From assembly GCF_005938745.2 (NCBI RefSeq), contig NZ_VCBX02000001.1:2011001-2075000 (forward strand): a stretch of 64,000 nucleotides of DNA, given 5' to 3'. Every line of letters begins with the position of its first letter. The stretch's first letter is position 1. Below the pieces are notes generated by a model. That model did not search any database and was not told where the DNA came from. It saw only the letters and a program-made list of their open reading frames with translations. The translations under genes were made by a program, and so were the position numbers. Of the stretch, positions 1 to 64,000 are shown one piece after another. This stretch comes from Rhodococcus sp. KBS0724 (GTDB lineage: Bacteria > Actinomycetota > Actinomycetes > Mycobacteriales > Mycobacteriaceae).

Positions 1-15
1 AAAGGGGCAGCCGCC

Positions 16-768
16 GTGATGCCCGTACATCTGCGCGACAGCGCTATACCCAAACACGAGCAACTGCGAAACATTCTGCTGCACAAGTGCACCCGCGAGT
101 TGCAGCCGGGCGACTTGATGACCAGTGAGCGCAACCTGATGCAGGATTACGGCGTCAGCCGAATCACGGTCCGCGAGGCGATCGGTCAACTCGTCAACGA
201 CGGCTATCTCGTGCGCGTGCGTGGCAAGGGAACCTTTGTCGCTCATCGTCAGGTTCAGTCCAAACTGCACCTGGCGTCGTTCACCGAGGAAATGCGAGCC
301 CAGGGACACGTCCCCACCACTGTTGTCCTCGTCAACGAGGAAGACACCGTGCCGGACGCCACAGCGTCTGCGCTCGGAATGGAGCCGGGATCGGTGGGCT
401 ACCACGTCAAACGCCTGCGCTTGGCCGACGGTGAACCGGTGAGCGTCGACGACGGTTGGTACAACCCGCAGCAATTGCCCGGGCTCACCGACCTCGACCT
501 GACCGGTTCGATCTATCGTGCGACGGCCGACAAGTACGACAAGCCGATCGACCGCGCGGAACAGACCGTCAGTGCCGACGGCGCAACCATTGAGATCGCT
601 ACTCTGCTCGGGACCAAGAAGGGCGCGCCGGTCCTGTACTTCGATCGAGTGTCCTTCAGTGAGGGCGCGCCGATCGAGCACACGTGCAGTTGGTACCGCT
701 CCGATCGTTATCAACTGCAGATGGAAGTACAGGGAAACGAACGAGCAGGCACCCGCGTCGGGTCTTGA
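16..768 (+). CDS. GntR-family regulator (HutC/DasR/NagR-like)
   Basis: Predicted DNA-binding repressor of 250 aa. Residues 1-75 form a winged helix-turn-helix with the GntR signature YGVSRITVREAI followed by the wing GKGTFV. Residues about 95-240 fit a UTRA effector domain, which in DasR and NagR binds glucosamine-6-P or GlcNAc-6-P. It lies beside PTS and nagA/nagB genes, so control of amino-sugar uptake is the natural inference. I use GTG at 16; ATG at 19 is equally possible, and AAGGGG lies upstream. It converges with the IIA gene across a strong hairpin. A possible binding site is described at 1654-1669. Confidence 0.85.
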   Translation: MMPVHLRDSAIPKHEQLRNILLHKCTRELQPGDLMTSERNLMQDYGVSRITVREAIGQLVNDGYLVRVRGKGTFVAHRQVQSKLHLASFTEEMRAQGHVPTTVVLVNEEDTVPDATASALGMEPGSVGYHVKRLRLADGEPVSVDDGWYNPQQLPGLTDLDLTGSIYRATADKYDKPIDRAEQTVSADGATIEIATLLGTKKGAPVLYFDRVSFSEGAPIEHTCSWYRSDRYQLQMEVQGNERAGTRVGS

Positions 769-780
769 ATCGCGAACAGC

Positions 781-816
781 AGGCGGGCGCATCCTCTTTC
801 GAGGGTGCGCCCGCCT
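781..816. terminator. Hairpin terminator between convergent gntR and IIA genes
   Basis: A 16-bp stem (781-796 with 801-816, one G-U pair) closes a TTTC loop in the gap between two convergent genes. There is no long T tract. It probably serves both strands. Confidence 0.65.
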
Positions 817-825
817 TGTTCGTGC

Positions 826-1287
826 TCAGGTAGACCAGTTGAACAGGGTGTCGCCGGTCTTCACTTCTTCTCCCACAGAAGGGGATTCGACCGTATCGGG
901 TTTGGAGTCCATGACCACGACCGGGCAGATTGCCGAGTAACCGGTGGTGTCGATGAACGCCGGGTCGAAGCTGACGACAGGATCTCCGGCCGCGACGGTG
1001 TCACCCTCGGCCGCGATGAGTGTGAAGCCTTTGCCTTCGAGTTTGACGGTGTCGATACCGATGTGAACCAGTACGCCGGTGGCCTTCTCGCCGAAGATGA
1101 CAAATGCGTGGGGATGAAGTTTGAGGATCTTCCCGGCGATGGGCGCGACGACGGTGAGGTGGCCCTGGTCGCGGGCGGGTTCGAGAGCAACCCCTGATCC
1201 GACCATCTGCTGGGCAAAAACCGGATCGGGAACGTCGGCTAGTGCGCACACCCGGCCGGGAAGCGGAGCGAGGACGGAGACGGTCAC
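826..1287 (-). CDS. crr: PTS glucose/GlcNAc-family IIA component
   Basis: Phosphocarrier IIA of 153 aa. It takes phosphate from HPr and passes it to IIB. The active-site region VHIGIDTVKLEGKG carries the phosphorylated His, and HAFVIFGEKATG supplies the second conserved His. The start is GTG at 1287, overlapping the IIB stop codon in a GTGA, which indicates translational coupling; reading further upstream in this frame only shadows IIB. It is a stand-alone IIA, as in streptomycetes, rather than fused to IIC. Specificity for GlcNAc is inferred from the nag genes across the promoter. Confidence 0.88.
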   Translation of the reverse strand: MTVSVLAPLPGRVCALADVPDPVFAQQMVGSGVALEPARDQGHLTVVAPIAGKILKLHPHAFVIFGEKATGVLVHIGIDTVKLEGKGFTLIAAEGDTVAAGDPVVSFDPAFIDTTGYSAICPVVVMDSKPDTVESPSVGEEVKTGDTLFNWST

Positions 1288-1514
1288 AGGATGTCCCCGA
1301 TGTCTTCGGCGAGGATGTCGGCCTCGGGTCCGACGATCACCTGGACGACGGATCCGGCTTTGAGCACGCCGTGCGCGCCGGCGGCTTTGAGAGCAGCTTC
1401 GTCGACCTTGGCGCCGTCCTTGACCTCGGTGCGCAGGCGGGTGATGCACGCTTCGATTTCGACGATGTTCCCGGCGCCGCCGAGGCCCTTGATGATTGCT
1501 TCCGCTTTCGACAT
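1284..1514 (-). CDS. nagF: PTS IIB component, GlcNAc/glucose family
   Basis: Small 76-aa IIB protein. The phosphorylated Cys lies in VEIEACITRLR, the family signature, near residue 23. ATG at 1514 is chosen because upstream in-frame sequence is not protein-like. It is the first gene of a two-gene operon with IIA and is transcribed away from the IIC gene. IIA, IIB and IIC therefore form a three-piece permease read from a shared divergent promoter region. The gene symbol follows streptomycete usage; sugar specificity is inferred. Confidence 0.85.
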   Translation of the reverse strand: MSKAEAIIKGLGGAGNIVEIEACITRLRTEVKDGAKVDEAALKAAGAHGVLKAGSVVQVIVGPEADILAEDIGDIL

Positions 1515-1653
1515 TGCTGCTCCTGTGTGTGGTCGTAAATGCGTCGGTTCTTGTCGCTGGTGAAGCACTCTGGCTGATAGCGGGACGTGAGTCAACACGT
1601 AACTTAAATCACATTCCGGTCTTGACATCTGCGCTTCATCAGGCAAAACTACA

Positions 1654-1669
1654 ACTGGTTATGACCGGA
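1654..1669. promoter_or_regulatory. Putative DasR/NagR-type operator
   Basis: ACTGGTTATGACCGGA matches 11 of 16 positions of the streptomycete dre consensus (ACTGGTCTAGACCAGT). A weaker copy overlaps the TTGACA upstream of it. The GntR gene at the left edge of the window is the candidate regulator. This is a match by eye, not a scored search. Confidence 0.45.
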
Positions 1670-1783
1670 CAGTACCCGTTAGCGGTGCAACGCCACAACA
1701 GTTTCGGCAAAACGAATTTTCGGCTCCTCGCGGTGGGCGAGGTGTCCACTTCACGTACCTCAACCAGCAGGCCGACCCGTTGC

Positions 1784-1813
1784 GGCCAAGCGAACAGAGG
1801 CCAAGCGAACAGA
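1784..1813 (+). repeat. Tandem 15-bp duplication before the IIC ribosome-binding site
   Basis: GGCCAAGCGAACAGA occurs twice head to tail (1784-1798 and 1799-1813) and runs into AGAAGG, the ribosome-binding site of the IIC gene. It looks like a recent slippage duplication in the 5' untranslated region. Confidence 0.8.
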
Positions 1814-1824
1814 GAAGGTCAACG

Positions 1825-3168
<1,344 letters not shown>

Positions 3169-3171
3169 CGC

Positions 3172-4854
3172 ATGACGACGGCAACAATCACTCCGTTGAA
3201 CCAGATCAGCGCACTCGGAGTCAGCGCCGGGGTCGTCTGCGCGCCCTGGTTGAGTTTCGCAGTGCCCGAACGCACTTCGGCACACGACCCGGTTACCGGC
3301 GAGCCGGAGTCCGAACTGGCACGAATTCGAGCGGCGCTCGAGAGCGTCAGTGCGGAACTCCTGCGCCGCGCCGAATCCGTCGACGGTGTCTCCGCGGACA
3401 TCCTGACGACGTCGGCGGCGATGGTACGGGATCGGGCTATCGTCGGCGCAGCGCAGAAGAACCTCGAATCAGGTCTGCCGACAGCACATTCGGTGACGGT
3501 TGCCTTCGACGGATTCTGCGACAAGCTCGACGCGGTCGGCGGGTACATGGCCGAGCGGGCAACAGATCTGCGTGACCTCGCACAACGAGTGGTCGCAGTG
3601 CTGCGCGGCGAACCGATGCCGGGAATCCCCAACCCCGGTTACCCGTACATACTGGTGGCGCGGGATCTGGCTCCCGCCGATACGGCAACACTCGGCGACA
3701 CCGACGTGGTCGGACTACTCACCGCGGAGGGCGGACCAACCAGTCACACCGCCATCCTGGCCAAGTCGCTCGGCATTCCGGCCGTGGTCAACTGCGTGGA
3801 TACCGATCGGCTTGTCCCCGGTGCCGTTCTGATCCTCGACGGTTCGAGCGGGACGGTGACAATCGATCCGAGTCCCGAACTGTGCGCTCAGGTTGCCCGG
3901 GAAGCATCGTTGCAGGAAGCTCGCGCTGCGACTGCGAGCGGTCCCGGCCGCACCCGAGACGGGGTCGCCGTGCGCTTGGCGGCAAACATCGGGACCGTGG
4001 CCGATGCCGAACGTGCCGGCGACGCCGACTGTGAGGGTGTCGGCCTGTTCCGTACCGAGTTCTCGTATCTCGGTCGCCATGATGCGCCCTCCGTCGCGGA
4101 GCAGACTGCAACGTACAGAGCCGTTTTCGAGCACTTTGCCGGGCGCGCCGTGGTGGTGCGGACCCTCGATTCCGGTTCCGACAAACCTCTGCCGTTCCTG
4201 GATCTCGGGGTCGAGGAGAACCCGGCCCTCGGGATCCGGGGGCTCCGAGTAGCACATCTGTACCCCGACACCCTGGTAACCCAACTCGACGCCCTGGTTG
4301 CGGCGGCCGATGAAACCGGCGCGGATCTGCGCGTCATGGCACCGATGGTCGCGACAGCCGAGGAAGCTGCAGGCTTCGCTGAACTCGCCCGATCCCGCGG
4401 AGTTGGCAAGGTGGGCGCGATGATCGAGGTTCCGGCCGCGGCTCTGCGCGCCCGCGATCTCCTCGAACATCTGGATTTCCTGAGCATCGGAACCAACGAC
4501 CTGAGCCAGTACACCTGTGCGGTCGACCGGATGACCGGTAGCCTCGCGCACCTGCTCGACCCGTGGCAGCCGGCAGTCCTCGACCTGATCGCAATGGTCG
4601 GTCAGGCCGGAGCGGCCGCCGGCAAACCTGTTGGGGTGTGCGGGGAATCGGCGTCGGATCCGCTGTTGGCGCCCGTACTGGTGGGTCTCGGGGTGTCGAG
4701 TCTGTCGATGTCCGTCGCAGCGATCGGGGCCGTTCGCGCAGAGTTGGCGGCCCTCGATCTCGAGGTGTGCCTGCAGATGGCGTCGGCGGCCCGCAGTGCT
4801 CGTACCCCGAGCGCCGGCCGGGCAGCGGTCGCGCGCATAAGGGATTCGTCGTGA
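3172..4854 (+). CDS. ptsI: PTS enzyme I (phosphoenolpyruvate-protein phosphotransferase)
   Basis: General PTS enzyme of 560 aa that moves phosphate from PEP to HPr. GGPTSHTAILAKSLGIPAVV contains the phosphorylated His192. The PEP-binding barrel shows EVPAAAL, SIGTNDLSQY and a C-terminal VGVCGESASDP with the catalytic Cys. Length and domain order are normal. It sits between IIC and nagA, so it is probably induced with GlcNAc transport. No HPr gene (ptsH) is visible in this window. Its stop codon overlaps the nagA start. Confidence 0.92.
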   Translation: MTTATITPLNQISALGVSAGVVCAPWLSFAVPERTSAHDPVTGEPESELARIRAALESVSAELLRRAESVDGVSADILTTSAAMVRDRAIVGAAQKNLESGLPTAHSVTVAFDGFCDKLDAVGGYMAERATDLRDLAQRVVAVLRGEPMPGIPNPGYPYILVARDLAPADTATLGDTDVVGLLTAEGGPTSHTAILAKSLGIPAVVNCVDTDRLVPGAVLILDGSSGTVTIDPSPELCAQVAREASLQEARAATASGPGRTRDGVAVRLAANIGTVADAERAGDADCEGVGLFRTEFSYLGRHDAPSVAEQTATYRAVFEHFAGRAVVVRTLDSGSDKPLPFLDLGVEENPALGIRGLRVAHLYPDTLVTQLDALVAAADETGADLRVMAPMVATAEEAAGFAELARSRGVGKVGAMIEVPAAALRARDLLEHLDFLSIGTNDLSQYTCAVDRMTGSLAHLLDPWQPAVLDLIAMVGQAGAAAGKPVGVCGESASDPLLAPVLVGLGVSSLSMSVAAIGAVRAELAALDLEVCLQMASAARSARTPSAGRAAVARIRDSS

Positions 4855-6035
4855 CCGAGTCACTCGTGCTGCGCGGCAGAGTTGTCGGCGGATCCTCCGG
4901 GACCATCGACGACGGCGTCGTCGTTGTCGACGGCGGGTTGATCAGCTGGGTGGGGGCGGCAGGGGACTGTGCCTTCGCCGAGGTCCCGGACGCCACCGAC
5001 TGCATGATCCTTCCCGGCCTCATCGACGTCCACAGTCACGGCGCTGCGGGAGCGGGATTCCCCAACACCGACGCGGCGGGCGCCCGAGTGGCCGCGTCGC
5101 ATCACCGTGAGCACGGAACGACTGGTCTGCTGGCAAGTTTGGTGTCGGCGCCGCGCGGGGACCTGATGCGTCAAGCCGCGATCTTGGCCGACCTGGTTGA
5201 AGACGGCGAGATTCTGGGTATCCACCTCGAAGGGCCGTTTATCAACTGTGTTCGATGTGGTGCCCAGGATCCCGCAGCCATAGTTCCCGGGGACCCTGAC
5301 CTGCTCGAAGAGGTGTGCAACGCGGCCCGCGAGCACGTGTGTTCGATGACGCTGGCACCCGAGACGGAGAATTTCGAGGAACTGCTCGACATCATGCGTC
5401 GACGCGGAATTCTGCCCAGCTTCGGACACACCGACGCCGATGCGGCGACTACGTCGACTCGGATAAGGCAGGCGGCTCGCAGCGGTCGGGTGAGCGCAAC
5501 GCACCTGTTCAACGGGATGCCGTCGTTGCATCACCGTTCGCCGGGCCCGGTTGCGGCGTGCCTCGCGGCCGCAGGGAGAGGAGAGATGGTGGTGGAACTG
5601 ATCGCCGATGGAGTGCATCTGGCTCCGGAAACGGTGTCCATGGTGTTCGATACCGTCGGCGCAGACCAGATCACGCTGGTCAGTGATTCCATGGCCGCCG
5701 CCGGAATGGCCGACGGAAACTATCAGCTCGGCGCTCTGGATGTGGTGGTGAGCGGTGGCATCGCCAGACTTGCCACCGCCGACGGTTCGGTCGGGGCCAT
5801 AGCGGGCGGAACGGCACGACTGCTGGATGTGCTGCGTAGCACCGTGTTCGACAGCGGAGTTGCACTCGCCGATGCCGTCATCGCTGCCACCCGTACTCCG
5901 GCAACACTGCTGGGACTGCACAATTCACACGGATCGCTGACTGCCGGCTACCGCGCCGACATCCTGGTCACCGATCGTCACCTGCGCCCGGTGCGCGTAC
6001 TTCACGGCGGCCGGGCCGCCGGAAAGGAAATCTGA
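4851..6035 (+). CDS. nagA: N-acetylglucosamine-6-phosphate deacetylase
   Basis: 394-aa amidohydrolase converting GlcNAc-6-P to glucosamine-6-P and acetate. Visible motifs are VHSHGAAG (metal-site His pair), GIHLEGPF (metal-binding Glu), [13 protein letters not shown] and the catalytic Asp in [13 protein letters not shown] at 4851 overlaps the ptsI stop as GTGA; the longer open frame upstream only shadows ptsI. It overlaps nagB by one base, so the two are coupled. Confidence 0.92.
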
Positions 6036-6814
6036 TGGAAATTGTCATCATGCCTACCCCGCTGGAGGTCGACTCGACGGCAGCAGACATCGTCGAAGGC
6101 TATGTCCGGCGCGGTGCTACAACGCTCGGGCTCGCAACAGGTTCGTCGCCGATCGGGACGTACCGCGAACTGGCGCGTCGCCACCGGGTGTCTGGACTGG
6201 ATTTCTCGCAGGCTCAGGCATTCTTGCTCGACGAATATCTTGGTCTGCCGAAAAGTCATTCGCAGTCGTACTATTCGGTAATTCGCGCCGAATTCGTCGA
6301 TCACGTCAACCTGGATCCTGATCGGGTTTTCAGTCCGAACGGTGAAGCCGTAATTCCGGATGCGGAAGTGGAACGGTACGACCGTAGTATCGCCGAAGCC
6401 GGGGGAGTGGACGTGCAACTGCTCGGAATCGGCACCGACGGACACATCGGTTTCAACGAACCGAGTTCCGCACTGTCGTCGCGTACACGGGTCAAGACTT
6501 TGACGGAGCAGACGCGAATCGACAACGCTCGCTTCTTCGAGCGTCCCGATGACGTTCCCCATCACGTTCTCACCCAGGGTCTCGGAACTATCAGTGATGC
6601 ACGGCATTTGGTGTTGATCGCGACCGGTGAAGGTAAGGCCGACGCTATTGCTGCAGCAGTCGAAGGTCCGCTGACCGCATTTTGCCCGGCATCGGTGCTG
6701 CAGTGGCACCGCCACGTCACCGTGGTCATCGACGAAGCCGCGGCCGGAAGGCTGAAATTGGCCGACTACTACCGGTACGCGCTCGAGAACAAGCCGCCGT
6801 GGCAGTCGTACTGA
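6035..6814 (+). CDS. nagB: Glucosamine-6-phosphate deaminase
   Basis: 259-aa enzyme producing fructose-6-P and ammonia from glucosamine-6-P, the step that feeds amino sugars into glycolysis. Motifs LDEYLGL and [14 protein letters not shown] carry the catalytic Asp and His residues, and [14 protein letters not shown] forms the phosphate loop. Its length is normal for the family. ATG overlaps the nagA stop (TGATG). With nagA, IIC and enzyme I it completes GlcNAc utilisation apart from HPr. Confidence 0.93.
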
Positions 6815-6815
6815 C

Positions 6816-7556
6816 ATGACAGCGCTCGAACTTGCCGTTCAGGATGTTCGTGGGGCGCAGACCGCACTCGCCGTGGGGGCGGCGCGTGTTGAACTCTGTG
6901 CGGCACTGGGTGCAACAGGCGGTCTCACCCCCAGTGTCGGATTGATCGAAGCAGTTGTGGCAGTAGGTGTTCCAGTGCACGTCCTGATCCGGCCACGGGC
7001 CGGTGGATTTGTGTACGGTGCCGACGAGATGGCGGTGATGCGCCGTGATGCACGTGCAGCAGTGGCGGCGGGCGCGTCCGGGATAGTGATCGGCGCTCTG
7101 ACCGAGACCTCCGCGATCGATGTCGACGCACTGCGTTCGGTCATCGAGTGCGTCGATCCCGCGGTTGTCGAGGTGACCGCACACCGAGCCATCGACGTCG
7201 TGCCGGACAGGCGGGCGGCACTCGATGTCCTGGTGGATCTCGACGTGACCCGTGTCCTGACGTCTGGGGGCGCCCCGACCTGCGCCAAGGGGCTGGAAGA
7301 GTTGGGGGCCATGGTCGATCACGCCGCGGGGCGGATCCAGATCATGGCTGGTGGTGGGGTACGAATCGGTGATATTGCCGCGGTTGCGGCGACCGGAGTC
7401 GACGCGATCCACCTGTCCGCTCGCGCGATCGTCGAAGGTTCTGGTGGACCGGGTGGTGGTAGTGGTGGATACGAGGTCACCGACCGGGAAGTTGCGCTGT
7501 CCGCGGCCTCAGCTCTAGACATACATGGACATCCAACTATAGGATGGTCGATATAG
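6816..7556 (+). CDS. cutC: CutC-family protein (TIM-barrel, copper-homeostasis annotation)
   Basis: 246 aa. The N-terminus (LELAVQDVRGAQTALAVGAARVELCAAL) and internal IRPRAGGFVY, TAHRAID and VLTSGG motifs match the CutC TIM-barrel family. Despite its name, a direct role of CutC in copper handling is disputed. It follows nagB by one base, so a role linked to sugar metabolism is possible but unproven. The C-terminus holds a Gly-rich stretch (GGPGGGSGGY). Its stop codon lies inside an inverted repeat upstream of mmsA. Confidence 0.8.
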   Translation: MTALELAVQDVRGAQTALAVGAARVELCAALGATGGLTPSVGLIEAVVAVGVPVHVLIRPRAGGFVYGADEMAVMRRDARAAVAAGASGIVIGALTETSAIDVDALRSVIECVDPAVVEVTAHRAIDVVPDRRAALDVLVDLDVTRVLTSGGAPTCAKGLEELGAMVDHAAGRIQIMAGGGVRIGDIAAVAATGVDAIHLSARAIVEGSGGPGGGSGGYEVTDREVALSAASALDIHGHPTIGWSI

Positions 7557-7558
7557 TT
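7535..7558. promoter_or_regulatory. Inverted repeat, possible operator of the valine operon
   Basis: AACTATA (7535-7541) and TATAGTT (7552-7558) form a perfect 7-bp inverted repeat with a 10-bp spacer. It overlaps the cutC stop and ends 49 bases before mmsA. Its position and symmetry suit a repressor site; the regulator is not identified. Confidence 0.5.
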
Positions 7559-7607
7559 AGCGCTGCTTCTCCGGCAGTCCACAACGAGCAAGGAACGGGT
7601 TAGCACA

Positions 7608-9125
7608 ATGGTTGACAATGCGGCGGTTCAAGAGTTGACGCACTTCGTCGGTGGCAAGCGGGTTCCCGGAGCTTCCGATCGATTTGCGGACGTCTTCGAC
7701 CCCAACACTGGTCAGGTTCAGGCGCGCGTTCCGCTCGCGAGCAAGGCGGAAACCGAAGCCATCATCGCCAATGCAGAAGAGGCGCAGAAGGTCTGGGCTG
7801 CTTTCAACCCGCAGAAGCGCGCCCGTGTCCTCATGAAATTCCTCCAGCTCGCCCAGGCTGAGATGGATTCCCTCGCTCGGCTCCTCTCGTCCGAGCACGG
7901 CAAGACCGTCGCCGACGCCAAGGGCGACATCCAGCGCGGCCTCGAGGTCATCGAGTTCGCCGTGGGCGCTCCGCACCTGCTCAAGGGTGAATTCACCGAG
8001 AGCGCAGGCACAGGCATCGACGTGTACTCGATGCGTCAGCCGCTCGGCGTCGTTGCGGGCATCACGCCCTTCAACTTCCCCGCGATGATCCCGCTGTGGA
8101 AGGCCGGCCCGGCCCTCGCAGCCGGCAACGCTTTCATTCTCAAGCCGTCCGAGCGCGACCCCTCCGTGCCGCTGCGCCTGGCCGAGCTGTTCCTCGAAGC
8201 CGGACTGCCCGCCGGCGTGTTCAACGTGGTCAACGGTGACAAGGAAGTTGTCGACGTCCTGCTCACTGACGACCGCATCAAGGCTGTCGGCTTTGTCGGC
8301 TCCACGCCGATCGCTCAGTACATCTACGAGACGGCCGCAGCTCACGGCAAGCGCGCACAGTGCTTCGGTGGCGCCAAGAACCACGCGATCGTCATGCCGG
8401 ACGCCGATCTCGACGAGGTTGCCGACGCCCTGATCGGTGCCGGTTACGGCAGCGCCGGTGAGCGTTGCATGGCCATCTCCGTTGCCGTTCCCGTCGGCGA
8501 AGAGACGGCAGATGCGCTGGTCGCCAAGCTGAAGGAACGCGTCGCGAAGCTCAAGATCGGTCGCAGTGACGACGAAGGCGTCGATTTCGGGCCTCTCGTC
8601 TGCCAGGACGCGCTCGACCGCGTCAACAACTACGTGCAGATCGGTATCGACGAGGGCGCAACAGCAGTCGTCGACGGCCGCGGCTTCACCCTCGAAGGCC
8701 ACGAAGGCGGATTCTTCGCCGGCGCCACCCTGTTCGACAATGTCACCTCGGACATGCGCATCTACAAGGAAGAGATTTTCGGACCCGTCCTGCAGGTTGT
8801 TCGCGCTGCCGATTACGAAGAGGCCCTGCGTCTTCCGACCGAGCACGAGTACGGCAACGGTGTCTCCATCTTCACCCGTGACGGCGACACCGCTCGTGAC
8901 TTCACGGCCCGCGTCAACGTCGGCATGGTCGGCGTCAACGTGCCGATTCCCGTCCCGATCGCCTACCACACCTTCGGCGGCTGGAAGCGCTCCGGATTCG
9001 GTGACCTGAACCAGCACGGTCCCGACTCCTTCCGCTTCTACACCAAGACCAAGACCGTGACGCAGCGTTGGCCTTCCGGCAAGAAGGAAGAGACCAATCA
9101 CTTCGTCATCCCCACGATGAACTGA
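7608..9125 (+). CDS. mmsA: Methylmalonate-semialdehyde dehydrogenase (CoA-acylating)
   Basis: 505-aa aldehyde dehydrogenase turning methylmalonate semialdehyde into propionyl-CoA and CO2 with NAD and CoA. It shows [11 protein letters not shown], the NAD-binding [13 protein letters not shown] and the catalytic Cys in [11 protein letters not shown], all typical of the MmsA subfamily. ATG at 7608 has AAGGA about 12 bases upstream. It is the first gene of a five-gene valine-degradation operon and catalyses its last step. Confidence 0.93.
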
Positions 9126-9139
9126 TCGGAAAACCTTCC

Positions 9140-10297
9140 ATGTTTACTCTGACCGATGACGAGCGGGCGATTCGTGACACCGCCCGCGACTTCGCGGCCG
9201 AGCACCTGGCGCCGAATGCGGTGGAATGGGATCAGACCAAGCATTTCCCGGTGGACGTTCTCCGCAAGGCGGCGTCCCTGGGGATGGGCGGCATCTACAT
9301 CCGTGAGGATGTCGGTGGCAGTGAACTGACCCGCGTCGATGCTGCTCGGATCTTCGAGGAGCTCGCCAAGGGTGATCCGTCGATCGCCGCGTACATTTCC
9401 ATCCACAACATGGTCACGTGGATGATCGACCAGTTCGGCAACGACGAACAGCGCCACAAGTGGGTACCCGGACTGTGCTCGATGGATCAGTTGGGCAGCT
9501 ACTGCCTGACCGAACCCGGCGCCGGTTCCGACGCTGCCGGCTTGAGCACCAAGGCCGTTCGTGACGGTGACGACTACATCCTCAACGGCGTCAAGCAGTT
9601 CATTTCCGGCGCAGGCACTTCCGACGTGTATGTCGTGATGGCCCGTACCGGAGCTGCAGGTGCCAAGGGAATCTCGGCATTCATCGTGCCGAAAGATTCG
9701 CCCGGCCTGTCGTTCGGTCCCAACGAGATCAAGATGGGCTGGAACGCACAGCCCACCCGTCAGGTGATCATGGAGGACGTGCGCGTTCCCGCGGCCAACA
9801 TGCTCGGCGAAGAAGGCAGCGGATTCCGCATCGCGATGAAGGGCCTCAACGGCGGCCGCCTCAACATCGCCGCTTGCTCGGTGGGCGGCGCGCAGGCAGC
9901 GCTGGAGAAGGCCGTCGCATATCTGGTGGACCGCAAGGCATTCGGTTCGGCGTTGATCGAATCGCAGGCCCTGCAGTTCCAGCTCGCCGATATGCGAACC
10001 GAACTGGAAGCTGCGCGGACCCTGCTGTGGCGCGCTGCCGCAGCTCTCGACGAGAACGCGCCGGACGTGGTGGAACTGTGCGCTATGGCCAAGCGCTTCG
10101 CGACCGACAACGGTTTCGACGTGGCCAACCGGGCGCTCCAGCTGCACGGTGGGTACGGCTATCTTGCTGAGTACGGGATCGAGAAGATCGTCCGCGATCT
10201 TCGCGTTCACCAGATCCTCGAAGGCAGCAACGAGATCATGCGTGTGGTCATCGCTCGCAGTGTGATCGCAGGGCAGGGAAAGCAGGGAGCAGCATGA
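9140..10297 (+). CDS. Acyl-CoA dehydrogenase, probably isobutyryl-CoA dehydrogenase
   Basis: 385-aa flavoprotein. It has [14 protein letters not shown] for FAD/substrate contact, a [17 protein letters not shown] segment and the catalytic Glu in [13 protein letters not shown] at 9140 ([11 protein letters not shown]) is chosen because the longer frame overlaps mmsA. Context gives the substrate: enzymes for methacrylyl-CoA, 3-hydroxyisobutyryl-CoA and 3-hydroxyisobutyrate follow directly, so isobutyryl-CoA is the expected substrate, as for human ACAD8. It overlaps the next gene by 4 bases. Confidence 0.88.
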
Positions 10298-11352
10298 CCG
10301 AAGAGAACGAAGTTCTGATCGAGAAGCGCGACGGACTGGGACGCATCACCCTCAACCGTCCCAAGGCGATCAACGCGCTCAACCACTCGATGGTGACGCA
10401 GATGGCTGCGGCCCTCGAGGCCTGGAAGTCCGACGACGAGGTCAAGGCTGTCGTCCTGACCGGTGCAGGCGAACGTGGCCTGTGCGCCGGCGGCGATATC
10501 GTCTCGATCTACCACGACGCCAAGGACGGCAAGACCGGCTCGCTCGACTTCTGGCGCGACGAGTACATCTTCAACGCCGAGATTTCGAACTACCCGAAGC
10601 CGTACGTCGCGATCATGGACGGCATCGTCATGGGCGGCGGAGTCGGAGTGTCCGCACACGGCGACGTTCGCATCGTGACCGAGCGTTCCATGATCGGTAT
10701 GCCCGAGACCGGAATCGGATTCATCCCAGACGTCGGCGGAACGTACCTGCTCGCGCGTGCTCCCGGAGAATTGGGAGCACACATCGCGCTCACCACGGCA
10801 CGCTTGAGCGCCGGCGACGCCATCGCGACAGGATTTGCGGACCACTTCATCCCCTCCGAGAACATCGAGACGTTCATCGAGGCGATCGCATCGTCGACGG
10901 TAGAGCAGGCCGTTGCTCAATTTGCCGAGCCCGCACCGGTTTCGGAACTACTGGCACAGCAGAGTTGGATCGACGCCGCGTACTCGGCGGACAATGTCGT
11001 CGCGATTGTCGAGCGCCTGCGCGCCAGCGGAATTCCCGAAGCCGAGAAGGCCGCCGAGCAGATTCTCGGTAAGTCGCCGATCGCGCTGTCCGTCACGTTG
11101 CGTTCGCTTCATCATGCCAAGGGTGCCAACAGCCTCGAAGAAGTTCTGAACGAGGAGTTCCGGGTCTCGACGGCATCACTGAGTTCACACGACCTCGTCG
11201 AGGGTATCCGCGCACAGGTGGTCGAGAAGGACCGCAACCCGCAGTGGCTTCCCGCGACCCTCGCGGACGTCACCGACGCCGCCGTGGAAGCGTACTTTGC
11301 GCCGCTCGGTGAGCGTGAACTCGGCCTCACCCCTCAATCGCAAGGCAACTGA
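10294..11352 (+). CDS. 3-hydroxyisobutyryl-CoA hydrolase (crotonase fold)
   Basis: 352-aa crotonase-family protein. [23 protein letters not shown] and [14 protein letters not shown] are hallmarks of the HIBCH branch, and the length exceeds that of ordinary hydratases by about 90 residues, as expected. The reaction releases 3-hydroxyisobutyrate and CoA. Overlap with the preceding dehydrogenase (ATGA) and placement before mmsB fit the valine pathway order. Confidence 0.87.
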
Positions 11353-11375
11353 TCACCGCCGAAGGAGCATCACTA

Positions 11376-12272
11376 ATGAGCACCATTGGATTTATCGGAC
11401 TCGGACACATGGGTGGCCCGATGGCGGCCAACCTCGTCAAGGCCGGACACACGGTAGTCGGGTTCGACCTGGCGCCCGCAGCGCTCGAGCAGGCTGTCGA
11501 AGACGGTGCATCGGTAGCTGATTCGGCTGTGGATGCGGTGCGCGAAGCCGACGTCGTCATCACGATGCTGCCGAGCGGCAAGCACGTTCTGGGTCTGTAC
11601 GACGATCTGCTGCCCGCCGCGAAGCCGGGCACGCTGTTCATCGACTGCTCCACGATCGACGTCGCAGACGCCCGCGAAGCACACGATCGGGCAGAGGCCG
11701 CTGGGCACCGTAGCGTCGACGCGCCGGTTTCCGGTGGTGTTGTCGGCGCAACCGCCGGAACCCTCGCATTCATGGTCGGCGGATCCGAAGAGGACTTCCT
11801 GGCCGCGTCACCGTTGCTGGACGTGATGGGCCGCAAGGTCGTTCACTGCGGCGACGCCGGTGTCGGTCAGGCCGCGAAGATCTGCAACAACATGATCCTC
11901 GGTGTCTCGATGATCGCCATCAGCGAAGCATTTGTTCTGGGCGAAAAGCTCGGACTGAGCAACCAGGCACTCTTCGACGTCGCGTCCAACGCGTCGGGAC
12001 AGTGCTGGGCTCTCACGTCCAACTGCCCGGTACCCGGACCGGTACCCACCAGCCCGGCCAACAACGACTACCAGCCCGGCTTTGCGGTCGCGTTGATGGA
12101 CAAGGACCTCGGACTGGCCGCAAACGCATTGCGTACCAATGGTGTTGACGCCGAACTCGGCCTCAAGGCCGCTGAGCTCTACAGCCAGTACCATGCCGCG
12201 GGCGCTGGTGGTCAGGACTTTTCTGCCATCATCAACGACATCCGAGACCGTTCGACCGAAGGACAGCAGTGA
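11376..12272 (+). CDS. mmsB: 3-hydroxyisobutyrate dehydrogenase
   Basis: 298-aa NAD-dependent beta-hydroxyacid dehydrogenase. It has the Rossmann motif [18 protein letters not shown], the substrate loop [11 protein letters not shown] and the catalytic Lys in [15 protein letters not shown]. It oxidises 3-hydroxyisobutyrate to methylmalonate semialdehyde, the substrate of mmsA four genes upstream. GAAGGAG lies about 8 bases before the ATG. The stop overlaps the following hydratase start by 4 bases. Confidence 0.92.
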
Positions 12273-13045
12273 CCGACTTCAACACCATCATTCTCGAGCG
12301 TAAGGGCCGCGTCGGCGTCATCACGCTCAACCGTCCCAAGGCGCTCAACGCCCTGAACTCCGAGCTGATGAACGAGGTGGTTGCCGCGGTAACCGATCTC
12401 GAAGCGGACAACAACATCGGTGCCATCCTGATCACCGGTTCCGAGCGCGCATTTGCCGCCGGTGCCGACATCAAGGAAATGCAGTCCAAGACGTACATGG
12501 ACGCGTACGTCGAGGATTTCTTCACGCCGTGGGATCGCGTCGCTGCTTCGCGTAAGCCGCTGATTGCCGCTGTCGCCGGATACGCACTCGGCGGCGGTTG
12601 CGAGCTCGCGATGCTCTGTGACTTCATCATCGCCGCAGATAACGCGAAGTTCGGGCAGCCCGAGATCAAGCTCGGAGTTATCCCCGGAATCGGTGGCTCG
12701 CAGCGTCTTACCCGCGCGGTGGGCAAGGCCAAGGCCATGGAAATGTGCCTCACCGGGCGCAACATGGATGCCGAAGAAGCCGAGCGCGCCGGCCTGGTGT
12801 CTCGCATCGTGCCGGCAGCAGATCTGCTCGACGACGCATTGAAGACGGCAACCACCATCGCCGAGATGTCCCTGCCGATCGCGATGATGGCCAAGGAAGC
12901 GGTCAACCGCTCCTTCGAGTCCTCGCTCGCCGAGGGCGTCCGCTTCGAGCGTCGGGTTTTCCACTCGACCTTCGCTACCGAAGATCAGAAGGAAGGCATG
13001 GCCGCATTTGTCGAGAAGCGGTCAGCTGAGTTCAAGCACCGCTGA
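12269..13045 (+). CDS. Enoyl-CoA hydratase
   Basis: 258-aa crotonase resembling mycobacterial EchA8. [12 protein letters not shown] forms the oxyanion-hole region, [13 protein letters not shown] follows it, and [13 protein letters not shown] carries the catalytic Glu. In this operon it would hydrate methacrylyl-CoA to 3-hydroxyisobutyryl-CoA, completing the isobutyryl-CoA to propionyl-CoA route. It is the last gene of the operon and ends just before a strong hairpin. Broader beta-oxidation use is possible. Confidence 0.88.
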
Positions 13046-13056
13046 CAAGTCCCCAC

Positions 13057-13103
13057 GATCCTGAAGGATTCTGCTCGCTCAGCGAGTGAAATCCTTCAGG
13101 ATC
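13057..13103. terminator. Bidirectional hairpin between the valine operon and marR
   Basis: A perfect 14-bp stem (13057-13070 with 13090-13103) carries a second stem, CTCGC/GCGAG, at its tip. It lies between convergent genes. No long T run is present on either side. Confidence 0.75.
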
Positions 13104-13111
13104 GTTGTCGT

Positions 13112-13636
13112 TTACCCCTCGAAATCCCCGGCAGTCTTGCGCAATTCAGTGAGGATTGTCACCAATTGCGTGAGCTTGTCCGGCTCCAAGCCCGGGTTCG
13201 CGAAGACCTTGGCATTCAGCAGCTCCGTAGCCTCGAGCGCCAATGCTCGGCCGGAATCCGAAATCTCGATGAGTGTTGTCCGACGATCGCTGGGGTGGGG
13301 GACGCGTCGTACCAATTGTGCATTCTCGAGGCGATCCACCGCATTCGTGACGCTGGTGGGGTGAACCTGCAGGCGTGCGCTGGCCTTCGTCATGGGCAGT
13401 GCGCCCGACCTCGTGAAGGTGAGCAGCGTCAGCAGTTCGTATCGAGCGAACGTCAGCCCGAGCGGCTTGAGCACTTCCTCGACTCGCGCCATCATGATCT
13501 GCTGCGCCCGCATCACCGAGGTGACAGCGGCCATCCCATCGGCAACGTCACTCCAACCGTGCTCGGTCCATTGCCGATGTGCCTCTTCGATGGGGTCGAT
13601 GGGAAGCGGCGAAAGGGGAGGCATACGTTCGATCAT
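13112..13636 (-). CDS. MarR-family transcriptional regulator
   Basis: 174 aa. The winged-helix core around residues 60-135 includes ALPMTKASARLQVHPTSVTNAVDRLENAQLVRR and the wing HPSDRRTTLIEISDSG. It is longer than most MarR proteins because of an N-terminal extension with a Pro-rich start and a helical HRQWTEHGW segment. It is divergent from the mraY paralogue with about 73 bases between them, so it may control that gene. Its ligand is unknown. Confidence 0.85.
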   Translation of the reverse strand: MIERMPPLSPLPIDPIEEAHRQWTEHGWSDVADGMAAVTSVMRAQQIMMARVEEVLKPLGLTFARYELLTLLTFTRSGALPMTKASARLQVHPTSVTNAVDRLENAQLVRRVPHPSDRRTTLIEISDSGRALALEATELLNAKVFANPGLEPDKLTQLVTILTELRKTAGDFEG

Positions 13637-13709
13637 CCCATGCCCGCCAGAGCCTGAGCGCCTTGTCTGATTATGTGTCGCGGGCGCTCACGTCTGTAGA
13701 GTCCTCCGA

Positions 13710-14786
13710 GTGATTTCAATCCTCGTCGCGGGTGGCGTCTCGTTGTTCGTCGCTCTGTTCTTGACGCCGTTTCTCATCCGAGTGCTGTCTAAACAGGGGC
13801 TCGGGCACGAGATTCGCATCGACGGTCCACAGAGCCATCAGGGCAAGCGCGGTACCCCGTCCATGGGCGGTATCGCGATCATCGCGGGAATGTGGGCGGG
13901 ATATCTCGCCGCGCACGCCATCGGGTTCGGCTCGCGTCTGCCGAGGTTGTCGGCATCGGGATGGTTGGTACTGGCGCTGGCAACATCGCTGGGCGTTGTT
14001 GGCTTCCTCGACGACTTCATCAAGATCCGCAAGAAACGCAACCTCGGATTGAACAAGACCGCGAAGACTGTCGGGCAGTTGGCGAGCGCGATCATTTTCG
14101 GTGTGCTGTTCCTACAGTTCTCCAACAGCAAGGGTGTCACGCCCGGCAGCCAGTACCTCTCGCACGTTCGCGACATTTCGGTGTTCTCGATGGGAACGAT
14201 CGGGTTCCTGGTCTTCTTCTGCGTGCTTGTCTTCGCGTGGTCCAACGCCGTCAACTTCACCGACGGTCTGGACGGCCTCGCAGCCGGGTCGATGGGCATG
14301 ATCCTGGGTACCTACGTTGTCATCGCGGGATGGCAGTACCGGAACTCTTGCGTCCTCGATCCCGTTGCCGGGTGCTACGACGTTCGCGACCCACTCGACC
14401 TTGCGATAGTCGCGGCGGCGGCGGGTGGTGCGTGTCTCGGGTTCCTGTGGTGGAACGCAGCGCCGGCCCAGATCTTCATGGGCGACACCGGTTCGTTGGC
14501 TCTCGGCGGTTTGGTTGTCGGTCTTTCGGTCACCACACACACCGAACTTCTGATGGTCATCATCGGAGCCCTGTTCGTCGCTGAGATTCTGTCGGTGATC
14601 ATCCAGGTGCTGGTGTTCCGATCGTCCGGCCGACGCGTATTCAAGATGGCTCCGATACATCATCACTTCGAGTTACTCGGTTGGCCGGAGACAGTGGTGA
14701 TCGCCCGGTTCTGGATTTTCGTGGCCATTTCCTGCGTGATCGGACTGGCGACGTTCTACAGCGAATGGTTTGCGGCTGCCGGTTAA
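13710..14786 (+). CDS. mraY: MraY-type phospho-MurNAc-pentapeptide transferase paralogue
   Basis: 358-aa polytopic membrane enzyme of the MraY branch. MraY attaches phospho-MurNAc-pentapeptide to the lipid carrier, giving lipid I. Catalytic motifs look complete: Asp101-Asp102 in [26 protein letters not shown] at 179-189, [12 protein letters not shown] and the His triplet at 317-319 in [11 protein letters not shown]. It starts with GTG at 13710. It lies outside any mur/fts cluster, between a MarR regulator and a drug exporter, so it is probably a second copy. Its stop codon overlaps the stop of the convergent exporter. Confidence 0.85.
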
Positions 14787-16057
14787 GCCTGAGATTTGCG
14801 GGTTGTCGCGACCAGAGCGATCAGTCCTACGGACACACATGCCGTCATCGTGACGGCAAGAGCAGTACTGGTGTTACCGAGAAGACCGACAGCCGGGGCG
14901 ATTGCAGCGCCGACTCCGAACTGGAACGCGCCCAGCATCGCGGCAGCTGTTCCTGCGGCTTCTCCGTGCCGTGAAAGTGCCAGTGCCGGGGCGTTCGGTA
15001 GAACAAATCCCACGGCGCCGAGCATGATCCAGAGCGCGATCACGAAGCCGATCAGGCCGCCGAGGTCGAGCGCCGCAACAACGATGACCAAGGCTCCGGA
15101 GATAACTGCAGTGACGAGAGCCGACCGGGTGATCTGCTGCGGCGTCCAGCGATCCAGCAGACGGACGTTGACCTGCGAAGCGCCGATCAGAGCAATAGCG
15201 CCGGCGCTGAACAGCAGTGCAAACTCCTGCTGATTGAGGCCGTACTGATCCTGATAGACAAACGACGCACCGGAGACGTACGCGAACAACGACGCCATAC
15301 CGACACTGGAGACCAGCGTCAGGACCATGAAGGTGCGATCTCGCAGCAATGATCCGTACATCTGGAGAACTGATCGCACGCCGCTGGGACGCCGCTTCTC
15401 GCGGGGCAGAGTCTCCGGAATCCCGAAAGCGCCGATCATGGCTGTGCCCACACCGATCAGGGCAAGAACAACAAAGATGCCGCGCCAATCCAGCGCGACC
15501 AACAGTGCGCCGCCGATACTGGGCGCCAGAATCGGGGCAACGCCGAGGACAAGCATCAGGCGGCTCATCACCACAGCGACGGTGTTGCCGCTGTACAGGT
15601 CGCGCACGATCGCCATCGTGACGACAGCGGCAGCGGCGGCACCCATGCCCTGGAACACCCGCAGGATGCCGAGAACAGCGATCGTGGGCGCAAACACGGC
15701 CAGCAGCGACGCCACGATGTGCACGCCGATGCCGGCGAGCAAAGGCTTCTTGCGCCCGAGGGTGTCCGAGAGCGGGCCGACGAGCAACTGCCCGAGTGCA
15801 AGTCCGATCAACGTACCCGTGATCGTGAGCTGGACCGTCGACGACGAGGTTCCGAGGTCGTCGGCGATATCCGGCAACGCCGGCAGGTACATGTCGATCG
15901 TGAACGGGCCGAGAGCCGTCATGGATCCGAGAGCGAGGATCTTTCCGATACTCGGCTTACGTTCAACGGTCCTCGGTGAAGCAGTGTGTTCCACGGGCGG
16001 GGGATCCACGGGCAGAGCGGTTGCGGTCTTCTCGGCAGTCACGAAGCAAGTCAGCAC
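14783..16057 (-). CDS. Bcr/CflA-family multidrug MFS exporter
   Basis: 424 aa with about 12 membrane segments. [18 protein letters not shown] near the N-terminus and [14 protein letters not shown] (MFS motif A) are typical of the Bcr/CflA drug:proton antiporters. The start is GTG at 16057; another GTG at 16042 would shorten the cytoplasmic leader by five residues. It converges on the mraY paralogue with overlapping stop codons, and its promoter faces the secreted esterase operon. Substrate unknown. Confidence 0.85.
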
Positions 16058-16084
16058 CAGGACGGTCCGATTTGTTCCCTCGCG

Positions 16085-17317
16085 TCAGGGAAGTGTTCGG
16101 AACGATCCGGATCCGACGATCTCGTCATCGGCTTCCACGGTGTAGTTGTACGTCGTGTTGGGGGAGAGGCTCGAGACGATGCTCAGAGTCCGCAGACCGG
16201 TTCGGGTTGTGTAGTTGTACACGTAGAACGGGCCCTGGGTGGCTGTGACCCGAAATGTGGTTCGACTGATGCCCGCGGGAATGGTGACAGCCAGATTCGC
16301 GCCGATCCGCGTAGGCGTGAGCGTGTAGTTCCACACGGCCGGCGGTGGCGTCGTGGTGGTTGTCGTCGTGACCTGGGGCGGTGTTGTCGTTGTCGTTGTC
16401 GTGGTGGTCGTCGGCGGCTGGGTCGTCGTCGGTTCAGGAGTAGCGGCGACCGTTGTGGTGGGAACTGTGGTGGAAACCTGATTGTTCGGAACATGATCGT
16501 CCAGGTGGCGCGCAAGAACTGCGCCGAATGTGCCCGAGAGGTTGTGGCCGAGGCCGGCGGGAGATTCGAGATCCGTCGTAAAGCCTTGTGCCGAATACCA
16601 AGCCGACCCCTTCTGGGCGTCGAGCACGGCGTTGTAACCGTCGCTGACATTGGTGCCGTTGTCGGCAGCACCGGTGTACCAGTGCATGGGAAGGTCTGCG
16701 ACCAGGCCGCTGGCGAAGGGCTGCGCCGAGACTCGTGGCACGCCGCCGCCGCCGAAGACCACGGTGCCGCCGCCGTCGAGCCTGCTCGAGTACTTCGGTA
16801 GGAAGAACTGAGTGATGAACTGGGATCCGCCGCTGTAGCCGACGAGCCAGATGTCCTCGGTGTCGATGTTGTAGCCCGCTTCGAGACTGGTGAGCAGGTC
16901 GGCGACATAGTCGGCGTTTGCGCTCCCGTTTTCCCACCACGTGATTTCCCCGGCAGAGTCCGGAGTGCGTACCGGGACGGTGATGTAGCCCCGCGAGCGG
17001 GCCTGCGCCACGATGCCCGACGGGCCGCCGAGGCTGTACGACGAAGTGGGATTGGCAAATTCGTACGCCCCGTCGCCGTGGAACTGCAGAACCAGACCGG
17101 CGGCGTGGTCCTGCGGGATACCAGCGGCGTACACGTGGTACTTCGACGACAGACCGTTCGATGCGGTGAAGGGCTGGAAGGTCCGGTCCGAATAGGCCAT
17201 ACCGGTGCCGTTGGTGCTCTCGGCCGAGGCGATCGGTGGTGCAACGACGATCGCGACAAGACCCGTCACTGCGGCCAGTGCTGCTGTGGCCAGAGCTGTC
17301 AGTCGTGCTCGGGGCAT
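16085..17317 (-). CDS. Secreted esterase/depolymerase-like hydrolase with Thr/Pro linker and C-terminal beta domain
   Basis: 410 aa. A Sec signal peptide spans about residues 1-33 (cleavage near SAE). The alpha/beta-hydrolase domain has the nucleophile elbow GYSGGS with Ser162, an early QFHGDG turn resembling PHB-depolymerase esterases, and the candidate acid and His further on. Residues 282-326 are an almost pure Thr/Pro linker, followed by an 84-residue beta-rich domain resembling a fibronectin type III module (NYTLTP ... NTTYNYTVEA). ATG at 17317 is preceded by AAAGGTGG. Polymer or surface ester hydrolysis is plausible; the substrate is unknown. Confidence 0.75.
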   Translation of the reverse strand: MPRARLTALATAALAAVTGLVAIVVAPPIASAESTNGTGMAYSDRTFQPFTASNGLSSKYHVYAAGIPQDHAAGLVLQFHGDGAYEFANPTSSYSLGGPSGIVAQARSRGYITVPVRTPDSAGEITWWENGSANADYVADLLTSLEAGYNIDTEDIWLVGYSGGSQFITQFFLPKYSSRLDGGGTVVFGGGGVPRVSAQPFASGLVADLPMHWYTGAADNGTNVSDGYNAVLDAQKGSAWYSAQGFTTDLESPAGLGHNLSGTFGAVLARHLDDHVPNNQVSTTVPTTTVAATPEPTTTQPPTTTTTTTTTTPPQVTTTTTTTPPPAVWNYTLTPTRIGANLAVTIPAGISRTTFRVTATQGPFYVYNYTTRTGLRTLSIVSSLSPNTTYNYTVEADDEIVGSGSFRTLP

Positions 17318-17349
17318 CGGTGCCACCTTTCGTCTCGGGGGCGTCTCAC

Positions 17350-17375
17350 TTCTCACGACAGACGCCAGGTGAGAA
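17350..17375. promoter_or_regulatory. Inverted repeat upstream of the secreted hydrolase gene
   Basis: TTCTCAC (17350-17356) and GTGAGAA (17369-17375) are perfect inverted copies 12 bp apart, located 33 bases before the hydrolase start. This could be an operator or a leader hairpin. Confidence 0.4.
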
Positions 17376-17571
17376 ACAGGCGTAACTCGCGTCACTCCAG
17401 CCCCGAGTGAACCATGCCTGTTCTGGTACGGCACAGTCGGTATTTCTCAAGCGGGTACCCCGCCTTCGGAGGCATGTAACCCAGCAAATACCAAGCGATC
17501 AGCGAGGTCGCAATCACGCTGATCCAAACTGTGGTGTGGCGGTGATATCGGGGGCAGAGTTACTTCATGAC

Positions 17572-17645
17572 GCGGGTGTGGCCGAGTGGCTAGGCACCGG
17601 CCTGCAAAGCCGTTCACACGGGTTCGAATCCCGTCATCCGCTCCA
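17572..17645 (+). tRNA. tRNA-Cys (GCA)
   Basis: A cloverleaf can be drawn: acceptor GCGGGTG with CATCCGC (one G-U pair), a D-arm with GGCTAGGC, an anticodon loop CTGCAAA giving GCA, and a T-arm CGGGTTCGAATCCCG. The CCA end is encoded at 17643-17645. Confidence 0.95.
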
Positions 17646-17649
17646 GCGA

Positions 17650-17681
17650 CAAGCGGGGCCGACAAAAGTCGGCCCCGCTTG
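17650..17681. terminator. Terminator after tRNA-Cys
   Basis: A perfect 14-bp GC-rich stem (17650-17663 with 17668-17681) with an AAAA loop begins 5 bases after the tRNA. On the minus strand it would also end transcripts of the 28-codon gene. Confidence 0.8.
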
Positions 17682-17716
17682 TTCTCGCCGATCGGTTGGC
17701 GAGTGTCCTGCAACGA

Positions 17717-17803
17717 TCAGCTGTTCACCGGAATGAGCTTCAAGGCCTTCTGGATTGCTGCGAGAACGTCGATGACTGTGCTGAGCGTGCTGATGGAACC
17801 CAC
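17717..17803 (-). CDS. Putative 28-aa amphipathic small protein
   Basis: A short frame with the GTG start at 17803 and a textbook GGAGG six bases upstream; TGA at 17717. The peptide starts MGSISTLSTV, continues through IDVLAAIQKAL and ends KLIPVNS. It would form one amphipathic helix with no signal sequence. In size and character it recalls the tiny PorA/PorH channel proteins of Corynebacterium, but I cannot show homology. A terminator lies on each side. No in-frame ATG is available upstream. Confidence 0.55.
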   Translation of the reverse strand: MGSISTLSTVIDVLAAIQKALKLIPVNS

Positions 17804-17924
17804 GAATGTCCTCCGAGTGTTGAAATGCTCGACGTTGTGCCGCGCAGGAGAAAGTTAGCAAGCCTGACAGCTTTTATGGGGTGTTTGCCGCTTTCGGAAG
17901 AATGAAATCTGGGTCAACATACAA

Positions 17925-17958
17925 AAACTGGCCGGACTCCCCGAGGGCCGGCCAGTTT
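17925..17958 (-). terminator. Intrinsic terminator after the 38-aa gene
   Basis: A perfect 11-bp stem (17925-17935 with 17948-17958). On the minus strand it is followed by TTTTTG, so it has the normal form of an intrinsic terminator. It starts 18 bases after the stop of the 38-aa frame, which supports that frame being transcribed on its own. Confidence 0.75.
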
Positions 17959-17975
17959 CTTGTGAAGCATGGTGA

Positions 17976-18092
17976 TCAGCTGAAGGCGGACACCGCGGTA
18001 AAGAAGGCGATAGCGGCAGCACCAAGCTTGAAAACCTTGGTGATGTCATCGAGGGTTACGCCTTCGGGCAATACGTCTTCGACAGACTGCAT
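17976..18092 (-). CDS. Putative 38-aa membrane-active small protein
   Basis: ATG at 18092 with AAGGA eight bases upstream; TGA at 17976. The peptide starts MQSVEDVLPEG, has an acidic LDDITKVF segment and ends in a hydrophobic stretch GAAAIAFFTAVSAFS. There is no signal peptide. An intrinsic terminator follows directly. Together with the neighbouring 28-aa frame it forms a tandem pair of single-gene units on the minus strand. Mycomembrane pore subunit, membrane-active peptide or toxin-like peptide are all possible; I do not recognise a family. Confidence 0.6.
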   Translation of the reverse strand: MQSVEDVLPEGVTLDDITKVFKLGAAAIAFFTAVSAFS

Positions 18093-18216
18093 GTCGTAAG
18101 TCCTTACATTTGGGGGAACTGTGGTCCAGTACCGCTGCAAGCAAGATACCTAACGTCACGGTTCTATGTCGGTGGCATGGGTCACGAATGTCAGAAATCG
18201 GACATACGCTCGTGTC

Positions 18217-19056
18217 ATGACGGTCCCAGAGGTGAGAATTCGGACGTACACACGATCCGGTTTGTCCTTCGACGTCCGCGACGAAGGTCCCGTCGGCGGA
18301 CCGATAGTGGTCTTGCTCCACGGCTTCCCACAGGATTCGACCTCCTGGGATCGGCTGGTGCCGCTGGTGCACGCTCGTGGCTACCGGACACTCGCGCCGG
18401 ATCAACGTGGATATTCGCCGGGTGCCCGGCCCACCTCTCGGCGCGCATATCGACTCGACGAGCTTGCCTCTGACATCGTTGCGCTGATCGATGCGGCGGG
18501 AAGCGCCCCGGTGCACCTGGTCGGCCACGACTGGGGAGCGGCAGTGGCCTGGCAGGTCGCCGCCGAGCGCCCGGACTTGATCCGCACATTGACGGCGTTG
18601 TCGGTTCCACATCCTGCGGCCTTTGTCCGGGCACTGCTGACCAGCAGTCAGGCTCTGCGATCCTGGTACATGCTTGCCTTCCAGTTGCCGATGCTTCCGG
18701 AATGGATACTGCGACGAAGCGGTGACAAGATCCTGGTCAAGAGTGGGCAGAGCCTCGAGCGTGCCCGCCGTGATCGGGACGCGATGGCGAAGCCAGGCCG
18801 TCTACGCGGTGGCCTGAACTGGTATCGCGCATTGGCGTTGAACAGCTCGAGAGCGGGTTCTGGACGCATCAGCGTGCCCACTCTCCACGTGTGGAGCGAC
18901 CGGGACATCGCACTCGCGAGGAAGGGCGCCGAACTCACGACGAGATTCGTGGACGGCCCGTATCGATTCGAAATTCTTCGCGGCGTGAGCCATTGGATAC
19001 CCGACGAGGCGCCGGAAGAACTGGACCGGTTACTCGCCGAGCACCTGCGTAATTGA
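18217..19056 (+). CDS. Alpha/beta hydrolase, epoxide-hydrolase/dehalogenase type
   Basis: 279 aa. The oxyanion motif LLHGFPQDSTSW and the elbow VGHDWGAA with Asp105 as nucleophile place it with epoxide hydrolases and haloalkane dehalogenases rather than Ser esterases. The likely acid is in WSDRDIAL and the catalytic His in GVSHWIP. ATG at 18217 is chosen because the protein-like sequence begins there; an in-frame ATG at 18166 would add 17 residues, and neither has a clear ribosome-binding site. It converges with the next hydrolase, with 3 bases between them. Confidence 0.8.
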   Translation: MTVPEVRIRTYTRSGLSFDVRDEGPVGGPIVVLLHGFPQDSTSWDRLVPLVHARGYRTLAPDQRGYSPGARPTSRRAYRLDELASDIVALIDAAGSAPVHLVGHDWGAAVAWQVAAERPDLIRTLTALSVPHPAAFVRALLTSSQALRSWYMLAFQLPMLPEWILRRSGDKILVKSGQSLERARRDRDAMAKPGRLRGGLNWYRALALNSSRAGSGRISVPTLHVWSDRDIALARKGAELTTRFVDGPYRFEILRGVSHWIPDEAPEELDRLLAEHLRN

Positions 19057-19059
19057 CCG

Positions 19060-20445
19060 CTACCGGCCGACGTCGCAGCCCTGAGCGTCGGCGATCAGAA
19101 TCGCAGCGTCCTCGGGGAGTAGGAAACCGTCGTCGACGGCACGCGCAGTAGCGTCGGAGAAGGCGGTGACGTACGCGTCGTGACTCGGGTAGAGCGCAGC
19201 GAGCGTCGTGGCGTCGAAGGCGACGGTTGCGCCGTTCTGAGGCACGTGCACCAGTTCGCCCGTCAGCGTGGCGACCGGGACGTCGAGTTGAGGTGTGCGG
19301 ACACCGCCGGTCGCATTGCCGTGCCGGTCCCGCAGCACCGCATTGTCAGCAGTGTCGATGACGGGCGCTGATGTGGGTGCCTCGCCGCCCGCAGCCCACT
19401 GACGCAAGGCGCGCAGGGCGGCGTTCGCGACGTAACGCTGCGGTCCGTCGTTGACGATCGGGAACAGTGCCGCCAGATCCCTGATGTCGGAGAACTGCCG
19501 AACATACTGTGGATGAAGGATTTTCAGAGAGTAAGCGTCGGAGTGCGATGTGCCGGCGATCTCCCAGGTCCGAATCATGTCGGTATCGGGTTGACGGGCG
19601 GCCACAAAACTGGTGGGGCCTGGTCCGCCGCACAGTTCGAAAAGCTCGGTCTCGGTGATCAGCTGGAACACCGGAACGTCGAGATCGGTGCGCACACGGG
19701 CCGGCGCCGGATCCAGGAGCATCATGCCGTCGGCAAGCGGAGCTCCGATGCCGCCGCGGGCATGAATGATCAGGCCGTCGAATACCCGTGCACGGGGATG
19801 AACGGCGTTGGCGTACGTCAACATACGGAACCCCGACTGTGACTGCCCGGTCGCGAGCAGTTGCGTCGGAAGCAGGCCACCGAGGGGGTCGACGTCCCCT
19901 GGTGTGCGCAGGGCTGCGCCGACCTGGGAAAAGATGTCGTACGAGTACCGGTCGCCGGGGTGATCCAGTGCGCCGTATCGCTCGGGATCCCAGGTGAGAA
20001 GACCTACGACGCCGTCGCCGAGGCCGCTGCCTCCGGTGCTGGTGATTCCGGCAGCCTGCGCGGAGACGCCCACCCACGCATACCCTCTCGTGATCTCCTC
20101 GTTCATGTGTCCGAAGTCGACATCGATATCGGTGTTGCCACTGACATTGAGCCACTCGACAACAACGGTTCCGTTGAATCGGCTCGGGTCGGCCGGTGTG
20201 CGCACGAGGATCCTGGTGGTGAACGGCGCCGAAGTATCTTCCGCCGCAGCCCAATGTCCGTCCGACGACCAGGTACCGTCCTCGCTGTACGACGCCGCGG
20301 ACCCGCTGACGAAGAACTCACGTTCGGTGTAGCCCTTCGCCGCGAGGTCGAGCGAGGTCGAGGTCCCGGGGAAACCGTTCGATCCACCTTCGATCGGACC
20401 ACTGAAGGTAACTGCTGATCGGACGGCGTCGGGATTCGCGTACAT
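19060..20445 (-). CDS. Alpha/beta hydrolase-domain protein (Abhydrolase_10-like)
   Basis: 461 aa. The pattern NGTVVVEWLNVSGNTD, YAWVGVSAQ and the nucleophile segment ATGQSQSGFRMLTYANAVHP matches a family of actinobacterial and proteobacterial putative alpha/beta hydrolases; the likely nucleophile is the Ser in GQSQSG. The His candidate lies in IAGTSHSDAYSL. No signal peptide is seen. It starts 62 bases after the sulfotransferase stop on the same strand and may be the distal gene of that operon. Function unknown. Confidence 0.7.
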   Translation of the reverse strand: MYANPDAVRSAVTFSGPIEGGSNGFPGTSTSLDLAAKGYTEREFFVSGSAASYSEDGTWSSDGHWAAAEDTSAPFTTRILVRTPADPSRFNGTVVVEWLNVSGNTDIDVDFGHMNEEITRGYAWVGVSAQAAGITSTGGSGLGDGVVGLLTWDPERYGALDHPGDRYSYDIFSQVGAALRTPGDVDPLGGLLPTQLLATGQSQSGFRMLTYANAVHPRARVFDGLIIHARGGIGAPLADGMMLLDPAPARVRTDLDVPVFQLITETELFELCGGPGPTSFVAARQPDTDMIRTWEIAGTSHSDAYSLKILHPQYVRQFSDIRDLAALFPIVNDGPQRYVANAALRALRQWAAGGEAPTSAPVIDTADNAVLRDRHGNATGGVRTPQLDVPVATLTGELVHVPQNGATVAFDATTLAALYPSHDAYVTAFSDATARAVDDGFLLPEDAAILIADAQGCDVGR

Positions 20446-20507
20446 CTGGGCGATTCTGTCGCATGGCTCGGCGGTCAGACGACATGGTTCCCGATGAGCG
20501 GGACGCG

Positions 20508-21647
20508 TCAGCGCCCCCCGAAACGCTCCTCGACTTGCTCGGCGGTCAGCCCGAACTCTTCCAGGGTGTATTTGTGTGCGGGCTTGCGTGCGCCCGAACG
20601 GCTTTCGTCATGCATAGCCTCCATCGACTGCTGCGCGCCGGCGGTCAACGGAAGGTCGAAGTGGGTGTAGATATTCTCGACGGTGGCGAGCGGATCGGCA
20701 ACAAAATCCTGGTAATCGATGTCGATGAATTGGGCGGGATCGTGATGTGCCCGCGCCGCGTCGAACTGTTCGAGTCCTCGGGCCCACAATTCGAGTTGGC
20801 TCTCTCCGATCACCTTGTCGGTGAACGTATTCGACCACCCCTGCGTGGCTTGCGCGGCGAGGCTGCACACCGACGGAATGATTGTCGTGGGCGAGCGGTG
20901 CGTCTGAATGATCAGTGCGTCCGGGTACACAGTCATCAGTTCGTCGAGCGCAAACAGGTGGCTGGGATTCTTGAGAACCCACCGGCGATCCTGATCCGGG
21001 AGTCCGATCAACTGGAGATTCTTCTTGTGGCGCGCATAGGCATTGGACCATTCCTGGCCTTTCAGCCAATTCGAGTACGTGGGCAGATTGGCCAGACACT
21101 CGTACGACACCGATTTGAACGTCTGCCGGAGCAGTTGCCAGCATTCTTCGACTTCGCTGGCAGACATGTAGTGCACACCCATGAACTCGGGGTGTTCGAC
21201 GTGGTGTTGGCCGAACGTCTCCTCGATCTTGGCGAATACGGGGTTCGATTCCCAGGTATCGCGTGGCGGGCGAGGCTGCGGAAACTCCGTCAGCCACATC
21301 TCGAGACCTTGATGTGCCGGGTCCACCGTCAAGAGTCGGTGCAGCGCAGTAGTTCCGGTGCGGGGCAACCCGGTGACAAAAATCGGGCGTTCGATCTTGA
21401 CCTCGGCATGCTCAGGATGCTGCTTCCACGCAGACTCACTGAGCAGGCGGGCGACCAAGGCTCCGCGGAGAAAAACGCGAGAGATTTTGCTGCCGAACGG
21501 CGTCAGGTCCTCGTCGCGGTCGTACGACTCGAGGAGAACTGACAGGGCTTCGGTGTAATCGTCGACGCCAAAATCGGTGAGCCCCGTCATCTTGGTTGCG
21601 GATGCATGAAGATCCTCGACGGTTCCGACATGTGTGCGCTCAGCCAT
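20508..21647 (-). CDS. PAPS-dependent sulfotransferase family protein
   Basis: 379 aa. GLPRTGTT at residues 93-100 is the 5'-phosphosulfate loop, and IIQTHRSPTTIIPSVCSL matches the 3'-phosphate site, so PAPS binding is expected. ATG at 21647 has AGGAG at good spacing; the longer frame overlaps the SDR gene. It is third in a DUF1214-SDR-sulfotransferase operon, an order I recall for M. tuberculosis Rv3531c-Rv3530c-Rv3529c in the cholesterol region. PAPS-making genes lie beyond the IclR gene. The acceptor is unknown; a steroid-derived alcohol is a hypothesis. Confidence 0.8.
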   Translation of the reverse strand: MAERTHVGTVEDLHASATKMTGLTDFGVDDYTEALSVLLESYDRDEDLTPFGSKISRVFLRGALVARLLSESAWKQHPEHAEVKIERPIFVTGLPRTGTTALHRLLTVDPAHQGLEMWLTEFPQPRPPRDTWESNPVFAKIEETFGQHHVEHPEFMGVHYMSASEVEECWQLLRQTFKSVSYECLANLPTYSNWLKGQEWSNAYARHKKNLQLIGLPDQDRRWVLKNPSHLFALDELMTVYPDALIIQTHRSPTTIIPSVCSLAAQATQGWSNTFTDKVIGESQLELWARGLEQFDAARAHHDPAQFIDIDYQDFVADPLATVENIYTHFDLPLTAGAQQSMEAMHDESRSGARKPAHKYTLEEFGLTAEQVEERFGGR

Positions 21648-21654
21648 GATGCTC

Positions 21655-22437
21655 CTAGTGATGGAATTCGCCGCAGTTGACGTCGATACATTGACCGGTG
21701 ATGGCATTGGCCATCGGTGACGCGAGGAAGATTGCCGCGTCGGCCACTTCGTCGGTGGTGGGGAGGCGCTTCAAGTCGGTATTGGCGGCAGTGTGCTCGT
21801 AGATCTGTTCGACGGTCATGCCGAACTTCTCGGCTTGATGGGCGAAGTAGCCCTTGAGGGTGTCGCCCCAGATATATCCGGGTGCAATAGAATTGACGCG
21901 GATTCCCTGCGGACCGAGTTCGGTGGCCAAGGACTGAGACATCGCGAGCAGTGCCGACTTTGCCATCTTGTAGCTGCCGTACCGCTCCTGTGAGTGTCGC
22001 AGAACCATCGAGTTGATGTTCACAACCGAGCCGTTCGACTCCGCGAGCGGCGCTGTGAAGAGTTGTGTCAGCCGAAGTGCACCGAGAACAGTGAGTTCGA
22101 TGCTGTCGCGGATGTGCTGATAGTCGGTGCGCGCCAGCGGTTTCATCGACGGTACGGAGAAGGCGTTGTTGATCAGCGTGTCGACTTTGCCGTAGGCGAA
22201 TAGGGATTCGGCCACCAGGTTTTCGGCGGACGCCTGATCGGTGATGTCGGTGGCAACGGTGACAGCGCGTCCACCGGCGTCGACTATCTCCTTGGCAACG
22301 TCGTCCAATCGGGACTGTGTGCGCGCTGCGAGAACAAGATTCGCACCGGCCGACGCGCAGCGTAGTGCCAGTGCGCGGCCCAGTGCGGGGCCGACACCGG
22401 AAATGACAACTACTCGGTCTTTCAGCAATTCGGTCAT
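21655..22437 (-). CDS. Short-chain dehydrogenase/reductase
   Basis: 260 aa of classical SDR form. The nucleotide-binding motif is SGVGPALGRALAL, NNA follows at 90-92, Ser143 and the Tyr156-x3-Lys160 pair form the active site. The TGxxxGxG motif is slightly altered (SGVGPALG). It starts 3 bases after the DUF1214 gene and ends 7 bases before the sulfotransferase, so the three are co-transcribed. It could make the hydroxyl or ketone that the sulfotransferase pathway needs. Confidence 0.85.
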   Translation of the reverse strand: MTELLKDRVVVISGVGPALGRALALRCASAGANLVLAARTQSRLDDVAKEIVDAGGRAVTVATDITDQASAENLVAESLFAYGKVDTLINNAFSVPSMKPLARTDYQHIRDSIELTVLGALRLTQLFTAPLAESNGSVVNINSMVLRHSQERYGSYKMAKSALLAMSQSLATELGPQGIRVNSIAPGYIWGDTLKGYFAHQAEKFGMTVEQIYEHTAANTDLKRLPTTDEVADAAIFLASPMANAITGQCIDVNCGEFHH

Positions 22438-22440
22438 CTG

Positions 22441-23607
22441 TTACCCCAGCATTCGATTGTCGATGGCGGCCTGGCGGGCGGCGATTCGCTCTGCCCAGTT
22501 GTCGGCGGTGATGGCATTGGTGTCGAAATGCGGCAGATGTTTCGGAATATCCTCAACGGCAACAATTTCGACGGTCGGCCCGTCCTCGGGCGTCAGTCCA
22601 CGCGAGACCCGCTGCCAACGGAACTGAAGAATGCCGCGCGGATGCCCGACGGTTTCGACCCAGTTGGTGACGCCGGGATTCTTCTCGCTCACCACCATTC
22701 GGATCATGCCGTCCGGATCCACCTGAGCCTGACCGTTGTTGAGTGACGTCTGGTGATTGATGTAGTCGAGCGAGATGTACCACAGGCTACCGAGTTGAAA
22801 GCCCTGGTACGGCGCATCCGAGGCTGGAACGGTGATGATCATGGCCTGATCGTCGGTAAGTTCGTAATGCCCGACCGAGGAGTACTGCGTGGCGAGACCA
22901 CCTGGGGTCAGCCGAGGCTCGGTCATCGTGTTGACTGGGAGCTTCATGTAGAACCATTCCGGGAACTGAAGCCACGTCTTGACCCGGGTGACCAGAGCCT
23001 TCCCGGCCCGCGCAAAACGCTTCTCGGTTTCCTCGGCGGTGAGCGGCGCGGGCGCCGTGCCGATCGAATCCGTCCGCTCGATCCGGATGACTCCGCGTTC
23101 CTGGCTCCAGTCGCTGTAGACCTCTCGCGCGACGAGCTGTGACGATCCCGGTGCGAGGGTGTAGTAGTTGGCGCGGCCGTCGGCCGGTCCGGGGCCGAAC
23201 CACACGACAAAACTGCCGTCGTCTGCGATCTCGAGTTCACGGTCGTCGAACGCTATCTCGCTACCCGGGACATTCGAGTTGGTGTAGTTGCCGCTCAGGA
23301 CCTGGAAGCTGAGATCGGCTGTGGTGCCGCGCTTTCCCGTGACCTTGTATTCCTGGTCGTCGTTGATACGCGCACCGAAGTACATCGTGTCGGGGTTGTC
23401 GAGCCCCATCTTTGTGAACGGCCCGGTTCCCTGGATGAAACTGGGGTGGGTTCTCTCGACGGCCCACGCTGCGTGCATTGTCGCGATGATTCCGCCCGCC
23501 AGGTATTGGTACCCCTCGAGGAGATCCTGTTCGGATCTGATGTGTGGCGCGGTCTCGATGAGTTTCTCGGCCTCGGCGATGGCCTGGGCAAACGGGTCCG
23601 TCAGCAC
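22441..23607 (-). CDS. DUF1214-type protein
   Basis: 388 aa, no signal peptide. The segment DNPDTMYFGARINDDQEYKV and the later ITVPASDAPYQGFQLGSLW region resemble DUF1214/DUF1254 proteins, whose biochemical role is not established. GTG at 23607 is preceded by GAGGAG. It is first in the operon with the SDR and sulfotransferase. Its promoter region contains a KstR-consensus palindrome and a second palindrome shared with the cysD promoter. Rv3531c is the likely mycobacterial counterpart, from memory of gene order. Confidence 0.7.
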   Translation of the reverse strand: MLTDPFAQAIAEAEKLIETAPHIRSEQDLLEGYQYLAGGIIATMHAAWAVERTHPSFIQGTGPFTKMGLDNPDTMYFGARINDDQEYKVTGKRGTTADLSFQVLSGNYTNSNVPGSEIAFDDRELEIADDGSFVVWFGPGPADGRANYYTLAPGSSQLVAREVYSDWSQERGVIRIERTDSIGTAPAPLTAEETEKRFARAGKALVTRVKTWLQFPEWFYMKLPVNTMTEPRLTPGGLATQYSSVGHYELTDDQAMIITVPASDAPYQGFQLGSLWYISLDYINHQTSLNNGQAQVDPDGMIRMVVSEKNPGVTNWVETVGHPRGILQFRWQRVSRGLTPEDGPTVEIVAVEDIPKHLPHFDTNAITADNWAERIAARQAAIDNRMLG

Positions 23608-23653
23608 GCTGGCTCCTCACAGTTCCGGCAGTCCTGCCGGCCCAGAGCGTCGT

Positions 23654-23669
23654 GGTACAAATATGTACC
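23654..23669. promoter_or_regulatory. Palindrome GGTACA-N4-TGTACC, copy 1
   Basis: Perfect 6-bp arms around AATA, between the DUF1214 gene and iclR. The same arms around AAAA occur at 24701-24716 before cysD. A likely operator, perhaps of the IclR protein encoded between the copies. Confidence 0.6.
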
Positions 23670-23697
23670 TATGGGGTAGATCTTGGTATTCTGACAA

Positions 23698-23711
23698 TAG
23701 AACGCGTTCTA
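23698..23711. promoter_or_regulatory. KstR-type operator, copy 1
   Basis: TAGAACGCGTTCTA is a perfect 14-bp palindrome that fits the known KstR motif TNNAACNNGTTNNA at every fixed position. It sits 12 bases before the iclR start and about 90 bases before the DUF1214 start, where it could control both directions. Confidence 0.7.
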
Positions 23712-23722
23712 GGGAGTGGTCA

Positions 23723-24646
23723 ATGGGTGAGCTCGAGAAGTCCCGTTCGGCGGGACGTCAGTCTCCACCCACCGAACGCGTCGTGCAGGTTCTCGACTAC
23801 CTGGTGGCGCGCCCCGACCAGCGTTTCGGGTTGTCCGAACTTGCCAGAACACTCGAGATCAGTAAGCCGACCGCGCTGGGAATCCTGACGGTGTTGGCGG
23901 ACCGCGGGTATCTCACGCGGGACGACGCAGTGAAAACGTATGGTCTGGGGCCGGCACTGATTGCGGCGGGCCGGGCGGCTCAGCGAGGATTCGCTGTCGG
24001 GCCTATTGCCCGCGCTCATCTCGAGAAGCTGAGCGCCGAATTCGATACGACGTGCACGGCGTCGGCGGTAGTCGGTGATCGGATCAGTGTTCTCGAAGTC
24101 ACCGGGCCGGAAGGCATACGGAAAGCGGCGAGGGTCGGTCAGGTGTATCCGTTCGCTCCGCCGGTCGGATTGATGTACGTGCTCTGGGGAAGTGATCACG
24201 ATCTCGAGAGTTGGCTGGCGCGAGAACCGAGCCTGCCGGTGCGTCTCGATCGGGATCGGTTGTGGACCGTGGTGCGCGACTGTCGCGACTCCGGGTATCT
24301 CGTCGAGAGTCTCGATCCGATCGGTCAGCGCCTGCACACGTTGATGGCCGGTGTTGTGACACATGATCTTCCGTCCGAGGTGCGGGAGTTGCTCGGCGAA
24401 ATGGTGTCGAGTCTGGGGGAGCGGGTGTATCTCGGGCGCGACATCAGTTCGGATGAGGAGCATCCCGTGTCGTTGATTGCGGCTCCCACCTACGACGCCG
24501 AAGGTCATCAGGCGTTGGTGTTGACGCTGTACGTGGGCGGCTCGGTCACGGGCTCCGAGATCGAGCGACGCGCTACGGCATTGGTGGCCGCTGCCGATGC
24601 CGTAACTGCTGAGGTGGGCGGACGGGCTCCGGTTCGCAGTCATTGA
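23723..24646 (+). CDS. IclR-family transcriptional regulator
   Basis: 307 aa. Residues about 15-75 form the N-terminal winged helix (RVVQVLDYLVARPDQRFGLSELARTLEISKPTA); the remainder fits the IclR effector domain. ATG at 23723 is chosen because the long frame upstream shadows the divergent gene. It lies between two operons whose promoters share the same two palindromes in mirrored order, so it may regulate both the sulfotransferase and PAPS-synthesis operons. Effector unknown; KstR sites suggest steroid-linked control. Confidence 0.85.
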   Translation: MGELEKSRSAGRQSPPTERVVQVLDYLVARPDQRFGLSELARTLEISKPTALGILTVLADRGYLTRDDAVKTYGLGPALIAAGRAAQRGFAVGPIARAHLEKLSAEFDTTCTASAVVGDRISVLEVTGPEGIRKAARVGQVYPFAPPVGLMYVLWGSDHDLESWLAREPSLPVRLDRDRLWTVVRDCRDSGYLVESLDPIGQRLHTLMAGVVTHDLPSEVRELLGEMVSSLGERVYLGRDISSDEEHPVSLIAAPTYDAEGHQALVLTLYVGGSVTGSEIERRATALVAAADAVTAEVGGRAPVRSH

Positions 24647-24654
24647 CCTCTAGG

Positions 24655-24668
24655 TAGAACGAGTTCTA
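24655..24668. promoter_or_regulatory. KstR-type operator, copy 2
   Basis: TAGAACGAGTTCTA again satisfies TNNAACNNGTTNNA at every fixed position, with one central mismatch in symmetry. It lies 72 bases before the cysD start, directly after iclR. Confidence 0.65.
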
Positions 24669-24700
24669 TTCTGTGAGTGCGTTCGTTCTCGAACCAGTCC

Positions 24701-24716
24701 GGTACAAAAATGTACC
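24701..24716. promoter_or_regulatory. Palindrome GGTACA-N4-TGTACC, copy 2
   Basis: The same arms as at 23654-23669, here around AAAA, 24 bases before the cysD start. A shorter inverted repeat GTTCG-N4-CGAAC sits just upstream at 24681-24694. Confidence 0.6.
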
Positions 24717-24739
24717 GACGCCGAGTAGGAGCTGAAGCG

Positions 24740-25666
24740 ATGTCCGCACTCCAGGCCCCACCCGCCTATGAACTGTCCCATCTACGGGCGCTCGAGGCCG
24801 AGGCCGTCCATGTCTTCCGGGAAGTTGCCGCGACTTTCGAAAAGCCGGTACTCCTGTTCTCCGGCGGCAAGGATTCCGTGGTGATGCTCCACGTCGCGGC
24901 CAAGGCCTTCTGGCCGGCACCGTTGCCGTTTGCCGTCATGCATGTCGACACCGGCCACAACTTCGACGAAGTGATCGAGTTTCGTGATCGAACCGTGGAG
25001 CGGTTCGGCTTGCGAATGGTGGTTGCCAGCGTGCAGGACGATATCGATGCAGGCCGTGTCTCGGAGGAGACCGGCGTCGGGGCGAGTCGTAACCGCCTGC
25101 AAACTCACGCACTTCTCCGCGGAATTCGGGACGGAAAGTTCGACGCCGTATTCGGGGGAGCGCGCCGGGACGAAGAGAAGGCGAGAGCAAAAGAACGAGT
25201 CTTCAGTTTCCGGGACGAATTCGGCCAATGGGATCCCAAGATGCAGCGACCGGAACTGTGGAACCTGTACAACGGCAAACACCGTAAGGGCGAACACATT
25301 CGGATCTTCCCGCTCTCCAACTGGACCGAACTCGACATCTGGCAGTACATCGAAAGCGAAATGATCGACCTTCCCGGCATCTACTATGCCCATCGGCGTG
25401 AGGTGGTGCCGCGCGACGGAATGCTGTTGGCGCGCACACGGTTCCTCGAACTGCAGCCGGGAGAAGAATCTTACGAAGCGCTGGTGCGGTTCCGTACCGT
25501 CGGCGACGCCACCTGCACCGGTTGTGTGGAGTCGTCTGCCGAAACGGTCGCCGCCGTCGTAGAAGAAGTAGCCGCGAGCCGGATCACCGAGCGCGGAGCC
25601 ACCCGTGCCGACGACCGAATCTCCGAGGCGGGCATGGAAGATCGAAAGAAAGAGGGGTACTTCTGA
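24740..25666 (+). CDS. cysD: Sulfate adenylyltransferase small subunit
   Basis: 308 aa. It makes APS from sulfate and ATP together with CysN. SGGKDSVVMLH is the PP-loop ATP-binding motif, followed by HVDTGHNFDEV and RRDEEKARAKER. ATG at 24740 has AGGAG upstream; the longer frame begins upstream of the GGTACA palindrome. Its stop overlaps the cysNC start by one base. A KstR-like and a second palindrome lie in its promoter, which would be unusual for ordinary sulfur assimilation genes. Confidence 0.92.
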   Translation: MSALQAPPAYELSHLRALEAEAVHVFREVAATFEKPVLLFSGGKDSVVMLHVAAKAFWPAPLPFAVMHVDTGHNFDEVIEFRDRTVERFGLRMVVASVQDDIDAGRVSEETGVGASRNRLQTHALLRGIRDGKFDAVFGGARRDEEKARAKERVFSFRDEFGQWDPKMQRPELWNLYNGKHRKGEHIRIFPLSNWTELDIWQYIESEMIDLPGIYYAHRREVVPRDGMLLARTRFLELQPGEESYEALVRFRTVGDATCTGCVESSAETVAAVVEEVAASRITERGATRADDRISEAGMEDRKKEGYF

Positions 25667-27510
25667 TGCCGCAACTCCTCCGAGTCGCGACCGCGGGCAG
25701 TGTCGACGACGGAAAGTCGACGCTCATCGGCCGATTGCTCTACGACTCCAAATCGATCTTCGAAGATCAACTCGAAGCCGTCGAGCGCAGCAGTCGTGAA
25801 CGCGGCGACGAGTACGCCAACCTCGCATTGCTCACCGACGGGTTGCGGGCCGAGCGTGAGCAGGGCATCACAATCGATGTGGCGCACCGATACTTTGCCA
25901 CTCCGCATCGCAAGTTCATCATCGCGGACACACCCGGGCACGAGCAGTACACCCGCAACATGGTGACCGGTGCGTCGACGGCCGACCTCGCCCTCATCCT
26001 GGTCGACGCACGCAAAGGTGTGCTCGAACAAACGCGTCGGCATGCCTTCCTGTCAACACTTCTCGGGATTCCTCACCTCGTTCTGTGCGTGAACAAGATG
26101 GACCTGGTGGGCTGGTCGCAGGATCGGTTCGAGGAAATCAAGGAAGAGTTTCGGCAGTTTGCCATCAAGCTCGATGTTCACGATCTGTCCTTCATTCCCG
26201 TATCGGCGCTGTTGGGGGACAACATCGTTGCACGCACCGAGAACATGTCCTGGTACGACGGCCCGTCGCTGCTGCACCATCTCGAGCAGGTGCACATCGC
26301 GTCGGATCGCAATCTCATCGATGCGCGATTCCCGGTGCAGTACGTCATCCGTCCGCAGCAGCAAACCGACGCAGACCTTCATGACTTCCGCGGATACGCC
26401 GGGACAGTCGCCAGTGGAGTCTTCAAACCCGGCGACGAAGTAGTTGTTCTCCCTTCAGGTTTCACGTCGACGGTAAAGGCTGTTCACGGACCGGGCGGAA
26501 CTGCGATCGCGGAAGCATTCGCGTCGTCCGCCGTGTGCATCGAACTGAGCGAGCACCTCGACGTCAGTCGCGGAGATCAATTGTGCCGGATCAACAACCG
26601 GCCGCAGGTGGGTCAAGAGATCGACGCGATGATCTGTTGGCTCACCGACCAATCGACATTGTCCGAGAACAACCGGTACTCGTTGCTGCACACCACGCGC
26701 TCGACCAAGGCGCAAATTGTGCGCCTCGACTACCGTCTCGATGTCAATACACTGCACCGCGACGAAAACGCGGAGGCGCTCTCTCTCAACGAAATCGGGC
26801 GCATCGCGATCAAGACGCAGCAGCCGTTGATGTTCGATCCCTACCGTCGCAATCGTGTCACCGGCAGCTTCATTCTGGTGGACGAGACCACCGGAAATAC
26901 CGTCGCCGCTGGAATGATCAACGGACCGACACTCAAGGATTCCCACGTCGTCTGGCACAGTTCCGAAGTCTCGCGGGAAGAGCGCGCGACCGCAGGCGCC
27001 ACCGTGTGGCTCACCGGGCTCTCGGCCTCCGGTAAATCCACGATCGCAGTGGAACTTGAACGCAGACTTGTCGCTGCAGGAACTCCGGCCTACCGGCTGG
27101 ACGGCGACAACCTGAGGCACGGACTCAATGCCGATTTGGGATTCAGCGCCGAGGACCGGGCTGAGAATGTGCGACGAGTTGGCTCGGTGGCGCAGTTGTT
27201 CGCCGATTCCGGCGCAGTAGCCGTGGCCTGCCTGATCAGTCCGTACCGTCAGGATCGAGACCGCGTCCGCGCTGCTCACGAAGCGGCAGGACTGCGCTTT
27301 ATCGAGGTGTACGTGGACACCCCGATCGAGCAGTGTGAAGCCCGCGATCCCAAAGGCATGTACGCCAAGGCCAGAGCCGGGGAAATCAAGGGCTTCACCG
27401 GAGTCGACGATCCCTACGAGGCTCCCGAACACGCCGAACTGGTAATTCGACCCGAAGACGGAACGCCTGCCGAACTGGCGCAGCGGATTATGGAAGTCTT
27501 GGCCAGGTGA
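25666..27510 (+). CDS. cysNC: CysN-CysC fusion: ATP sulfurylase GTPase subunit plus APS kinase
   Basis: 614 aa. Residues 1-440 are CysN, with P-loop AGSVDDGKST (10-19), ADTPGHEQYTRNM and NKMDLV. The C-terminal part is APS kinase, with P-loop GLSASGKS at 451-458 and LISPYRQDRDRVR. The fused form is known from mycobacteria. Product is PAPS, the sulfate donor of sulfotransferases. ATG overlaps the cysD stop (TGATG), and the stop overlaps cysQ by 4 bases, so the whole sulfate-activation set is translationally coupled. Confidence 0.93.
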   Translation: MPQLLRVATAGSVDDGKSTLIGRLLYDSKSIFEDQLEAVERSSRERGDEYANLALLTDGLRAEREQGITIDVAHRYFATPHRKFIIADTPGHEQYTRNMVTGASTADLALILVDARKGVLEQTRRHAFLSTLLGIPHLVLCVNKMDLVGWSQDRFEEIKEEFRQFAIKLDVHDLSFIPVSALLGDNIVARTENMSWYDGPSLLHHLEQVHIASDRNLIDARFPVQYVIRPQQQTDADLHDFRGYAGTVASGVFKPGDEVVVLPSGFTSTVKAVHGPGGTAIAEAFASSAVCIELSEHLDVSRGDQLCRINNRPQVGQEIDAMICWLTDQSTLSENNRYSLLHTTRSTKAQIVRLDYRLDVNTLHRDENAEALSLNEIGRIAIKTQQPLMFDPYRRNRVTGSFILVDETTGNTVAAGMINGPTLKDSHVVWHSSEVSREERATAGATVWLTGLSASGKSTIAVELERRLVAAGTPAYRLDGDNLRHGLNADLGFSAEDRAENVRRVGSVAQLFADSGAVAVACLISPYRQDRDRVRAAHEAAGLRFIEVYVDTPIEQCEARDPKGMYAKARAGEIKGFTGVDDPYEAPEHAELVIRPEDGTPAELAQRIMEVLAR

Positions 27511-28652
27511 GCGAACCTACGCACAGCCGAACTGCAGACGCCGAATTGGCGGCCGAACTGGCGGAAGCGGCCGGAGCGATTCTTCTCGGTATTCGGGCCG
27601 AGGGACTCGGTGTCAGCGATGGTAGGGAATTGGGCCGGCGCGGGGACAAGGCAGCCGACGTCTACATCCTCGAGCAGCTGGCCAAGACCCGTCCCGGTGA
27701 CGCCGTCCTGTCCGAAGAGTCCGCCGACGATCGCACCAGACTCGAAGCATCTCGGGTGTGGATCATCGACCCTCTCGACGGATCCAAGGAATACGGAATG
27801 CCTGATCGTTCAGACTGGGCTGTACACGTTGCGCTCTGGGAGCGGGGACATGGCATCACTGCGGCGGCGGTGTCGCAACCGGCGCTCGGACAGGTCTACT
27901 CGAGTAACGATGCCGCGTTGGATGTACCGGCAAACCACCCGCTTCGCATCGTTGTCAGTGGTTCTCGTCCGCCGGCATTCACGGACGGCGTGGCAGCTGA
28001 ACTCGATGCCGACGTCCTCTATATGGGATCGGCCGGAGCGAAGGCGATGGCCGTCGTACGCGGTGACGTCGACGCCTACCTGCATGCCGGTGGGCAGTGG
28101 GAATGGGATTCGGCCGCGCCCGTCGGAGTTGCCCAGGCGGCTGGATTGCACTGCAGCCGCATCGACGGTTCGCCGTTGTCGTACAACGAATCCCATCCGT
28201 ATCTGCCCGACCTCGTGATCTGCCGACCCGAATTGGCCGAGTCGATCCTGCGCGCAATTGCCACGCACTCGGACGTGGTTGCCGTCAGTGGACGCGTCGC
28301 CATGGCGCGTGAGTACGTGAATGCGTTGCTCACCCACGACGCAACGAAGGTGCGTTTTGCGGCCGACGCGTGGCGCGTCGAGAACGGTCAACGGACCGGC
28401 GACACGGGCGCTTTCATCAGCAACGAACTCGAACAGGGGCAGCAGTACCGCGGAATCGTCGCGATACGTGAACTTGCACTGCGTGAGTGGGGCGAGAGCG
28501 TTGTGGCGCGGTACCTGCTGGACCTCGGAACGCCAGGACAACAACCGGCTACCACCGTGTTTGTCACCGAGTACTTCGCGATACCGGCCGGCGAGATCGA
28601 GAGCATCATGGCAATTATCGAACCCCACCCGAAAGAGGCTGACACACAATGA
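27507..28652 (+). CDS. cysQ: CysQ-type 3'(2'),5'-bisphosphate nucleotidase with C-terminal NTF2-like extension
   Basis: 381 aa. Residues 1-255 are an inositol-monophosphatase-family enzyme with metal-site motifs LSEESAD, WIIDPLDGSKEYG (Asp88, Asp91) and WEWDSAAP. CysQ removes PAP left by sulfotransferases. Typical CysQ ends near residue 260; here about 110 further residues (MAREYVNALLTHDATKVRF onward, then QYRGI and the final FVTEYFAIPAGEIESIM) look like an NTF2/SnoaL-type domain. It is coupled to cysNC and to the epoxide-hydrolase-like gene by 4-base overlaps. Confidence 0.82.
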   Translation: MSEPTHSRTADAELAAELAEAAGAILLGIRAEGLGVSDGRELGRRGDKAADVYILEQLAKTRPGDAVLSEESADDRTRLEASRVWIIDPLDGSKEYGMPDRSDWAVHVALWERGHGITAAAVSQPALGQVYSSNDAALDVPANHPLRIVVSGSRPPAFTDGVAAELDADVLYMGSAGAKAMAVVRGDVDAYLHAGGQWEWDSAAPVGVAQAAGLHCSRIDGSPLSYNESHPYLPDLVICRPELAESILRAIATHSDVVAVSGRVAMAREYVNALLTHDATKVRFAADAWRVENGQRTGDTGAFISNELEQGQQYRGIVAIRELALREWGESVVARYLLDLGTPGQQPATTVFVTEYFAIPAGEIESIMAIIEPHPKEADTQ

Positions 28653-29020
28653 CACCCGATACGTTGGTGACCGAATTCTGCAAAGAGTGGGCCGACGCGG
28701 ACATCGCGAAAATCGTCGACTACTTCACCGATGACATCGTCTACCACAACATTCCGATGGAACCCGTGGTCGGGCGCGAGGCCGTCCGGGCGTTCATCGA
28801 GCAGTTTGTCGGCGCCTTCGGCAACATCGACTATCAGGTCAAACGTCAGGTTGCGAACGGCTCTGTGGTCATGAACGAGCGCGTCGACGTCTTCGCCATC
28901 AACGGCGCGGAGGTGGCGCTACCGGTCATGGGTGTGTTCGAAATCCGTGACGGGAAGATCAGCGCCTGGCGCGACTACTTCGACATGGCGCCGATCACGG
29001 CGGCAGCCGGCCAGGGCTGA
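28649..29020 (+). CDS. Limonene-1,2-epoxide hydrolase-family protein (SnoaL/NTF2 fold)
   Basis: 123 aa, about the size of the atypical epoxide hydrolases. The Arg-x-Asp pair (Arg78, Asp80 in NERVDVF) and Asp109 in AWRDYFD match the catalytic Asp-Arg-Asp of limonene epoxide hydrolase. The related M. tuberculosis Rv2740 (EphG) is reported to act on cholesterol-5,6-oxide, which fits the steroid-type operators of this locus. It overlaps cysQ by 4 bases and is the last gene of the operon. Whether it is a hydrolase or a binding protein is not certain. Confidence 0.75.
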   Translation: MTPDTLVTEFCKEWADADIAKIVDYFTDDIVYHNIPMEPVVGREAVRAFIEQFVGAFGNIDYQVKRQVANGSVVMNERVDVFAINGAEVALPVMGVFEIRDGKISAWRDYFDMAPITAAAGQG

Positions 29021-29027
29021 CAGTTCG

Positions 29028-30176
29028 TTACGTCAGAATCGCGTGTGGGTAGTCTGCCGAACGGTGCTGGAATCGGGTGATGGCCGGATTCACGATGACG
29101 CCGTCACGGATTTCGATTGCCCGCTCCAGGGTCTCGTCTGCTTTCCACGCCGTTTCTCCTGCCATGACGGCAGGCAGGTAGGGGAGAAGTGACTCGCTGA
29201 TCTCCCACGACGCGGAGTTCCACAGGTACGACGGGCTGTGATCGACGCCGTAGTACGTGATGTTGTCGCCGACGATGAAGGTCGGCTCCGCGAACGAGGT
29301 CGGCCGAGCCCAACTGAAGCCCATTCCTTCGTCGCATGACACGTCGACGATGAGGCTCCCGGGTTGGAAGTCCACGAGGTCTTCCTCGGTGAGGAACGTC
29401 AGTGGTGTATCCGTGTTCTGCAGTACGCAATTGACGACGATGTCGTGCTCGGCGAGGAAGCCCGGAACCGGAACGCTGTGATTGTCGAGCATCACGTGGC
29501 TGCCGCGGACATCGCCGTTGTTGTTGTCGAACGAGACCATGCGTGCCGAGTGGATGGGAGAGCTGACGGCAGTGACTCCACGTTGGGTGAGCACGTCGAC
29601 TTCATGGATACCGTGCGCCTTGAGGGCGGTGACGGCGCCGCGGGCCGTGGCCCCGAAACCGATGACGGCAGCGGTGAGGCGACGCCCGTAGTCGCCGGTG
29701 GAACCGATCAATTGCAAGGCATGGAGGACCGAGCAGTAGCCTGCCAGCTCGTTGTTTTTGTGGAACACATGCAAATTGAAGGATCCGTCACTGTGCCAGT
29801 GGTTCATGGCTTCGAAAGCGATGAGGGTCAGTTTCTTGTCGATCGCGATCTGGGTCAGCTCGGTGTCCTGGACGCAGTGCGGCCAACCCCAGAGGACCTG
29901 GCCGGTGCGGAGTTCGGCGAGGTCACGCACCAGTGGTTTCGGAAGGAGGACCACATCGGTTTCTGCCAAAATCTGCTTCCGAGTGCGGATTCCGGCGACC
30001 ATACCCGAGAGGAAATCGTCCGAGTATCCGAAGGCATGGCCGTAGCCCTCTTCGAGGTAGATGCGCGAGCGAAGTTCAGCGTCGATCCGATCGAAATGGG
30101 CAGGGTGGATCGGCAACCGGCGTTCTGCCGGTTTGCTCGAGTGTCCGATGACTCCAAGGGTGCGTGCGTTGTTCAA
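29028..30176 (-). CDS. N5-(carboxyethyl)ornithine synthase-like / AlaDH-PNT family dehydrogenase
   Basis: 382 aa. The N-terminal part (ERRLPIHPAHFDRI, LEEGYGHAFGY, KPLVRDLAELRTGQVLWGW) and the Rossmann motif VIGFGATARGAV match the family of alanine dehydrogenases and N5-(1-carboxyethyl)ornithine synthase, which joins pyruvate and ornithine with NADPH. The start is TTG at 30176, the only in-frame start before conserved sequence. It is convergent with the epoxide-hydrolase-like gene. Saccharopine-type activity cannot be excluded. Confidence 0.7.
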   Translation of the reverse strand: MNNARTLGVIGHSSKPAERRLPIHPAHFDRIDAELRSRIYLEEGYGHAFGYSDDFLSGMVAGIRTRKQILAETDVVLLPKPLVRDLAELRTGQVLWGWPHCVQDTELTQIAIDKKLTLIAFEAMNHWHSDGSFNLHVFHKNNELAGYCSVLHALQLIGSTGDYGRRLTAAVIGFGATARGAVTALKAHGIHEVDVLTQRGVTAVSSPIHSARMVSFDNNNGDVRGSHVMLDNHSVPVPGFLAEHDIVVNCVLQNTDTPLTFLTEEDLVDFQPGSLIVDVSCDEGMGFSWARPTSFAEPTFIVGDNITYYGVDHSPSYLWNSASWEISESLLPYLPAVMAGETAWKADETLERAIEIRDGVIVNPAITRFQHRSADYPHAILT

Positions 30177-30206
30177 TTGTGTATCTCTCGATAGGAGCAG
30201 GTAGAG

Positions 30207-30407
30207 ATGTCAGGCAGGAGCCTGAAGGAAGTGCAGAAGCCGCAGGAACGCTGGCAGAATGCCTGGACCAGGAGCGTTGGACGCGTGCTGGGTGCGCTGC
30301 TGTCGATCGCCGACGGCATCAGAAAAGCGCGTCGGTACGAGGTCAGTCTAGCCGGGGCTGTTCATTGCCCGGGGGTTGGGCGTGCGAGGGTACGTTCGCG
30401 GGTGTAA
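30207..30407 (+). CDS. Hypothetical small basic protein
   Basis: 66 aa, beginning MSGRSLKEVQKPQERWQNAW, rich in Arg. ATG at 30207 is preceded by AGGAG at slightly long spacing, and the first two thirds have GC-rich third positions like real genes here. It fills the gap between two minus-strand genes and ends 3 bases before the MarR stop. The C-terminal third looks less protein-like. I recognise no family; it may be spurious. Confidence 0.3.
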   Translation: MSGRSLKEVQKPQERWQNAWTRSVGRVLGALLSIADGIRKARRYEVSLAGAVHCPGVGRARVRSRV

Positions 30408-30410
30408 AAG

Positions 30411-30788
30411 CTACTGCTCGCGCAGGTGTGAATTCAGCACGGACAGTTGAATTTTGCTGGCATCCGCGTGGACTTCGCGCCCTTTGTCGGTGATGTCGAT
30501 GAAGACTCCGCGTCGGTCGGCTTCGCACAGCGCGCGCTGAACGAGACCGGCTTTCTCCAAACGCGCAACGCTGCGGGAGAGTGCGCTCGGGCTCAGGTAC
30601 ATCTCCGAAGCCAGATCGTGCATGCGTGGACGGTCGCACGTGGTGTCCATCAAGCGGTCGAGAGCTTCGAAATCGCTCATGCTCAAACCGTGGGCCGATT
30701 GCATCTGTCGATCGAGTTCGCACGCAATGTCGTTGTAGCTGCTCGACAGCGAGCGCCACGTGCTGCGTAGTTCGGATTCCGACGTCAC
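30411..30788 (-). CDS. MarR-family regulator
   Basis: 125 aa, slightly short for the family. The winged-helix core runs from MSDFEALDRLM through DLASEMYLSPSALSRSVARLEKAGLVQR and the wing CEADRRGVFIDITDKG. It starts with GTG at 30788. It is divergent from a 14-segment MFS transporter, and the gap contains repeated TGCATTAA-type elements that are natural operator candidates. The expected role is to repress the exporter until a toxic ligand appears. Confidence 0.85.
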   Translation of the reverse strand: MTSESELRSTWRSLSSSYNDIACELDRQMQSAHGLSMSDFEALDRLMDTTCDRPRMHDLASEMYLSPSALSRSVARLEKAGLVQRALCEADRRGVFIDITDKGREVHADASKIQLSVLNSHLREQ

Positions 30789-30816
30789 GACCGCATTCTA
30801 GTTGAAGACACTATTA

Positions 30817-30860
30817 CTTGCAACTGCATTAAATGCTTGTGCATTAAGTGCATGTGCATC
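30817..30860. promoter_or_regulatory. Repeated MarR-type operator in the marR-MFS gap
   Basis: TGCATTAAATGC (30825-30836) and TGCATTAAGTGC (30840-30851) are direct copies with a 15-bp period. Half copies flank them (TTGCAACTGCA and TGCATGTGCAT). The elements cover most of the 85-bp divergent promoter. Confidence 0.6.
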
Positions 30861-30873
30861 TATTCTCGCTGAC

Positions 30874-32421
30874 GTGACTTGCACAGACTCGACACTGAAA
30901 CCATTCGATTCGCCGGAAACCCCGGCTTCCACGGAATTCACGGCTTCTGCGGAATTCACGGACCCGGCCGCAGGGGAGGGTTGGTCCCTCAAGCTGTGGG
31001 GCATCCTTGCGGTGCTCTGCCTCGTGTTGTTCCTCGACGGCCTCGATGTGTCGATGGTGGGCGTCGCTCTACCGTCCATCGGCAATGAACTGGGCCTGTC
31101 CACTACCTCGCTGCAGTGGATCATCAACGGTTACGTCCTCGGATTCGGCGGACTGCTGCTCCTGGGCGGGCGCACAGCCGACCTCCTCGGACGTCGGAAA
31201 GTCTTCCTGATCGCACTCGCCGTGTTCGCGATCGCCTCGCTGGTCGGTGGACTTGTCGACAACGGAACACTGCTGATCGCATCACGATTCGTGAAGGGAC
31301 TGGCTGCGGCATTCACGGCTCCGACCGCGATGTCCATCCTCACCACGACGTTCAAGGAAGGTCCGGCCCGCAACCGTGCGCTATCCGTGTTCTCGGTGTT
31401 CGGTGCCAGTGGTTACTCGTCCGGCCTGATTCTCGGTGGGCTGTTGACCAGCGCCGGTTGGCGATTCACGTTCCTGATGCCGGTTCCGTTTGCCGTCATC
31501 GCACTGATCGGTGGGTACTTCCTCATTCCGCGGGACCGTCCCGCGGACAACGGGGGACACGACCTGGTCGGTGCCGTCACTCTGGTGACGGGAATGCTGC
31601 TCACGGTCTACACGATGGTCTCGGCACCGGCCCGTGGTTGGGCGCACCCGATGACGCTGGGATCGTTTGCCGTGGCAGCGGTGTTGTTGGCGACGTTCTT
31701 CTTCGTGGAGAAGAAGGTGGCGCATCCGCTTGTACGCCTTGGACTTCTGCGCGTCGGAACCATCGTTCGTGCGAATCTGGCCATCATCGCGCTCTTCGGG
31801 TCCTACCTGAGCTTCCAGTTCATGATGACGATCTTCCTGCAGTCCGCCCTCGGCTGGTCGCCCCTGAAGATGGCGATGGCCCTGCTTCCGGCCGGCATCA
31901 TCGTCGCCTTCGGGTCACCGTTTGTCGGACGATTGGTCGACCTGTACGGCAGTGCCAAGCTCATCATCGCCGCACTGACGTCGCTGAGCGTCGGGTACCT
32001 CTGGTTCCTGTTTGCCGGGAGTGATTCACCGTCGTACGTCGTGGCGATCCTGCCGAGCGTCATCCTGCTCGGACTCGGATTTGCGTTGGGCTACACCTCG
32101 ATCATGGCTCAGGCCACCTCCGGCGTCGACGATTCGGAGCAAGGTCTGGCCTCCGGTCTGGTGAACACATCGGCTCAGGTCGGTGCGGCCCTGGTGCTTG
32201 CCCTGACTACTGCCCTGGTGACCGCCGGATCGCATACCGCGACCGGTGCCGGAACCGCTGGGTTCGAGCAGTTCCATCCCGGACTGATCCTGGTCACCGG
32301 CGTAGCGCTGGTGGGCTTGGCCATCACCGTCTCGCCGCTGGTGCGTGGAAGATCGGCGCGTGGAGGGAGCGCCGAAGCAGAGGACGAGTTGACACCCGTC
32401 CCCTCGACGACAACCGTCTGA
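30874..32421 (+). CDS. DHA2-type MFS drug exporter (14 membrane segments)
   Basis: 515 aa with about 14 hydrophobic segments. LDVSMVGVALPSIGNELG and GGRTADLLGRRKVF (motif A) are typical of EmrB/QacA drug:proton antiporters. GTG at 30874 is chosen because the upstream in-frame sequence lies inside the operator repeats. No good ribosome-binding site is visible, so the mRNA may be nearly leaderless. Paired with a divergent MarR gene. Substrate unknown. Confidence 0.85.
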   Translation: MTCTDSTLKPFDSPETPASTEFTASAEFTDPAAGEGWSLKLWGILAVLCLVLFLDGLDVSMVGVALPSIGNELGLSTTSLQWIINGYVLGFGGLLLLGGRTADLLGRRKVFLIALAVFAIASLVGGLVDNGTLLIASRFVKGLAAAFTAPTAMSILTTTFKEGPARNRALSVFSVFGASGYSSGLILGGLLTSAGWRFTFLMPVPFAVIALIGGYFLIPRDRPADNGGHDLVGAVTLVTGMLLTVYTMVSAPARGWAHPMTLGSFAVAAVLLATFFFVEKKVAHPLVRLGLLRVGTIVRANLAIIALFGSYLSFQFMMTIFLQSALGWSPLKMAMALLPAGIIVAFGSPFVGRLVDLYGSAKLIIAALTSLSVGYLWFLFAGSDSPSYVVAILPSVILLGLGFALGYTSIMAQATSGVDDSEQGLASGLVNTSAQVGAALVLALTTALVTAGSHTATGAGTAGFEQFHPGLILVTGVALVGLAITVSPLVRGRSARGGSAEAEDELTPVPSTTTV

Positions 32422-32435
32422 CCGGAACGCAAAAA

Positions 32436-32471
32436 AGTTCAGCCGCGCAGGAATTCCTGCGCGGCTGAACT
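32436..32471. terminator. 36-bp perfect palindrome, bidirectional terminator
   Basis: Eighteen-base arms meet at GAATTC without a loop. On the minus strand the hairpin is followed by TTTTTT, the form of an intrinsic terminator for the monooxygenase operon; it also follows the plus-strand exporter. Confidence 0.8.
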
Positions 32472-32492
32472 GGTGTCGTTTGTGACTACCGT

Positions 32493-32530
32493 GAAGCGGA
32501 CCCAACAGCGCTAACGCGAAGCGGACCCAA
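32493..32530. repeat. Direct repeat at the 3' end of the monooxygenase gene
   Basis: GAAGCGGACCCAA occurs twice 26 bases apart, once inside the last codons of the monooxygenase gene and once just past its stop. It suggests a small duplication that may have fixed the present stop codon. Confidence 0.6.
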
Positions 32531-34373
32531 GAGCACTGTCGAAGTCTGCAGTGCTCGCCTGCGAACCGAGGACCAGGGCCAGGCGTACCAACAGGCCTTC
32601 ACGATCAGCCGGGTCGGCCTGATCGAGTGCGTTGGAGAGTTCCAACCACACGTGCTCACGGCGGGCTTCGTCGCTGTTCCCTACAGCGGTCACCGTTGCG
32701 GCCGCGTCGAAGTGCGTCGGCGCGGTGCCCGCGGTGAGGTGCTTGGTTACATCGCCCAACTGCGCGGGATCGTTGATCCGGCACAGCACCAAGCCGTCGG
32801 GGCGGATCACGAAGATCTCGCCGACGCGTGCGCCGAGGGCAGACGCGAGGTCACCGCGAGCATCGTCGATCGTGGCGTCGGTACCGCCCACCGTGATCAC
32901 CCGCACGGTTTCCGGTGCAAGTGCGCGGGCAAGAGCGTCGGCTTGCGTGTCGAGTTCGGATACCAGTTTGGCCGGCAAACCGAAGGCCAGAAGTCCGAAT
33001 CCCGTTCCGCGCAGACGATTCAATGAGGTTGTCGAACCGTCCGCCGAGACCTCGACGATCCTGTCTTCGAGCGGATCGCCGGGCAGCACGCCTTCGGTGC
33101 CGGGCGCGGTGGGCCACGTCAGCGGCGACAGGTGGGCGTGCGTTGCGCTGGACTGGCGCGGATTGATCAGGTGCGCGAATTCGCCTCGGGTGGTGGCAAG
33201 TTCGAGCACGGCGTCACGGGTGGTTCGGTGTCCGTGGCTGCCCGGGGACATAATGAGCGTCGACTTGCCTGCATTGTCGACGTTCTGCTGCCACGCGCTG
33301 CGACGTTCCGTCGAATACGCGTCGAGGATGGCGGTATCGGATGCTCCGTTGATGACGGAGGCCAGCTGCCACACCAGTGTTTCGGCGTCTTCCATGCCGG
33401 AGTTGAGGCCACGAACACCGAAGATCGGAACGAGATGCGCTGCGTCGCCGGCAAACAAGACGCGGCCGTGAGTGAAATCCTCGAGGGCCAGTGCATGAGC
33501 GCGGTAGAAGCCGAACCACTCGAGCGTCCACGGGATGTCGCTCTGCAGCCATTCGAGGTGGCGCGTGATGCGGTCACGGATGCGATCTTCCTGCGTCTCG
33601 GCTTCGGGATCGTCCGACGCGTCGAGTTGGTAGTCGATGCGCCAGATGTCACGCGGCTGGCGGTGCATGATGATCGTGGAACCCGGGTTGCTCGGCGCGT
33701 CGAACCACACCAGGCGCTCGGCCGGGAGTTCCGATTCCCAGTGGATATCCGCGATGACGTAGTTGCCCTCGTAGCTGTTGCCCTGCAGGCGGATTCCGCT
33801 GAGTTCGCGCATCTTGCTGCGGCCACCGTCAGCGGCAACGACCCAGGCGGCACGCAGTTCGCGAGTTCCGAATGCGGTGTCGACGGTCAAGGTCACCTCG
33901 TCGTCGGCGGCTGTGATGCCCGCGATCGACGATGACCAGTGGAAGTTCACCAGGGGGTGAGCGAGCAGCTTGTCGGTCATGATCTGCTCGAACTCGGACT
34001 GCGAGACGTTGACCATGGGACCGCGTGCGTCATGATCGGCGGACGCCATGCGGAAGTGCAGTACTTCCTGATCGCGATAGTAGCTGCGGCCACCCACCCA
34101 CGGCAGAACGATGTCTTCGAGTTCGGCGCCGAAGCCGAGACGCTCGGCAACTTCGAGGCTGTGGCGGGAGACGCAGATCGCACGGCTGCCGAACGAGACC
34201 TGATCTGCCGCTTCGAGAATTGTGACGGGAATGCCGCGCTGGGCCAAGCCCATGGCAACGCCCATACCGACGGGGCCGGCGCCGACGATCACCACCGGAA
34301 GCGCATCAGCTGACGGAGCCAGGGACGCAAAATCCTCGGGAGCGTACTTTTTCGGATGAAAGTAGGTCGACAT
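32511..34373 (-). CDS. FAD-dependent aromatic monooxygenase (MhpA/PheA-like)
   Basis: 620 aa. Motifs of class A flavoprotein hydroxylases: GAGPVGMGVAMGLAQRG (FAD), the DG motif VVAADGGRSKMRE and RVLFAGDAAHLVPIFGVRGLN. The C-terminal region (about 440-600) fits the thioredoxin-like domain of phenol and 3-hydroxyphenylpropionate hydroxylases. ATG at 34373 follows the transporter stop by 2 bases; an overlapping GTG at 34379 is an alternative start. In operon with an MHS transporter under a LysR gene. Substrate likely an aromatic acid or phenol. Confidence 0.83.
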   Translation of the reverse strand: MSTYFHPKKYAPEDFASLAPSADALPVVIVGAGPVGMGVAMGLAQRGIPVTILEAADQVSFGSRAICVSRHSLEVAERLGFGAELEDIVLPWVGGRSYYRDQEVLHFRMASADHDARGPMVNVSQSEFEQIMTDKLLAHPLVNFHWSSSIAGITAADDEVTLTVDTAFGTRELRAAWVVAADGGRSKMRELSGIRLQGNSYEGNYVIADIHWESELPAERLVWFDAPSNPGSTIIMHRQPRDIWRIDYQLDASDDPEAETQEDRIRDRITRHLEWLQSDIPWTLEWFGFYRAHALALEDFTHGRVLFAGDAAHLVPIFGVRGLNSGMEDAETLVWQLASVINGASDTAILDAYSTERRSAWQQNVDNAGKSTLIMSPGSHGHRTTRDAVLELATTRGEFAHLINPRQSSATHAHLSPLTWPTAPGTEGVLPGDPLEDRIVEVSADGSTTSLNRLRGTGFGLLAFGLPAKLVSELDTQADALARALAPETVRVITVGGTDATIDDARGDLASALGARVGEIFVIRPDGLVLCRINDPAQLGDVTKHLTAGTAPTHFDAAATVTAVGNSDEARREHVWLELSNALDQADPADREGLLVRLALVLGSQASTADFDSALGSASR

Positions 34374-34375
34374 GA

Positions 34376-35686
34376 TCACGAGGCTTTCTGTGCGGCAGAA
34401 GGTTCAGGGAGCAGCAGGATCGAGACGAGGCTGATCACGGCGATTCCCACGAAGTAGACGGTGATGGCAAGTGAGGTGCCGAAACCGGCAAAGAGTGCGG
34501 TGGCGATCATCGGGGCCAGGCCGCCGCCGAGGATGGCGCCGATCTGGTAACCGAGCGACGCGCCGCTGTAGCGGATGTGAGCGGGGAACAGTTCGGCGAA
34601 CAGCGCGGACTGTGGGCCGGCGCAGCAACCGAGGGTGAAGCCCAGGCCGATCATGGCAAACAGCATCGCCGGAATGATCGCGGTGTCCATGAGCGGGAAG
34701 AACGCTGCCGCGGCGACTACCAACGCGATGGAGCTACGGATGTAGACGGTTCGGCGGCCGATCGAGTCGGACTTGTGCGCGCTGAACGCCATTCCGGCCA
34801 TCCAGAAGGGGCAGGACGCGATGAGCAGGAACAGCATCGTCGTCTTGCTGAATCCGAGTTCCTTCTCGCCGTACTTGAGGACGTACACCATGTACGCGTA
34901 CGCAATTCCGTTGGTGGCGATGAAGGTTCCGCCGGCGAGTAGCACCGTCTTCCAATGCTTGGTCAGAACCTCGAGGATCGGCAGTGTCTCGGCGGGCGCA
35001 TCATCCTTGGATGCGGTGAACTCGTCACTTTCCTCGAGCCCAAGTCGAATCCACATTGCTACGCCCACCAGAACTGCGCTGAGCAGGAACGGAATTCGCC
35101 AACCCCACGAGTTGAAAGTGCTGTCGTCCATGAAGGCGGCCAGTGGCAGGTACACGAGGTTGGCCATCAGAACACCGGCCGGAACGCCGATCTGCGGCGC
35201 TGCGCCGTAAAGGCCCTTTTTGCCTGCGGGTGCATTTTCGGTCGCAACCAGAACTGCTCCACCCCATTCGCCGCCGACGCCGAGTCCCTGGATGAATCGG
35301 AACGTCACGAGGAGGATGGGTGCGAAGACGCCGATCGAGTCGTAGTTCGGCAGTAGGCCGATGGCAACGGTCGCGCCGCCCATCAGCAGCAACGACAGCA
35401 CGAGCATGGACTTGCGTCCGATGCGGTCGCCGAAATGGCCCATCACGATTCCGCCGATGGGACGCGCGATGAAGCCGACCGCGAGTGTCGCGAATGCTGC
35501 CAGGGTTCCGGCGAGTTCGGAGGTGCCGGGGAAGAACTGGGTGCCGAGTACGAGCGCCGCAGCGGTGCCGTAGATGAAGAAGTCGTACCACTCGATGGCG
35601 GTGCCGACAAAGCTGCCGAGGGCGGCTTTGCGCGCTTTGGCGCTCGCGGCAGCGCGCACCGTATGCGGCGTGGCGGTGGAGGTCAT
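34376..35686 (-). CDS. MHS-family MFS metabolite:proton symporter
   Basis: 436 aa, about 12 membrane segments. SFVGTAIEWYDFFIYGTAAALV, GHFGDRIGRKSMLV and FIQGLGVGGEWGGAVL are typical of the ProP/KgtP/ShiA group of metabolite-proton symporters. ATG at 35686 follows GAAAGG. It precedes the monooxygenase and probably imports its substrate. The 128-base gap to the LysR gene carries AT-rich promoter sequence and a GGAAAA...TTTTCC repeat. Confidence 0.85.
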   Translation of the reverse strand: MTSTATPHTVRAAASAKARKAALGSFVGTAIEWYDFFIYGTAAALVLGTQFFPGTSELAGTLAAFATLAVGFIARPIGGIVMGHFGDRIGRKSMLVLSLLLMGGATVAIGLLPNYDSIGVFAPILLVTFRFIQGLGVGGEWGGAVLVATENAPAGKKGLYGAAPQIGVPAGVLMANLVYLPLAAFMDDSTFNSWGWRIPFLLSAVLVGVAMWIRLGLEESDEFTASKDDAPAETLPILEVLTKHWKTVLLAGGTFIATNGIAYAYMVYVLKYGEKELGFSKTTMLFLLIASCPFWMAGMAFSAHKSDSIGRRTVYIRSSIALVVAAAAFFPLMDTAIIPAMLFAMIGLGFTLGCCAGPQSALFAELFPAHIRYSGASLGYQIGAILGGGLAPMIATALFAGFGTSLAITVYFVGIAVISLVSILLLPEPSAAQKAS

Positions 35687-35814
35687 GAATTGCCTTTCGA
35701 CATGAATATCGCTTGAAGACAGAATGACGCGCGCCACAACACTTGAAAAGCTAAAGAATTGGAGGTTCTTCCACGGAAAAATGATGGAAGGAGAGATTTT
35801 CCCTGGTGGGGACG

Positions 35815-36741
35815 TTATTGCTGATCGTCCCGTTGTGAAACGAATTCTATAAAACTTCGCGCCACTCGGCTCAAGCGTGCGTCCTGGTGCCAGGCGAGAA
35901 CCACGTCGACGGAAGCAACAGCGGGCGACCCGATCGTTTTGACGACTACTTCGAGCCCCTCGTACGTGATGTCCATCTTCGGGCGTTGCAGTAGGAGCGT
36001 CCAGCCGAGGCCGCGCCCGACAAATGCTCGCGCCGTCTCGAAGTTCCCGGTCCGGTAGGCGACGTCGGGGACAAACCCGCCGAGGCGGCACACGTCGAGG
36101 GCGTGTTTGGTGCTCGGCGGCGCGTTGAGGAGGACCATCGGAAAGCCGGCGAGATCGGGAAGATGAATGGGGTGCTCGGACTGAGCCAACGGGTGTTCGG
36201 CGCCCATCACGATCAGAGGTTCGCGAGTGGTCAACGGAATCGTGCGTAGCTCCGACGAGAGATCCAGGTCGTACGCGATCGCAAGGTCCAACTCACCGTT
36301 TTCCAGATGAGTCTGCAGGCGGTTCTGGTTGTCCTCACGAAACTCCACCTGCGTTGCCGGGTACGCGCGTGTGAAGCCGGCGATCATCGACGGCAGAATC
36401 GTCGGTCCCAGTGCCGGATAGCATCCGATCGCGATGGGCCCGGAGACGGTGCCTGCAGTTCCGAGTGCGTCGGATTCGAGTTCGTCTGCTTGTTGTAGGA
36501 GGGCACGTGCACGCACCAGAACGGATTCGCCGGTGCGCGTGAGCTGAACGCCGAATGATCGACGACGAACGCACAGTTGAACTTTCAGGGCGCGTTCGAG
36601 TTCGGTGATGGACGCAGACAGCGCCGAGGGGGAGAGATGCATGAGGTCGGCCGCGGCGGTGATGGTTCCGGTCTCTGCCACCGCCACAAACGCAGCAAGC
36701 TGACGCATCGTGTAGGTCGGGGCAGAATCGCGTCGCGGCAT
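35815..36741 (-). CDS. LysR-family transcriptional regulator
   Basis: 308 aa. The N-terminal helix-turn-helix is FVAVAETGTITAAADLMHLSPSALSASITELERAL; the remainder is a typical periplasmic-binding-like effector domain. ATG at 36741 is chosen; an ATG 48 bases upstream would give an untypical leader. It is on the same strand as, and upstream of, the transporter and monooxygenase genes, rather than divergent as is usual for LysR genes. It probably activates that pair. Confidence 0.85.
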   Translation of the reverse strand: MPRRDSAPTYTMRQLAAFVAVAETGTITAAADLMHLSPSALSASITELERALKVQLCVRRRSFGVQLTRTGESVLVRARALLQQADELESDALGTAGTVSGPIAIGCYPALGPTILPSMIAGFTRAYPATQVEFREDNQNRLQTHLENGELDLAIAYDLDLSSELRTIPLTTREPLIVMGAEHPLAQSEHPIHLPDLAGFPMVLLNAPPSTKHALDVCRLGGFVPDVAYRTGNFETARAFVGRGLGWTLLLQRPKMDITYEGLEVVVKTIGSPAVASVDVVLAWHQDARLSRVARSFIEFVSQRDDQQ

Positions 36742-36795
36742 GAAGCCAACGGTAGTCGCTGAGAAATGAAGCACTGAGAGATGTGGCACCGGGAC

Positions 36796-36820
36796 GCGCA
36801 GGTTGTAGAAAAACCTGCGC
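36796..36820 (-). terminator. Hairpin downstream of tRNA-Arg
   Basis: A 9-bp perfect stem (36796-36804 with 36812-36820) with a 7-base loop, 5 bases beyond the tRNA 3' end on the minus strand. No T tract follows. Confidence 0.5.
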
Positions 36821-36825
36821 TGTCG

Positions 36826-36901
36826 TGGTGCCCCCGGCAGGATTCGAACCTGCGGCCTTTCGCTCCGGAGGCGAACGCTCTATCCCCTGAGCTACGGGGG
36901 C
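36826..36901 (-). tRNA. tRNA-Arg (CCG)
   Basis: Read on the minus strand: acceptor GCCCCCG pairs with CGGGGGC, the D-arm has GCTCAGGGGATAGAGC, the anticodon loop CTCCGGA gives CCG, and the T-arm is GCAGGTTCGAATCCTGC. CCA is encoded. Confidence 0.95.
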
Positions 36902-37099
36902 GCACCGATAGAAACCGGTGTGCCGACTTGGGCTGCGTTAGCGTAGCGCATCACACCCGCCTGTGGTCAAACCGGCCCCATGTAAGGGTGAGTCGAGTGC
37001 CGGTAACTAAGACATCCGTGCGATTTCCCCCTAGGCTCGCCTCTGGGCACAGGTTCGGGCGGACCGCTCGGGCACCCTCGTGAAGTACGGGAGTCGACG

Positions 37100-39469
37100 A
37101 TGACCGATCACCAGTATTCCGACGACGATCTTGCGCTGGACCTGCAGTGGTGGGCGGCCGCGAACTATCTGACCGTCGCGCAGATCTACCTCAAGGACAA
37201 CACTCTGCTGCGAGAACCGTTGCAAGCGAAGCACATCAAACCTCGACTGCTCGGGCACTGGGGAACCAGTCCGGGCTTGTCGATGATCTACACGTTGCTG
37301 AACCGGCACATCGTTTCCACCGACGCGGATTGGCTGTACGTGACGGGGCCAGGACACGGCGGGCCGGCGTTGGTCGCGTCGACGTACCTGGAGGGTACGT
37401 ACTCGGAGATCTACCCCGACGTTCCGGCGGACGGCGAGGGCATTCATCGGATGTGCCGACGGTTCTCGGCTCCGGGCGGCGTGCCAAGTCACGTCAGCGT
37501 GCAGACGCCCGGCAGTATCCACGAAGGCGGCGAACTCGGATACGCACTCGCGCACGCGGCCGGTGCCGCGTTCGACCATCCGGACCTGCTGGTGGCGTGT
37601 GTCATCGGTGACGGCGAGGCGGAAACGGGACCGTTGTCGGGATCGTGGAAACTCCCGGCTTTCCTCAATCCGCGTCGCGACGGAGCGGTGTTGCCGATCC
37701 TGCACGTCAACGGCGCCAAGATCGCGGGACCGACGGTGTACGGGCGCAGCAGCGACGAGGACGTCAAGGCGTTTCTCAGCGGTCAGGGATGGGATCCCGT
37801 TGTGGTGAGCGGAGACGATCCCGGTACGGTCTTCCCGGAACTGTACCGAGCAATAGTCAACGCTCACAACATGATCCGCGACAGGCAGGCGAAGGCACGC
37901 GCCGGCGAGGAGTGGTCAGGCAAGTGGCCGGCGATTGTCCTGCGCACACCAAAGGGGTGGACCGGGCCGCACACGGTGGACGGAAAATTGGTGGAAGGCA
38001 CCCACTGGGCGCATCAGGTGCCGCTCTCGGGAGTGCGCACCAACGAAGCGCATCTGCGCCAACTCGAAGAGTGGATGCGCTCCTACCGTCCGGACGAGTT
38101 GTTCGACGCAGACGGATCATTGCGCGAAGATCTGGCCGCGCTCGCCCCCGTCGGCGACAAGCGGATGGGCAGCACGCCGTACGCCAACGGCGGACGACTA
38201 CGCGTCGACCTTCCCGTTCCGGCACTCGAGAAGTACGCACTCCCCATCGAATCTCCCGGTTCGACCTTCCACGAGACCACCAGAGTGCTCGGAGAACTGC
38301 TCCGAGACATCTACGCCGCCACCGAGACCGACGACGGCGGCGGAATCTTCCGGCTCTTCTGCCCGGACGAGACGTCGAGCAACCGACTCGGCGCTGTCTT
38401 CGAGACAACCGAGCGCTGCTGGCAATTGCCGATCACCGAATTCGACGACGGACTCTCCCCAGACGGCCGGGTTATGGAAGTGCTCAGTGAGCACCTGTGC
38501 GAGGGGTGGCTCGAAGGCTATTTGCTCTCCGGCCGGCATGGAATGTTCGCCAGCTACGAAGCTTTTGCGATGGTGAGCGTCTCGATGCTCATCCAGCATG
38601 CCAAGTGGCTTCAACACGCCGTGGAACTGCCGTGGCGCGCCCCGGTGGCATCACTGAACGTGCTGCTCACCAGCACGTGTTGGCGTAACGATCACAACGG
38701 TTTCAGTCATCAGGGGCCGGGGATGATCGACGCGGTGATTCCCTTGGCGCCCAGCGTGATCCGAGTGTGGTTGCCGCCGGATTCCAATACGCTGCTGTCG
38801 ATTTCGGATCATTGCCTGCGCAGCACCGATCACGTGAATCTGATCGTCGTCGACAAACAGCCGCACCTGCAGTACCTCACGCTCGAGCAGGCGCACGCTC
38901 ACTGCGCCGCCGGCGCTTCGGTGTGGGATTGGGCGGGAACGGAGATTCACGGCGAAGAACCCGATGTTGTACTCGCCGCAGCGGGAGATGTTCCGACACA
39001 GGAAATTCTTGCCGCAGCCCAATTGCTCCGAGAGCACACGCCGGACCTGCGAGTGCGGGTTGTCAACGTCGTCGATCTCATGGCACTGCTGACGCCGACC
39101 GAGCACCCGCACGGATTCGGTGAGCGGATCTTCCTCGATCTGTTCACCGCGCAGACCGACGTCGTATTTGCCTTCCACGGATACTCCCGCGCAATTCACG
39201 AACTCATGCACGGGCGGCCGTCGCCGGAGCGGTTCCACGTTCGCGGATTCAGCGAACAGGGAACCACCACAACACCCTTCGACATGGTCGTGCTCAACAA
39301 GATGAGCCGCTACCACCTGGTGATCGAGGCACTACGACGCTCGAAGCGGCGGACGGCCGGATCCCCGGAACTGGCAGAGTTCTGCCGGGCCCAGCTGGAA
39401 AAGCATTCCCGCTACATCGTCGAACACCTCGAAGACATGCCGGAAGTAGAAAACTGGACCTGGTCCTGA
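37100..39469 (+). CDS. xfp: Xylulose-5-P/fructose-6-P phosphoketolase
   Basis: 789 aa. This thiamine-diphosphate enzyme splits xylulose-5-P (and often fructose-6-P) into acetyl-P and a triose- or tetrose-P. YVTGPGHGGPALVASTYLEGTYSEIYP and GDGEAETGPLSGSW (ThDP/Mg site) are family signatures, and the length is normal. GGGAG precedes the ATG. A phosphotransacetylase or acetate kinase partner is not adjacent. The stop codon lies within the left arm of a terminator hairpin. Confidence 0.93.
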   Translation: MTDHQYSDDDLALDLQWWAAANYLTVAQIYLKDNTLLREPLQAKHIKPRLLGHWGTSPGLSMIYTLLNRHIVSTDADWLYVTGPGHGGPALVASTYLEGTYSEIYPDVPADGEGIHRMCRRFSAPGGVPSHVSVQTPGSIHEGGELGYALAHAAGAAFDHPDLLVACVIGDGEAETGPLSGSWKLPAFLNPRRDGAVLPILHVNGAKIAGPTVYGRSSDEDVKAFLSGQGWDPVVVSGDDPGTVFPELYRAIVNAHNMIRDRQAKARAGEEWSGKWPAIVLRTPKGWTGPHTVDGKLVEGTHWAHQVPLSGVRTNEAHLRQLEEWMRSYRPDELFDADGSLREDLAALAPVGDKRMGSTPYANGGRLRVDLPVPALEKYALPIESPGSTFHETTRVLGELLRDIYAATETDDGGGIFRLFCPDETSSNRLGAVFETTERCWQLPITEFDDGLSPDGRVMEVLSEHLCEGWLEGYLLSGRHGMFASYEAFAMVSVSMLIQHAKWLQHAVELPWRAPVASLNVLLTSTCWRNDHNGFSHQGPGMIDAVIPLAPSVIRVWLPPDSNTLLSISDHCLRSTDHVNLIVVDKQPHLQYLTLEQAHAHCAAGASVWDWAGTEIHGEEPDVVLAAAGDVPTQEILAAAQLLREHTPDLRVRVVNVVDLMALLTPTEHPHGFGERIFLDLFTAQTDVVFAFHGYSRAIHELMHGRPSPERFHVRGFSEQGTTTTPFDMVVLNKMSRYHLVIEALRRSKRRTAGSPELAEFCRAQLEKHSRYIVEHLEDMPEVENWTWS

Positions 39470-39488
39470 AGTAATTTTCAGGACCAGG
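39459..39488. terminator. Hairpin overlapping the xfp stop codon
   Basis: A perfect 12-bp stem (39459-39470 with 39477-39488) and a 6-base loop, placed between convergent genes and including the xfp TGA. Confidence 0.7.
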
Positions 39489-39517
39489 CCCAGTTCGGGT
39501 CTGCAAGAAATGCCAGG

Positions 39518-40228
39518 TTAATTCATCGGCAGGGGAGCGGCTCCACGCGCGGCCAGCATGTTGGTCATCAGCGTGGACTCGCTCTGCTGCGTGTCGACCA
39601 TGGTCTGGGCCAGGGAGCGCACGGGGCCCTCGGTGGCGTCGGCCGCGGCGTACTCCATCATCGGGAGTCCGCCCTCGTGGTGGCGCAACATCAGCTGCAG
39701 GAACAGAACGTCGAGCTCAGTGCCAGACGCGGCGCGCAGTGCGGCCAGATCCTCGGGAGACGCCATGCCAGGCATGGTGTCGACCGGGCCCGAATGATCC
39801 ATGGTCATCGTCGACGACGTGCCGTGTGATCCGTGTCCGGACATCGAATCGGACGACATCCACTCCATGTACGGGCCGACCTTGCTGAGCGGTTGATCCC
39901 ACATCGTCAACCAGGCCTGCATCTGGCCGAGCTGATTCTGCTGTGTGGTCAAGATGTCGTAGGCCAGCGTGCGCACGTCGTTGTCCGTGGACTTCGTCAG
40001 CGCGATGGAGGCCATGTCGACCGCCTGGCTGTGATGCACGCTCATGTCCTGCGCAAAGCCCACATCGACGGAGTCCGATGCCGGGACGGTCAATGAAGAC
40101 TCCGCGTCGGGGCTCAACAGATTGGTGAGCGCACCGAGGGCAAAGCCGATGGCGATAGCGCCGATCAGCCCGATGATCAGCAGCGCAGTGCGCTGACTGG
40201 GCTTCGACGGCTGGTCGGTGTCCGGCAC
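39518..40228 (-). CDS. DUF305 membrane-anchored His/Met-rich protein
   Basis: 236 aa. A single N-terminal membrane anchor spans about residues 14-37. The DUF305 core has two His motifs, DMSVHHSQAVDMA and LMLRHHEGGLPMMEYA, separated by a Met/His/Ser-rich loop (about 130-165). Such proteins are suspected metal, often copper, binders with a ferritin-like fold. GTG at 40228 follows the stop of the upstream gene by 1 base with GGTGGA before it; GTG at 40237 is an alternative. Confidence 0.8.
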   Translation of the reverse strand: MPDTDQPSKPSQRTALLIIGLIGAIAIGFALGALTNLLSPDAESSLTVPASDSVDVGFAQDMSVHHSQAVDMASIALTKSTDNDVRTLAYDILTTQQNQLGQMQAWLTMWDQPLSKVGPYMEWMSSDSMSGHGSHGTSSTMTMDHSGPVDTMPGMASPEDLAALRAASGTELDVLFLQLMLRHHEGGLPMMEYAAADATEGPVRSLAQTMVDTQQSESTLMTNMLAARGAAPLPMN

Positions 40229-40229
40229 G

Positions 40230-41057
40230 TTATCCACCCGCGGGAATCTGCTCGTCGGTAGCTGCAACCGTGCCTGAGCCGTCCATCGGAACGGCGTCGG
40301 GACCCGGAGCGGTGGGATCGAACGGCGACGTTTCCGGACTGAACAGCGGGTTGGAGCAGCTCGCGCCGACCTCGGGGTAGGTGTTCGGGTTCTGGTTCAG
40401 CGCGGTGATGAACTGGTCGATGCGCTCGTCGTCGGCGTTGTCGACCTCGAGGCGATGGCCCCACGACTGGAGCGAGATGGGGCTGCTCTGGCCCGGGTAC
40501 GGCGACATCAGCATGTAGGACTTGCCGTTGACGCGAGCCGCCAAGCTGTCGATCTGGTCCTGGTCGACAAGATCGGGGTTGTACGTGATCCAGATGGCGC
40601 CGTGCTCGAGCGAGTGGACGGCGTTCTCGGTCCGGATCGCGTCGGCGTACACGGTTCCGGTGCAGTTCGCCCACGTGGAATCGTGCGGGCCACCGAACGG
40701 CGGGGTCTGGTCGTAAGCCACGCGCTGAGTTGCCTCGACGTGCTGACCGGCGGGGTACTCGATCTTGAGGACACCGTCGATCTTGTCCGACGGATCCTGG
40801 TTCTCCGAGCTGTACTTATAGGGCTCGAGCGCCTGCTGCTCCTCCACCTTCGGCCACAAGTTGACGGCGAGTACCGCAATCAGGGCAACCACGACCGCAC
40901 CGGCGCCGATCGTCAGCCACGGGATCTGGCGAGGGGCGGGAACGCCTCCCTTGCCTTTCTTGGCCGGACGGCCACCCTTGTTGGCAGCCTTGATGGCTTT
41001 GGCTGATTTGGCCCCGGATTTGTTCTTGGGACCACGACTATCCGAACCGCTTGGCAT
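40230..41057 (-). CDS. DUF3105 membrane-anchored protein
   Basis: 275 aa. The Lys/Gly-rich cytoplasmic N-terminus (about residues 1-43) is followed by a membrane segment at about 46-67 and an extracytoplasmic domain with the DUF3105 hallmark AVHSLEHGAIWITYNP. The function of this family is unknown. It is directly followed by the DUF305 gene, a pairing seen in other actinobacteria as I recall, which suggests a shared cell-surface role. Confidence 0.8.
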   Translation of the reverse strand: MPSGSDSRGPKNKSGAKSAKAIKAANKGGRPAKKGKGGVPAPRQIPWLTIGAGAVVVALIAVLAVNLWPKVEEQQALEPYKYSSENQDPSDKIDGVLKIEYPAGQHVEATQRVAYDQTPPFGGPHDSTWANCTGTVYADAIRTENAVHSLEHGAIWITYNPDLVDQDQIDSLAARVNGKSYMLMSPYPGQSSPISLQSWGHRLEVDNADDERIDQFITALNQNPNTYPEVGASCSNPLFSPETSPFDPTAPGPDAVPMDGSGTVAATDEQIPAGG

Positions 41058-41274
41058 CGATTGGGCTCTTTCGGTGTGTGGGCAAATATGCAGCAGACCC
41101 TTCCGTCAGACGTACTTGACGGTAGCTCGGGCATTACCACTGTACTTTCCGAGTCTGAGGGCAATCTGGGAGAGTGGCGTGCGACACGCCCAAATCGGTC
41201 GTCAGCCTACCCGCAGGCGGCCGGGCGTGAGGCGAGTCTCCACCTCGAGTGTGCAGGCAATAAGATGAATACCT

Positions 41275-42927
41275 GTGACTCCAGCTGACCTTGCCGAACT
41301 GATCCGCGGAACCGCTGCGAGCGTCCTAGCCGAACGCGGCCTCGACGTCTCGGTGCTCCCACAAACCTTGACCGTCGAGCGTCCTCGCAACCCCGAGCAC
41401 GGCGACTACGCCACCAACATTGCCATGCAGGTAGCCAAGAAGGTCGGCACGAATCCCCGCGAGCTGGCGGGCTGGATTGCCGAAGCCCTCACCGCCGCCG
41501 ACGGAATCGAATCCGCCGAGATCGCCGGACCCGGCTTCCTCAACATTCGGCTGGACAAGGACGCCCAGGGCGCCATCGTCGTGTCGGTTCTCGAAGCCGG
41601 TGCGTCGTACGGCTCGGGTGACTCCCTCGCCGGCAAGAAGATCAACCTCGAGTTCGTCTCGGCCAACCCCACCGGCCCGATTCACCTCGGTGGAACCCGT
41701 TGGGCCGCAGTCGGAGACGCGCTCGGACGCATTCTGTCCGCACAGGGCGGCCTGGTCACCCGTGAGTACTACTTCAATGATCACGGCGCCCAGATCGACC
41801 GCTTCTCGCGTTCGCTGATCGCGGCCGCCAAGGGCGAACCGGCACCGGAGGACGGCTACGCCGGCGCCTACATCGCCGACATCGCCCAGTCCGTCATACA
41901 GCAGCGTCCGGACGTCATGGACCTGCCCGCCGACGAGCAGCAGGAAACCTTCCGCGCCATCGGCGTCGAATTGATGTTCACGCACATCAAGCAGACGCTC
42001 CACGACTTCGGCGTCGACTTCGACGTGTACTTCCACGAGAACTCGCTCTTCGAATCCGGCGCAGTCGAAAAGGCCGTCGAGTCGCTGAAGAGTTCGGGCA
42101 ACCTGTTCCACGAGGACGGTGCCTGGTGGCTCAAGAGCACCGACTACGGCGACGACAAGGACCGCGTTGTCATCAAGAGCGACGGCAACGCCGCCTACAT
42201 CGCCGGTGACATTGCTTACTTCCAGGACAAGCGTGCCCGCGGCTTCGATCTGTGCATCTACATGCTCGGCGCCGATCACCACGGTTACATCGGCAGGCTC
42301 AAGGCCGCCGCTGCCGCCTTCGGTGACGACCCGGACACCGTCGAGGTCCTGATCGGCCAGATGGTCAACCTCGTCAAGGACGGTTCCGCCGTCAAGATGA
42401 GCAAGCGCGCCGGCACCGTCATCACCCTCGACGACCTGGTCGAGGCCATCGGCGTCGACGCGTCGCGCTACGTCATGATCCGCTCGTCGGTCGACTCCAG
42501 CATCGACATCGACCTCGACCTGTGGACCAAGACCAGCAGCGAGAACCCGGTCTACTATGTCCAGTACGCACATGCCCGCCTCTCCGCGATCGCCCGCAAC
42601 GCCGCAGACCTCGGACTCTCGGCCGACGCGAGCCATCTTGCCCTGCTCACGGTCGAGCAGGAAGGCGATCTCATTCGCACGATCGGCGAGTACCCGCGCG
42701 TCGTGTCCAGCGCTGCGAACCTGCGTGAGCCCCACCGCATTGCCCGCTACCTCGAAGAACTCGCGGGTGCGTACCACCGCTTCTACGGCGCGTGCCGCAT
42801 CCTTCCGCAAGGCGACGAAGACGCCACCGACGTGCACCGCGCACGTCTGGCACTCTGCGCCGCCACCCGACAGGTCCTGGCCAACGGCCTCGAACTGCTC
42901 GGCGTCACCGCACCGGAGCAGATGTGA
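41275..42927 (+). CDS. argS: Arginyl-tRNA synthetase
   Basis: 550 aa, class I synthetase. The HIGH-type motif is in [15 protein letters not shown] and the KMSKS-type motif in [10 protein letters not shown]; the C-terminal anticodon-binding domain is present ([14 protein letters not shown]). It starts with GTG at 41275. It is first in argS-lysA-hom-thrC-thrB-rho, the order typical of Corynebacteriales. Its stop overlaps the lysA start (GTGA). Confidence 0.95.
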
Positions 42928-44345
42928 ACGCGCACCCCGCCGGCCCCAAGCATGCCGAGCAGTTGCAGGCCCCCGGTCTGCCCGACCGTCCCACCAGCCC
43001 CGAGGCTTTCGGCGAACTCTCACCGCAGGTGTGGCCGCGCAATGCTTCTCGCGGCGACGACGGTGAAGTGACTCTCGCGGGCGTCAAGGTCAGCGAGCTT
43101 GCCGAGAAGTACGGCACCCCGCTGTTTGTCATCGACGAGGACGACTTCCGTTCGCGGTGCCGCGACATGGCCCGCGCGTTCGGCCCGGATGCCAAGGTGC
43201 ACTACGCATCCAAGGCATTCCTGTGCGGCGAGATCGCACGCTGGGTCGCCGACGAAGGCCTCTCGCTCGACGTCTGCTCCGGCGGCGAACTGGCGATCGC
43301 GTTGCATGCCGATTTCCCGGCCGAGCGAATTGCCATGCACGGCAACAACAAGTCCGTCGCCGAACTGACAGCCGGTGTTGCCGCTGGTGTCGGACACGTC
43401 GTCCTCGACTCGGCGATCGAAATCGGCCGACTCGACCGTGTCGCCGGTGAAGCCGGAGTTGTTCAGGACGTGCTGATTCGCCTGACGGTCGGCGTCGAAG
43501 CACATACCCACGAATTCATCTCGACCGCACACGAAGACCAGAAGTTCGGATTTTCGCTGGCCGGGGGAGCGGCAATCGACGCCGTCCGCCGCGTCTTTGC
43601 CGCGGACAACCTGCGTCTCGTCGGACTGCACAGCCACATCGGATCGCAGATCTTCGACGTCGACGGCTTCGAGGTGGCGGCGCACCGCGTCATCGGACTG
43701 CTTCGCGACGTTGTCGCGGAGTTCGGCGTCGACAAGACCAAGCAGATTTCGATCATCGACCTCGGCGGCGGCATGGGAATCTCGTACATCCCGTCCGACG
43801 ACCCGCCGCCCGTCGACGAACTTGCAGCCAAGCTCGGTCACATCGTTCGCAACGAGTCGGCACTGGCCGGACTGCCCGAGCCGACACTTGCCGTCGAACC
43901 CGGCCGCGCCATCGCCGGACCAGGCACGGTGACGCTCTACGAGGTCGGAACTATCAAGGACGTCACGGTGGGCAGCGCGCTGACACGCCGCTACATCAGC
44001 GTCGACGGCGGCATGAGCGACAACATCCGCACATCGCTCTACGGTGCGGAGTACGAAGCCAAATTGGTTTCGCGAACTTCCGAGGCTGATCCTGTTGTTG
44101 CACGTGTTGTCGGAAAGCACTGCGAATCCGGTGACGTCGTCATTCGGGACACCTGGATGCCCGAGGACGTCGGACCTGGTGATTTACTTGCGGTAGCAGC
44201 GACCGGTGCATACTGCTATTCGATGTCGAGCAGGTACAACCTGCTCACCCGCCCAGCCGTGGTGGCGGTGCGTGACGGAGTTTCACGCGTGATTCTGCGG
44301 AGGGAAACAGTGGAAGATCTGCTCAGCTTGGAGGTATCGCAGTGA
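42924..44345 (+). CDS. lysA: Diaminopimelate decarboxylase
   Basis: 473 aa. This PLP enzyme makes lysine from meso-diaminopimelate. The PLP Lys is in [38 protein letters not shown] and [11 protein letters not shown] follow as expected. GTG at 42924 overlaps the argS stop; the longer frame shadows argS. The start adds a leader of about 45 residues before the barrel, usual in actinobacteria. It overlaps hom by 4 bases. Confidence 0.95.
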
Positions 44346-45651
44346 CGAGCCAATCGGCGCATCGCGCTATCGGTGTGGCCGTTCTCGGCCTCGGTAACGT
44401 CGGAAGTGAAGTTGTCCGCATCATTCGTGAGCAGGCCGACGAGCTCGAAGCTCGCGTCGGCGCTCCGCTGGAACTGCGGGGAGTTGCCGTTCGTCGTATC
44501 GGCGCCGACCGCGGAATCCCCGAGGACATGCAGACGACGGATGCAGAATCTCTGGTCGCCCGCGAAGACGTGGACATCGTCGTCGAGGTGATCGGCGGAA
44601 TCGAGCTCCCTCGCAAGCTGATTCTCTCCTCGCTCAATTCGGGCAAGTCCGTCGTCACCGCCAACAAGGCGCTGCTCGCGGACCACACCGGTGAATTGGC
44701 CGAGGCTGCCGAAGCCAACGCGGTCGACCTGTATTTCGAGGCGGCTGTCGCCGGCGCGATCCCGGTCATCCGCCCGCTGACGCAGTCGCTTGCCGGCGAC
44801 CGAGTCAACAAGGTTGCCGGAATCGTGAACGGCACCACCAATTTCATCCTCTCCGCGATGGCCGAAACGGGCGCAGACTACGAGGAAACCCTCGCTGAAG
44901 CCGGCCGCCTCGGATACGCGGAAGCCGATCCCACGGCTGACGTCGAAGGCTACGACGCCGCAGCAAAGGCCGCGATCCTCGCGTCCATCGCATTCCACAC
45001 CCGCGTCACCGCCGCCGATGTGTACCGCGAAGGAATCTCCAGCATCACCTCCGCTGACTTGGCGTCGGCAAAGGCACTGGACTGCACGATCAAGCTGCTC
45101 TCAATCTGCGAGCGAATCGTCACCCCCAAGGGCAAGGAGCGGATCTCCGCTCGGGTCTATCCCGCACTTGTTCCGCTCACCCATCCGCTCGCCACCGTTA
45201 ACGGCGCGTTCAATGCCGTTGTCGTGGAAGCGGAAAACGCCGGCCGGCTCATGTTCTACGGCCAGGGCGCCGGCGGCGCTCCTACCGCTTCCGCGGTGAT
45301 GGGCGATCTCGTGATGGCGGCGCGCAACAAGGTTCACGGTGGCCGCGGCCCCCGCGAGTCCAAGTACGCCAAGCTCAAAGTCGCCCCGATGGGCGACATC
45401 CTCACGCGCTACTACGTGAACATGGAGGTGGCGGACAAGGAAGGCGTGCTGTCCGCAGTCGCCGCCGAGTTCGCGAAGCACGGCGTGAGCATCTCCGTCG
45501 TCCGCCAGGAAGGTGCCGGAGCCGGCGCCCGACTGGTGGTCGTCACTCATGTAGCAACCGACGCGGCTCTCTCCGACACCGTGGCGGCCCTCAACGAACT
45601 CGAATTCGTCACCGCTGTGACCAGCGTGCTGCGACTGGAAGGCACTGAACA

Positions 45652-45655
<4 letters not shown>
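44342..45655 (+). CDS. hom: Homoserine dehydrogenase
   Basis: 437 aa. It reduces aspartate semialdehyde to homoserine with NAD(P)H. The Rossmann motif is [15 protein letters not shown], and the signature [11 protein letters not shown]...[13 protein letters not shown] is intact. Residues about 355-437 form a C-terminal ACT domain ([22 protein letters not shown]), so threonine feedback inhibition is likely. GTG overlaps lysA and the stop overlaps thrC (ATGA). Confidence 0.95.
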
Positions 45656-47723
<2,068 letters not shown>

Positions 47724-48251
47724 GTGGCGAGGTCGATCGGCCCGGACTGAGTCGGGGTCGGGGTCGGTCCGACCGTGACAGGGATTGCTCTCGGCAGGAT
47801 GTCCGGTAAGTGAATTGACACACGCGGGTTTCGGATAATCTTGCCGGACTCGTGGATCGGCGCTATCCTGGGCAATGTCCGTACATCGTGCGCGTCAGTC
47901 GCCGGTGCATCATCAAGGGGCCAAACTCCTACCCAGTCGGGAATTGGGGTCCACAATCCTTGACGTGATCCTCGCACTTGTACCTTCTTGAGAAGGTCTG
48001 AATCCTCGATGGCCACAACCATCGATGTTTCGTCAGTCGCGGCAGGTGTGCGACAGCATGTCTGTTTGAAACAGGGGCGTTTCGAGCACCGGTTTCCGAC
48101 GGCCATGTTGATGACGGGCAAGCCGGTAGTTCTTGACATGCAACTCTCGACATGCAACTAAGTACGGCACCTCCGAGTTCGGTAATCAATCGAAACTTCG
48201 GGACGAACCCTCGACTCTGCGCCGCGCAAGTGAGGGAAGGAAAGGACCTCC
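47724..48251 (+). promoter_or_regulatory. 528-base intergenic region with rho promoter and long leader
   Basis: No convincing gene here. A promoter is visible: TTGCCG at 47841-47846 and TATCCT at 47864-47869, 17 bases apart. That gives a rho leader of about 375 nt. The leader contains a CGATGG/CCATCG hairpin near 48008-48026 and an 11-base direct repeat GACATGCAACT (48135-48145 and 48149-48159). A long untranslated leader is in keeping with autogenous control of Rho. Confidence 0.55.
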
Positions 48252-50408
48252 GTGACCGATACGGACCTCATCGCCACCACTGCACCCAAGGCGAATTCCG
48301 CTGGGGCACAGTCAGGCGACAATTCTCAGGCGTCATCTTCAGCACCCAGCGGTGCGGTGGCGACCTCCACGAAGCGTGCCGACGCACGTCGTGGCGCCGG
48401 ACTCTCCGGCATGGTGCTCACCGAACTGCGCAGTCTTGCCGGTGAACTGGGCATCAAGGGCACTTCCGGGATGCGCAAGGGCGACTTGATCGCCGCGATC
48501 AAGGAACGTCAGGGCGGCAGCGCCAAGGCGGCACCCGCTCAGAGTGAACTCACGCTCGACGACGCACCGGTTACCCGCACACGCGCCAAGAGCACTCGCA
48601 CCGCGCGCACCGAAACTGTTGAAGCGCCGGCTCCTGTCGAAACTCCGGCAGCCGAGCCCGCCGCAGCGGCACCTGCCACTGCTGAAGAAGCCGAGGCGGG
48701 AGCTCCTCGTCGTGGCCGTCAGCGTCGCGGCGCTGCACGTCGCGCCGGGTCGCCCGACCAGGGCGAGCTGAACATCGAGCAGGACACGGCACCGGCCGCC
48801 CGCGTCGAAGCCACACCGGCAACCGAAGCACCCGTCGAGCGCAAGCAGAACGAGCGCACCGAAACCCGGACCGATTCCGATCAGTCCAGCTCGGCCGAGC
48901 AGACCACCGAGCGTCCCCGTCGCGAGCGCAACAACCGCGACAACCAGGGACAGCGCGACAACCAGGGGCAGCGCGACAACCAAGGTCAGCGCGACAATCA
49001 GGGTCAGCGCGACAATCAGGGTCAGCGCGACAATCAGGCGCAGCGCGGTAACCAGGATCGTCAGGATCGCGGAAACCAGAGCACTGCCGGCCAGAACAAT
49101 GCGGGCCCGCGTACCGACAACCGCAACAACGGTCCGGACGACGACGAAGAGGGTGGCCGCGGACGTCGTGGACGCCGCTTCCGTGAGCGTCGTGGCCGCG
49201 GTCGCGAACGCGGCGAGGGTGGTGCACCCAGCGAGTCACGTGAGACCGAGATCCGTGAGGACGACGTTCTTCAGCCGGTAGCCGGCATCCTCGACGTGCT
49301 CGACAACTACGCCTTCGTGCGCACGTCGGGATACCTCGCCGGACCCAACGACGTCTACGTCTCGATGAACCTGATCCGCAAGAACGGCCTACGCCGCGGC
49401 GACGCCATTACCGGTGCTGTACGCGTGTCTCGTGACGGTGACCAGAGCAACCAGCGTCAGAAGTTCAACCCGCTGGTGCGCATCGACACCGTCAACGGTG
49501 GCGACGTCGAGGCCGCGAAGAAGCGTCCCGAGTTCAACAAGCTCACGCCGCTGTACCCGAACCAGCGTCTGCGTCTCGAGACCGAGCAGCACATTCTGAC
49601 GACGCGTGTCATCGACCTGGTGATGCCCATCGGTAAGGGCCAGCGCGCCCTCATCGTGAGCCCGCCCAAGGCCGGTAAGACCAGCGTGTTGCAGGCGATC
49701 GCCAACGCAATCGCAACCAACAACCCGGAGTGCTACCTCATGGTCGTCCTGGTGGACGAGCGTCCCGAGGAAGTTACCGACATGCAGCGCAGCGTGAAGG
49801 GCGAGGTTATTTCCTCGACCTTCGACCGCCCGCCGGGAGACCACACCTCGGTTGCCGAGCTCGCCATCGAGCGTGCGAAGCGTCTCGTGGAAATGGGCAA
49901 GGACGTCGTGGTTCTGCTCGACTCGATCACTCGATTGGGCCGTGCGTACAACAACTCCTCACCCGCGTCGGGACGAATCCTCTCCGGTGGTGTCGACTCC
50001 ACGGCTCTCTACCCGCCGAAGCGTTTCCTCGGTGCTGCCCGCAACATCGAGCACGGTGGCTCGCTCACCATCATCGCCACCGCGATGGTCGAGACCGGTT
50101 CCACCGGCGACACCGTGATCTTCGAAGAGTTCAAGGGCACCGGCAACGCCGAGCTCAAACTCGATCGCAAGATCGCCGAGCGTCGTGTGTTCCCGGCCGT
50201 GGATGTCAACCCGTCCGGTACGCGTAAGGACGAGCTGCTCCTGAGCCCCGACGAAGCCGCTGTGCTGCACAAGCTGCGTCGTGTGCTGTCCGGACTGGAC
50301 TCGCATCAGGCCATCGATCTGCTGATCGATCGTCTGAAGAAGAGCAAGAACAACCTCGAGTTCCTGATGCAGGTCTCGAAGACCGCACCAGGCGCAATCG
50401 ACGACTGA
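48252..50408 (+). CDS. rho: Transcription termination factor Rho
   Basis: 718 aa, a ring-shaped RNA-dependent ATPase. The SAP-like N-terminus ([24 protein letters not shown]) is followed by a low-complexity Ala/Glu/Arg/Asn insertion (about 90-320), including six copies of RDNQGQ. The RNA-binding domain ([18 protein letters not shown]), Walker A SPPKAGKT (470-477), Walker [16 protein letters not shown] and the R-loop [15 protein letters not shown] complete the core. GTG at 48252 follows GGAAAGGA. The large insertion is characteristic of actinobacterial Rho. Confidence 0.95.
48936..49043 (+). repeat. Six tandem 18-bp repeats inside rho
   Basis: Six in-frame units of 18 bases encode Arg-Asp-Asn-Gln-Gly-Gln (the last has Ala for Gly), residues 229-264. 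Third-base differences separate the units into an earlier AAC group and a later AAT group, pointing to stepwise duplication. Confidence 0.9.
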
Positions 50409-50427
50409 TCTTCAGTCAGATGCGAAG

Positions 50428-50458
50428 AACCCCACAGCCCACGTGGCTGTGGGGTTTT
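50428..50458 (+). terminator. Intrinsic terminator after rho
   Basis: A perfect 12-bp stem (50428-50439 with 50445-50456), loop CACGT, ending in TTTT, 20 bases after the rho stop. Confidence 0.85.
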
Positions 50459-50642
50459 CGCGTCTGTGGAACAAACTGGCGGGGGAGTGCGTTATGGAGT
50501 TCGTACAGCCCACTTCCTTCAGGAAGTTCAGACGCGTATTACCGGCTCTACCACCACGTCTGGCATACTGAACGGCCGAGTCCGGTTCCGGTTCACGATG
50601 TCGATTGGCGACGTCGACCCGGCGACCATTGAAAGGGACACC

Positions 50643-50876
50643 ATGAAGGCAGGAATCCACCCAACCTACGTAGCGACCACCGTCGTTTGCGGTTGCGGTA
50701 ACACGTTCGAGACTCACAGCACCAAGGAGTCCGGACGCATCAACGTCGAGGTTTGCTCGCAGTGCCACCCCTTCTACACGGGTAAGCAGAAGATTCTTGA
50801 CACCGGTGGACGCGTGGCTCGCTTCGAGGCTCGCTACGGCAAGCGCGCTGACAGCAAGGTTCAGACCGAAGACTAG
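50643..50876 (+). CDS. rpmE: Ribosomal protein L31 (zinc-binding type)
   Basis: 77 aa. ATG at 50643 follows GAAAGGGA. Four Cys residues in [11 protein letters not shown] and [13 protein letters not shown] mark the zinc-binding form, which zinc limitation replaces with a Cys-free paralogue in many actinobacteria. The longer in-frame reading upstream is not conserved-looking. The 184-base leader after the rho terminator contains ACTTCCT/AGGAAGT and CGTCTG/CAGACG inverted repeats. Confidence 0.95.
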
Positions 50877-50883
50877 CTGTTCC

Positions 50884-50928
50884 GCCGACGCCCGATTTGC
50901 CTTGTGCAGATCGGGCGTCGGCTTTTTT
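50884..50928 (+). terminator. Intrinsic terminator after rpmE
   Basis: A 13-bp stem (50884-50896 with 50910-50922) followed by TTTTTT. Confidence 0.9.
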
Positions 50929-51024
50929 GTGCCTGCACTCGGTTTTGCGCGTTTCCCGGGTAGTAGCGTCGAATTATCTTTAAAGCGCGCACCGTAGGAA
51001 ACGAAACTCAGAGCGGAGCGAACC

Positions 51025-52104
51025 ATGGCAGGCGCAACCAAGCCCTCGGCCATCGACGACATCCTGGCAGAACATGCCGGTCTCGAAGCGCAGATGTCCG
51101 ATCCGGCGCTGCACAACGATCCGACGGCTGCCCGCCGCGTCGGAAAGCGGTTCGCCGAGCTCTCGCCCATCATGTCGACGTACAACAAGCTCACTGCTGC
51201 GCAGGACGATCTGGAAGCCGCGCGTGAACTTGCCGCCGACGATTCCAGCTTTGCCGCCGAGATTCCGGACCTCGAAGCCGAGGTCGCACAGCTCGAGCAG
51301 ACGCTGACCGATCAACTTGCCCCGCGTGACCCTCACGACGGCGACGACGTCGTCCTCGAAGTGAAGTCGGGCGAAGGCGGCGAAGAGTCTGCTCTCTTTG
51401 CTTCCGACCTGGCCCGCATGTACGTCCGCTACGCGGAACGTCACGGCTGGCGCGTCGAAATCCTCGATGCGACGGTTTCAGACCTCGGCGGATACAAAGA
51501 AGCAACCATTTCGATCAAGAGCAAGTCCGACACCCCGGACGGTGTGTGGGCACGACTCAAGTTCGAAGGCGGCGTTCATCGCGTCCAGCGCGTGCCCGTC
51601 ACCGAATCCCAGGGGCGCGTGCACACTTCCGCCGCCGGTGTTCTGGTGTACCCGGAACCCGAAGAGGTCGAACAGGTTCAGATCGACGAGGGTGATCTGC
51701 GCATCGACGTCTACCGTTCGTCCGGCAAGGGTGGTCAGGGCGTCAACACCACCGACTCCGCGGTGCGAATCACTCACCTGCCCACCGGAATTGTCGTTAC
51801 GTGCCAGAACGAGCGCTCGCAGCTTCAGAACAAGGCCCGTGCCATGCAGGTGCTGGCTGCTCGTTTGCAGGTTGTCGCGGAGGAAGCCGCGGACGCGGAA
51901 GCGTCGGCCGGGCGTCAAAGCCAGGTTCGGACCGTCGACCGCTCCGAACGCATCCGCACCTACAACTTTCCCGAGAACCGCATCACCGATCACCGCATCG
52001 GATTCAAGTCGCACAACCTCGACGCAGTGCTCGACGGTGAGCTCGATCCGCTCCTCGACGCATTGGGCAAGGCGGACCGCGAAGCCCGCCTTGCGGCCGA
52101 ATAG
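51025..52104 (+). CDS. prfA: Peptide chain release factor 1
   Basis: 359 aa. RF1 reads UAA and UAG stop codons. The peptidyl-tRNA hydrolysis motif GGQ is at residues 236-238 in [18 protein letters not shown]; that Gln is methylated by PrmC, encoded next. The PVT-type recognition region ([17 protein letters not shown]) is present. Length is normal. ATG at 51025 is preceded by GAGCGGAGCG. Confidence 0.95.
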
Positions 52105-52154
52105 GCGGGCGACATGACAACTCGCGAAGCGGTCACGCGTGGCAGGCTGTACGC

Positions 52155-53087
52155 GTGAGCAGACTCCCACTCCGTTTGGCGCTGATCGAAGCCGCCAAAG
52201 AGCTCGATGCGGCCGGCGTGCCCAGCCCACGTACTGATGCCGAACTACTGGCGTCGCACCTGCTCGGGGTCGAGCGCACGCGTTTGGGCCTGGTTCCGTT
52301 GGTCGATGCCGAGGTGATCGAGGCGTTCAACGGCATGGTTGCGCAACGCGTGAAGCGAATCCCGTTGCAGCACATCATCGGCAGTGCGTCGATGGGCAAT
52401 ATCGACGTCGCCGTGGGCCCAGGTGTGTTCATTCCCCGTCCGGAAACCGAGTTGCTGATGGGCTGGGCGCTCTCGTTCCTCGAAGGATGCGGCAGTAGGC
52501 CACCGGTCGTGCTGGATCTGTGCACCGGCTCCGGAGTGCTTGCGCTGTCCATCGCCGAGGCGAGGCCAGACGCCGTGGTGCACGCCGTGGAGAAGGAACC
52601 GGCAGCGCTCGCGTGGGCGCGTCGTAACGCCGCGGACCGCGAAGCCGCCGGGGATACCCCGATTCATCTTCATCAAGGTGACGTCACCGATCGAAATCTG
52701 CTGCAGGCACTCGAAGGCAAAGTCGATCTCGTCGTCTCCAACCCGCCGTACATTCCCGAAGGGGCGCAGTTGCAGCCCGAGGTCATGGATTACGACCCGC
52801 ACACGGCTCTCTTCGGTGGGCCGGACGGTTTGTCCGTGATCAAACCCATGATCAGCAACATCGCACGCTGGCTGCGGATCGGCGGTGCCGCGGGGATCGA
52901 ACACGACGACACCAACGGTGACGGCGTCGCGGCACTGTTCTCGGGTCGACGGGTATTCGGCGAAGTCGAGCAGCATCCGGACCTGGCCGGTCGCCCCCGT
53001 TTTGTTGTCGCGAGACGCGTCGCCACGAGTGTGGAAGCCCAGCGTGAGCGAGACCACGGAATGCCGAGTGACAGGATGGTCCAGTGA
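52155..53087 (+). CDS. prmC: Release-factor glutamine methyltransferase
   Basis: 310 aa. This SAM enzyme methylates the Gln of the GGQ motif in RF1 and RF2. IPRPETELLMGWAL, the SAM motif VLDLCTGSGVLALSIA and the catalytic NPPY (196-199) are all present. GTG at 52155 follows the short gap after prfA. The C-terminus extends about 20 residues past the conserved core and overlaps sua5 by 4 bases. Confidence 0.93.
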   Translation: MSRLPLRLALIEAAKELDAAGVPSPRTDAELLASHLLGVERTRLGLVPLVDAEVIEAFNGMVAQRVKRIPLQHIIGSASMGNIDVAVGPGVFIPRPETELLMGWALSFLEGCGSRPPVVLDLCTGSGVLALSIAEARPDAVVHAVEKEPAALAWARRNAADREAAGDTPIHLHQGDVTDRNLLQALEGKVDLVVSNPPYIPEGAQLQPEVMDYDPHTALFGGPDGLSVIKPMISNIARWLRIGGAAGIEHDDTNGDGVAALFSGRRVFGEVEQHPDLAGRPRFVVARRVATSVEAQRERDHGMPSDRMVQ

Positions 53088-53746
53088 GCACCGTTTACGA
53101 CTGTAGTGAAATTGATACCCGCACGGCAGGTCTAGCTGCCGCTAAGAATGCACTCAAAGCCGGACGCCTGGTTGTCCTTCCGACGGACACTCTGTACGGA
53201 TTGGCTGCCGATGCCTTTGACAGCGAGGCGGTCACGAGCCTCCTCCGCGCGAAGGGGCGCGGCCGGGACATGCCGGTTCCCGTTCTGGTCGGATCCTGGA
53301 ACACCATCGACGGACTCGTCTACAGCGTGCGCCCGCAGGCACGCGATCTCGTTCGGGCATTCTGGCCGGGCGGGCTGAGTTTGGTTGTCGAACAAGCGCC
53401 CTCGTTGGCCTGGGATCTCGGCGATACACGCGGAACGGTCATGCTTCGGATGCCGCTGCACCCCGTCGCCCTCGAATTGTTGCGCGACGTCGGGCCACTG
53501 GCCGTGTCCAGCGCCAACATCTCCGGACGGCCACCGGCCACCACGGTCGACGAAGCCCGCGATCAACTCGGCGGCTCGGCCAGTGTCTACCTCGACGGCG
53601 GCCCGGCAGCACATGCAGTGGCGTCGACGATCGTGGATCTGACCGGCGACTCGCCCCGAATCCTGCGGGTCGGCGCTGTGTCCGCGGAAGACATCGCCGA
53701 CGTGTTGGGCACCACCCCGGAAAGCCTTGTAGAGGGAGTTTCGTAA
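53084..53746 (+). CDS. tsaC: Threonylcarbamoyl-AMP synthase
   Basis: 220 aa of the YrdC/Sua5 family. It makes threonylcarbamoyl-AMP for the t6A37 modification of ANN-decoding tRNAs. VVLPTDTLYGLAADAF, KGRGRDMPVPVLV and AVSSANISGRPPATT are the family motifs. It has the short (TsaC) length without the extra Sua5 domain. GTG overlaps prmC, and the pair precedes wecA as in mycobacteria. Confidence 0.93.
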   Translation: MSTVYDCSEIDTRTAGLAAAKNALKAGRLVVLPTDTLYGLAADAFDSEAVTSLLRAKGRGRDMPVPVLVGSWNTIDGLVYSVRPQARDLVRAFWPGGLSLVVEQAPSLAWDLGDTRGTVMLRMPLHPVALELLRDVGPLAVSSANISGRPPATTVDEARDQLGGSASVYLDGGPAAHAVASTIVDLTGDSPRILRVGAVSAEDIADVLGTTPESLVEGVS

Positions 53747-53786
53747 CGATGGTCGGTGCCCGCCAGAACACGGGTGATTATCCCCA

Positions 53787-54971
53787 GTGATCACGACGCA
53801 CCGGGCCACCGAGATCCTCGCGCAGTCCAGCGGGGGAGTGGGCGTACCGATCCGAGAACTCCTCCTGGTTCTGTGCACCGCTGCTGTGGTCACCTATCTG
53901 GCTACCGGCGCCGTGCGGGTCCTTGCCATCCGGTTCGGCGCGGTTGCGATACCGCGCGACCGTGACGTTCACGTCAAGCCGACCCCCCGTCTCGGTGGCG
54001 TCGGCATGTACGTCGGCCTGGCTGCCGGTCTGCTCTTCGCGCAGCAATTGCCTGCTCTGACACGAGGATTCGAGTTCGACAGTCATGACGTTCAAGCGGC
54101 TCTGGTGTCCGGCGGAGTCATAGTCCTGGTCGGCATCATCGATGACAAGTGGGGGCTCGACGCTCTCACGAAGTTCGTCGGCCAGGTGACTGCCGCCGGA
54201 ATCATGGTGGTGATGGGCGTCAGTTGGTTCATCATCTACAACCCATTCGGCGACGGCGGATCGACAATCATTCTCGATCAGATTCAATCGGGTCTGTTCA
54301 CCGTCGCTGTTGCCGTCGCGACCATCAACGCCATGAATTTCGTCGACGGTCTCGACGGTCTGGCAGCGGGTCTCGGCCTCATTGCAGCGGTCGCGATCCT
54401 GCTCTTCTCGATCGGACTCCTGCACGATCAGGGCGGCGATGTGAGCGTGTACCCACCGGCGATGATTGCCGCTGCTCTCGCCGGAGCGTGCCTCGGATTC
54501 CTGCCGCACAATTTCAATCCGGCACGGATCTTCATGGGTGATTCCGGATCCATGTTGATCGGACTCATGCTCGCCGCGATCTCGACTTCCGCGTCGGGAC
54601 GGATTCCGCTGACGGCCTACGGTACGCGCGACCTTGTCGCTCTACTGGCACCGTTGTTGCTGGTCGGTGCTGTGATGTTCATCCCCATGCTGGACATGCT
54701 GCTCGCCGTCATCCGTCGCACGCGGGCAGGTGTCAGTCCGTTCAGTCCGGACAAGATGCATCTGCATCACCGGTTGCTGCAGATCGGTCACACCCATCGC
54801 CGGGTTGTGCTGGTCATCTACTCGTGGGTGGGCGTTCTGGCGTTCGGCGCCGTGGGATCTTCGCTGTTGGATCGACAGTTGGTTGTCGTCCTCGTGGCCG
54901 CCGGAATGCTCGCAGCATTTCTGTTCACCGCGATCCCGTCGCTGCGTGATCGTCGGCAGGAGCGGCAGTAG
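53787..54971 (+). CDS. wecA: WecA-type polyprenyl-phosphate GlcNAc-1-phosphate transferase
   Basis: 394 aa, about 11 membrane segments. In mycobacteria the orthologue (Rfe/WecA) starts linker-unit synthesis for arabinogalactan on decaprenyl-[52 protein letters not shown] and the His-rich DKMHLHHRLL loop are diagnostic and differ from the MraY pattern. GTG at 53787 is used. The 31 bases to the AtpI-like gene suggest co-transcription with the atp operon. Confidence 0.9.
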   Translation: MITTHRATEILAQSSGGVGVPIRELLLVLCTAAVVTYLATGAVRVLAIRFGAVAIPRDRDVHVKPTPRLGGVGMYVGLAAGLLFAQQLPALTRGFEFDSHDVQAALVSGGVIVLVGIIDDKWGLDALTKFVGQVTAAGIMVVMGVSWFIIYNPFGDGGSTIILDQIQSGLFTVAVAVATINAMNFVDGLDGLAAGLGLIAAVAILLFSIGLLHDQGGDVSVYPPAMIAAALAGACLGFLPHNFNPARIFMGDSGSMLIGLMLAAISTSASGRIPLTAYGTRDLVALLAPLLLVGAVMFIPMLDMLLAVIRRTRAGVSPFSPDKMHLHHRLLQIGHTHRRVVLVIYSWVGVLAFGAVGSSLLDRQLVVVLVAAGMLAAFLFTAIPSLRDRRQERQ

Positions 54972-55002
54972 CCAGCTTTTCCGATCCATTACCCTTGGCA
55001 TC

Positions 55003-55473
55003 GTGACGAACACCCCGCAATCAGTGCCGGCATCGCAGCCCATTCCCGATTCGACCGCAGCAATGCGTTCTGCAGTGAAGTGGGGCGTGATCGGACTGGT
55101 TGTGCTGACCATCGTCGGGTCCCTGCTCGGGTGGCTGATCGGTGGTAAGGAAGGCCTGTACGGCGCGCTTCTCGGCGCGGCTGTTGGCGGCGGGTTCATT
55201 CTCTTCACCGCGCTCGGCGTGCTTCTCACATCGAAGCTGCCTGCTCTGACCGCCGGCGCCGTTCTTCTCGGCACCTGGTTGCTCAAGATGATCCTGGCGA
55301 TTGTGGTGCTCGCGATCCTGAAACCGCTCGACTTCTACGACAAGACCTCGTTGGTACTGGTCATGGTATTTGCGTTGGTTATCGTCCTCGGGGCGGAAAC
55401 GTACGGCGTTCTCGGAACCAAGACTCCGTACGTGGATCCCACTCCCAGCGCTCCGATCAACGACGACGAGTAG
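55003..55473 (+). CDS. AtpI-like membrane protein
   Basis: 156 aa with four hydrophobic segments (about 28-50, 55-80, 85-108, 115-140). It occupies the place of mycobacterial Rv1303 ahead of atpB and probably has an assembly or ion-related role like AtpI; sequence similarity to AtpI itself is weak. GTG at 55003 is chosen from where membrane-like sequence begins; the longer frame shadows wecA. The polar tail is acidic (PSAPINDDE). Confidence 0.75.
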   Translation: MTNTPQSVPASQPIPDSTAAMRSAVKWGVIGLVVLTIVGSLLGWLIGGKEGLYGALLGAAVGGGFILFTALGVLLTSKLPALTAGAVLLGTWLLKMILAIVVLAILKPLDFYDKTSLVLVMVFALVIVLGAETYGVLGTKTPYVDPTPSAPINDDE

Positions 55474-55581
55474 TACTACAAAACGTAACAAACTGCCCCT
55501 TCAGGTACCCCATCTACACAATGTCGTAGATGACTTGGTAGGGTCAGCGTCAAGCGAGAGCAAAGGCAGGCTAGGTAACCC

Positions 55582-55755
55582 TCAGCCGACGATGCCATGT
55601 GCTCGCAGGTGGTCGATATTCTGGGCCACTGAGTCGACGAGAGTCGCCGACACCGACAGAAGCCAGGCCCCGCGAGGGTTCTCCAGCAGCTGACGAATGC
55701 GCGAGTCGAACTTGTCGACTTGTAGATCGTCAATGTCCGATCGAACCGCAGTCAA
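55582..55755 (-). CDS. Putative 57-aa protein antisense to the atpB leader
   Basis: An open minus-strand frame from TTG at 55755 to TGA at 55582. The product reads like a folded or helical protein: an acidic start (SDIDDLQVDKFDSRIRQLLE) and a mixed hydrophobic part (GAWLLSVSATLVDSVAQN). No ATG or GTG start and no clear ribosome-binding site are visible, and third-position GC is lower than in neighbouring genes. It may be a small gene or the remnant of a larger one. I recognise no family. Confidence 0.3.
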   Translation of the reverse strand: MTAVRSDIDDLQVDKFDSRIRQLLENPRGAWLLSVSATLVDSVAQNIDHLRAHGIVG

Positions 55756-56579
55756 TGATGGCTGCGGACCGACTACGGGAGAGAACGCTGAGCGTCACCA
55801 CCCTGGCCGCCGTGGAGTTCCACGCGCCGTCACTAGACGATTTTTTCCCCGAATCAGTACTGATTCACGCGGGTCCGTTCGAGCTCGACCGACTGATGCT
55901 CATCCGCATCCTGATGTCGGTGTTGGTAGCAGCGTTCTTCGCAATTGCGATGCGCAGCCCGCGGTTGATTCCGCGTGGTGTGCAGAACGTAGCCGAGATC
56001 GCGTTGGACTTCGTTCGCGTGCAGATCGCCGAAGACGTTCTCGGTAAGGAACAGGGCAAGCGATTCCTGCCTGTCATTGCCACGATCTTCTTCGTCGTTA
56101 TCGCCAACAACGTCTCCGCGATCATCCCCTTCTTGAACATCTCACCGAACGCACGTATCGGCATGCCGTTGGTTCTCGCGGCGCTCGCATACATCGTCTT
56201 CAACTACGTGGGCATCAAGAAGTACGGCTTCTTCAAGTATGTGAAGAGCAGCATCGTTGTTCCGGGTGTTCCGACTGCCCTGCACTTCCTGCTGATCCCG
56301 ATCGAGTTCATCTCGACGTTCGTACTGCGCCCCTTCACGTTGATGGTTCGTCTTATGGCCAACATGTTGGCCGGCCACATCCTGCTGGTGCTGTTCCTCG
56401 GAGCAACGAACTTCTTTGTCCTCAACGGCGGCTTCCAGGCACTCTTCGGTGTTGCCTCCCTGGCCGCAGCCATCGCCTTCACCTTCTTCGAAATTCTGGT
56501 GATCGTTCTGCAGGCCTACGTTTTCTCTCTGCTGGCCGCGGTCTACATCGACCTCGCGCTGCACGCCGAAGATCACTGA
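55755..56579 (+). CDS. atpB: ATP synthase Fo subunit a
   Basis: 274 aa from ATG at 55755. Five or six membrane segments; the essential Arg of the proton half-channel is in LRPFTLMVRLMANMLAGHI. The start is uncertain. ATG at 55755 has no ribosome-binding site, whereas GGGAG at 55777-55781 lies six bases before a CTG codon at 55788, which would give a 263-aa protein starting SVTTLAAVEFHAPS after the initiator. atpE follows after 80 bases. Confidence 0.92.
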   Translation: MMAADRLRERTLSVTTLAAVEFHAPSLDDFFPESVLIHAGPFELDRLMLIRILMSVLVAAFFAIAMRSPRLIPRGVQNVAEIALDFVRVQIAEDVLGKEQGKRFLPVIATIFFVVIANNVSAIIPFLNISPNARIGMPLVLAALAYIVFNYVGIKKYGFFKYVKSSIVVPGVPTALHFLLIPIEFISTFVLRPFTLMVRLMANMLAGHILLVLFLGATNFFVLNGGFQALFGVASLAAAIAFTFFEILVIVLQAYVFSLLAAVYIDLALHAEDH

Positions 56580-56611
56580 CCACACCACATTTCAGCTACA
56601 CCAAGAACTGA

Positions 56612-56908
<297 letters not shown>

Positions 56909-56917
56909 GCGACCGAC

Positions 56918-57478
56918 ATGGCAGCCACCATTACTCTGCTCGCGGCCGCTGAGGGTGAGACTCACAACCCTCTCGTGCCCGCGACGTACGACATCGTATG
57001 GTCCATCGTCTGCCTCGTCGTTGTCGGTTTTGTCTTCTGGAAGTTCGTTCTTCCGATGTTCCAGAAGGTCCTTGCCGATCGCACCGAGCAGATCGAGGGC
57101 GGGATCAAGAAGGCCGAAGAGGCACAGGCTGAGGCAAAGGAAGCGCTCGAGCAGTACCGCGCGCAGCTTGCCGAAGCTCGTACCGAGGCCGCGCAGATCC
57201 GTGAGGAAGCGCGCACCCAGGGTCAGCAGATCATTGCTGACATGAAGGTTCAGGCGCAGGAGGAGAGCGATCGCATCGTGGCCGCAGGCCACAGCCAGCT
57301 CGTCGCCCAGCGTCAGCAGATCGTCGCTGAGCTCCGCTCGGATCTCGGCAGGACCGCTGTAGACCTGGCCGAGAAGGTCATCGGAGAGTCCCTCGCCGAC
57401 GACGTGAAGCGCGCCGGAACGGTTGATCGATTCCTCAACGAGCTCGACGCCGTCAGCGCTGATTCAGCCAGGAAGTGA
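56918..57478 (+). CDS. atpF: ATP synthase Fo subunit b
   Basis: 186 aa. One N-terminal membrane helix (about 24-45, [21 protein letters not shown]) followed by a long charged coiled coil typical of the peripheral stalk ([20 protein letters not shown]). In mycobacteria a second b-like sequence is fused to delta; here b and delta are separate genes with a 3-6 base gap or overlap depending on the atpH start. Confidence 0.94.
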
Positions 57479-57483
57479 GCAAC

Positions 57484-58308
57484 ATGTACGCAGCGAGCCG
57501 TGAATCCTTGGCGCAGACGCGTTCTGCGCTGAGCAGCGCCCTGGGCGCAGTCTCTGCAGGTGCCGCTACCGCGGCCGCTGCGCAGGCTGGGTCCGAGCTC
57601 TTCTCGGTGGTCGAGGTACTCGACGGCCAGCGCGCTCTTCGTAGCGCGCTGGCTGACGCTTCGGCACCGGTCGCTGGTCGCCAGGGCTTGGCTGAGCAGT
57701 TGTTCTCCGGGAAGGTCGGCGCGGAAGCGTTGGCAACCGTGAAAGCAGCTGCAGGCCAGGATTGGTCAGCGGGCCGCGACCTGGTCAACTCGCTCGAACT
57801 GCTCGGCCGCGAAGCTCTGCTCCGCGCCGCAGCAGATCAGGGTCAGTTGGACACCGTCGAGGACGAGCTGTTCCGTCTCGGTCGCATCGTGGCAGGGGAT
57901 CCCAGCCTGGAGCAGACGCTCTCGGATCTGTCGGTTCCCGCAGCCCGCAAGCGTGAGTTCCTTTCGCGCCTGCTCTACGGCAAGGTCACCGCGGTCACCG
58001 AGGCACTTGCCGGACAGGCCGTCGGCCGGTTGAAGTCTGCACCCGCAGACACTTTCGACCAGCTGTCGAATCTTGCCGCCGCGCAGCGTGATACCGCTGT
58101 TGCCCACGTGCGTAGCGCTTCGGCGTTGAGCACGGAGCAGACGGATCGTCTGACGAGCACACTTACCCGCACCTACGGGAAGCCGGTAACCGTGCACGTC
58201 GAGATCGATCCCGCACTTCTCAGCGGCTTGGTCGTCCGGGTGGGCGACGAGGTCATCGACGGCAGCGCAGCGGGACGACTCGCAGCACTGCGGAAGAACC
58301 TCAAATAG
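57484..58308 (+). CDS. atpH: ATP synthase F1 subunit delta
   Basis: 274 aa, the long actinobacterial form (E. coli delta is about 177 aa). The C-terminal half, with [22 protein letters not shown] and [25 protein letters not shown], is the conserved OSCP/delta core. ATG at 57484 has AGGAAG eight bases upstream; GTG at 57475 overlaps the atpF stop and is an alternative. It links the peripheral stalk to the F1 head. Confidence 0.92.
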
Positions 58309-58370
58309 TCCTTCAGCCGAACACACACTCCAGATCTTTTCGAAGACCAGATACCGAGAGCAGGAAAAAC

Positions 58371-60014
58371 ATGGCGGAGCTGACGATCTCCTCCGACGAG
58401 ATCCGTAGCGCGATCGACAACTACACCGCGAGCTACTCCCCGGAGGCCTCCCGTGAGGAGGTCGGCACAGTGACCGACACCAGTGACGGCATTGCGCACG
58501 TCTCTGGCCTGCCTTCGGCTATGTCCAACGAACTGTTGGAGTTCCCCGGTGGAATCGTCGGCGTCGCGCTCAACCTGGATGCCACCGAAATCGGTGCAGT
58601 CATCCTGGGTGACTACCAGAACATTCAAGAAGGCCAGGAAGTAAAGCGCACGGGCGACGTTCTGTCGGTTCCCGTCGGCGACGCTTTCCTCGGCCGCGTC
58701 ATCGACCCGTTGGGTGCTCCCATCGACGGCCTCGGCGAGATCGAGAGCACCGAAAACCGTGCACTCGAACTGCAGGCCGCTTCGGTGCTCGAGCGCCAGC
58801 CGGTCGAAGAGCCGCTCCAGACGGGTATCAAGGCTATCGACGCCATGACCCCGATCGGCCGCGGCCAGCGCCAGCTCATCATCGGCGACCGCAAGACCGG
58901 CAAGACCGCGGTCTGCATCGACGCGATCCTGAACCAGAAGGCCAACTGGGATTCCGGCGATGTCAACAAGCAGGTTCGCTGCATCTACGTTGCCATCGGT
59001 CAGAAGGGCTCCACCATCGCGGGCGTCAAGGCTGCCCTCGAGGAGAAGGGCGCGATGGAATACACCACCATCGTTGCTGCTCCGGCTTCTGATTCCGCAG
59101 GCTTCAAGTGGCTCGCACCGTACACCGGCTCGGCCATCGGCCAGCACTGGATGTACCAGGGCAAGCACGTTCTGGTCGTGTTCGACGACCTGACCAAGCA
59201 GGCAGAGGCGTACCGCGCCATCTCGCTGCTGCTGCGTCGCCCGCCGGGACGTGAGGCATACCCCGGTGACGTCTTCTACTTGCACTCCCGTCTGCTGGAG
59301 CGTTCGGCGAAGCTGTCCGACGCACTCGGCGGTGGCTCGCTGACGGCTCTGCCGATCATCGAGACCAAGGCAAACGACGTCTCGGCTTACATCCCGACCA
59401 ACGTCATCTCCATCACCGACGGCCAGGTCTTCCTTGAGTCCGACCTGTTCAACAAGGGCGTTCGCCCCGCGATCAACGTCGGTATCTCGGTCTCCCGAGT
59501 CGGTGGCGCTGCACAGACCAAGGGTATGAAGAAGGTTTCCGGTTCGCTGCGTCTGGAACTGGCTCAGTTCCGTGAGCTCGAAGCGTTCTCCGCCTTCGCA
59601 TCCGACCTCGACGCTGCCTCCAAGGCTCAGCTCGAGCGCGGTGCCCGTCTGGTCGAGCTGCTCAAGCAGGATCAGTACAGCCCGATCCCCGTCGAAGACC
59701 AGATCATCTCGATCTACCTCGCCGGCGAAGGCACCTTCGACAGCGTCCCGATCGGCGACGTCCGTCGCTTCGAGAAGGAACTGCTCGAAGACCTCAAGCA
59801 CTCGGCTGCCGGCGTTTACGCCAGCATCAATGGCGGTAAGGCACTCGATGCCGACAACGCTGCTGCGCTGATCGCTGCAACAGACAAGTTCAAGGAAGGC
59901 TTCATCGCATCCGACGGAAGCCGGGTCGTGAACGAAGCCGAGGCCGCCGCTCTGGGCGCAGACGAGGTCGAGAACGAGCAGATCAACGTCAAGCGCAAGA
60001 CCGTCAGCAAGTGA
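58371..60014 (+). CDS. atpA: ATP synthase F1 subunit alpha
   Basis: 547 aa. The P-loop [10 protein letters not shown] binds nucleotide at the non-catalytic site, and the arginine-finger region lies in [19 protein letters not shown]-terminal extension of about 35 residues after the usual end ([22 protein letters not shown]) is characteristic of mycobacterial-type alpha, where it suppresses ATP hydrolysis. AGCAGGAAAAAC precedes the ATG. Confidence 0.96.
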
Positions 60015-60062
60015 CGTACGCGCCCATGACACTGCGAATTCCGAAGGGAGAGTGATTGATCG

Positions 60063-61046
60063 ATGGCAAGCATTCTCGAATTGCGGTCCCGTATCAAGTC
60101 GGTCAACTCGACCAAGAAGATCACCAAAGCACAGGAACTGATCGCGACTTCGCGTATCACGAAGGCTCAGATTCGCGTCGCCGCATCCAAGCCGTATGCC
60201 GAGGAGATCACGAAGGTACTCACCGAATTGGCGAGTGCGTCTGCTTCGCTCGATCACCCGCTGCTCAACGAGCGTCCGGAGCCCAAGCGGGCTGCGGTGC
60301 TCGTTGTCACCAGTGACCGCGGCATGTGCGGTGGCTACAACTCCAACGTCCTCAAGCAGGCAGAAGAGCTCATGACTCTGCTCCGCAGCGAGGGCAAGGA
60401 GCCGGTTGTCTACGTGCTCGGTTCCAAGGGACTCGGGTACTACACGTTCCGTGGCCGCAACGTCGGTGCTGCGTGGACGGGCTTCTCGCAGGATCCGGGT
60501 TACTCGGATGCCGCGAAGGCCAGCCGCCACCTGGTGGAACTCTTCATGGCAGGTTCGGGCAACCAGGTCGATGCTCCGAACGGCGAAGGCACCATCGAGG
60601 GCGTCGACGAACTCCATATCGTCTACACCCGCTTCGTGTCGATGCTGACGCAGACCCCCGAGGTTCGCCGTATGGCTCCGCTCGAGGTGTCCGTGTCCGA
60701 AGAGCACATCGAACTCGGTGACGACATGCTGACCAACGGTCACGACGACGACCACTCCACCGGTCCCGTCGCTGACTTCAGCTTCGAACCGGAGCCGGAG
60801 AAGCTGCTCGGCGCACTTCTGCCGAAGTACGTCAGCACGCGAATCTTCTCGTCGCTTCTCGATGCTGCGGCATCGGAGTCGGCAGCCCGTCGTACCGCTA
60901 TGAAGGCCGCGACGGACAACGCAAACGAACTGGTGAACACGTTGAGCCGTCAGGCCAACCAGGCTCGCCAGGCCCAGATCACCCAGGAAATCAGCGAGAT
61001 CGTCGGCGGCGCCAACGCGCTCGCCTCGAGCGCAGGAAGTGACTAG
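60063..61046 (+). CDS. atpG: ATP synthase F1 subunit gamma
   Basis: 327 aa, the rotor shaft. The N-terminal helix ([24 protein letters not shown]) and C-terminal helix ([24 protein letters not shown] region) are conserved, as is [14 protein letters not shown]. It is longer than E. coli gamma because of an acidic insertion near residues 205-245 ([21 protein letters not shown]), in keeping with the extra loop described in actinobacterial gamma. Confidence 0.95.
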
Positions 61047-62501
<1,455 letters not shown>

Positions 62502-62507
62502 TCCACG

Positions 62508-62876
62508 ATGGCTGAGATGACCGTAGAACTCGTTGCCGTCGAGGAGCGCTTGTGGTCGGGTACGGCGACGCTGGTCAGCGCTCAGACGACCGAGGGCGAG
62601 ATCGGCATCATGCCTGGGCATGAGCCGGTCCTCGGCCAGCTCATCGAGGGCGGTACCGTATCGATCACGCCTGTTGACGGTGAGCGTATCGTCGCAGCAG
62701 TTCACGGCGGTTTCCTGTCGGTGACGGCTACCACCGTCACGATTCTGGCCGAGTCTGCGGACATGGCCGAGGACATCGACGTGAACGCTGCCAAGGCAGT
62801 TCTCGCTGACACCCAAGCAGACGACGAGGCGATTGCGGTCGCCAAGGGTCAGCTTCGGGCAGTCGAGCGCGCGTAG
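62508..62876 (+). CDS. atpC: ATP synthase F1 subunit epsilon
   Basis: 122 aa. The N-terminal beta sandwich ([36 protein letters not shown]) is conserved. The C-terminal helical part is short, as in mycobacteria, which limits its inhibitory role. ATG at 62508 follows atpD by 6 bases. It is the last atp gene; the DUF2550 gene follows after 37 bases. Confidence 0.94.
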
Positions 62877-62913
62877 TTAATCAGAGCAAAGCCGCGACGG
62901 GAGCCGACGAACA

Positions 62914-63348
62914 GTGACATTCGGAATGACTGTGTTGATCATTCTGGTTGTGCTGCTCGCGGTTCTCGTCGCGGCTTTTCTGTACCGTCTGGTGATCCTC
63001 CGCCGCGGTGGTACTGCAGCACTTCTTCGTGTTCTGCCCTCGCCGGGGGACAGCGGGTGGCGGCACGGAATCATTCGCTACGGCGAAAGCTCGTGCGTAT
63101 TCTTCAAACTTTCTTCTCTCCGGCCCGGTCCGGATTCACGTGTCGACCGTCAAGGCATCGAGGTCGAGAGCCGTCGCTCTCCCTCGGGTACCGAATTCGA
63201 CATCATGAGTGACGACATCGTTGTCCTGCGCGTGCGCGACGGGGAGTCGAACTACGAAATCGCTTTGGACAGTGGAGCGTTGACTGCATTCCTGTCCTGG
63301 GTGGAATCTCGGCCAGACGGGCGTGCCCGTAGGCGACGTACCGCCTGA
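62914..63348 (+). CDS. DUF2550 membrane-anchored protein
   Basis: 144 aa. One N-terminal membrane segment (about residues 5-27), then a soluble domain with GWRHGIIRYGESSCVFFKLSSLRPGPD and a basic C-terminus. The position directly after atpC matches mycobacterial Rv1312. Function unknown. GTG or the following in-frame ATG could be the start; I use GTG at 62914. Confidence 0.8.
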   Translation: MTFGMTVLIILVVLLAVLVAAFLYRLVILRRGGTAALLRVLPSPGDSGWRHGIIRYGESSCVFFKLSSLRPGPDSRVDRQGIEVESRRSPSGTEFDIMSDDIVVLRVRDGESNYEIALDSGALTAFLSWVESRPDGRARRRRTA

Positions 63349-63362
63349 CCGAAGGCGTCGTG

Positions 63363-63935
63363 TCAGGCGCCGGCGCCTGGCTTCCAGAGAACATCACCGT
63401 TCGGATTGGCAACTCTTCCCATGATGAAGAGCAAGTCCGACAGCCTGTTGAGGTATTTCGCGGGCAGAACGCTCGTGTCGTCCGGGTAGGAGTCGATAGC
63501 CGACCATGCCGCTCGTTCGGCCCGACGAGAGACGGTCCGAGCAACGTGCAGTAGTGCACCCAACGGCGTTCCGCCGGGCAGAATGAACGAATTCAGCGGT
63601 GCTAGTTGATCATTGAGCTCATCGCACCAACCTTCGAGACGATCGATGTATGCCTGGGTGACGCGAAGCGGTGGGTACTTGGGATTCTCCACGACCGGGG
63701 TAGACAGGTCCGCGCCCGCGTCGAAGAGGTCGTTCTGAATCTGTCGAAGTATCGCAACCAGATTCTCCGGCGGGTTTCCGAGAGCCAACGCAACACCGAT
63801 CGCCGCATTGGTTTCATCGCAATCCGCATATGCGGTCAGGCGTGGGTCGTTCTTGGACACGCGCGAAAAGTCGCTCAGTCCTGTGGTGCCGTCGTCGCCG
63901 GTCCGGGTGTAGATCTTCGTTAGGTGAACACTCAT
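63363..63935 (-). CDS. PduO-type cob(I)alamin adenosyltransferase
   Basis: 190 aa. The N-terminal KIYTRTGDDGTTGLSDFSRV is the ATP-binding signature, and the helical bundle motifs (DETNAAIGVALA, RTVSRRAERA) follow. It makes adenosylcobalamin, needed for example by methylmalonyl-CoA mutase downstream of the propionyl-CoA from the valine operon. It converges with the DUF2550 gene; a 16-bp perfect palindrome (63364-63379) covers its stop and may terminate transcription. Confidence 0.9.
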   Translation of the reverse strand: MSVHLTKIYTRTGDDGTTGLSDFSRVSKNDPRLTAYADCDETNAAIGVALALGNPPENLVAILRQIQNDLFDAGADLSTPVVENPKYPPLRVTQAYIDRLEGWCDELNDQLAPLNSFILPGGTPLGALLHVARTVSRRAERAAWSAIDSYPDDTSVLPAKYLNRLSDLLFIMGRVANPNGDVLWKPGAGA

Positions 63936-63989
63936 ACGCCAACGGTACCGGCGCGGAGTTTCGGCGGTTGTGGCTCTAGGCTGTGAACC

Positions 63990-64000
63990 GTGAGTGAGCA
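63990..64000 (+). CDS. Start of a truncated gene, probably murA
   Basis: GTG at 63990 begins a frame that runs off the window after three codons (Met-Ser-Glu). In mycobacteria the gene after the adenosyltransferase is murA, so that is the expected identity. Nothing in the visible bases proves it. Confidence 0.3.

Follow-up and report, generated by a model that had tools for sequence, protein, structure and literature searches.

The locus described here occupies positions 20508 to 29020 of the window, i.e. the whole stretch of 64,000 nucleotides from Rhodococcus sp. KBS0724 that was analysed. Our gene calls match the order given in a sequence-only reading of this DNA, with a DUF1214-SDR-sulfotransferase operon reading left, a cysD-cysNC-cysQ-epoxide hydrolase operon reading right and an iclR gene between them. 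Intergenic gaps within either operon range from -4 to +10 bp, with start codons chosen by us. The features are as follows:

20508..21647, minus strand: PAPS-dependent sulfotransferase (Sulfotransfer_3), homologue of M. tuberculosis Stf1, by domain, PAPS motifs and closeness to Stf1
21655..22437, minus strand: SDR-family oxidoreductase (NF005909, 424 bits, cut-off 258; PDB 3ucx, E 4e-111)
22441..23607, minus strand: DUF1214-like protein leading the left operon, by predicted fold and a Pfam score below gathering
23654..23669, no strand: palindrome GGTACAAATATGTACC in the 5' leader of the left operon, probable IclR operator, by rarity, conservation and its tracking of iclR
23694..23723, minus strand: promoter-like TTGACC-N18-TATTGT of the left operon (regex matches 28/30 loci)
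23698..23711, no strand: TAGAACGCGTTCTA, KstR-type box of the left promoter, by strict pattern and conservation
23723..24646, plus strand: IclR-family regulator of 307 aa with the HTH domain PF09339 (35.1 bits, gathering 22)
24643..24672, plus strand: promoter-like TTGACC-N18-TATTCT of the cysD operon (regex matches 27/30 loci)
24655..24668, no strand: TAGAACGAGTTCTA, KstR-type box of the right promoter, by strict pattern and conservation
24701..24716, no strand: palindrome GGTACAAAAATGTACC in the 5' leader of the cysD operon, probable IclR operator, by rarity and conservation
24740..25666, plus strand: cysD, sulfate adenylyltransferase small subunit (TIGR02039, 453 bits, cut-off 396.6)
25666..27510, plus strand: cysNC, fusion of sulfate adenylyltransferase large subunit and APS kinase (NF004035, 966 bits, cut-off 715; PF01583)
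27507..28652, plus strand: CysQ-like PAP phosphatase extended at the C-terminus (PF00459, 100 bits, above gathering)
28649..29020, plus strand: limonene-epoxide-hydrolase (LEH)/SnoaL-fold protein (PF07858, 76.5 bits, cut-off 24)

An MFS gene also lies near the module.

The sulfotransferase carries the Sulfotransfer_3 domain together with PAPS motifs that show no variation across 41 sequences, and shares 60% identity with Stf1 of M. tuberculosis (our query started one residue late, and that for the IclR protein had one extra N-terminal residue). A comparison of folds aimed at its acceptor gave no answer, and the literature that we found names none for Stf1. In the DUF1214-like protein, the Pfam match scores 20.6 bits against a gathering threshold of 25, while the predicted fold resembles 6ans, VPA0106 and VPA0735, the latter two of which are DUF1214 proteins; the earlier DUF1214 label thus agrees with the modelled fold but not with the family score, hence our wording "DUF1214-like". 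All structures with a high Z in that fold search bear titles calling them uncharacterised. CysD and the CysN-APS kinase fusion have together the predicted make-up of a PAPS-making sulfate-activating complex. Their neighbour is named CysQ-like because its equivalog score (TIGR01331, 89.6 bits) is below the cut-off of 228.8 although PF00459 lies above gathering, and its C-terminal 130 aa matched no Pfam family at E 0.01. The catalytic set of limonene-epoxide hydrolases consists of Y, N, R, D and D, and the motifs YHN, ERVD and WRDYFD (YxN, RxD, WRDYFD) of the last protein align with the solved enzymes 1nww and 5aif, so that it probably contains this set in a SnoaL fold. For the IclR protein, Pfam at E 0.001 lists no effector domain in the C-terminal part.

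Both promoters bear the same two palindromes in reversed order (GGTACAAATATGTACC and TAGAACGCGTTCTA on the left, TAGAACGAGTTCTA and GGTACAAAAATGTACC on the right), as had been read from the sequence before. The KstR-type element TAGAAC-N2-GTTCTA is located between TTGACC and TATT[GC]T in both cases, i.e. in the spacer between -35 and -10 with a 2-base overlap with the -10 element; the -35 element overlaps the start codon of iclR on the left and its stop codon on the right. The strict pattern TAGAACNNGTTCTA occurs eight times genome-wide, compared with two occurrences of a reversed control pattern, and two of the eight are at the locus. The looser TNNAACNNGTTNNA has 79 sites versus 60 for its control and is weakly informative alone; we therefore rejected this count as proof and took significance from the strict form and its conservation. 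We compared 30 Rhodococcus-type loci, which come from Rhodococcus, Prescottella and Antrihabitans; 29 of them retain the AAC-N2-GTT core in the DUF1214 promoter and 26 in the cysD promoter. The genome also has a kstR gene (NF033703, 335 bits, cut-off 280; C1:740282-740827), so that a promoter box and its regulator, the marks of a KstR regulon at sequence level, are both present, and the steroid-repressor site claimed earlier is borne out as a KstR-type box at either operon that is conserved across species.

The second palindrome is even more restricted, since the exact form GGTACANNNNTGTACC (GGTACA-N4-TGTACC) has two copies in the whole 7.25 Mb genome, both at this locus. The relaxed form GGTNCA-N4-TGNACC is present in 30/30 DUF1214 promoters and 24/30 cysD promoters of the Rhodococcus-type loci. 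It tracks iclR, with 52 loci having both and none having the palindrome without the gene, and because of this co-occurrence we read it as the likely IclR operator. A literature search for a joint KstR and IclR regulon in Rhodococcus returned a GlnR review as the only match.

As cysD and cysN also serve assimilation, the right-hand operon might be a plain sulfur assimilation operon that adjoins the left one by accident. The genome contains four copies of cysD, however, and one of them belongs to a separate sir-cysH-cysD-cysN cluster (L013), which therefore marks the cysD-cysNC pair of our locus as a dedicated PAPS set. The sequence-only reading had suggested looking for a second cysDN copy and had claimed a self-contained sulfation system; the separate cluster provides that copy, agrees with that claim and answers part of what was said to speak against it, namely that this set might be the only assimilation operon. 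Although the CysD proteins of the two sites are homologous (61-62%), the CysNC match at the assimilatory cluster ends before the APS kinase part, cysH and sulfite reductase are encoded there, and no exact KstR 14-mer was found across the 20 kb examined. The locus, in contrast, has an APS kinase and a CysQ-like gene, with cysH and sulfite reductase absent among its scanned genes. Moreover, the operators are common to both promoters and the cysD linkage persists under differing gene orders. Plain assimilation is therefore highly improbable, and we rejected it. Two paralogous sulfation modules are located elsewhere in the genome.

The left operon has relatives in mycobacteria. We take the sulfotransferase/SDR/DUF1214 trio there to be the Rv3531c-Rv3530c-Rv3529c and MSMEG_5932 operon, because of the title of structure 2zq5 (STF1, H37Rv; Stf1 probably being Rv3529c) and the kshA neighbourhood of the loci below. 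No M. tuberculosis name appears among the best 120 of 4574 protein matches. Of nine loci that we take as Mycobacterium, all have kshA close to the trio and five have iclR adjacent, but cysD is absent within about 10 kb (one locus is 6.6 kb long), whereas at our locus the PAPS supply is adjacent and bears the same two operators. Besides the sulfotransferase identity to Stf1, the mycobacterial operon shares an upstream KstR motif, and in the available part of PMC1995591 the core of the MSMEG_5932/5933 site equals TAGAACGCGTTCTA, our left box. The same part of that source gives a positive KstR gel shift at Rv3531c/Rv3532 and positive RT-qPCR at MSMEG_5932/5933, so KstR control of the left operon seems to have been described already for mycobacteria. 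Rv3531c is listed among the genes predicted to be needed for growth on cholesterol. Two steroid transcriptome papers (PMC6593523, PMC7807495) have zero occurrences of Rv3531, sulfotransferase, cysD, sulfate adenylyl and DUF1214 in their main text, and that of PMC6593523 has none of Rv3529 either.

To assess conservation, 112 genomes with a DUF1214 match at E 1e-40, among 151 from one family, were surveyed with named query proteins at identity thresholds set by us (best match per genome, source genome included; 80/102 kept in the relatives set). The loci reach about 10 kb per side or to the contig end, so that counts of missing neighbours are upper bounds. Near the DUF1214 gene we found the sulfotransferase in 111, the SDR in 94, cysD in 69 and kshA in 42 genomes; at least one of cysD, kshA and hsa was linked in 101/112. 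In 95/112 genomes a KstR box was present no more than 260 bp from the start of the operon, compared with 0/112 for the reversed pattern and 8/771 offset windows. The presence of a DUF1214 match agreed with that of kstR in nearly all of the 151 genomes (both in 111, neither in 31, KstR only in eight, DUF1214 only in one). In other genera the left operon is linked to kshA/hsaACB: 33 of the 42 kshA-linked loci have the order hsaA-hsaC-hsaB-DUF1214 with divergent kshA, and in 15/15 named Gordonia/Williamsia loci hsaA-hsaC-hsaB-DUF1214-SDR-sulfotransferase lie on a single strand with divergent kshA alongside. In Nocardia, the trio is preceded by a cysD gene of like orientation (32/32 named loci), and an exact KstR box before cysD was found in none of these 32, compared with 31/56 for divergent cysD. 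The proposed co-regulation of donor supply with the transferase thus fits the boxes at both operons of our strain but is not universal.

It is conceivable that growth on sterols induces sulfation of a non-steroid product such as an envelope lipid, a quinone or a signal, comparable to the proposed menaquinone sulfation by M. tuberculosis Stf3. Products assigned to mycobacterial sulfotransferases in the available parts of the sources are sulfomenaquinone (PMC6469627) and the start of sulfolipid-1 (reference in PMC3141025), and Rv3529c is absent from the list of genes required on cholesterol. However, the trio forms the tail of the hsaACB operon in the Gordonia/Williamsia loci and in 33 of the 112 loci overall, tracks kstR across genomes and is accompanied by the SDR in most of them and by an epoxide hydrolase in the source locus, which makes a non-steroid product rather unlikely.

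Sulfotransferase genes beside sulfate activation genes have been described elsewhere. In the Bacteroides cluster BT_0411-BT_0416 for cholesterol sulfation, a sulfotransferase adjoins putative PAPS genes, and Bt_0412 and Bt_0416 are both raised by cholesterol (available part of PMC9417993). That cluster, compared by description, belongs to another phylum, and the same part of the source does not mention KstR/IclR, SDR, DUF1214 or LEH. In R. qingshengii IGTS8, a second sulfate-activation complex with APS kinase adjoins a sulfotransferase (CysN2C-CysD2-Stf0), but the transferase is of the Stf0 type, has a probable sulfatase nearby and was found in dibenzothiophene cultures, a steroid link being unmentioned in the available part of the source (PMC8557817).

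Taken together, we consider it probable (roughly 65%) that the locus is a steroid-induced sulfation module in which KstR and IclR control a PAPS supply and the sulfation of a steroid hydroxyl. This reading builds on observed gene content, promoter layout, conservation, kshA/hsaACB linkage, co-occurrence with kstR and the separate assimilation cluster. KstR, for which binding or an effect is reported at the mycobacterial locus, would sit in the -35/-10 spacer of either promoter and block RNA polymerase until released by cholesterol-derived acyl-CoA thioesters, with IclR at the second operator in the 5' leaders acting as an additional local gate. Once the promoters open, CysD/CysNC would make PAPS at catabolic flux and apart from sulfur assimilation, the Stf1-type enzyme would transfer the sulfuryl group to a hydroxyl on an intermediate derived from steroids, our best guess for the acceptor, the SDR (and the DUF1214-like protein) may prepare or process its substrate, and CysQ would remove PAP. 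What we infer is where IclR binds and how it acts, that the source strain shows induction, that the acceptor is a steroid and what becomes of the sulfate ester.

As to the fate of the ester, the sulfotransferase might activate a hydroxyl from which sulfate then departs by elimination or substitution, the dedicated CysD/CysNC recycling the released sulfate, a course that we hold to be distinctly unlikely. Its odds were lowered slightly, as the neighbour survey covered named query proteins and the MFS gene lies close by. PAPS-dependent sulfation could even be one of the reactions by which actinobacteria degrade steroid rings aerobically, in which the Stf1/SDR/DUF1214 trio converts a steroid hydroxyl to a sulfate that can leave (or to a sulfo-intermediate that the pathway requires), a co-induced CysD/CysNC/CysQ cycle re-activates the sulfate and the paralogous trios at L014 and L015, with PAPS sets of their own, do likewise on other substrates; this we regard as quite unlikely.

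The reading of a steroid-induced sulfation module predicts that a sulfated metabolite is produced on sterols. Through the tie to kshA/hsaACB and the dedicated PAPS set, Stf1, whose structure is solved (2zq5) and which, provided that it is Rv3529c, belongs to an operon for which a KstR site is reported, moves from an orphan to a testable part of cholesterol metabolism. If true, it would also offer an explanation of why rhodococci that degrade steroids maintain a sulfate-activation complex separate from the assimilatory one. A gene set for making PAPS and sulfating, apparently placed under the master switch of cholesterol breakdown and kept together in many relatives, suggests that sulfation has been overlooked in steroid handling by these bacteria.

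Comparison across genomes supports reading this locus (window C1:2011001-2075000; genome size 7.25 Mb) as a KstR-regulon sulfotransferase operon that appears joined to its own PAPS supply by two shared operators. Beside iclR, the leftward operon encodes a DUF1214-like protein, an SDR and a Sulfotransfer_3 sulfotransferase (ST), and the rightward operon encodes CysD, CysNC, a CysQ-like phosphatase and a limonene-epoxide-hydrolase (LEH)-type protein, with overlapping start and stop codons. The features are, in window coordinates:

19060-20445, minus strand, PF20091 alpha/beta hydrolase gene, 62 bp after the ST gene on the same strand
23694-23723, minus strand, left promoter-like element, TTGACC-18 bp-TATT[GC]T, KstR-type box in the spacer
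23723-24646, plus strand, iclR, between the two divergent operons
24643-24672, plus strand, right promoter-like element, TTGACC-18 bp-TATT[GC]T, KstR-type box in the spacer
28260-28649, plus strand, C-terminal extension of the CysQ-like protein
30802-32421, MFS gene

The profile scores of CysD and CysNC exceeded the NCBI cut-offs and that of the CysQ-like protein fell below its own; the C-terminal extension of the latter had no match in a Pfam search and by eye looks NTF2/SnoaL-like. The YxN, RxD and WRDYFD motifs seen in LEHs of solved structure are retained in the LEH-type protein. Among the 80 of 102 relatives taken into the named-genome comparison, R. globerulus has the closest named DUF1214 relative (98%).

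At both promoters the KstR-type box overlaps the -10 by two bases, and the -35 overlaps iclR, at its start on the left and its stop on the right. The second palindrome, GGTACA-N4-TGTACC, lies 24 bp (left) and 29 bp (right) downstream of the -10 in the presumed leaders, and these are its only two exact copies in the whole genome. KstR would repress by occupying the promoter, with IclR as a second gate acting in the leader. The box TAGAACNNGTTCTA has eight genomic copies, two of them at this locus (control, two). Two of the six other strict sites lie on either side of an acyl-CoA-dehydrogenase gene adjoining kstR, one adjoins an Rv3520c-type F420 enzyme and another a PaaE-like reductase, a possible kshB product. 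No steroid link was made out for the last two, L018 (C1:2834353, adjoining a wax ester synthase/DGAT gene, hemE nearby) and L020, close to a gene whose HsaD match scores far below the cut-off.

The DUF1214 gene occurs in 112 of the 151 genomes surveyed within the family, and all 112 neighbourhoods, the window included, were compared over about 20 kb around the best match (shorter at contig ends). ST is a neighbour in 111, SDR in 94 and an adjacent iclR in 65. Of the 69 loci with cysD nearby, 56 have it divergent, 3 upstream in the same orientation and 10 downstream; kshA is near in 42, and the hsa gene order is found in 33. Any of cysD, kshA and hsa accompanies 101 loci, and cysD occurs together with the kshA/hsa kind in ten. 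In 95/112 loci a KstR box falls no more than 260 bp from where the operon starts, compared with 8/771 offset windows, and the reversed pattern was found in 0/112 of the same promoters. As TTGAC or TTGAA precedes the box within 16 bp in just 53/95, the promoter layout of the window is not universal. The strict second palindrome is present in 52 of the 65 loci with an adjacent iclR (at least 40% identity) and in none of the 47 without, and therefore tracks iclR, whereas the KstR-type box is found both with and without it; most of the 13 exceptions show variants by eye, such as GGTACATATATGGAAC or TTCCATATATGGAAC.

All 30 Rhodococcus-type loci (Rhodococcus, Prescottella, Antrihabitans) have ST and a divergent cysD, 29 have SDR, 21 LEH, and 8 a PF20091 hydrolase homologue within 400 bp after ST. 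Of the promoters, 29/30 for DUF1214 and 26/30 for cysD carry the AAC-N2-GTT core, and 30/30 and 24/30 carry GGTNCA-N4-TGNACC, with symmetric variants such as GGTCCAAATATGGACC. The mirrored operons and operators around iclR proposed by the sequence-only reading are confirmed, on stronger grounds than the sequence alone offered. Its steroid-linked co-regulation is supported in part: boxes at both promoters are conserved, but only 31 of the 56 divergent cysD genes have a KstR box upstream. In Nocardia, cysD lies upstream of DUF1214-SDR-ST on the same strand (32/32 loci), with an exact box in 0/32 cysD upstream regions. Gordonia/Williamsia loci carry hsaA-hsaC-hsaB-DUF1214-SDR-ST with divergent kshA (15/15) and cysD downstream in four; the kshA-hsaA interval holds an exact box in 12/15 with region boundaries as chosen, the other three (L083, L093, L099) having it near position 6900-7000. 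Around the trio in the three Actinomadura stretches, cysD, kshA and hsa are all absent. Nocardia/Gordonia cysD promoters without a KstR box share another palindromic element like GTCGAATATTCGAC (e.g. L065:7068-7177, L087:20381-20455), alongside a more distant IclR homologue. The cysD upstream regions of L074 and L109 show a near-match, TGAAACAGGTTCTT, immediately 5' of a TTGACC hexamer.

DUF1214 and KstR (over cut-off) occur together in 111 genomes, KstR only in 8, DUF1214 only in 1 and neither in 31, although the Fisher value overstates independence because the genomes are related. In the sole DUF1214-only genome (G125), KstR matches in two overlapping pieces (C1:1797298-1797850), which may reflect a disrupted gene or an error in the sequence. 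Each of the 112 genomes with DUF1214 has a KshA-family match, and ten genomes have KshA without DUF1214. A KstR-like protein at G000:C1:1168177-1168722 scores 211 bits, below the cut-off of 280, with similar scores in related genomes.

Of the four cysD matches in the genome, one is grouped with sulfite reductase, cysH and cysN (L013), whereas the set in the window carries a fused APS kinase together with a PAP-phosphatase-like gene. Plain assimilation was accordingly rejected as its role, and the comparison supports the earlier claim of self-contained sulfation. The remaining two copies lie in separate sulfation modules:

L014 (G000:C1:4868001-4888000, 2486-13126), TetR opposite cysQ-cysD-cysNC-SDR-ST-DUF1214-SBP_bac_5, then an LLM gene
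L015 (G000:C1:672001-692000, 450-11005), SDR-ST-metallo-beta-lactamase/alkylsulfatase-like-OYE-SBP_bac_5 opposite TetR-cysQ-cysD-cysNC

These look like sister modules, since their TetR regulators are 50%, CysNC 81% and solute-binding proteins 47% identical. ST and SDR of L014 share 53% and 50% identity with those of the window; the exact KstR 14-mer is absent from this stretch, and its TetR-cysQ interval contains GAAC-N3-GTTC palindromes. In L015, SDR-ST overlaps the sulfatase-like gene, whose product has QGHTDH, the first His of the usual motif being substituted; such a pairing would be futile unless the alcohol were inverted or eliminated.

In the window, the PAPS cycle would be dedicated to the module and ST would sulfate a hydroxylated steroid intermediate; both this substrate and the fate of the sulfate ester are what we infer. 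Sulfation as an obligatory step is at odds with the listing of Rv3529c as non-essential and with the eight KstR genomes without a DUF1214 gene, while a flux-level role is favoured by an entire additional PAPS set under the same switches. A leaving-group role of the sulfate, though unlikely, has precedents in the chemistry of CurM, Ols and retinol dehydratase; these appear in the ST fold list, but their scores tie with other sulfotransferases. The conjugate may instead be exported, given the MFS gene nearby. What is new is the joining of two known kinds, a KstR-regulon sulfotransferase operon and a PAPS supply of its own.
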